Shown here piece by piece: positions 1-29,170 of a stretch of 29,170 nucleotides of DNA. Location: positions 137,429 through 166,598 of IMG/VR virus record IMGVR_UViG_3300031787_000010; one strand, written 5' to 3'. Each line of letters begins with the position of its first letter. Position 1 is the stretch's first letter. A model generated the notes under the pieces. It made no database searches, was not told the origin of the DNA, and was given only the letters and a program-made list of their open reading frames with translations. Position numbers and translations under genes: made by a program. The stretch comes from a virus.

Positions 1-3000
1 TTAAATTGAGCATGTATTCCAGTTTGCCAACCATTAATATCTATTGTATCTTCAATACTCATAATCTGAAATGCTCCAAACGCTTTGTAAAACGCAGGAA
101 TACGATCAACCCAGAATAATTCTCCAATACGCATTCCATTAACACCAGGCATTCTTAAATCAGCGGTAAGTGACAATGTTCCCGGTGAAGATCCAAACGC
201 ATTAGATTTATCTCCATTTGCGTCACAACGAATATTAGCTAACATAAGTTCTGGGAATACTTCGACGTAACGGAAGATATCTTCTAATCCAGGAAACTCT
301 CTCATAATTCCTTCTTTTACGGCCGCGGCGGCGGCCGTTGTAGTTTCTTGGGTTTGAATTTGTTGCAATTGTGCCTGAGCTCTATTGCATTTTGCACATG
401 TTTCAGAACCTGCAGCTGTATTGGGGTCATTACAAATTGCTGGTTTTTGTGCTGGTGGCGTGGGAGTCGTGGGCGCAGCAGCTGGATTTGTTGGTGGGGT
501 GCCCGAGAATGTAACTCTACCGTTAAATTCCCAATGCCACGCCTCCGCTGGGTCTTGTGTGAATTGATAATTAGATGCGTTTGCCTTTAACCAATTGTGG
601 GCAGGACTACCGTTTGAAATAGAACCACCTCCCTCGGTACTTAAGTCAAATGCCAATGCCCAACCGTGATTTGAAGTACCAGGTTGTGCACACAATCCAA
701 TATAATTTCCCGTTCTTCTAGATTTTAATTGTGTTGGGGATCTTACATGAGCAGGTCCACCGGTCCATCCTTTGTCTTTTATACAATTTATTTGTACACC
801 GATCGGCCGGTATCCTTCACAATATTTTATTTTATGCCCAGCGGCCCACGCCGCATCCAACATTCTAATAAGCGCATCTGCTGCTTCTGGAAATGTTTTT
901 GCGCTACCACATGCCGCATATTTATTAATAGTTACCATAGCACTCGCGGGCATTCTACCATTACGGAATCCTGCGTCATACAGTTGAGATGCTGCAGCTA
1001 ATCTCGTACTTCTGTTGGTGTACGAAATTGGCACATTAAACGGTCCTTGAACACTATCGTACACCACAAATTCTTGTGTACTACCTGGAATTGAAACCAC
1101 ACCTGCGGCGGATGGTGTTGATGTTGGATTACATTGTTGGCATTTCTTACATTCTTCACTTTCCACAGTTGACTGTGCTGCAGCTTTCTCTGCGGCATTT
1201 GCGTTATTAGCTGGCGGTTGACCGGCGGAACTTGCATTTGCTGGTCCCGGCTGGTTACCGATACCAGCCGCTTGAGCCGTCACTTGTGTATTATTTTGTC
1301 CACACGTTCCAGTTGGTGATGGTATGATTGGCTTGATAGTTAAATCTGGACCTTGCCCACCGTTTGCACTAGGTGACAACGTAGTAATAGCAAACATTTC
1401 TCTCAAAGAATCATTTGCATCCGAAATTAATGCTGTACTACAGTTGGTATCTGTATTAGCTTGTACTTCTCCACCTGCTGCTTGTAAATCTTTAGGTTGT
1501 ACCAATCCCATTGTAGCAATTTGGGAGAATAATCTTTTCGGTAATGCTAAGTCTACAGTACAATCTGTTAATTCTGACCCAACTAATTCTACACCACCAC
1601 CGTCGCGTGGAATTTTTCTTATGTACTTGTTAAAAATATGAATATTGTTTTTTAATCTTTCTACTGCCGCAACCGAGTTTGGTCGGTAGTTAGCGTCAAT
1701 AATCGTATATTCATATTTAGCTGTTCCAAAATCTGTGGAGGTTCCTACTGTTGGACATGTATACGTCTGTGGTTCCGCTACGTCTAGTGTAAGTGCCCAG
1801 AATCCACGGGTTGCACTGTTCATACGGTCTAATAACGTAGCAACACCTCTTAAAACCGTATCTGCGCCTGCCATACTTTCCGCAACAGCTTTGTGATTAA
1901 GCCAGACACCTGTACTTAAGAATGCTCTGTCTCTAGAGTTAGCTGGAGCCGTGTCTCCTGCTGCATTAGTTGACGTTTCCAACTTACCTATCTTAGCAAA
2001 TTCTTTAGATTTATCTGTTTCGTTTAATAATTTACGAACTTCTGGGTCCGCACGGTTGGGGCTATTGTCTTGTGAAGCTAATACTGCGGCTGCCTCATTG
2101 ACAACAATCATTGTACCGGGGTCAACCGAACGTAAGAATTGATTAAAACCAATATAATTTTCTAAAGGATCATCAATATTTTCTCCTCCAGGCGAATTAA
2201 TTGCAGTTGGAGCAGAAGAACGTGCTGGTCCATCCAAATATGGTCGTATCAATGCTATTTTTTGTTTTGTACTTTCAGGAAGTCCTGCTTTTTCGAATAT
2301 CGCTTTAACACCATGTTCTGGATGATTAATTACTACATTAACAAAGAATCGCCATGTCATAAAATATGCATCATCGGATTCCGCAAAACTTTTTTCTGAT
2401 GTGTTTGGTTTTTGCGTATCTGCGCCAGGCTCCCCTTCCTTTTTATTACCATTCTGAAAATATTCCACATGGTCTTTCCATTCTGGTAATAACTCTCCTT
2501 TATATACACCGTCTAGTAGTGACTTTAAATTAAGGCCGCCTCCGACTGTTTTAGTAAAGAACGACTCGACACTATTAGCTCCTTCCGCACAAATTTGTCC
2601 GGAATTGTCTTTTGGTGGAACAACAGTTTGTTTAGTAGAATATGCCCACGCATCTTCAGACGGACCTACTATTTTTACAGAACAGTCGAATGAACCATCA
2701 GAGTTTGCTTTAGTAGAAAAGTTTGCTACTCTACCAAACATCCACATATACTGTCCTTGAGTCGGATACACATAACAATTTAAAATTTCTTCTAAGCCAA
2801 CTTCACGTTTCGCTAGTCTATCTAACAACGAAGTTAATCTACCTCTGTCGTACCAAGGAAATAAATGTTCCGAAATATCACCACGTTCTCCAAACGACGG
2901 TGATAGTTCTGCCGCAAACTGTTGCCCCCACTCCAATACCATACCAACACCCGGTATGAAAAAAGTTCTATGCAATATTTCAAGTTGAGCCAACGATGGT

Positions 3001-3476
3001 ACTGAAATTTCTAACTGTCCGCTTGCTAATAATCCATTCTTATTTCTACCGATTGTCATTTTGGTTATACCAGGCGGTGGTATTCTTAAAAAGTCTTTAC
3101 CTTCGGCAGAGGTGGCTAATTGAATGTTATCTTCAAAAAATTTAGCTAAAAGATTATCGGCAGGATATTGTGCATATATTTTTTGATTCGTACCATCACC
3201 AGTATATGTGTATCCTACATACGGCGCTGTTCCTCCAGCGTTAGATAACATATCTTCTGCTCTAACGTCTGAATTAATAGCGTGTAATCCAATTGTGAAT
3301 CCAATATTACCCGCTCCCAAATATTCTGGTATTTGAATAGTGGTGGTTGCTTTGACGAATGGCATTGCTACTTGAATTGTGTTATCCAACACACTTCGTG
3401 CCTTTAGGATTTTTCGTATTTCTGGATTCGTGATTTTATAGTCAAATGAACCGAAATTGTGTTTAGACTCTGGCAT
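1..3476 (-). CDS. Baseplate hub protein with inserted M15 peptidase (3' end missing)
   Basis: The frame is open from ATG at 3476 to the left window edge, giving 1158 residues with no stop seen. A VanY/M15 D,D-peptidase domain lies at about residues 790-985: a GYRP motif near 888, then SNHGWALAFDL with His937 and Asp944, then EAWHWEF with His981. These match the SxHxxGxAxD and ExWHxE zinc-site motifs of the family, so cutting of peptide cross-links in peptidoglycan is likely. Gln/Ala/Pro-rich linkers with cysteine clusters (CKKCQQC near 775; CAKC near 1015) flank the domain. The sequence after it (about 1060-1158) has the GMRIGELFWVD and INGWQTGIHAQF pattern of the C-terminal beta-domain of myovirus hub proteins, so the peptidase appears inserted into a hub. 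The start lies 3 bases after the LysM gene. Probable role: tail-tip hub that opens the cell wall during infection. The peptidase is well supported; the hub identity is inferred. Confidence 0.75.
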   Translation of the reverse strand, partial: MPESKHNFGSFDYKITNPEIRKILKARSVLDNTIQVAMPFVKATTTIQIPEYLGAGNIGFTIGLHAINSDVRAEDMLSNAGGTAPYVGYTYTGDGTNQKIYAQYPADNLLAKFFEDNIQLATSAEGKDFLRIPPPGITKMTIGRNKNGLLASGQLEISVPSLAQLEILHRTFFIPGVGMVLEWGQQFAAELSPSFGERGDISEHLFPWYDRGRLTSLLDRLAKREVGLEEILNCYVYPTQGQYMWMFGRVANFSTKANSDGSFDCSVKIVGPSEDAWAYSTKQTVVPPKDNSGQICAEGANSVESFFTKTVGGGLNLKSLLDGVYKGELLPEWKDHVEYFQNGNKKEGEPGADTQKPNTSEKSFAESDDAYFMTWRFFVNVVINHPEHGVKAIFEKAGLPESTKQKIALIRPYLDGPARSSAPTAINSPGGENIDDPLENYIGFNQFLRSVDPGTMIVVNEAAAVLASQDNSPNRADPEVRKLLNETDKSKEFAKIGKLETSTNAAGDTAPANSRDRAFLSTGVWLNHKAVAESMAGADTVLRGVATLLDRMNSATRGFWALTLDVAEPQTYTCPTVGTSTDFGTAKYEYTIIDANYRPNSVAAVERLKNNIHIFNKYIRKIPRDGGGVELVGSELTDCTVDLALPKRLFSQIATMGLVQPKDLQAAGGEVQANTDTNCSTALISDANDSLREMFAITTLSPSANGGQGPDLTIKPIIPSPTGTCGQNNTQVTAQAAGIGNQPGPANASSAGQPPANNANAAEKAAAQSTVESEECKKCQQCNPTSTPSAAGVVSIPGSTQEFVVYDSVQGPFNVPISYTNRSTRLAAASQLYDAGFRNGRMPASAMVTINKYAACGSAKTFPEAADALIRMLDAAWAAGHKIKYCEGYRPIGVQINCIKDKGWTGGPAHVRSPTQLKSRRTGNYIGLCAQPGTSNHGWALAFDLSTEGGGSISNGSPAHNWLKANASNYQFTQDPAEAWHWEFNGRVTFSGTPPTNPAAAPTTPTPPAQKPAICNDPNTAAGSETCAKCNRAQAQLQQIQTQETTTAAAAAVKEGIMREFPGLEDIFRYVEVFPELMLANIRCDANGDKSNAFGSSPGTLSLTADLRMPGVNGMRIGELFWVDRIPAFYKAFGAFQIMSIEDTIDINGWQTGIHAQF

Positions 3477-3479
3477 ATA

Positions 3480-3743
3480 TTATAACTGTTGTGGTATTAT
3501 TATTTGCTGTCCTGGCTGTATGAATATTGACCCATTTGCACCACCGTTAGCTCGTGCTATAATGTACCAATATTTAGGAGATCCCAAAAATCTATACGCG
3601 ATTGAATCCCATCTGTCACCCATACGAGCAACGTATTTAAAATCAGTATCAGAAGAATCGTATGCGTCTGGTATCGCAGACGTATAATGACGTTTTTCAT
3701 TATCGTCTCTGTCAATAAGTATTGGATTTATATACTTCGGCAT
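3480..3743 (-). CDS. LysM-domain baseplate protein (gp53-like)
   Basis: An 87-residue protein. Residues about 35-84 form a LysM-like fold, with the pattern YVARMGDRWDSIAYRFLG followed by a tryptophan-tyrosine helix, ARANGG, and IQPGQQIIIP. Small proteins of this design are baseplate wedge or tail-spike adaptor components in T4-like (gp53) and Mu-like (gpX) phages, where the LysM fold binds the tail tube or hub rather than peptidoglycan. It sits between the tube-initiator-like gene and the hub gene, with gaps of 3 bases on either side, which fits a structural role in baseplate assembly. Cell-wall binding is the alternative reading, but the position makes it less likely. Confidence 0.75.
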   Translation of the reverse strand: MPKYINPILIDRDDNEKRHYTSAIPDAYDSSDTDFKYVARMGDRWDSIAYRFLGSPKYWYIIARANGGANGSIFIQPGQQIIIPQQL

Positions 3744-3746
3744 ATG

Positions 3747-5585
3747 TTATCTCGTTGTGATTGTCTGTTCAAATGGACCAACTGAACCAGACATTTGTTC
3801 TGTAATACCATAGAACGGTGAACTTGCAATACGTGATTTCTTTTCTATCAATACGAACTTCATATCAACCTGTGCTCCCATTGGAACTCCTCTATCTATA
3901 TCCCACGATTCTGTTATCTCATTGAAATTAGTAGACAGTGAAGTTAAATATCCCGGCTGGTTTACATACATATTACCGATCGTCAATCGAATAATATTTG
4001 GTTGAAGAATACCCTTATTAATTCCATAAGGATAGACCAATCCCGTTAAATAATTAATACGTTTCCACACAACGTCTAACTCGTCTTTAGAAAACGCCAA
4101 CACACCGAGTTTAAAACTAATTTCTCTTTGCACAGTAACATAACTGATAAACTTTTCAGTTCTACCGATATATTGATAATTTTTGTATTCAGGTGATGCA
4201 GATTGTTGTAGGTCTTTTATGAACGCTCTGAATTTTATCGGGTCATCATTACCCATAGCTATTGCTATTGTGATTGCATCATCAAAATCATTATTAATAT
4301 TTCTGTATGGTCGTAGTATGTTTGCTGCACTTGAACCCGTTTCATTTGATGGGTCTTTGATATAAGAAATTCTTTTATTCGGAGTTGTTCTGTTTATTGC
4401 AATATATTTTGCATTTTGAGAAGTCATTCCACTATCTTCAAACTGCTTATCACCCGTAATAGATTCTACATCACCCTCAAAGTATTTCAAGAATGGTATT
4501 GATTCTTCGTTATTTTTTGTAATTTCACTTATCCAAGCATTTTCTGCATCGATAAACTTTTGCTGATTATCTATGAGCTGTTGCTTAGCTTGCATATCTT
4601 CTTTGTTATAAAGCGCCAACAGTCCATATTCCTCTACAACGTCGGACACCAATGCAGTTCTGGACACATCGGCCCCTATGCTAACACCATCATCATTTGG
4701 AACACCTCCGGCAGTACCTCCACGGTCAGGTCGTGTGTAAGAACCGTTAGTGTAGTCGGAATCGAATATCTTGTATGACCAATCTGATGATCCGTTTGAT
4801 ATATAAAAATACGTTTTGTATAATCCATCCCACCTACCAGCACCATTAGGTATTGCACCATATCTAATCGTATTCGAAAATACAAACGTTTCGTTTTCTG
4901 GATTTAATACACCGCCGTATTTGAATCTGACTGTCGGGTTAACAAAAGATAATATGTAATCACTATCTTTTGTTCCTAATTCCGGTCTAGTTTTTTTCCA
5001 ACCATCTGCATCATATCCAAAATCGTCACCAACGTTTTTCTTCGCAGTGAAGGCAGAAATAGTACTGGTAATTGGTCCTGCTATTTTTTTCAGTAGTCCT
5101 TTTATACCACCAGTTGCATTTTTTGTAAAACTATCATATGTTGATTTTTGCAGCTGTCCTAATTTTCTTACGTTTGAGTAAGATGTATCTGTTTTTTTTA
5201 ATAAAGTGTTTAATGGCCGTAGGTGTCGTCGTAAATGCAGAAATGGTACGGCGTTGCCAATAGCAAATACAGGATTAATTAATCGTGTTTGCTCAAATGT
5301 GTTTCCAGTTTGAAGTAATTGCTGTTTCAATAAAAACGTTACTCCACGAACACTAAATGTAAAAAGTGTCAATCGTTTTACATCTTGTAATGCACTAGTT
5401 ACTGGTAGAGCGCGTCCCAATGCTCTACTTGCTCCACCAAAATATCCATCACCGACGCGACGAACTACAAGAGGGTCGTCATTTCTACCGGTACTCGGTT
5501 TTCCATTTTCGAATTTAGTGGTTGCGCCTTTATATAATTTATTGACTGTCTGATTATACCGTTTTTCTAGATTAGTAAATGCCAT
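3747..5585 (-). CDS. Baseplate / tail-tube initiator-like protein
   Basis: A 612-residue protein directly after the tape measure gene. Its last 140 residues (about 465-605) resemble tail-tube-cap and contractile-injection tube-initiator proteins: a REISFKLGVLAFSKDEL segment, a VWKRINYLTGLVYP segment, then a proline, RLTIGNMYVNQPGYLTSLS, and a tryptophan strand ending in a hydrophobic FVLIEKK. The N-terminal half is basic, with several helical stretches and no motif I recognise; the middle contains aromatic- and glycine-rich segments typical of virion proteins. T4 gp48/gp54 or the CIS tube-initiator family would be the closest functional analogues; this assignment rests on pattern and position. 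The ATG at 5585 follows a GGATAA-type ribosome site and lies 2 bases from the tape measure stop codon. Confidence 0.55.
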   Translation of the reverse strand: MAFTNLEKRYNQTVNKLYKGATTKFENGKPSTGRNDDPLVVRRVGDGYFGGASRALGRALPVTSALQDVKRLTLFTFSVRGVTFLLKQQLLQTGNTFEQTRLINPVFAIGNAVPFLHLRRHLRPLNTLLKKTDTSYSNVRKLGQLQKSTYDSFTKNATGGIKGLLKKIAGPITSTISAFTAKKNVGDDFGYDADGWKKTRPELGTKDSDYILSFVNPTVRFKYGGVLNPENETFVFSNTIRYGAIPNGAGRWDGLYKTYFYISNGSSDWSYKIFDSDYTNGSYTRPDRGGTAGGVPNDDGVSIGADVSRTALVSDVVEEYGLLALYNKEDMQAKQQLIDNQQKFIDAENAWISEITKNNEESIPFLKYFEGDVESITGDKQFEDSGMTSQNAKYIAINRTTPNKRISYIKDPSNETGSSAANILRPYRNINNDFDDAITIAIAMGNDDPIKFRAFIKDLQQSASPEYKNYQYIGRTEKFISYVTVQREISFKLGVLAFSKDELDVVWKRINYLTGLVYPYGINKGILQPNIIRLTIGNMYVNQPGYLTSLSTNFNEITESWDIDRGVPMGAQVDMKFVLIEKKSRIASSPFYGITEQMSGSVGPFEQTITTR

Positions 5586-5587
5586 AA

Positions 5588-8500
5588 TTATCCTCTACGC
5601 ATTAAGCCGACAGTTGTTGAGGCATCGGTTCTGCCCACCAAAATCTTACCAATTTTTTGACCGTCTACTTCTACATTCATTCTACCAATAGCGTTTACTA
5701 CTTGGTCCAGTTTTGCTTCTAACTTGGTCAAATCAACCGAAACAGATGGTGTAGTTTCAGTTTTTTGTTTATTTGCATCTCTACCCAACGCACCAAATGA
5801 TAAGAATCTTACACCAGTATTTACTGCATCAGATACCATATCATCAGCATATGCAACAACGTTATCTCTATTATTCAATGCAATTGCACCAGACGGTGTA
5901 ACCAAAGTACGTTCACCATATCCTGAACGAGATACTACGTCATCACCAAACCAGTTCATCGGGTTCAACTTACTCGCCACGCTTCTCACAGCATTTACCG
6001 GATTCAAGGAAGAAATCTTTTCCTTAATCCAATCAAATATTCTTGTAAACGCACCAGTTATACCATTCCAAATCATCTCTGGTAATGATGTAAACCAAGT
6101 TACTGCTGTATCAAATGCTGTAGATATTTTTTCTGGTAATGAAGTAAACCAATCACCTATTGATGAAAGACCTGCCGTTATTTTTTCTGGTAAACTTGCA
6201 AACCAATCAACCACACTATTGAACTTCTCGGTTACCAGTGCCCAGAAGTCTGGGAAGAATTTCTTTATTGGACCAAAGAAGAAATCTACCATCATTTTAC
6301 CTATATCAGAAAATAGACTCTTGACTGAATCCCACAGTTTACCCACCGCTTCTTTTGCTCCAGAGAAATCTCCAGAAAGTAATTTAGTTATAACGGCTAA
6401 TCCACGAAATGTAATTTCCAAACCACCAGAAAACACTCTCAATACTACTGCCAAGAGTTGTAATGGACGTAGTACAATCATACCAATGACCGACCCAACC
6501 ACTTCAAATGCTTTACCTAATTTCTTAGCGGTTTCACTTGTTTCACCACCGGGACCAGAAAAGACTGCAAACATTGACATAAACGCATCTTTTACTGGTG
6601 ATAATGATTTCCACACCATACCAAATGCTTCTTTAATTGGCGTGAACATACTGATAAATCCTGATATTTGTTGACCGAATACGTGTGCAACGCCTGGGAA
6701 GTATTTGTTAATTGATTTACCTAATGTGTTTCCTATAAATCCACCGACCATCATACCAAGTGGACCTCCCATTGCTCCCAAAGCAGTTCCCACAGCAGCC
6801 AATCCACCTTGAACCAAACCGGAACCCGCAGCTTCTGTTCCAGATTTGCCTTGCTGTCTAGCCGTCATAAATCCTTCGGCTGCTCCAAATATACCAGATA
6901 ATGCAGATCCACCCAGCTTCACACCTTTACTTACAGGCGATATTAGAGATTTTGCTACTGACCCCGCACCCTGCATAATAGAACCAGTAACTCGACCAGG
7001 CGCAGCTATAGCCGTTCTAATACTTTGTAACGGTGATGTTATAGCGGTACGTAATCCTTGTAGGAAAGTAGTTTGTGTTGCAGCAGTACCTGCAGCGGAT
7101 GTCGCTGCAGTGCCTGCGGCGGATGTCGCTGCAGTTCCCGCTGCTCCGGTTCCAGGCAATTTTATAAATTTAGAAATTATGTTTTGGGCAGTTGAAGTTC
7201 CCAATCCCTTTGCTATAAATCCAAGTGTTGTAGCAATTCCAGTAAATACTAATGCCTGTGCTTCCCCAAGGTTAACTAATCTGGATAAGAATCCGTTTGC
7301 ATCTTTTTGTAATTGTTCCGGTGATAACGTTGCTTCTCCAGAACCTTCAGTTCCTTTCGGTGCTCCCAAACGTTGGAGTTCTTCCATAGAAATACCAAAC
7401 GCTTGTGATAGAGCTAGTTGTTCTGACCGACGAAGTTTAGTTAGGTCTTTACCTTGCGATGCAAGTTGTGATCTCAACTCTTCCATCAACGCACCGGTGT
7501 CTCCAGATTCCGCAACTTCAGCCAGTCTGCTACTATCAAATCCGAAGCCCATTGCTCCAAGTTCTGCCTGTTTCTCTAGGAAGCCTTCAAAGTCACCAAT
7601 AATATTATCACCGACTTGATCAATCTTACCTAAATCTACACCAATCTTCTTTGCGTCTGCTGCGGCGCGTGCAAATGAAACAGCAAATCGTGTTCCATTT
7701 CGAGCCAACAATTCGGAATTTTGACCAATTGCTGCCATTGCATCTTTAGAAGTCAATCCCTTCTTAGCAAATTCACTAACGAACTGATCTTGTGCTTTCT
7801 TTGCAGCACCAGTATCACCCATTGTTTGGGTCATAAAGACACGGCGTGCTTTTGCCAACTCACCAGCACCAACACCCATTTCTTTAGCTTGACGTGCTAT
7901 ATCAGCGGCGGCACCAGAAGTTAGTACGCCACCAAATTCAGATTGGAATGCTGCTTGTGCTTCTTGAATTTGTTCCGTAGTAACGCCAGCCTGTTTACCT
8001 AACGAAGTAAATGTTCCAGCAAAACTCTTAACACTAGCTACAAGATTTTCAAATTTTAATTTTGCAGCAGAACCCGCTGACAATCCAAACTGTTGTTGCG
8101 TTTGACGTACCGTAGCTACTAGATTACCAAGAGCATTACCTAATGTTTGTAATGTACCCGCAAGCGCATTCATACTCTTTGCTATACCAGACGCCAATGT
8201 ATTTGCTGCTTCCTTTCTAACGGTTTCTTCTTCGGCGATTCTATCTTCTAAAGCTTTTTGTAAATTATTTTCAGCGGCTGTTGACTGTAGCACCTCTCCA
8301 GCTTGCTGTTGCAATTTGTCTGTTAAATTATCTATTTCACTTTGATAATCGTTATTTATTGCTTCTAATTCTTGTAATCCTTCACTTATTTGTTGTGCTT
8401 CAGATTCCATACCACCGATAGATTGAATTAAATCCAATCGACGTAAGTTTTCTCGCGTGAGAGTATTATTGTTTTGTGCAATAGCGGATTCGTAAGCACC

Positions 8501-9514
8501 TGCGGCATCGGCTGCTGACTGCATATCTGCTTCCATACCAGGAATTGAAGCAGCAATACTGTCTCTGTACTGAATCTCTGCTTTTCGCATTTCTTTTGTT
8601 TCATTAAACGCAGCAAGGATACTTTCTTTTCTAGCTTGTAGAGTTTTTACAAGTTGTTCTTCTTCTTGTGTTAATTCCTTCTGTTTTCCTCTACCTTTGA
8701 ATTCACCACGTTTTTGAATTCGACGTATCTCTTCATTTACCGCATCAATTTGAGATTTTTGAACTTCTTCATTACCTCGTAATGATTTAATTCTATCGTT
8801 ACTTGCTGCAACATCTTCATTAGCAGCATTAATTTGAGATTGCATGAATCTTTCTAGATCTCTTGAAGATTCTGCTTGACTCTGTAACGCTTGATTTGCG
8901 CTCTTTATTTGCGATATTCGTTCTTCAGTTGCTTGCTTTTCACCTTGTGCTGCTTTTATTTGAGCTTGTACGTATCCTAACGATTCGTTTCTAGAATCAA
9001 TTAATGCTTGCACTCCACCTTGTTCTTGGACTTTTTGTTCTAGGGTTGCAAACGTACTATCTGCTTCTTTTAATAATGCAGCCGTGTGTTGTTTCTGTGC
9101 ATTCAACAATTCTCGTGCTTGTGCAACTGATGCTTGTGCAACTGATACCTTAGCTTTTGCTACGGCATATTCTGCTTTAGTTGTCTGAATTACATTTAAA
9201 AATTCATTAGACGCGGCACCCATCGAACGCTTGAGTCTACTTGCTTGCGTCGATTGCTCTTGAAGTGATTGTTTAGTTGCATCTAACTGTTTAGTAGCCG
9301 TGGCTACCTCATCACCGAACTGCTTAAGTGCGCTCTTAATAGTATTTGCAGTACTACTTAATTCTTTTAATGAGGAAGATGTTTTTGTAGCAGAATCTGA
9401 CGCACCCTTAAGATTAACCTTTCCGGCATCTTCAGATAACTTTTTTAAACTTGCTGTAAGCGAAGCAATCGTACTAGATAATTCTTCGGTGTTTACCGTA
9501 GTATCTTCCGCCAT
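5588..9514 (-). CDS. Tail tape measure protein
   Basis: A 1308-residue protein, the longest complete gene here and in the expected place. Residues 1-430 are dominated by Gln/Glu/Ala/Lys-rich coiled coil. A region near 430-720 is alanine-rich and helical, and an alanine-threonine linker near 790-805 repeats TSAAGTAA. Hydrophobic and glycine-rich segments follow (about 860-1030, for example GGPLGMMVGGFIGNTLG), as in tape measures that insert into the membrane during DNA ejection. Near residues 1100-1165 there are three copies of a WF-S-LPE-I repeat, a motif seen in many tape measures. The C-terminus has a short coiled coil. The protein should set tail length and form the ejection channel lining. 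No lytic domain was seen in it; that activity appears to be in the hub. Start ATG at 9514, 3 bases after the previous stop. Confidence 0.9.
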   Translation of the reverse strand: MAEDTTVNTEELSSTIASLTASLKKLSEDAGKVNLKGASDSATKTSSSLKELSSTANTIKSALKQFGDEVATATKQLDATKQSLQEQSTQASRLKRSMGAASNEFLNVIQTTKAEYAVAKAKVSVAQASVAQARELLNAQKQHTAALLKEADSTFATLEQKVQEQGGVQALIDSRNESLGYVQAQIKAAQGEKQATEERISQIKSANQALQSQAESSRDLERFMQSQINAANEDVAASNDRIKSLRGNEEVQKSQIDAVNEEIRRIQKRGEFKGRGKQKELTQEEEQLVKTLQARKESILAAFNETKEMRKAEIQYRDSIAASIPGMEADMQSAADAAGAYESAIAQNNNTLTRENLRRLDLIQSIGGMESEAQQISEGLQELEAINNDYQSEIDNLTDKLQQQAGEVLQSTAAENNLQKALEDRIAEEETVRKEAANTLASGIAKSMNALAGTLQTLGNALGNLVATVRQTQQQFGLSAGSAAKLKFENLVASVKSFAGTFTSLGKQAGVTTEQIQEAQAAFQSEFGGVLTSGAAADIARQAKEMGVGAGELAKARRVFMTQTMGDTGAAKKAQDQFVSEFAKKGLTSKDAMAAIGQNSELLARNGTRFAVSFARAAADAKKIGVDLGKIDQVGDNIIGDFEGFLEKQAELGAMGFGFDSSRLAEVAESGDTGALMEELRSQLASQGKDLTKLRRSEQLALSQAFGISMEELQRLGAPKGTEGSGEATLSPEQLQKDANGFLSRLVNLGEAQALVFTGIATTLGFIAKGLGTSTAQNIISKFIKLPGTGAAGTAATSAAGTAATSAAGTAATQTTFLQGLRTAITSPLQSIRTAIAAPGRVTGSIMQGAGSVAKSLISPVSKGVKLGGSALSGIFGAAEGFMTARQQGKSGTEAAGSGLVQGGLAAVGTALGAMGGPLGMMVGGFIGNTLGKSINKYFPGVAHVFGQQISGFISMFTPIKEAFGMVWKSLSPVKDAFMSMFAVFSGPGGETSETAKKLGKAFEVVGSVIGMIVLRPLQLLAVVLRVFSGGLEITFRGLAVITKLLSGDFSGAKEAVGKLWDSVKSLFSDIGKMMVDFFFGPIKKFFPDFWALVTEKFNSVVDWFASLPEKITAGLSSIGDWFTSLPEKISTAFDTAVTWFTSLPEMIWNGITGAFTRIFDWIKEKISSLNPVNAVRSVASKLNPMNWFGDDVVSRSGYGERTLVTPSGAIALNNRDNVVAYADDMVSDAVNTGVRFLSFGALGRDANKQKTETTPSVSVDLTKLEAKLDQVVNAIGRMNVEVDGQKIGKILVGRTDASTTVGLMRRG
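6020..6215 (-). repeat. WF-x-SLPE-x-I repeats in tape measure
   Basis: Three near-tandem copies of a segment starting WFASLPEKI, WFTSLPEKI and WFTSLPEMI, about 18 to 22 residues apart, followed by a weaker fourth start (WIKEKI). Each unit predicts an amphipathic helix. Such units are common near the C-terminal third of tape measure proteins; their number may influence tail length. Confidence 0.7.
7083..7130 (-). repeat. Two 24-bp direct repeats in tape measure
   Basis: Two adjacent 24-base units (7083-7106 and 7107-7130) differ at two positions and encode two copies of the octapeptide TSAAGTAA in a flexible Ala/Thr linker; a degraded further unit follows to the right. This is in frame and looks like a recent small duplication. 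Confidence 0.8.
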
Positions 9515-9517
9515 TCA

Positions 9518-9892
9518 TTATCCTCGAAGTGCGTGATATGTTGCCGCAAACAACGTAGCAACATTTCCACTTGGTGCAGTTGCTATTGCTGGTCCCATAG
9601 TTGCTGCACCTTTTATAGAAATATCTCTTTTTAATCGAGCCATTGGTGCGCCATTAACATGCCACCCCGGAAACATTAAATCCCCGACCAATGTAGCTAA
9701 TGGTGCTCCAGCTGTTGCTAAACCTTTAAATAATTTATTACCTTTAATAGTATACAAAGGAGTGGCAGAACGAGTTGCCGATCCAGCGAATACTCGGAAG
9801 TTGTCCACTACCGTTATCATTGGAGAACCCGCTCGTGCCCATCCTTTATACCCTCTATCATAATCACTTAAAAGTTCTTTGAGTAATATCAT
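9518..9892 (-). CDS. Small tail protein with four 19-21 residue repeats
   Basis: A 124-residue protein lying between the gp26-like gene and the tape measure. After a short helix it consists of tandem units that begin with Pro-Leu/Met: PMITVVDNFRVF..., PLYTIKGNKLFKGLATAGA, PLATLVGDLMFPGWHVNGA, and PMARLKRDISIKGAATMGP, followed by a fifth partial unit (AIATA). Each unit predicts two short strands with a glycine turn, so the fold may be a small closed beta assembly such as a 4-fold beta flower. I do not recognise a named family. The position next to the tape measure suggests a tail or tail-assembly part. The start ATG at 9892 lies inside the AT-rich end of the preceding coding stretch, with GAATAT upstream and no strong ribosome site, so translational coupling is likely. 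The tail role is inferred from context only. Confidence 0.7.
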   Translation of the reverse strand: MILLKELLSDYDRGYKGWARAGSPMITVVDNFRVFAGSATRSATPLYTIKGNKLFKGLATAGAPLATLVGDLMFPGWHVNGAPMARLKRDISIKGAATMGPAIATAPSGNVATLFAATYHALRG

Positions 9893-9897
9893 ATGGA

Positions 9898-10047
9898 TTA
9901 CCGTTTAGATGCCTTTTCTATTCTGTCTGCTTCTTCTTGTTTCAACTTACCAAACTCACGTATATAGAAATTTCGAAGATAAACAGGCATTTGATATAAC
10001 TCTATGACGCTAAGCGCCCCTTTTGAATAGTGTGCTGTTATCAGCAT
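9898..10047 (-). CDS. gp26-type C-terminal extension, +1 frame (49 aa)
   Basis: A short frame with ATG at 10047 and TAA at 9898-9900 encodes 49 residues including HYSKGALSVIELYQMPVYLR followed by NFYIREFGKLKQEEADRIEK. The pattern of an aromatic/glycine helix, then MPVYLRNFY, then a charged helix is what I associate with the C-terminus of gp26-like and tail-chaperone proteins. The same frame is open further upstream, through FGLTPEYKAEIHKS, to about 10112, overlapping the end of the gp26-like gene in the +1 frame. It could therefore be made as a frameshift extension (giving about 313 residues in total), as a separate small protein from ATG 10047 or, less likely if the sequence is accurate, be the result of a one-base indel in the TTTT run at 10087-10090. 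It fills nearly all of the 168-base gap before the next gene. Confidence 0.7.
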   Translation of the reverse strand: MLITAHYSKGALSVIELYQMPVYLRNFYIREFGKLKQEEADRIEKASKR

Positions 10048-10060
10048 CGACTTATGGATT

Positions 10061-10840
10061 TCAGCCTTGTACTCCGGCGTCAGGCCAAAAGAAGTTGATG
10101 CCGATAGGCAACCTCACCGATAAGTTGTCAGAACCACATGAATCACAATCAACATTTACATTGAAGTCAACATCTGGAATAAGCTGTCTGTACTGTTCAC
10201 GTAAGAATCTTGTATCCTTAACTAACAAGTTTTCCACAAATGTCCAAATCTTTCCTTTGTTTGTTTCACCGTTTACTGACGAAATCATTGCTCGAAGTCT
10301 TGCGGTCGTATCGGATTCTATTTCTGAATTTGCCTTCTTAAGAGCCTTCGTTTCCTTCTCAATAGCCAATTCATCTCCACGGGTCAACAACTTTAATGTT
10401 ACTTCTGCTTTAGACACCGGAAGAACTATTTTAATTTCAGTCGGACTATTTCCGTCTGGTTCGTTTTCTGTTTTTAATGTAGTCAAATCAACCGTTTCTT
10501 CAATAGTCTTGCCACACTTCGGACAAGTCATTCCTACAGAATAATCTTTACCATATCCAAGAATTCTGGTAGCAACCATCACTGCATTTAAATCACCAAT
10601 TAATAGATCCGATGATTTTACACCCTTTGTGACGATTAAACTATCCATCAACTTATCCAACACAACACCTTTCTGAATTAAGTTAGTTGACGTAAGGATA
10701 TCTTCTTCCTTTGCGGTCATATACTTAATTTCGATTTGTCCAGAACGTAACGGACTTCCTTCTGCATAAAAGACTCCCTTTGAAGGTAAATCAATTACTT
10801 CAGTTGGAAATAGATTTTCTGTAACTGTTTTTTGCTCCAT
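10061..10840 (-). CDS. gp26-like baseplate hub / tail assembly protein with zinc ribbon
   Basis: A 259-residue protein. The N-terminus has LPSKGVFYAEGSPLRSGQIE and KYMTAKEEDILTS, and then LNAVMVATRILGYGKDY, the conserved opening of the T4 gp26-like family found before the tape measure in many marine and freshwater myoviruses. Two CxxC pairs (CPKCGK in the middle, CDSCGS near the C-terminus) suggest a split zinc ribbon. The frame ends at TGA 10061 after ...GINFFWPDAGVQG. A strong AAGGAG ribosome site lies 8 bases before the ATG at 10840. Its likely role is in baseplate hub formation or as a chaperone for the tape measure; T4 gp26 itself has no enzymatic role known to me. See the separate +1 frame extension entry for what may be its missing C-terminal part. 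Confidence 0.75.
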   Translation of the reverse strand: MEQKTVTENLFPTEVIDLPSKGVFYAEGSPLRSGQIEIKYMTAKEEDILTSTNLIQKGVVLDKLMDSLIVTKGVKSSDLLIGDLNAVMVATRILGYGKDYSVGMTCPKCGKTIEETVDLTTLKTENEPDGNSPTEIKIVLPVSKAEVTLKLLTRGDELAIEKETKALKKANSEIESDTTARLRAMISSVNGETNKGKIWTFVENLLVKDTRFLREQYRQLIPDVDFNVNVDCDSCGSDNLSVRLPIGINFFWPDAGVQG

Positions 10841-10889
10841 ATGTAACTCCTTATTAATATAAAATATTTACTGCTGATATTAATAAATA
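10841..10889 (-). promoter_or_regulatory. Intergenic leader with late-promoter-like box
   Basis: Between the helicase and the gp26-like gene, the minus strand reads AGTAAATATTTT at about 10861-10872, which shares the TAAATA core of the T4-type late promoter TATAAATA, followed by AT-rich DNA and AAGGAG before the ATG. Initiation about 10 bases downstream would leave a short leader, as in T4 late transcripts. Two first positions differ from the consensus, so this is a weak call. Confidence 0.25.
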
Positions 10890-10893
10890 TCAG
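10874..10893 (-). other. Perfect 8-bp hairpin over helicase stop codon
   Basis: An inverted repeat, CTGATATT with its exact complement after a 4-base loop, spans the TGA of the helicase gene. It is AT-rich and is not followed by a T-run on the minus strand, so it is not a standard intrinsic terminator. It might stabilise an mRNA 3' end or mark a processing site. Confidence 0.35.
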
Positions 10894-12773
10894 TCAGAAT
10901 CGTTTTCTATGTCAAAGCGTTCATTATATGCGCTATTTAATCTTCTGACAAACTCCTTAAAATAAGACTTTTGTTTATCCGGCGTAACCAATGCACCATC
11001 TACAATCATATCGGCTACCGATTGTTTTTCTTTTAGAATATCACGCATATACTCGTCCATCGTACCATCACAGACCATATAATAGACCTGTACTTGTGCC
11101 TTTTGGCCAATACGATGGGTTCTGTCCTCTGCCTGTTCGTGATTTGCGGGAACCCAATCCATATTCAGAAATACAACCGTATCAATCTTGTGTTGCAATC
11201 CGTCGATACCCATACCGGCTGCTAACAGGCTGAATAATCCAATCTTAGCCTGCCCGCTAACTAATTTGTCAATAGTTTCTTGGCGTTCATTTTTATTCAT
11301 TTCACCTGTCAATAGTGCTGCGTGATGTCCATAATGTTCCAGCAAGAACTTCAATGGAGCAATATAATTACTGAAGATGAGGATGGGTTTGTCGTTATCC
11401 AGAAATTCATCAATCATTTCTACCAACCGAGGTAACTTCTTTTCAATTAGGAAGCTTTGTAGTTTTGGCATGTGTTTAATAGAAGGTTTCCCATCCATTT
11501 TCCATTTACCAAATAATTCTTTCAATAATTCGTTGTATTCTTTTCTTTCGTCCTTCGTCAATTCCACATATAAATCATTCCGTTGTTTAGCCGGTAATTC
11601 CGTTAGTACTTGATCTTTCTTTCGTCGAATTACCAAATCTTTTGTGCGGTCGTGGAGGTCTTGAAGATTCATTGGTGCTTGACCTTTCCATCCACCATAT
11701 CTTTGCGTGAAATGGAAGAAGTTATTGAAGCGTTCCTTATCCAAGAAGTTCAATAAACTAAATGCTTCAATCGGACGAGACATGACCGGCGTTCCCGTCA
11801 AGAAAATCGTATACTTGGTTTTGATGCCGGGATACTTACGGCGTTCTTTCCACGACCCAAGAATGCTCTTTGCTCGAATAGTCTGACGATTCTTTAGATA
11901 GGTTGCTTCATCACACACCAATAAGTCAAATCCTTGGTCACGAAGCCAATGATTATTTTTCGCAACTGCATCGTAATGGGTAATATGAAACTGGTGTTTA
12001 AGGTTTCCATCGTACACCTTACTATCCCAAACAGTACTCTCTTTGCCCGTGAACTTTTTAATTTCACGTTGCCAATTCACGACTACGGACAAAGGACAAA
12101 CAATTAACGTTTTGAGATTATGAAGTTGTGCGTACGCAATAGCTTGCACCGTCTTACCCAATCCCGGCGCATCCGCAATGAGACACCGACCACCAGCTCT
12201 ATCGACGAATTGTACACCAACTTTTTGGTATGGATAGAGGTTGAGTTTCAATCCCTTAATTTCAAAATCCGTATCTTCCTTTTGACGAATTTCATCTAAA
12301 TCTTCCCGACGTTCTTGTAACTTACCTAATAATTTTTCAGCCGACGATGATAAAACGGAATTTGGAAACAACTTCTTGACTTTTGGAAGATGTACTGCGG
12401 GAAACTCCCAATGCTTTTCATCACCATTCCATTTCCGTCCGTCAATCTCATACTTGAATTGTTCCAATAGGAGTTTGTTGTACGGCATGACAATATAGGC
12501 CGTCTTGGTGTCCTTCAAATGGACTTCAATTGGACCTGTCTGTTGTTCTCGTTCTTCTTTGGGTTTATCGGATTGCTTGACACGGGGTAGTTGTAAGTCC
12601 GATACATCATCACCTAACAAAGCTCGTTGTGCTGCTTCAATCCATTTTGCTGGTAATGTTTTAGTTGTGGTTATCCATTGTAAATACTGCGGGGCAGTAC
12701 GCCGAACGCTACCCAACGTATGCCCCGAGTATTTTCCCCACGTAAAGACCACTTCATCCAACGAAGGATGCAT
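10890..12773 (-). CDS. SNF2-family (SMARCAL1/HARP-like) DNA helicase
   Basis: A 627-residue protein. Helicase motifs run in order: a Q-like LYPYQKVGVQF (179-189), Walker A DAPGLGKT (201-208), motif II DEAT (288-291), motif III LTGTP (325-329), and a C-terminal RecA lobe ending in QAEDRTHRIGQ, the motif VI of SNF2 ATPases. Ahead of the core, residues 90-140 (YNKLLLEQFKYEIDGRKW... HWEFP) look like the HARP-type module of annealing helicases. Residues 8-45 (FTWGKYSGHTL... PQYLQWI) resemble the short C-terminal module of exonuclease-like proteins (DUF3820 type). It should translocate on double-stranded DNA and remodel forks or joints, so a role in phage replication or recombination is likely, although it sits among tail genes. 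It starts at ATG 12773 in a TAATG overlap with the 76-residue gene; a TTGAGG ribosome site precedes it. Confidence 0.9.
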   Translation of the reverse strand: MHPSLDEVVFTWGKYSGHTLGSVRRTAPQYLQWITTTKTLPAKWIEAAQRALLGDDVSDLQLPRVKQSDKPKEEREQQTGPIEVHLKDTKTAYIVMPYNKLLLEQFKYEIDGRKWNGDEKHWEFPAVHLPKVKKLFPNSVLSSSAEKLLGKLQERREDLDEIRQKEDTDFEIKGLKLNLYPYQKVGVQFVDRAGGRCLIADAPGLGKTVQAIAYAQLHNLKTLIVCPLSVVVNWQREIKKFTGKESTVWDSKVYDGNLKHQFHITHYDAVAKNNHWLRDQGFDLLVCDEATYLKNRQTIRAKSILGSWKERRKYPGIKTKYTIFLTGTPVMSRPIEAFSLLNFLDKERFNNFFHFTQRYGGWKGQAPMNLQDLHDRTKDLVIRRKKDQVLTELPAKQRNDLYVELTKDERKEYNELLKELFGKWKMDGKPSIKHMPKLQSFLIEKKLPRLVEMIDEFLDNDKPILIFSNYIAPLKFLLEHYGHHAALLTGEMNKNERQETIDKLVSGQAKIGLFSLLAAGMGIDGLQHKIDTVVFLNMDWVPANHEQAEDRTHRIGQKAQVQVYYMVCDGTMDEYMRDILKEKQSVADMIVDGALVTPDKQKSYFKEFVRRLNSAYNERFDIENDSD

Positions 12774-13003
12774 TAAGCCTCAACCTCTAGTATTTCTTCT
12801 GGAGTTGTTGCACGAACATATACCATTCGTTCCATGTCCAATTGCCAACCCTCCTCTGGATCTAATTTTAATATTTGCATCATTTGTTCATTAGCAAGTT
12901 TAATCTGTTGCATTAATTGTGATTGATATTTTTTTAACGCTTCGTTATTATTTAATATCAATTGCGCTAATGCGATAGGAACGTCCATCGTTACTTCTTT
13001 CAT
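12773..13003 (-). CDS. Small helical protein of unknown function
   Basis: A 76-residue protein, mostly alpha-helical by eye, with a central Gln/Met/Leu-rich coiled stretch (LMQQIKLANEQMMQILKLDP), then EEGWQLDMERMVYVRA and an acidic tail. I do not recognise a family. The ATG at 13003 directly follows the TAA of the DUF6065 gene, with GAGGT upstream as ribosome site, and its own TAA shares a base with the helicase ATG. Translation is therefore probably coupled to both neighbours. It could be an accessory or chaperone-like partner; no function can be assigned. Confidence 0.7.
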   Translation of the reverse strand: MKEVTMDVPIALAQLILNNNEALKKYQSQLMQQIKLANEQMMQILKLDPEEGWQLDMERMVYVRATTPEEILEVEA

Positions 13004-14074
13004 TTATTTTACCTCAACTGAAATCTTCTTTTTCTTTGTTGCTGTCTTACTCTTATTAGCTTTTGGAAGTTGAGTACTTTGTAATTTTAATTGCGTCTCA
13101 GCGATACGCAACTTCAACTCTAACTCCTTCACTTTATTTTCCATTTCTATTTCTTTGGAATTTACAGCAACTTGCTGGTTGGTCGATTGTGCGTTTTGAG
13201 AAGATTCTAGATTACGTTGATCTTGAATCTTTTTTGTCAGTTCCCAGTATATAGGCGGCGTTTCAAACTTACCAATTCGTTTATCAACAAATTCCCGTAC
13301 ATTTGGTTTGGTTCTATGCGTGGACTGTTGTTTACCTTCCGCGTTAGTATGAAATGGACACTTTTTACTTGAAGCAGTTGGATCACCCATAAGCGATCCA
13401 TCCTTTACTTCAGCCGGATATACTCCTCTAAAGTAGTGTTTCTGCCATACATCTGCTGAATGGTGACCCGCTCGTTGTTCGGACATATATTTTAATCTCG
13501 AAACATTCCAATTCCAGTAATCATCGTGAAATTCTTTGAATTCTGGATCGTGGAGCGAACGAATTTCTGCTTCCGTATTATCAAACACCGTCAAGTCGAT
13601 AGGGAAAATAAGCGCAATAGGATCTCCTATTTTTACTTCAAAAGATCCAGGTTGTGTAAATCTCCAATTTAGAGTAAAGGAATATCTTAACCAGTGCGCT
13701 TCTACTACCCCAGACAATGGTATAACGTTTGGCACAGGTGTGTTCGGTGCACCAGTAACGTATAGTCCGTATGGATATTCCATTTGGAATAACCATCCAG
13801 CATGCCAAGTTAAGGTACCTTCTCCAAAGTGAGACGATGGAGTTCCATAACCATCGTGGTGTTTTATTTTTACACCAGAAGGCGCATTATTTCCATCCCA
13901 CTCTGCTGTGAAGTGTGCCTCTGACAATATTTCCCACCCAAATGAATTAGCCATAGATAATGGTAAACATCTGTACGGGTTTTTATTTACTGCATCGTCC
14001 ATCCAAGGACGTTTAGATCCAGCAGGCTGTAGTCTAAACGGTCTGTCGGATGCGGGATATGCTATCATTTTCAT
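13004..14074 (-). CDS. DUF6065 family protein
   Basis: A 356-residue protein. The first 230 residues carry the family pattern: LPLSMANSFGWEILSEAHF, a WDG segment, SHFGEGTLTWHAGWLF, GAPNTPVPNVIPLSGVVEAHW, SFTLNWRFTQPG, and GDPIALIFPID. I recognise these as DUF6065, a family of unknown function often encoded by phages and found near sugar-related genes. Residues about 290-335 form a charged coiled coil, followed by a lysine-rich tail (KTATKKKKISVEVK). The start ATG at 14074 has GAGG 6 bases upstream. It follows the methyltransferase gene by 21 bases, so it may belong to the modification cassette, but its biochemical activity is unknown to me. Confidence 0.75.
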   Translation of the reverse strand: MKMIAYPASDRPFRLQPAGSKRPWMDDAVNKNPYRCLPLSMANSFGWEILSEAHFTAEWDGNNAPSGVKIKHHDGYGTPSSHFGEGTLTWHAGWLFQMEYPYGLYVTGAPNTPVPNVIPLSGVVEAHWLRYSFTLNWRFTQPGSFEVKIGDPIALIFPIDLTVFDNTEAEIRSLHDPEFKEFHDDYWNWNVSRLKYMSEQRAGHHSADVWQKHYFRGVYPAEVKDGSLMGDPTASSKKCPFHTNAEGKQQSTHRTKPNVREFVDKRIGKFETPPIYWELTKKIQDQRNLESSQNAQSTNQQVAVNSKEIEMENKVKELELKLRIAETQLKLQSTQLPKANKSKTATKKKKISVEVK

Positions 14075-14095
14075 AGTAACCTCTTTATTTTAAGT

Positions 14096-14716
14096 TTATT
14101 TTAAATCATCTATTTTGATTAATATCATAGATCGATATGGTTCAGACGTATCTTCATCAATACAATATATAGGGTTTAAATAAAATGGATTTATTTCCAT
14201 ATTAATTTGTCTAAAATCAGAGTCTAAAATATCTTTATTTTCTATAAGATTCCTTCTACTACTGGTTAGCAAGTATGTACTTCCACTATTTTTTATGTTC
14301 TCTAGGGACTTTTTTATATTCTCATAAGAAAGATGTATAAAACAATCTCGCACTATAACTAAATCCTTTTTAGGTAAAGGATCTTCTGTAATATCTAAAT
14401 GTAGAAATTCATGCTGTGGATAATTTAGTCTGTTGTCATTGACGAATACTTCGGCAATGTCCGCTCCGACGTATTCGATTCCCGTCAAATTGACTTCTTT
14501 CATCCAATGAAAGTCACCACACGGTATGTCTAGAATTGATTTGATATTAAATGTATCAAATAATTTTGGCAATGCATTTCTTAAAGGTTTTGTAGATTCT
14601 AATGTACTACCACCACCACTTCGAGTTTCTATGCATCCCCACCCATTTGCCGTTGGATTCATAGCATGTACAGCGTGTATTATAATCTCAAATTCGTGTT
14701 TAAGTTTTTCGTTCAT
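14096..14716 (-). CDS. Class I SAM-dependent methyltransferase
   Basis: A 206-residue protein from ATG 14716. This start is preferred because it forms an ATGA overlap with the oxygenase stop; a longer reading from 14767 would overlap that gene by 55 bases. The SAM-binding motif I is ILDIPCGDFHWMK, motif II-like VGADIA follows, and VIVRDCFIHLSYENI is a motif IV region. The N-terminal SGGGSTLESTKPLR segment and the DIPCGDFHW motif are features of a family of small methyltransferases common in sugar and surface-modification clusters. The substrate is not deducible; a glycan hydroxyl or a modified peptide is plausible given the neighbours. It lacks an obvious DNA-target domain, so DNA methylation is less likely. 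Confidence 0.85.
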   Translation of the reverse strand: MNEKLKHEFEIIIHAVHAMNPTANGWGCIETRSGGGSTLESTKPLRNALPKLFDTFNIKSILDIPCGDFHWMKEVNLTGIEYVGADIAEVFVNDNRLNYPQHEFLHLDITEDPLPKKDLVIVRDCFIHLSYENIKKSLENIKNSGSTYLLTSSRRNLIENKDILDSDFRQINMEINPFYLNPIYCIDEDTSEPYRSMILIKIDDLK

Positions 14717-15243
14717 GCAAAACTCCAATGCATGAATAGTTGAACAACATGCTGGTGTGGTTCGCAAATTAAATCATCACGCCAATGTGTCATTGTTGTT
14801 CCTAACATCATACCACCATCACCTCGACCAATATTCAAAGGAACTTGATTATTTGTCTTATCAATACACCACAATGGCCATTCCTTATCTAAACTATTAA
14901 ATAGCGTAATAGACATAGTGTAATCAAGACCTTGACGATCAACGTGTTTGTGTAAAGTTCCACCATTATAATAAATGCGTCCAAACGAATTAGCGGGAGT
15001 CATTTTAACTCCCAACTCGTCTTGCAATCTGTCTGTTAATGATCGCAATGCGGCCTCAAACTCTGGATGGTTTCCACCATACGAATTATCATAAAACTTT
15101 TGGTCACCACCTTCATAAACTAAACGATCTGTAGCTTTCATGTCATACATCAACTGAGCAAAGTCGTCGCACTGCTGGTGTGTCAGTACGTCTTTAATGT
15201 ATGCATACCCATGTCGAGCAAAAAATTCTGATTGGTTGTTCAT
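14713..15243 (-). CDS. Prolyl-4-hydroxylase-like 2-oxoglutarate/Fe(II) oxygenase
   Basis: A 176-residue single-domain dioxygenase. The iron-binding HxD pair is His100-Val-Asp102 (LHKHVDRQGLDYTMSITL). The second half has IGRGDGGMMLG, then THWRDD (His153) and EPHQHVVQLFMHW (His163/His165), one of which should be the distal iron ligand; the 2-oxoglutarate-binding basic residue is not clear to me. The arrangement fits the phage-type P4H family. The family hydroxylates prolines in peptides, or other substrates in some members. It overlaps both neighbours by ATGA, so it is cotranslated with the carbamoyltransferase and methyltransferase. I infer it could hydroxylate prolines in a phage surface protein; nucleotide or small-molecule hydroxylation is possible instead. 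Confidence 0.85.
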   Translation of the reverse strand: MNNQSEFFARHGYAYIKDVLTHQQCDDFAQLMYDMKATDRLVYEGGDQKFYDNSYGGNHPEFEAALRSLTDRLQDELGVKMTPANSFGRIYYNGGTLHKHVDRQGLDYTMSITLFNSLDKEWPLWCIDKTNNQVPLNIGRGDGGMMLGTTMTHWRDDLICEPHQHVVQLFMHWSFA

Positions 15244-16796
15244 AACTGTGATCCTCTGTTTTTTTGTATAATATAATCTTCCAATATAACGGCGTCCATC
15301 TCTTTACTATCTAGAACTGTGAGTGCTTCTTTATACGTATTCAAAATTGGTTTTCCTGCCACATTGAACGAAGTATTTAATAATACACCTATTCCAGTTT
15401 TATTATGCATTTCTGTTAATAAATTATATAAAAATTCATTTTGTTTTTTAGTTACAGTTTGTACTCTCGCTGTACCATCCACGTGCACTATTGCTTCTAG
15501 TTTATTTTTATATTCATCTTTTACTCTTGGACAAAAACTCATCCAACGGCTTTCAGTATTCCATTCAAAATATTTGTTAACATCTTCTAGACGGACCACG
15601 GGAGCGAAGGGACGATAATATTCTCTACCTTTTACTTTAGCATTCAATATATCTTTTATTCCAGTAATAGCAGGATTACACAATATACTTCTATTTCCTA
15701 GTGCTCTTGGACCATGTTCACATCTATCTCGTACCACACCTACAATTTTACCAGATATAATATAGTCTGCTAATTTAGCGATGTCAAGTACTTGTGCCGA
15801 TCGTTCGTGTGCAATTCTTATTAATTCATGTCTATCCCATACTACGGGCCCAGCATATGTACAATCAATTGGTTCTGTTGGTTTGATAGTAGATGCTAAT
15901 AATCCAACCGCCAACCCACAATCATTTGGATTAGGTGGAACAAATACGTTTCTAGTTCTAGCAAGTTTGGTATTATTTAATATATTAAGCCCACACCCAC
16001 CAACTAAAATTAAGGGTAATGAAGGGTATTCCTTTAAAAATGGCGTTATCTCTTCTTCAAAAAGTTGCTCAAAGACAAATTGATTTGAAGCAGCTAAATC
16101 TTTAGCGTCTTGGCCAGTGAATCTAAATTCCTCTGGAATGTCAAGAACCTTCCTTATTGTAGTCACCGTTTCCGGTATTTTCCCATCATCCCCGCTATTA
16201 TATATAGTATGTAATTTATTGACGAATTCTTCCGTGGCGTTTCCGTAGTTTGCAAACCCCATAATTTTTCCGGCGTACACCAAGTTTCCCCAAAACGGTT
16301 CTTCCTTTCGTATATCTTCAATATAATGTGCAACCAATCCATATGGAACAGCTAAATCTCTTTTACCAGAATATATTTTTGTAATACCCGCGCGCTTATC
16401 ACCTATAAACACATTGAAAAATCCTTCATCTGAACCACCATCAGCTGATACTATTAACGCATTACTATATGGGGATTGGTATAATCCAGAGTATGCGTGA
16501 GCTGTGTGGTGTGGTAACCATGTGTATTTTTTAGCGGGAAATATTTTATAGTATTCTTGGTGCACGGAATTATATATTACGCTTTCATATTCCGTTACTC
16601 CATATTTTTGATTAAAGTAGTTTTTTATTTCGTGAATCACTGCTATATTATATGGCTCTCTTATGTTATAGTAAAACCATAATGCGCAATTTTTTATTGA
16701 AGTAAATCTTTCTACTTCCACTACTTCTAAAAGTTTGTCATCTTTTGATATAGCTATTGTTGCATTATGAGAACCAAACATTCCTATATTAAACAT
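15240..16796 (-). CDS. NodU/CmcH-type carbamoyltransferase 1
   Basis: A 518-residue protein. I place the start at ATG 16796 (MFNIGMFGSHNAT) rather than an upstream ATG at 16877, because it aligns with the start of the paralogue at 17573-19132 and reduces the overlap with the upstream gene to 8 bases. The N-terminal ATPase-like domain has HHTAHAYSG and SADGGSDEGFFN; the central region has GGCGLNILNNT and NPNDCGLAVG; the C-terminal domain has EHGPRALGNRSILCNP, EYYRPFAPV, and NTSFNVAGKPI. These are hallmarks of enzymes that use carbamoyl phosphate and ATP to make carbamoyl adenylate and then carbamoylate a hydroxyl group, as in nodulation factors and cephamycins. In this setting the hydroxyl is probably on a sugar. 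The end overlaps the oxygenase gene by ATGA. Confidence 0.92.
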   Translation of the reverse strand: MFNIGMFGSHNATIAISKDDKLLEVVEVERFTSIKNCALWFYYNIREPYNIAVIHEIKNYFNQKYGVTEYESVIYNSVHQEYYKIFPAKKYTWLPHHTAHAYSGLYQSPYSNALIVSADGGSDEGFFNVFIGDKRAGITKIYSGKRDLAVPYGLVAHYIEDIRKEEPFWGNLVYAGKIMGFANYGNATEEFVNKLHTIYNSGDDGKIPETVTTIRKVLDIPEEFRFTGQDAKDLAASNQFVFEQLFEEEITPFLKEYPSLPLILVGGCGLNILNNTKLARTRNVFVPPNPNDCGLAVGLLASTIKPTEPIDCTYAGPVVWDRHELIRIAHERSAQVLDIAKLADYIISGKIVGVVRDRCEHGPRALGNRSILCNPAITGIKDILNAKVKGREYYRPFAPVVRLEDVNKYFEWNTESRWMSFCPRVKDEYKNKLEAIVHVDGTARVQTVTKKQNEFLYNLLTEMHNKTGIGVLLNTSFNVAGKPILNTYKEALTVLDSKEMDAVILEDYIIQKNRGSQL

Positions 16797-17571
16797 ATTT
16801 TCGTAAAACCTTATTGTGAAATTGTATGTACTCTTCCGTACTACTGATTCTAAATCTATACGCAAAATACTTTTCATTTGCTATTATGTCATCGACGTAA
16901 TCTACTAACGGGCCACCGTTATCGCCTAAACTTGTAGCGGATGTTTTTACATCTTGATGTACTTCGTCCCAGACGGCATAATTTAATTTATTAAATAGTA
17001 TTACTCCCACACCAAGATCTTCCATAGATAACGGATACGGTAAAGATAAATATTCTTCTTTATTGTTTACTAATTGTTGTACACAATCTTTTGATAGATA
17101 ATTAAAACTTCCTCCGCAAAAATAATACTCATTGTTGTACATATTTCGTGCACCATCATATTGTTTATCTTTTCTTTCCAGTGAATCTAGAAATTTGTGC
17201 ATCTTTTTAATATCAAGGTAAGTCGTATTACAAATTCGAACTATATAATCAAATTCTAAATTATTAAGACACCACTCATATGCTATGATAAGTTTTTGAT
17301 TACGTGGATCTGTAAGAGGATTGCTTACTACATCTTGTACCCCACACACAAGAATATTATTACCGTGGTTATCATACATAATCGCAGAACCCTTGGCGGG
17401 CGTTCCACTTAAATGTGAATACGGTTTATCTTCTAAATCATAACCTCCGTAATAATGAATAACTGTTACGTCTGGGTGTTTTACTCTTGCCCATGTACTT
17501 TTTGCTAACGCATCTATTGCATTATATTCAAAATGCCACGTTGATTGGTTTAGTACTATAATTTTAGTCAT
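16789..17571 (-). CDS. Galactosyltransferase-like (GT31-like) protein
   Basis: A 260-residue protein with a glycosyltransferase A-like layout: an N-terminal IIVLNQSTWHF strand, FDYIVRICNTTYLDIKK in place of a DxD region (no clear Asp-x-Asp), YYFCGGSFNYLSKDCVQQLV (the acceptor-side 'GG..Y.LS.D' element of Fringe/galactosyltransferase-like enzymes), and SMEDLGVGVILF (an 'ED..vG' motif). These last two elements are typical of GT31-like transferases. The missing DxD could mean a different metal site or an inactive form. It starts one base after the stop of the second carbamoyltransferase and overlaps the first by 8 bases, so it is firmly in the cassette. Confidence 0.6.
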   Translation of the reverse strand: MTKIIVLNQSTWHFEYNAIDALAKSTWARVKHPDVTVIHYYGGYDLEDKPYSHLSGTPAKGSAIMYDNHGNNILVCGVQDVVSNPLTDPRNQKLIIAYEWCLNNLEFDYIVRICNTTYLDIKKMHKFLDSLERKDKQYDGARNMYNNEYYFCGGSFNYLSKDCVQQLVNNKEEYLSLPYPLSMEDLGVGVILFNKLNYAVWDEVHQDVKTSATSLGDNGGPLVDYVDDIIANEKYFAYRFRISSTEEYIQFHNKVLRKYV

Positions 17572-17572
17572 A

Positions 17573-19132
17573 TTAATCCTTTTTTATATAATAATTTTCC
17601 AAAATCAACCCATCCATTTCCACATTTTCTAGCATCCAGACAGCATCTCTGTATGTATTCAGAATTGGTTTTCCTGCGATATTGAAGGATGTATTTATTA
17701 ATACACCGACTCCTGAAAGTCGTTTTACTTCACCTAATAGGTGATACAGAAAAGAATTTTGCATTTCTGTTACTGTTTGCAATCTAGCCGTGTTATCGAT
17801 ATGTGTGACAGATGGTAAAATTGATCGGTATTCCGTTTTTACTCTTGGGCTAAATGTCATCCAACGTGCTTCACCTTCCCAATCAAAATAAGTATTTGCA
17901 TCTTCCAATCTAGTTACGGGTGCAAACGGACGATAATATTCTCTATGTTTGACTTTTGCATTTAGTATATCTTTCATACCTACAGTTGGCATGCAAAGAA
18001 TACTTCTGTTTCCCAATGCCCTAGCCCCGTGTTCAGAACGACCACGAACAATTCCAATAATTTTTCCAGAAATTAAATCTTCTGCTAATTTTGTGAAATC
18101 TACTTCGGTTGCATTATATTTGTTTACGTACTCATGTAATAAATGTCTATCCCAAACTTCAGGTCCGATATAAGTGGAATCAAATGCATCCGATGGCTTT
18201 AAAAACCCTAACATAAATCCTAAACTCAATCCTCTATCGTCTGGATTTGGCGTTACATGCGTCTTTGTTAATTTATTTACTTGTGTGTTATTCAGTACAT
18301 TTAAAGCACATCCACCAGTTAAACATAATTTGTCATCACTACCTATGATATCTTTGTATGATAACTTTTCAAACAATTGCTCAAACGCATATTGAGAAGT
18401 TCTGACTACATCCACTTCTAACTGGCCAGTTAACTCATCTGGATAACCTAATTTTTTATAATTGTTATACTTGTCCTCGTAAGTAGAATGATGTCCTTTG
18501 TAGTATTCTAAAAAATTATTTATGTTATTGTGTAAAATTTTACCGTATGCTGACAATCCCATCAACTTACCCGAATGTACCAGATATCCTTGAAATCTAT
18601 CTTGTTTGCTCAATGAACTACAATAAAATCCAATTTGTGCATATTTTTCTCCGATATTATAATCAGGTTCCGTTCTATATAATGTGACTCCATTCTGTCT
18701 AGTTGCTTTATAAAAATTAAAACACCCATCATTACCACCACCATCAAAACTAATAATTGTTGCTTCTTTTAAATTAGTTTGATAAAATGCATTATACGCG
18801 TGTCCTTCTTGGTGACCCATCTCTATTAAATTTTTTGCGTTAAAAATATCTAAAACACTTCCGTGTGCAGACCAATATCCACCCGTGAGTACTTCCAAAT
18901 CTGTAGGGTTACATATTAGATTTTGGTATTTGTCTGCACCATATTTTATTTTGAAGTATAGAAGTATTTCTTTTACAGCATGTATAGGATTATGAGTGGT
19001 AGGTAGATACCACGTTAAACTTATATTTTTAACGTTTAGCCATCTTTCCAATTCCACAACTTCTAGAATTTCATCATCTCGACTTATCGTAAATGACGCA
19101 TTGTGTCCTGTGTATATTGATAAATTAAACAT
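17573..19132 (-). CDS. NodU/CmcH-type carbamoyltransferase 2
   Basis: A 519-residue protein, paralogous to the one at 15240-16796 over its whole length and with the same motif order: GHQEGHAYNAFYQ, SFDGGGNDGCFNF, GGCALNVLNNT, NPDDRGLSLG, SEHGARALGNRSILCMP, EYYRPFAPV, and NTSFNIAGKPI. All expected active-site histidines and glycine motifs are present in both copies, so both look functional. Their difference in the N-terminal domain suggests different sugar acceptors or positions. The gap to the GT60-like gene upstream is 12 bases. Two carbamoyltransferases in a single phage cassette is unusual in my experience. Confidence 0.92.
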   Translation of the reverse strand: MFNLSIYTGHNASFTISRDDEILEVVELERWLNVKNISLTWYLPTTHNPIHAVKEILLYFKIKYGADKYQNLICNPTDLEVLTGGYWSAHGSVLDIFNAKNLIEMGHQEGHAYNAFYQTNLKEATIISFDGGGNDGCFNFYKATRQNGVTLYRTEPDYNIGEKYAQIGFYCSSLSKQDRFQGYLVHSGKLMGLSAYGKILHNNINNFLEYYKGHHSTYEDKYNNYKKLGYPDELTGQLEVDVVRTSQYAFEQLFEKLSYKDIIGSDDKLCLTGGCALNVLNNTQVNKLTKTHVTPNPDDRGLSLGFMLGFLKPSDAFDSTYIGPEVWDRHLLHEYVNKYNATEVDFTKLAEDLISGKIIGIVRGRSEHGARALGNRSILCMPTVGMKDILNAKVKHREYYRPFAPVTRLEDANTYFDWEGEARWMTFSPRVKTEYRSILPSVTHIDNTARLQTVTEMQNSFLYHLLGEVKRLSGVGVLINTSFNIAGKPILNTYRDAVWMLENVEMDGLILENYYIKKD

Positions 19133-19144
19133 AACCGTTTTATG

Positions 19145-20068
19145 TTACAGAGTCTTAATTTGTTTATTTTTGAAATCTATTCCTGAAAATTGCTCGTACT
19201 CATCTAGAGTTCGATGTGTACCCAGACCGTATTTACCCAGATCACCACCTTCAAATAACCTTCGAAGTCGTTCCATCGCAACTTTATGTCTATACTGTCC
19301 AAATTCCGGTGGTAGTACGGTAAAGTGTTTTTTGTTTGGTTCGTTATGTGCTCTATGCCACGATACTATTCTATCGGGCGTGTATATATCATATCCTTTT
19401 GTATACGATCTTACGGCTAAAGCAAATTCTTCACCAGTATAATAATGTAATGGATCTTGTTCCACTTCAACTACCCATTGGCCGTCTGAAAATATAAACC
19501 CACCATATAGTACGGGGACTCTTACATTTTTATATCCAGTACGCTGTTCATTTTCATATCCACCGTATTCAATCCAGTATTGACTAGTTATATTTTTTAT
19601 TTTAGGTATTTGTATTTTATCCATATCAAATATATTACTAAACAAATAGTCTATACCATATTCGTCATTTCTAGAGTATGATGGAGATAAATATGAAATT
19701 ATAGGTTTTGGTGATATGTTTCTTAAATTTTCTATATTTCGTATTAACACGGAGTCCCAATGTTTTATAACCCGAGTGTGTGAATCTATTTGTAATGCAT
19801 ATCTTTCATTTGCATAATATTTCTGTGCTATATTTCTTGCCCAACAACCACCTCTTGATTCTGTCCAATGGTGCAATTCTAAATGTATTGGATACTTGCC
19901 GAGTAAATGATTGATGCAGTTTTCATTCGTCTCTGGCTCTTCATCAAATTGGTGCACTACAGAAAATACTAATCTTTGAGGATTTTCGGCTTTACTAATT
20001 AGGTCTAGTATGGTATGTGGTAGTTCATAATCACGAAAACTTGCAATTGCTATAAAGATTTTTTCCAT
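19145..20068 (-). CDS. Skp1-type GlcNAc-transferase family protein (GT60-like)
   Basis: A 307-residue protein matching the PF11397 'Glycosyltransferase (GlcNAc)' pattern: IFIAIASFRDYELPHTILDL at the start, GGCWARN (73-79), LQIDSHTRV (DSH at 95-97, the metal-binding DxD equivalent), VPVLYGGFIFSDG in the acceptor region, a WHRAHNEPNKKHF segment, and a C-terminal GLGTHRTLDEYEQFSGIDF. In Dictyostelium the founding member adds GlcNAc to a hydroxyproline of Skp1. Bacterial and phage members have unknown acceptors. It is followed closely by a carbamoyltransferase and preceded, 2 bases away, by a three-domain transferase with a second domain of the same kind. The family is clear; acceptor and donor are inferred. 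Confidence 0.88.
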   Translation of the reverse strand: MEKIFIAIASFRDYELPHTILDLISKAENPQRLVFSVVHQFDEEPETNENCINHLLGKYPIHLELHHWTESRGGCWARNIAQKYYANERYALQIDSHTRVIKHWDSVLIRNIENLRNISPKPIISYLSPSYSRNDEYGIDYLFSNIFDMDKIQIPKIKNITSQYWIEYGGYENEQRTGYKNVRVPVLYGGFIFSDGQWVVEVEQDPLHYYTGEEFALAVRSYTKGYDIYTPDRIVSWHRAHNEPNKKHFTVLPPEFGQYRHKVAMERLRRLFEGGDLGKYGLGTHRTLDEYEQFSGIDFKNKQIKTL

Positions 20069-20070
20069 TT

Positions 20071-22842
20071 TTAGATCCGTCTAAATTTAATTGACAAGTA
20101 ATCCTCCAATTCTTCTAATGAACGAGAATATGAATTGGAAGTATTAAAAAGTATATCATTTATAATTTCAACAGACTTGTCTGTTATTTCATTATGATTT
20201 GTTTTTCTGTATACGGTGCCGTCCAAGTCATGTATATTATAATTATGCCATACTGTCGCCTCAGCGGGTAATTTTATATCCCATCCTTTTAAATAAGATA
20301 AGAACGTTTGTGCTTCTTCTTCACCTTTAGATTTTATTTGCATAGGTACTTGTATATCTCCAGTCCATTCGATTGGTGCAAATATAAATCCTGCACCTAT
20401 CCATTTGTTGTCGAATATTTCGTACTTATCCATTGCTACTAAATTTTTTGTAACTAATCTGTTATCTATTGGATTAACATTTTCAACATCCATATGTCCA
20501 CTAATAACTAATGGGGCATTAGTTTTTATAGATAAAAAGTTTTTTTCCGTATCGGTAAGTTCGAATCCATTTGGATATGTAGAGAATACCACTTTTTTGT
20601 TTGGCATACTTCTATATTGATTTATTAGTATACCATCCCAATTTTGTTTAAATCTACTGTGTGCGTCAATCTGCAAAAAGAAATCCTCATCAGTTATTAA
20701 TTCTTGCTTTATTCTTTCACGCGCCCAAACAACTCCCAGAGAATCTTCATCTGGAGTAAATAATATTTTCATGTTTGGAAAATTTTCATTAAGTAATTCT
20801 TTATGATATTCTTCGTTATCTTGAAGATGGACACCTACCATAATTCGTGATGAGTCTTGTGCCGTTTCATATAAATTTCTTAATGTAGTTAATAACTGGC
20901 GGTCGCAATAGCTAGCTACAGAAACAAATATTTTTTTAGGTTTAAAATCCCAGGCGTCTTTAAATTCTCGTGCCCAATTACCTATGAATCTTTTTGTTTC
21001 AGTAGAATCACATTGCTCATCTTGATTAAACGTACTAGTATTGATATAAAAGTTTTTATCTTCTATATCTTTCATATATCCTCGAAGTCTGTATATATAC
21101 GAGGAAAGAGTGGAATAATCGTTACCTATAAACTTTATAGATCTTGTACATATGAGTTGTTCTATTATCGGAATAAAATTATAGTGCACATTTTCTAGTT
21201 TTGCTAAATGTGCAATATCTTCGTAATAGTGTAACTGATAGTGTTGGGCAAGTTTGTCAAAAAATGATTTATCGGTATGGTCTGTTGCAATATACAATGT
21301 GGAACCATCTGGTATTATATCTTTGATATTATCATAGATTTGCTCCGCTGTAATGAACAAATGCTTATACTGAAAATCATTTCTTCTTATGTGGATTGCA
21401 TAGTATTTTCTGTCTCCCAACACTTCTATTGCCCGCCAACCCAATTCCATTAATTTAGGAGTGTAATGAACGTGCCGTGCTATTAATTTTTTAAGTTCTA
21501 CGTCAAATGTCGTATATATGGTTTGATAAAAATTTCCTAACAATTTACCATCAAAAAATAAACACTCATTGTGACCAAGTAGTTCAATCATATCAGTTAC
21601 AGAACGTCCATGTTTAAATGATTCGTCTGGTAGTGATTCTGTAAAATTTAAAACGTGAAATTCTGGTTCTGTTATGGTTTTACTAATTTCTGCAACTGCT
21701 TCGAACGTAGGAGTAATATTTTTCAGTCTACAGAAATCAAAAAAAGACATTGTTTTTATTCCTAAATCAGACATATCAAAAAAATCTTCTAGCCCAAACG
21801 TATCTTTTAGCAAATACATATTATACTTTGGAGGTAGTACTAATGTCTTATTCGTTAAATATGCTATACAAACCGCCAGTTCTAATGACATTCGTATGTT
21901 GTTAAATCCACCCGGCCACGGTTTTAAAATAATATATCCGGTTTTACCAGTGTAATTGTTAAATATATTAGAAAAATTCCATTTTAAATGGTACAGATAA
22001 TCCGTTCTTTCTTGTGCAATATTAGATAACAAAAGTTCATCTAATTTGTTTCTTGCTCTATTTACGTCTATTTGCATATTCTGATTGTGTGTGTAATCTT
22101 GTTTGAAAAATAAAGAATTATTATTCGCATCAAATATTTCATTCGGGAAATGTGCGATAAGACTGACTTCATTACTGTCATTTTCTTTCCATGCCGTACA
22201 GAATCCAAAGTCCTCTACGTATTGAATTTTTAAATTGTTCTTTTTAACTGCGTAATCCAATCCCCACATTTCAGATTCCCATCGTTTCGTTTCACGTTTA
22301 ATTTGCTCTGAACTGGTAATATAATCGTCTATTATTTTTTTTAATGTACCAAACTTAATACAAAATGGATACATCACACCAAACCCGTCTCTATCATTTT
22401 CAATTTTCCAATTCTGTAACGGTGCGTAGTGAATAAATCTTTGTGCTATAATTTCGTTATATTTAGGAACAAATTCTACTGGATGTAAAAATATCATATC
22501 TGGGTCTAGAAATAATAAATTATCTTCGTCTTTAAAAGAAGAGTTATCGCATAACCATTTTATCGACATGAATTTATTTGGTATAGCTCCCCACCAATAT
22601 TTTTCACCACGTTTTGATTCTGATTCTAGATTTTCCCATTCTGTAGCATAATCTGGTAAATCTATTACTACTACATCCGTGTCTGTGTATTCATCCAACG
22701 GTCTATTTCTACCCATCGGATCTGCACATCGTAATAACACAAGTTTACCTGATTGCTTTACTTTCTTCCGTGACCAGTTTAATAAACGACACTGCCACGA
22801 TTGATACTCACTATTACTAGTTGGTACTATGATATAATCCAT
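20071..22842 (-). CDS. Three-domain glycosyltransferase (HPAT/SGT-like, O-FucT-like, GT60-like)
   Basis: A 923-residue protein with three transferase domains. Domain 1 (1-250): NKFMSIKWL (89-97), FLDPDMIFLHP (111-121), and WESEMWGLDYA (188-198), followed by HFPNEIF; this order resembles plant-type hydroxyproline arabinosyl- and serine galactosyltransferases, at moderate confidence. Domain 2 (300-600): KPWPGGFNNIRMSLELAV (307-324), TLVLPP (333-338), AIHIRRNDF (482-490), LYIATDHTD (516-524), and FIGNDYSTLSSYIYRLRG (571-588), the layout of GDP-fucose protein O-fucosyltransferases. Domain 3 (637-910): KKIFVSVASYCDR, VVWARER, LQIDAHSRF (DAH at 726-728), GAGFIFAP, and a final SRSLEELEDYLSIKF, a GT60-like GlcNAc transferase. 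It overlaps the epimerase gene by 26 bases. One polypeptide could therefore add several sugars in sequence to one acceptor. Confidence 0.8.
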   Translation of the reverse strand: MDYIIVPTSNSEYQSWQCRLLNWSRKKVKQSGKLVLLRCADPMGRNRPLDEYTDTDVVVIDLPDYATEWENLESESKRGEKYWWGAIPNKFMSIKWLCDNSSFKDEDNLLFLDPDMIFLHPVEFVPKYNEIIAQRFIHYAPLQNWKIENDRDGFGVMYPFCIKFGTLKKIIDDYITSSEQIKRETKRWESEMWGLDYAVKKNNLKIQYVEDFGFCTAWKENDSNEVSLIAHFPNEIFDANNNSLFFKQDYTHNQNMQIDVNRARNKLDELLLSNIAQERTDYLYHLKWNFSNIFNNYTGKTGYIILKPWPGGFNNIRMSLELAVCIAYLTNKTLVLPPKYNMYLLKDTFGLEDFFDMSDLGIKTMSFFDFCRLKNITPTFEAVAEISKTITEPEFHVLNFTESLPDESFKHGRSVTDMIELLGHNECLFFDGKLLGNFYQTIYTTFDVELKKLIARHVHYTPKLMELGWRAIEVLGDRKYYAIHIRRNDFQYKHLFITAEQIYDNIKDIIPDGSTLYIATDHTDKSFFDKLAQHYQLHYYEDIAHLAKLENVHYNFIPIIEQLICTRSIKFIGNDYSTLSSYIYRLRGYMKDIEDKNFYINTSTFNQDEQCDSTETKRFIGNWAREFKDAWDFKPKKIFVSVASYCDRQLLTTLRNLYETAQDSSRIMVGVHLQDNEEYHKELLNENFPNMKILFTPDEDSLGVVWARERIKQELITDEDFFLQIDAHSRFKQNWDGILINQYRSMPNKKVVFSTYPNGFELTDTEKNFLSIKTNAPLVISGHMDVENVNPIDNRLVTKNLVAMDKYEIFDNKWIGAGFIFAPIEWTGDIQVPMQIKSKGEEEAQTFLSYLKGWDIKLPAEATVWHNYNIHDLDGTVYRKTNHNEITDKSVEIINDILFNTSNSYSRSLEELEDYLSIKFRRI

Positions 22843-23788
22843 ATTGTTCCCGTATCCAGTTAAATGTACGAGTCATTCCTTCTTCTAATGTAATAGCAGG
22901 TTCCCAATTTAACAATGCCTTTACTTTGTCATTATGTGAGTTTCTTCCACGTACTCCCAACGGTCCTTCAATATGTTTACGTTGGAGTTTGACACCAGCT
23001 GCATTTTCAATAATCGTAATTAATTCATTAACGGACACCATTCGGTCTGATCCAATATTAAATGCCGATTGATGTGGACTATCCATTACACGAATTGTTC
23101 CTTCGACTGCATCATCAATATACAAAAACGACCGTGTTTGCTCACCATCACCCCACACTTCAATCGTATCAGAGTTAGTGTGTAAAGCATGTGCGACTTT
23201 TCTACAGAGCGCGGCCGGTGCTTTTTCTCGTCCACCTTGCCACGTACCTACTGGACCGTAGACATTGTGGTATCGGACAATACGGGTTTCAATTCCAAAA
23301 TCTTCGGTGAAATGACGACACATGCGTTCCATAAACAGCTTTTCCCAACCATACCCATCTTCGGGATCGGCTGGGTATTCTGTACCTTCAATTAAAGGTT
23401 CTGGTTCTGTCGTGTTTTGTTTATACACAGGATAGACACAAGCGGTCGATGCGAAGAGAAACTTCTTTGCTCCGTTTAGGTGTGCTGCTTTTAATGTATT
23501 GGTGTCTGGAATAATGGATAACATACACAATGTCTTATTGTGTTCGATAAATCCCATTCCACCCATATCACACGCTAAATGATAGACTTCATCAATACCT
23601 TGCGTGGCGTTTAGAGCAACATCGTAATCCGTTAAGTCTCCGACGATGTTTTCTGCTGACTCGGTAATTTGATACCATTTATCAAACGGCTTTTTATCAA
23701 TTGCTCGTACTGTATATATTTCTGCTAATTTCTTTACTATATGTCCGGCAATAAACCCACCGGCTCCCGTAACCAATATTGTTTTCAT
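22817..23788 (-). CDS. GDP-mannose 3,5-epimerase
   Basis: A 323-residue short-chain dehydrogenase/reductase. I chose the ATG at 23788 over one at 23794 because GAGGAA at 23795-23800 is 6 bases from the former but abuts the latter. The NAD site is TGAGGFIAG at the N-terminus, the YxxxK catalytic pair is in YGWEK (Tyr146 and Lys150), and the epimerase signatures CDMGGMGFIEHNK, STACVYP, NVYGPVGTWQGGREKAPAA, and GDGEQTRSFLYIDD are all present. They match GDP-mannose 3,5-epimerases, which convert GDP-D-mannose to GDP-L-galactose (with GDP-L-gulose). It would supply a nucleotide sugar to the downstream transferases. The reaction is well supported by motifs; the use of the product by the O-FucT-like domain is inference. 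Confidence 0.93.
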   Translation of the reverse strand: MKTILVTGAGGFIAGHIVKKLAEIYTVRAIDKKPFDKWYQITESAENIVGDLTDYDVALNATQGIDEVYHLACDMGGMGFIEHNKTLCMLSIIPDTNTLKAAHLNGAKKFLFASTACVYPVYKQNTTEPEPLIEGTEYPADPEDGYGWEKLFMERMCRHFTEDFGIETRIVRYHNVYGPVGTWQGGREKAPAALCRKVAHALHTNSDTIEVWGDGEQTRSFLYIDDAVEGTIRVMDSPHQSAFNIGSDRMVSVNELITIIENAAGVKLQRKHIEGPLGVRGRNSHNDKVKALLNWEPAITLEEGMTRTFNWIREQYGLYHSTN

Positions 23789-23794
23789 AACCAT

Positions 23795-23882
23795 TTCCTC
23801 TTAATTATTTTTCAGTATTACAATTTAGTATATTCGTACTGTACTATAATACATATTTACGTTTTTACCTCACCAATTGATT
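23795..23882 (-). promoter_or_regulatory. Longest true intergenic gap; possible promoter and hairpin
   Basis: This 88-base gap separates the repeat protein from the epimerase. The minus strand has CGTAAATATG at about 23852-23861 (TAAATA core of T4-type late promoters) and a TATTAT box a few bases downstream. An imperfect inverted repeat follows: arms at 23842-23852 and 23815-23830, the second arm carrying a 5-base bulge. Then comes the GAGGAA ribosome site. This is the most likely place for a promoter serving the sugar cassette. No T-run terminator was seen. Confidence 0.3.
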
Positions 23883-25949
23883 TTACTCACACGAACTGTT
23901 CGATCCGCCGCAATCAATATAATTTGTACACGATAATACATATTCTGTACCATTACAAGTGTACAAATCTTGGCCCACACATTGAGTAGCTCCAAAAGTA
24001 CATGTTGCTGGTGATGGTGTTGGTGAAGGTGTTTCTGGTGAAGGTGTTACCGGTGAAGGTGTTACCGGTGAAGGCGTTGGTGCTACGGGTGGGCATGGTG
24101 TATTTTGACATTGCCCAGCACAGCAATATGCACACGGTGAACAATCTTGAGCATCAACACATGGTATTGTAGGACATTGTATTTCAGGCGAAGGCGTCAC
24201 TGGCGAAGGTGTTTCCGGCGAAGGCGTCACTGGCGAAGGTGTTACTGGTGAAGGCGTCACTGGCGAAGGTGTTACTGGTGAAGGCGTCACTGGCGAAGGT
24301 GTTACTGGTGAAGGCGTCACTGGCGAAGGTGTTACTGGTGAAGGCGTCACTGGCGAAGGTGTTACTGGTGAAGGCGTCACTGGCGAAGGTGTTACTGGTG
24401 AAGGCGTCACTGGTGAAGGCGTCACCGGCGAAGGCGTCACCGGTGAAGGCGTCACCGGCGAAGGTGTTACTGGTGAAGGCGTTACGGGCGCAGGCGTTTT
24501 TGTTGCAGACGGCGTAATACTTGGAGTAGTAGTAATACTTGGCGTAATAGATGGTGTAATAGAAGGCGTTCTAGTAATACTTGGTGTTCTAGTAATAGAC
24601 GGCGTAGTGGTAATACTTGGAGTAATACTTGGTGTTCTAGTAATAGACGGCGTAGTGGTAATACTTGGAGTAATACTTGGTGTTCTAGTAATAGAAGGCG
24701 TAGCGGTAATACTTGGCGTTCTAGTAATAGAAGGTGTAGTGGTAATAGACGGCGTTGTCGTAATACTTGGCGTAATACTTGGCGTAGTTGTTATTGATGG
24801 AGTTACTGTAGTACTTGGTGTTTTAGTAATTGAAGGGGTAGCAGTGACACTCGGTGTTACTGATGGCGTTACTACTCCTTGTGTACACGGCCAACACGTT
24901 CCGAGAGTAAGTGCTTCAGCAACTGCTGTACATCCACCACCAGTAGGATCTGGATAATTATTACAGCTTGGAACTGTAGTACACTCACAAAATACATAAT
25001 TAATTGTGGTAGCAGAAGGTGTTACCGATGGAGTTGGTGTATTAGTTGGTGTCGTAGTTACCGATGGGGTTGTTGTTATTGAGGGCGTTACCGTTGGGGT
25101 AACAGTTCTAGTAGTTGTTATCGACGGCGTTATTGATGGAGTTGCTGTTATTGATGGAGTTGCTGTTATTGATGGTGTAGTTGTTATAGAAGGTGTAAGA
25201 GTAGGCGTTGGTGTTACAGATTGATTTGTTGTTTGTGTTATTGATGGAGTTACTGTTCTAGTTGGAGTTATAGACGGTGTTGTGGTAATAGATGGTGTTG
25301 TGGTAATAGATGGTGTTCGTGTTAAACTTGGTGTAACAGTTATTGACGGTGTAATTGAAGGTGTAGATGTTATAGTTGGAGTAACCGTTATTGACGGTGT
25401 TGTTGTGATAGAAGGTGTTACTGTCACAGACGGTGTAATAGATGGTGTTCTAGTAATACTAGGCGTAGTAGTAACAGAAGGTGTGGTCGTAATAGACGGC
25501 GTAGTTGTGATACTCGGTGTTCTAGTGATAGAAGGCGTTCTGGTAACTGATGGTGTAGTTGTTATAGAAGGTGTTACAGTTACACTTGGGGTAACCGACG
25601 GCGTAGTTGTTACTGACGGTGTTACTGTCATCGTCGGGGTAGCTGTCGGTGTTTTTGTTGGGGTTATGGATGGAGAGGGAATTGGATAACATAAAAAATA
25701 ATTTTCTCTACCAGAATGCGGCGGTACTGATGGGTATGTGTCATAGGCATCCGTGACCGTAGTTAACGCATTATAATAACCAGGCGGACAACTTGTAGCT
25801 TGAATTCCAGGAGTACCTTTTGGTCCTATAACACCAACCAACGCACGTGCTGCTACAACAGATGGATTGTTTACTAATGCGTAAGCAGAACTAGCTGTTT
25901 GTGCGAAGGAACCCGTAGAAGGAATACCGAATGGAAAAAATACAGCCAC
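23883..25949 (-). CDS. Mucin-like Pro/Thr/Ser repeat surface protein
   Basis: A 688-residue protein that starts at GTG 25949 (AGGAGA 6 bases upstream). Residues 1-50 resemble the start of the next gene upstream (FxPxGxPxSxSFA) and include a short collagen-like GPKGTPG. After a cysteine-containing aromatic segment, most of the protein is pentapeptide repeats: TPSIT/TPSVT type in the first two thirds and about twenty TPSPV units later. The repeats are interrupted by a cysteine-rich insert (FCECTTVPSCNNYPDPTGGG and onwards) and followed by cysteine-rich ends (CSPCAYCCAGQC; CVGQDLYTC). No transmembrane anchor was seen. Such Pro/Thr/Ser repeats are candidates for heavy O-glycosylation. It lies in the virion-protein run just upstream of the sugar cassette. 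It is probably a phage fibre or surface decoration; a host-derived adhesin is possible. Confidence 0.8.
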   Translation of the reverse strand: MAVFFPFGIPSTGSFAQTASSAYALVNNPSVVAARALVGVIGPKGTPGIQATSCPPGYYNALTTVTDAYDTYPSVPPHSGRENYFLCYPIPSPSITPTKTPTATPTMTVTPSVTTTPSVTPSVTVTPSITTTPSVTRTPSITRTPSITTTPSITTTPSVTTTPSITRTPSITPSVTVTPSITTTPSITVTPTITSTPSITPSITVTPSLTRTPSITTTPSITTTPSITPTRTVTPSITQTTNQSVTPTPTLTPSITTTPSITATPSITATPSITPSITTTRTVTPTVTPSITTTPSVTTTPTNTPTPSVTPSATTINYVFCECTTVPSCNNYPDPTGGGCTAVAEALTLGTCWPCTQGVVTPSVTPSVTATPSITKTPSTTVTPSITTTPSITPSITTTPSITTTPSITRTPSITATPSITRTPSITPSITTTPSITRTPSITPSITTTPSITRTPSITRTPSITPSITPSITTTPSITPSATKTPAPVTPSPVTPSPVTPSPVTPSPVTPSPVTPSPVTPSPVTPSPVTPSPVTPSPVTPSPVTPSPVTPSPVTPSPVTPSPVTPSPVTPSPVTPSPETPSPVTPSPEIQCPTIPCVDAQDCSPCAYCCAGQCQNTPCPPVAPTPSPVTPSPVTPSPETPSPTPSPATCTFGATQCVGQDLYTCNGTEYVLSCTNYIDCGGSNSSCE
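24183..24496 (-). repeat. 15/30-bp tandem array encoding TPSPV
   Basis: A 15-base unit encodes Thr-Pro-Ser-Pro-Val. Synonymous differences make a 30-base higher-order unit, with five exact copies in a row at 24241-24390 and a sixth nearly exact to 24420. Such identity implies recent expansion by slippage or unequal recombination, so repeat number may vary among relatives and may be misassembled. Confidence 0.95.
24508..25670 (-). repeat. Degenerate 15-bp array encoding TPS[IV]T
   Basis: Repeats of Thr-Pro-Ser-Ile/Val-Thr with variable fifth residues (T, R, P, V, A), interrupted at about 24867-25008 by a cysteine-rich insert. The period is 15 bases, as in the adjacent TPSPV array, but third positions have diverged more, so this part is older. 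Confidence 0.9.
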
Positions 25950-25962
25950 AAAATTCTCCTAA

Positions 25963-26157
25963 TTATGTTGGAACAACAATTAACGTTGGTGAAGCATCTA
26001 CTTCTTTATACGGGTCACCAGGCAAACCTAGTAAATTTTCAGCGTAAGCGGCAAGTGCCGCGGTGGTAGGTGTATTTGCCGATGCAATAGTTACACTTGC
26101 CGAAACTGCGAAAGAAGTACTAATTGGTAATCCTAATGGTATAAATTGTATACTCAT
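25963..26157 (-). CDS. Small fibre-like protein 1
   Basis: A 64-residue protein, starting at ATG 26157. Its N-terminus (FIPLGLPISTSFAVSASVTIA) aligns with that of the Pro/Thr/Ser repeat protein just downstream, and the rest is Ala/Thr-rich with a LGLPGDPYKE segment. I read it as a stand-alone copy of the attachment module used by neighbouring surface proteins. No enzyme motif or membrane segment is apparent. It lies 13 bases before the repeat protein gene, and 9 bases after the stop of the 82-residue gene. Confidence 0.65.
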   Translation of the reverse strand: MSIQFIPLGLPISTSFAVSASVTIASANTPTTAALAAYAENLLGLPGDPYKEVDASPTLIVVPT

Positions 26158-26166
26158 ATGCCGACT

Positions 26167-26415
26167 CTAGTTAAAATTGCAAACTTCTTTTAACGAAGGA
26201 TTTGCTCTTAACTGTAAATACTGTTCATAGGTTATTTTACAAATTCCAGGAACTCCAAGATCGCCTTTTGATCCAGAAGTACCCGACTCTGCGAAAGAAG
26301 CTGTAAATACGTACATCAAGTATTGTGCATTATTTGCGTAAGACGAAGATAAGGCAAATGATGAGGTGTATAAACTTCCAGAAGCGTATGGATAAAAAGC
26401 TGAGCTAGTAGTCAT
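26167..26415 (-). CDS. Small fibre-like protein 2 with collagen-like stretch
   Basis: An 82-residue protein rich in Ser, Ala and Tyr (SSFALSSSYANNAQYL), a style common in phage tail-fibre and baseplate-fibre proteins. A short Gly-X-Y segment (GSKGDLGVPG) precedes a C-terminal part with two cysteines (CKITYEQYLQLRANPS ... EVCNF), similar in layout to the collagen-like GPKGTPG plus cysteine segment of the repeat protein. It ends in TAG and starts 3 bases after the preceding gene. A virion appendage role is inferred from composition and position only. Confidence 0.65.
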   Translation of the reverse strand: MTTSSAFYPYASGSLYTSSFALSSSYANNAQYLMYVFTASFAESGTSGSKGDLGVPGICKITYEQYLQLRANPSLKEVCNFN

Positions 26416-26418
26416 AGT

Positions 26419-27306
26419 TTAATCTTCTAGTGAAAATACATGTAAGTTTACAGTTGGAGTTATAGGAGAACCCGAAGATGATACGTTCTGCATATAATAA
26501 TAAACAGAATTTATTCCTTCCATTTTTGTTGGATCTGTGATTAATTCCGATAAGTCGTTTCCCATATTTTGTAAATTAGCTCCTATGATTTTAGGAGTAA
26601 AATAAACTATATTACTTCCAGAGATAACAGTATCTATTATTAATCCAATTGATTCCGATGGTTCAGTTGCAAATAATCTATTTCTTTCACTAACATTATA
26701 TATACTACCGCTATTATTATACATTCTAAATCTAACCATGTGGCTAGAGTTTGCTAATGAAGCACTTACCATTATATAAGTTTTTGGTACAGTTGGTGAC
26801 GTAATACTGGTAAATGTACCACTTGCATACGCTAACGCCGCAATAGTCGAAGAAGGTGTTATTTGTATTAATCTACGATTATTTTCTGTGTACGATGTAT
26901 TAATCGCAGGAGTTATAGATGTATCTTCTATTAAAAGCCTATTAATTTTAAAGGAGGAACCCGAAGGCGTGCATCTATAATACGTTAATGGTGTAGTTGC
27001 CGAATTCGTATGTCCTATTGACGCTGGGTTTATCGTATATACTGTATTACTTAAACTCATACTGTAGTCACCGACAAGTGCTACGGTTGGTGGTACGGTT
27101 GAACCAAATATACGGGAAATTTCAGTAGAATCGTCTCTACTCTGAATTGTGTCATAGATTCGTAATCTAGCAGGTTGTGTAGATTCTATACTTAATATAA
27201 GAAAAGAACCCCCAAGGGCAACCGAACCACTACCGACCGTATCGGTAACTGTAATAACGTCTCTGGTAATTTTTGCCCCGGCTTGGACCTGTTCTTTTAA
27301 TCCCAT
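26419..27306 (-). CDS. Virion-type protein with two tandem beta-rich domains
   Basis: A 295-residue protein. Two halves appear related: GSFLILSIESTQPARLRIYD ... SRIFGSTVPPTVALVGDYSM in the first half and KTYIMVSASLANSSHMVRFR ... NRLFATEPSESIGLIIDTVI in the second, each followed by an Ile/Tyr-rich strand pair and a YY segment (TYYRC; VYYYMQ). This suggests an internal duplication of a domain of about 100 residues with a beta-sandwich-like pattern. I do not recognise the family. There is no signal peptide or membrane segment. It is first in the run of surface-type proteins, so a tail fibre, head fibre or appendage part is plausible. Confidence 0.65.
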   Translation of the reverse strand: MGLKEQVQAGAKITRDVITVTDTVGSGSVALGGSFLILSIESTQPARLRIYDTIQSRDDSTEISRIFGSTVPPTVALVGDYSMSLSNTVYTINPASIGHTNSATTPLTYYRCTPSGSSFKINRLLIEDTSITPAINTSYTENNRRLIQITPSSTIAALAYASGTFTSITSPTVPKTYIMVSASLANSSHMVRFRMYNNSGSIYNVSERNRLFATEPSESIGLIIDTVISGSNIVYFTPKIIGANLQNMGNDLSELITDPTKMEGINSVYYYMQNVSSSGSPITPTVNLHVFSLED

Positions 27307-27362
27307 AAATCCACGTTGTTAAAGATACACTAGTATAAATATAAAACTATATGTCTTTTACA
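27307..27362. other. 56-base AT-rich gap
   Basis: The gap between the glycosyltransferase stop and the next ATG holds no gene. The minus strand has imperfect complementarity between AAAGACATATAG and CTAGTGTATCTTT, which could form a weak hairpin. A TATAAATA box occurs at 27334-27341 but on the plus strand, pointing away from the genes. I see no convincing terminator or promoter. Confidence 0.3.
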
Positions 27363-29170
27363 TTAGGATTCCTTCCTCAATTCACTCTGATAAAAATTAA
27401 ATCTATTGTGTTCTATAGGTGACGCAAGGAAAATTCCACTAGTTAATTCGTTTTTTCTGGTTTGTTGGAATATATGACTCATCCATGTTTGTTCGTATGG
27501 TCTAGCCCACTTTGTGTTTAAAAACATTTTTTGATTACCTTCTTTACTGACTATTTGTGGCCAATTACTGTAATAAATCTGCCCTTTAATATAAGGAGTT
27601 TCATCCACAATGTGAATTGTATCAAAAACAGTTTTTGGAGCATTTGGATCAGTTCCGTGTTCAGGTAACTTATTATAGTTAGGCCAAACTTCATTTCTAA
27701 CTGATTGTGGTACATTATACCAAGCCCACTGCACACTATTATCACCGTAAAATTCGGAAAAAGACATTTTAAAGAAATCAAATTTTTCTTTTACCATAAT
27801 TTTAACGAGCTTTTCATATAAGTTTGGTATATGTGATCTAAATCCATTTCTACAGTTCTTACCAATAAAAGACTCGTTGTTAATATGCATATCGTCTTCA
27901 AAAAACATATAAAAATCAGCGTCGGATTCGCTAAAATGTTCTGCTATAAATTGTCTACCACCACATACACCTAAATTCTCTCTATGAATTTCCTCGAACC
28001 CATACAGTTCACATAACTTATCGTATTGTTCAAATAAACTAGTATCCGTAGAGTTATTTACTAATATTTTTCTACATCGTGTAAACATAGTGTCATCAGC
28101 CGATTGTATGGACTTCACGACAGATTCAAATTGTTCTGTAGAATTAAATCCAAGAACATACAGATTTACTTTAGCAGTTTTTGGTGTTAGTTCTTTCGGC
28201 GGTAAATTTTTTATAAGTTCGTCTACGTCCTTTAATTTTTCAAAAAACGGCCATACCAAACCGTCGCCTGAAAGTTCAAATCTATATATTGTTTCTGGAT
28301 ATAGATGTGCCATTACAGCAAATATACTTTCTTCCGTACCCATAAAATTACTTTCTAGGGTTTGTCGTAAAAGATTATAATAATTACTATTTGCCGTTGC
28401 TATTGAAGTTTTGGAACCACCAAAAAATCCACCACGACACACATATTTTAAATGTTGTGTTTTGGCATATCTTTCAATATCAGTACGTGGAAAGCCATGA
28501 ACTTCATATCCATCCTCATACGGATATGATAAGAATATAAACGCATCAACTTCTTCGGTTAATTTTGGTAGATTTTCTAAAACGACATCGTGATGAAAAT
28601 ATCCTGGATGTACTGTCGTGGAGATGCCTGCATCTAACCAATAAAAATAATTTGTATTAAATGGATTACTGATTGATGCATCGTTCAGTAAAAACATCTT
28701 GCTCATAACTACCGGATTATAAAACTCTAAATTTGCTTGTGGAGAGTTTTCTAACCATGCTGCCTGTTTCTTCCAATTTTCAGTATTTCTAATTTCTTGT
28801 ACTTTTTCGTAGAAGGGAAACCAAGTTTTTAGTTCTTCTAACTCCATAACTTTGACATGAGTATTTTTTCTTGATCTATGCTTCCAAACAAATTCTTCAT
28901 CTTCTTTTGCTACATAAATGTATAAATTTGAAGGAGTTTTGAGTAACTCTGCAAATTTGTCAAGATAATAAGAATACGGACGTTTAAAATCATCACCGAG
29001 TGACCCTCTACCTAAATTCCAAAGAGCGGTTACTATGGTCGTATCAGAATTTTCTAAAGTTTTGAATTCTTCAACAGTATTGTCTACTTGTTGTGAAGAT
29101 TCTTGCTCAGTTTTAGGAATCTCGTCTATCGTGAATCGTAAAACTTTATCTCCGAGATTTATAACGAAAG
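27363..29170 (-). CDS. HtrL/YibB-like plus GT2-like glycosyltransferase (5' end missing)
   Basis: The frame is open from the right edge to TAA at 27363, giving 601 visible residues. An ATG at 28847 exists but is internal: the sequence upstream in the same frame (SDTTIVTALWNLGRGS ... RPYSYYLDKFAELLKTPSNL ... EDEEFVWKHR) is the expected start of the HtrL/YibB (WlaTC-like) family, and continues after 28847 with YWLDAGIST, HPGYFHHD, and CRGGFFGG. The last 250 residues form a second, GT2-like domain: VNLYVLGFNSTEQFESVVKS, ILVNNSTD, ENLGVCGGRQFIAEHF, and FFEDDMHI, whose EDDM is the probable metal site. It is likely a bifunctional sugar transferase acting on the same surface glycan as the downstream cassette, although the virion proteins separate them. 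Confidence 0.8.
   Translation of the reverse strand, partial: FVINLGDKVLRFTIDEIPKTEQESSQQVDNTVEEFKTLENSDTTIVTALWNLGRGSLGDDFKRPYSYYLDKFAELLKTPSNLYIYVAKEDEEFVWKHRSRKNTHVKVMELEELKTWFPFYEKVQEIRNTENWKKQAAWLENSPQANLEFYNPVVMSKMFLLNDASISNPFNTNYFYWLDAGISTTVHPGYFHHDVVLENLPKLTEEVDAFIFLSYPYEDGYEVHGFPRTDIERYAKTQHLKYVCRGGFFGGSKTSIATANSNYYNLLRQTLESNFMGTEESIFAVMAHLYPETIYRFELSGDGLVWPFFEKLKDVDELIKNLPPKELTPKTAKVNLYVLGFNSTEQFESVVKSIQSADDTMFTRCRKILVNNSTDTSLFEQYDKLCELYGFEEIHRENLGVCGGRQFIAEHFSESDADFYMFFEDDMHINNESFIGKNCRNGFRSHIPNLYEKLVKIMVKEKFDFFKMSFSEFYGDNSVQWAWYNVPQSVRNEVWPNYNKLPEHGTDPNAPKTVFDTIHIVDETPYIKGQIYYSNWPQIVSKEGNQKMFLNTKWARPYEQTWMSHIFQQTRKNELTSGIFLASPIEHNRFNFYQSELRKES

Follow-up and report, generated by a model that had tools for sequence, protein, structure and literature searches.

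Plant hydroxyproline-rich glycoproteins (extensins, AGPs) are modified by prolyl 4-hydroxylases (P4H) and HPAT, and in the Skp1 pathway of Dictyostelium a P4H is followed by a GT60 GlcNAc-transferase and then by addition of Gal and Fuc. To our knowledge, no hydroxyproline (Hyp)-linked O-glycosylation pathway has previously been known in prokaryotes or their viruses. Such glycosylation is otherwise described, in the excerpted text of PMC8724618, for plants, green algae and protists. A Baltic Sea survey places a prolyl 4-hydroxylase gene among its abundant viral auxiliary genes, and the use that viruses make of this gene, in the words of its excerpt, "remains cryptic" (PMC9301287); EGLN3-like 2OG oxygenases with prolyl-hydroxylase-like folds are widespread in phages of marine bacteria according to the Phold paper, the excerpt of which gives no substrate or cluster (PMC12774648). 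Mycobacteriophages (Freeman 2023, as described in part of PMC12619734) have glycosylated virion proteins; in contrast to the locus considered here, their glycans are on the C-termini of capsid and tail-tube subunits, and that part of the source states no hydroxylase or Pro-array linkage.

Here we analyze a gene run from a freshwater bacterial virus (166,598-bp record), situated in a window of 29,170 nucleotides, the whole stretch of DNA that was examined. We lean towards reading the run as a phage protein-glycosylation module that acts on the phage's own array proteins and includes Hyp-type steps. Gene content, linkage and the predicted oxygenase fold were derived from sequence, and from there we infer all modification steps.

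An earlier note on this DNA had described the run as strand-uniform, and every open reading frame indeed lies on the minus strand at the positions it gave. The Pro/Thr/Ser repeat protein proposed there is the array protein and putative substrate (688 aa, 23883..25949), which contains 20 TPSPV and 49 TPS[I/V] units, arranged as TPS[I/V]T arrays followed by (TPSPV)n and finally a Cys-rich tail. Two domains of PF11397, the Skp1-type family (GT60), were recovered as the note had claimed, at 169 bits in a 307-aa glycosyltransferase (19145..20068) and at 109 bits near the C-terminus of a 923-aa protein (Pfam cut-off 21). GT60 enzymes bind metal through a DxH/DxD motif, which is present in the 307-aa enzyme as D95-S96-H97, invariant in 15 aligned sequences. 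This 923-aa glycosyltransferase (20071..22842) comprises HPAT (residues 1-290), O-FucT (about 300-590) and PF11397 (about 640-923) domains, confirming the HPAT-like and O-fucosyltransferase-like domains suggested previously: PF10250 scores 99 bits (cut-off 31.5), and PF23452 scores 27.6 bits with the whole protein and 31.1 with the domain alone (cut-off 23.9), 7 of 11 homologues of the domain also matching PF23452 at E up to 0.01. A DxD motif is expected of HPAT in its GT-A fold; D113-P-D115 is invariant in 11 HPAT-domain sequences, and the domain model (pLDDT 79) has Foldseek matches that include GT-A enzymes.

The predicted sugar epimerase (22817..23794; PF01370) proved nearest to GDP-mannose 3,5-epimerase (GME; phmmer E 4.7e-91 to 2c59), and the positions of the plant GME catalytic residues (Cys, YxxxK, Lys) are occupied, with Cys, Y/K and K lining up in the alignment with 2c59; its putative role is to supply GDP-L-galactose or L-gulose. 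Both anticipated carbamoyltransferases are NodU-like and have N and C domains (PF16861, PF02543), one at 17573..19132 and the other at 15240..16877, the true start of which is probably near 16799. The methyltransferase (14096..14767) probably starts near 14716; its PHROG 3382 match (E 2e-44) is in keeping with its earlier assignment. The label "GT31-like" for 16789..17571 found no support in Pfam (none up to E 1) or PHROG (none up to E 0.01); this unassigned protein has a homologue in the same cluster of another locus (L213, E 7e-93) and is perhaps a glycosyltransferase. A further minus-strand protein (27363..29170), which runs off the record, combines HtrL_YibB (PF09612) with a second domain; other phages hold this domain pair in their GT60 clusters, with homologues in all seven mapped loci (L211, L212, L216-L220).

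The oxygenase (OXY, 176 aa, 14713..15243) had been called P4H-like, a description that holds for its fold, relatives and HxD...H triad and fails for Pfam, given that the window OXY matches neither PF13640 nor any other Pfam family at E 1 or E 10. As there is no PF13640 match, we term it a P4H-like fold and do not file it as a P4H. Its AlphaFold2 model (pLDDT 96) forms a double-stranded beta-helix (4j25: Z 18.2, rmsd 2.8, 167 residues aligned) with P. putida P4H, PHD2 and Dictyostelium PHD as top PDB matches, and with SnoN, PiuC and BesD-type enzymes differing from the P4Hs by no more than about 2 Z units; the fold prediction points to prolyl hydroxylases, though not to them alone. The iron-binding triad (H100, D102, H153) is invariant in 32/32 aligned sequences. 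P4Hs anchor 2-oxoglutarate with a basic residue about 9-11 residues past the distal His; the 32-sequence alignment has no conserved K/R at the corresponding positions 163-168, and an invariant R155 (H+2) stands in place of the usual basic residue. "Ferrochelatase" labels on genes of this family in cyanophage annotations look wrong, and have kept the family hidden there.

Co-occurrence of oxygenase and Pro-rich arrays in related phages, to which the earlier note had looked, lends the reading its strongest support and is concentrated in the close clade of OXY. Alternating-Pro arrays, defined by a 40-aa stretch with 40% Pro or more, occur in 6/8 close-clade lineages (window included) versus 0/43 mid or distant lineages (Fisher p 1.6e-6). 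Another close-clade lineage, L227, starts within the C-terminus of an alternating-Pro protein, and the eighth, L226, starts inside the epimerase gene, which comes after the array in the window and in L213. The arrays beside close-clade OXY are unlike in sequence (TPSPV, PTPT, PTPEPT, APAP, VPAP), with T, S, V, E or A between prolines; Pro makes up 40-51% of their Pro-rich stretches and PP is rare, with 1-4 occurrences in each of 12 proteins, such that what these repeat proteins have in common is mainly proline spacing. By array type, OXY is found in 5/10 TPSPV-type and 0/12 TPSIT-only lineages (p 0.0096), and in 3/32 additional records with the TPSPV-type motif, which many of them show in a single hit.

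A PF13640 P4H adjoins or is fused to OXY in 4/8 close lineages and 6/12 mid loci, one fused P4H matching solved P4Hs at E 2e-26. Such adjoining or fused pairs were observed in other array loci too. The HPAT family also adjoins OXY in L228 (31.6 bits, cut-off 23.9), and one relative's module consists of just an array, an HPAT-family transferase, OXY and P4H. The proposed proline hydroxylation is backed by relatives that pair OXY with PF13640 P4H and HPAT-family enzymes beside alternating-Pro arrays of varying other residues, some nearly free of Ser/Thr; against a simple version of it, PF13640 was found neither in the window virus record nor in 8 presumed same-species records, and most tested GT60 records are likewise without it (present in 1/42 outside the closest clade, and in none of 18 with alternating-Pro arrays). 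With PF13640 missing from the window virus and the usual basic 2-oxoglutarate-binding residue missing from OXY, the Hyp step is one that we infer.

Linkage across lineages strongly supports the earlier suggestion of a cluster acting on the repeat protein. A PTS array lies within 6 kb of the GT60 gene in 31/57 lineages versus 2/43 control lineages (p 3.9e-8), and in 18/80 loci the array ends <100 bp upstream of it. The TPSIT-type DNA pattern matched at least 119 viral_contigs stretches and its backwards-read counterpart 1, which exceeds chance, and pattern searching across 84,980 species of bacteria and archaea returned only two marginal 48-residue matches. Codon differences among the 20 TPSPV units of the window protein are synonymous; in two other strains the array protein has 18 and 16 units and is 10 and 20 aa shorter. 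The data also point to P/T/S arrays next to GT60 genes as a glycoprotein coat that is widespread among environmental phages and would matter for adsorption, shielding and the stability of virions.

In the proposed mechanism, the array proteins, probably virion appendages, would carry two layers of glycosylation, of Thr/Ser type and, in the OXY close clade, of hydroxyproline type. OXY, which many relatives have next to a PF13640 P4H or in fusion with one, would hydroxylate prolines in alternating-Pro (TPSPV) stretches, and the HPAT-family domain would begin a glycan on the resulting hydroxyproline. GT60 domains may add HexNAc to Thr/Ser of TPSIT stretches and/or to hydroxyproline, GDP-L-galactose or L-gulose from the epimerase would be a likely donor for the O-FucT-type domain, and the carbamoyltransferases and methyltransferase may cap the sugars. 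Such a fibre, stiff and coated with sugars in the manner of a plant hydroxyproline-rich glycoprotein, would shield the virion or adjust its adsorption.

Glycosylation may instead be of mucin type only, confined to Thr/Ser, with OXY stiffening the fibre via Pro or acting elsewhere and no Hyp-linked glycan. We regard this as rather unlikely, although GT60 genes beside TPSIT or TP arrays are commoner without a hydroxylase (15/80 GT60 loci have OXY or P4H), Thr/Ser make up about 37% of the window array's Pro-rich stretch, and a Golgi relative of the Skp1 enzyme initiates O-glycosylation of the mucin type, according to an excerpt of PMC8724618. Arrays of (AP)n and (VPAP)n beside P4H-OXY, however, offer almost no Thr/Ser (about 2-3%), those loci hold an HPAT-like enzyme (L234, 19.7 bits, below the cut-off of 23.9) or an O-FucT-carbamoyltransferase fusion (L235), and the window itself has an HPAT-family domain. 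That OXY modifies a host protein and is near the array by accident would accord with its best fold match, P. putida P4H, including a structure complexed with EF-Tu, and with 16/21 mid or distant OXY records that gave no alternating-Pro match, cyanophage KJ019102 in addition having matches only antisense to a neck-protein gene; since linkage to alternating-Pro arrays recurs in unlike gene orders, we consider it highly improbable. Collagen-like repeats are absent from the window virus stretches examined; collagen-like proteins, present in 5/18 other loci with OXY or arrays (from 4 records), are a possible alternative P4H substrate.

Synthesis of a host-surface or free glycan, such as an alteration of lipopolysaccharide, is improbable: the same virus does encode a second sugar cluster (rmlA, rmlB and gmd homologues), and in Xanthomonas phage XacN1 a GT60 gene adjoins a carbamoyltransferase gene and the 17 kb examined hold no such array, but the PF11397, HPAT and O-FucT families carry names from protein acceptors and array genes adjoin GT60 genes across lineages. 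Least credible, to the point of being very hard to sustain, is DNA hypermodification by a base dioxygenase with glycosyltransferases and carbamoyltransferases. DNA bases can be substrates of phage carbamoyltransferases, the C-terminal PF11397 domain has a sub-threshold TAGT match (21.8 bits, cut-off 27.5), and 3/10 OXY family members weakly match PF13532, presumably an AlkB-type family (best E 0.0028); yet the linkage is to repeat proteins, and PF00303 (thymidylate-synthase-type hydroxymethylase) was found in 0/20 records, with 9/14 control genomes positive. Tet_JBP was likewise found in 0/20 records, a result of little weight as no control genome was positive either.

Beyond the module reading of the window, we tentatively propose, with confidence falling a little short of even, that bacteriophages have complete Hyp-linked O-glycosylation pathways (hydroxylase pair, HPAT, sugar enzymes) that make plant-like fibres from alternating-Pro proteins. 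If true, this would be the first Hyp-linked pathway known to us in prokaryotes or their viruses, and would provide a substrate for viral P4Hs, now listed among auxiliary metabolic genes of unknown use. The phage modules name a concrete substrate class and downstream chemistry for these enzymes, both of which lend themselves to direct testing on short synthetic peptides.

Among virus-encoded enzymes, the P4H fold is shared with the prolyl 4-hydroxylase of chlorovirus PBCV-1 (vCPH; OXY versus 5c5t, Z 16.8), an algal virus for which we know of no linked Hyp-glycosylation module; a 1999 study by Eriksson claims, by its title, 4-hydroxyproline in viral proteins. The Skp1 pathway likewise joins a P4H-fold oxygenase to PF11397 enzymes, and fusions of pathway enzymes occur in protists too, according to part of PMC8724618; the phage-encoded module differs in having repeat proteins where Skp1 has one Pro, and in adding HPAT, carbamoyl- and methyltransferases. 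According to an excerpt of PMC4687291, [AO]n Ala-Hyp peptides serve as model acceptors for plant Hyp-galactosyltransferases, which do not accept [AP]7. Relative to plant hydroxyproline-rich glycoproteins, the phage side has GT60 and O-FucT-type enzymes, carbamoyltransferases and a viral genome, whereas clustered non-contiguous Pro, the HPAT family and P4H are common to both.

Judging from gene content, the combination of GT60 (PF11397) glycosyltransferases with Pro/Thr/Ser (P/T/S)-rich or alternating-Pro repeat proteins, here called arrays, is a widespread system of environmental phages, and it is probably Thr/Ser-linked. PF11397 was encoded in 27 of 50 records picked from repeat scans (the window virus, G000, plus 49 of 117 listed contigs taken array-rich first, with L157-L193 left out), and eight of these 27 (G000-G007) represent the window species or close relatives. 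A P/T/S array was located within 6 kb of GT60 in 42 of 80 loci and 31 of 57 lineages, versus 2 of 43 control lineages, with flanks of up to 6 kb for GT60 loci and up to 10 kb for controls; a ThyX-based control (5 loci, 1 with a P/T/S array) was too small for use. Seven fully mapped GT60 loci (L211, L212, L216-L220) contained an array (6/7), HtrL_YibB (7/7), carbamoyltransferase (2/7), and either two PF11397 genes (five loci) or one (two loci), while none of the seven encoded a homologue of OXY, the P4H-fold oxygenase of the window (14713-15243, minus strand, 176 aa). Across these loci and L304-L383, a recurrent cluster places a P/T/S-rich array gene upstream of a single PF11397 gene or a pair of them, mostly without hydroxylases. 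When the window GT60 enzyme was searched by tblastn against 50,697 phage records, 3 records were matched. In the cultured jumbo phage Xanthomonas phage XacN1, a GT60-type gene directly adjoins a carbamoyltransferase gene (L014:7989-11706), and no P/T/S or Pro-rich array was detected within 17 kb.

OXY was present in 5 of 10 TPSPV-type lineages versus 0 of 12 TPSIT-only lineages, as determined by a PHROG 2954 search and an alignment-based search (A3). The TPSPV-type set comprised 21 records with at least 2 motif matches, by a pattern that also accepts TPTPV (exact TPSPVTPSPVTP was not read in 10 of the 21), and the TPSIT-only set 14 records with at least 3 among the matches listed; eight records were manually assigned to the window species and merged, and the rest were grouped at 80% identity over 800 bp. 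Within the GT60 clade nearest to the window enzyme, all 8 records encoded PF13640 (prolyl 4-hydroxylase, P4H), versus 1 of 42 others, 18 of which nevertheless carry alternating-Pro arrays. Because TPSIT-only records lack OXY and PF13640 is confined mainly to the closest GT60 clade, we consider the hydroxylases and the HPAT (PF23452) transferase to be confined to one part of the GT60 and array system. In the window virus, the two repeat types occur together with both sets of enzymes.

The window covers bases 137429-166598 of a 166,598-bp record that encodes baseplate-hub, tape-measure, and other tail proteins and, by our own reading of its ORFs, a T4-type replisome, which together indicate a tailed phage. 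All on the minus strand, the cluster opens in transcript order with two unassigned, structural-looking proteins (26167-27306), followed by the 688-aa array protein (23883-25949). Next come an epimerase, a glycosyltransferase of 923 aa with three domains, a PF11397 enzyme with a single domain, a pair of carbamoyltransferases on either side of an unassigned 260-aa protein, OXY, and a methyltransferase; most adjacent genes overlap or sit a few bases apart. The label "GT31-like", given to 16789-17571 in the earlier note, was dropped, as a Pfam search gave no match. Neither folding of a segment lying between the array gene and the epimerase gene nor the promoter and terminator scans rose above chance level. 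The DUF6065 protein at 13004-14074 (E 2e-64) is conserved next to OXY in three related loci (L213, L226, L227). Elsewhere, the large baseplate-region protein at 3-3476 includes a stretch that looks like an M15-like D-Ala-D-Ala carboxypeptidase (GTSNHGWALAFDLS...WHWEF).

The window array protein contains 20 TPSPV and 49 TPS[I/V] units, and the 20 TPSPV units differ only in synonymous codons. In two strains with 18 and 16 TPSPV units, the array proteins are 10 and 20 residues shorter, and the GT60 and OXY proteins are identical to those of the window. Given the synonymous-only differences and the variation in unit number, the repeat appears to be maintained as a protein sequence while its copy number changes. 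The window virus encodes three further Pro-rich or P/T/S array proteins: record positions 2303-4348 (L006:2303-4348), with a Cys-rich tail like that of the window array protein; 20244-21398 (L007:244-1398), near what we read as a baseplate-wedge gene; and L007:1402-2310. Two of the three lie near a gene that we label baseplate-type. G001 (L210), taken as the same species and seeming to extend beyond the end of the window record, encodes an array protein of 1,549 aa, after which come two further PF11397 enzymes.

The earlier note described OXY as P4H-like with an HxD site; the likeness is supported by its predicted fold and its relatives. Window OXY matched no Pfam family, and sequence searches of the PDB returned nothing credible; PF13532 was weakly matched by 3 of 10 family members (best E 0.0028). 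An alignment of 32 sequences revealed invariant Y91, H100, D102, W122, G148, H153, W154, R155, and F170, but no basic 2-oxoglutarate (2OG) anchor at the usual place of P4Hs. The best PDB matches of the AlphaFold2 model (pLDDT 96) were Pseudomonas putida P4H (Z 18.2), PHD2, and Dictyostelium PHD (Z 17.5); chlorovirus P4H scored 16.8, and SnoN, PiuC, and BesD-type enzymes also scored 16-17. With these enzymes close behind the P4H/PHD matches, the predicted fold is compatible with a peptidyl-prolyl hydroxylase without proving one. OXY falls in PHROG 2954/3531, labelled "ferrochelatase", and each of the 30 records listed among 120 matches carries this label, which looks wrong. The "ferrochelatase" of cyanophage KJ019102.1 (AIX32120.1, L013:7998-9086) has two 2OG-Fe(II)-type domains, the second being PF13640 (E 7e-17).

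OXY relatives at 42-72% identity adjoin arrays that have chiefly a proline rhythm in common: TPSPV (window, L213), PTPTPT (L228), PTPTPE with Ig domains (L229, L232), APAPAP (L234), and VPAPVPAP (L235). Under one fixed rule, alternating-Pro arrays were found in 6 of the 8 close lineages, the window among them, and in none of the 43 that are mid or distant (p 1.6e-6; lineages grouped at 80% identity across 1,500 bp). The alternating-Pro matches that were located in cyanophages KJ019102 and MH412654, two more in MH412654 aside, ran antisense to annotated genes. OXY is fused to another domain in L229-L233, and also in L214, L308, L309, L311-L319, and L061; the L229 partner matched solved prolyl 4-hydroxylases (E 2e-26 for 5iax, 5e-25 for 2jig and 3gze). 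P4H is the gene adjoining OXY in L228, L234, L235, L021, L050, L045, and L067. A fused or adjacent P4H is present in 4 of the 8 close lineages and absent from the window, L213, L226, and L227. In the L050 array module, a JmjC/cupin-type protein directly 3' of the P4H and OXY genes (7256-7804) is perhaps a third oxygenase.

L228 forms a minimal module of (PT)n array, HPAT-family transferase, OXY, and P4H, separated by few-base gaps and with P4H on the opposite strand; L234 combines an HPAT-like gene, P4H, OXY, and an (AP)n array, and L227 begins within an array protein immediately upstream of its HPAT gene. The HPAT labels of L228 and L234 derive from Pfam (below cut-off for L234), L228 being additionally matched by profile comparison at 86% probability. 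A profile from 11 HPAT-domain homologues alone did not recover either locus at E 0.01; with both added, it recovered L240, a mid-clade OXY locus. The HPAT domain had no tblastn match in 50,697 phage records, and profile searches with the HPAT-domain and GT60 alignments found no solved relatives.

We lean, somewhat better than evenly, towards a reading in which array prolines would be hydroxylated, sugars would then be added in Hyp- and Thr/Ser-linkage, with a GDP-mannose 3,5-epimerase homologue supplying L-galactose or L-gulose, and carbamoylation and methylation would follow. As (AP)n and (VPAP)n arrays are nearly devoid of Ser and Thr, an O-glycan there would need hydroxyproline. Against the favoured reading stand the lack of a PF13640 P4H in the window species, an atypical 2OG site in OXY, alternating-Pro arrays without P4H, and distant OXY relatives without arrays; the XacN1 locus and the PF13532 matches shift a little further weight to two rival readings. 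The co-occurrence of P4H, GT60, and Pro-rich repeat proteins raised in the earlier note was seen in part: arrays recur near GT60 and close-clade OXY genes, but most GT60 loci lack a P4H and XacN1 shows no array within 17 kb. A DNA-modification reading was rejected, PF00303 being absent from the 20 records searched; in a Tet_JBP search for this reading, no control genome matched either. Collagen was likewise rejected as the window's substrate, the stretches scanned having no GXY run of at least 6. A collagen-like (GPT) protein in L227 (8740-9588) has an N-terminus resembling that of the window array protein, and repeat type may possibly have been swapped within one protein. Under the favoured hydroxylation and glycosylation reading, the array protein is the putative substrate, which would carry modified residues and probably sit in the virion.

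Our literature search, which covered titles and the openings of abstracts, found no report of phage hydroxyproline glycosylation, which is weak evidence of absence since subscription literature lay mostly outside it. The use of P4H by viruses is called cryptic (PMC9301287), and prolyl-hydroxylase-like folds are reported in marine phages (PMC12774648). For comparison, background on Skp1 and on plant hydroxyproline glycosylation is provided by PMC8724618 and PMC4687291.
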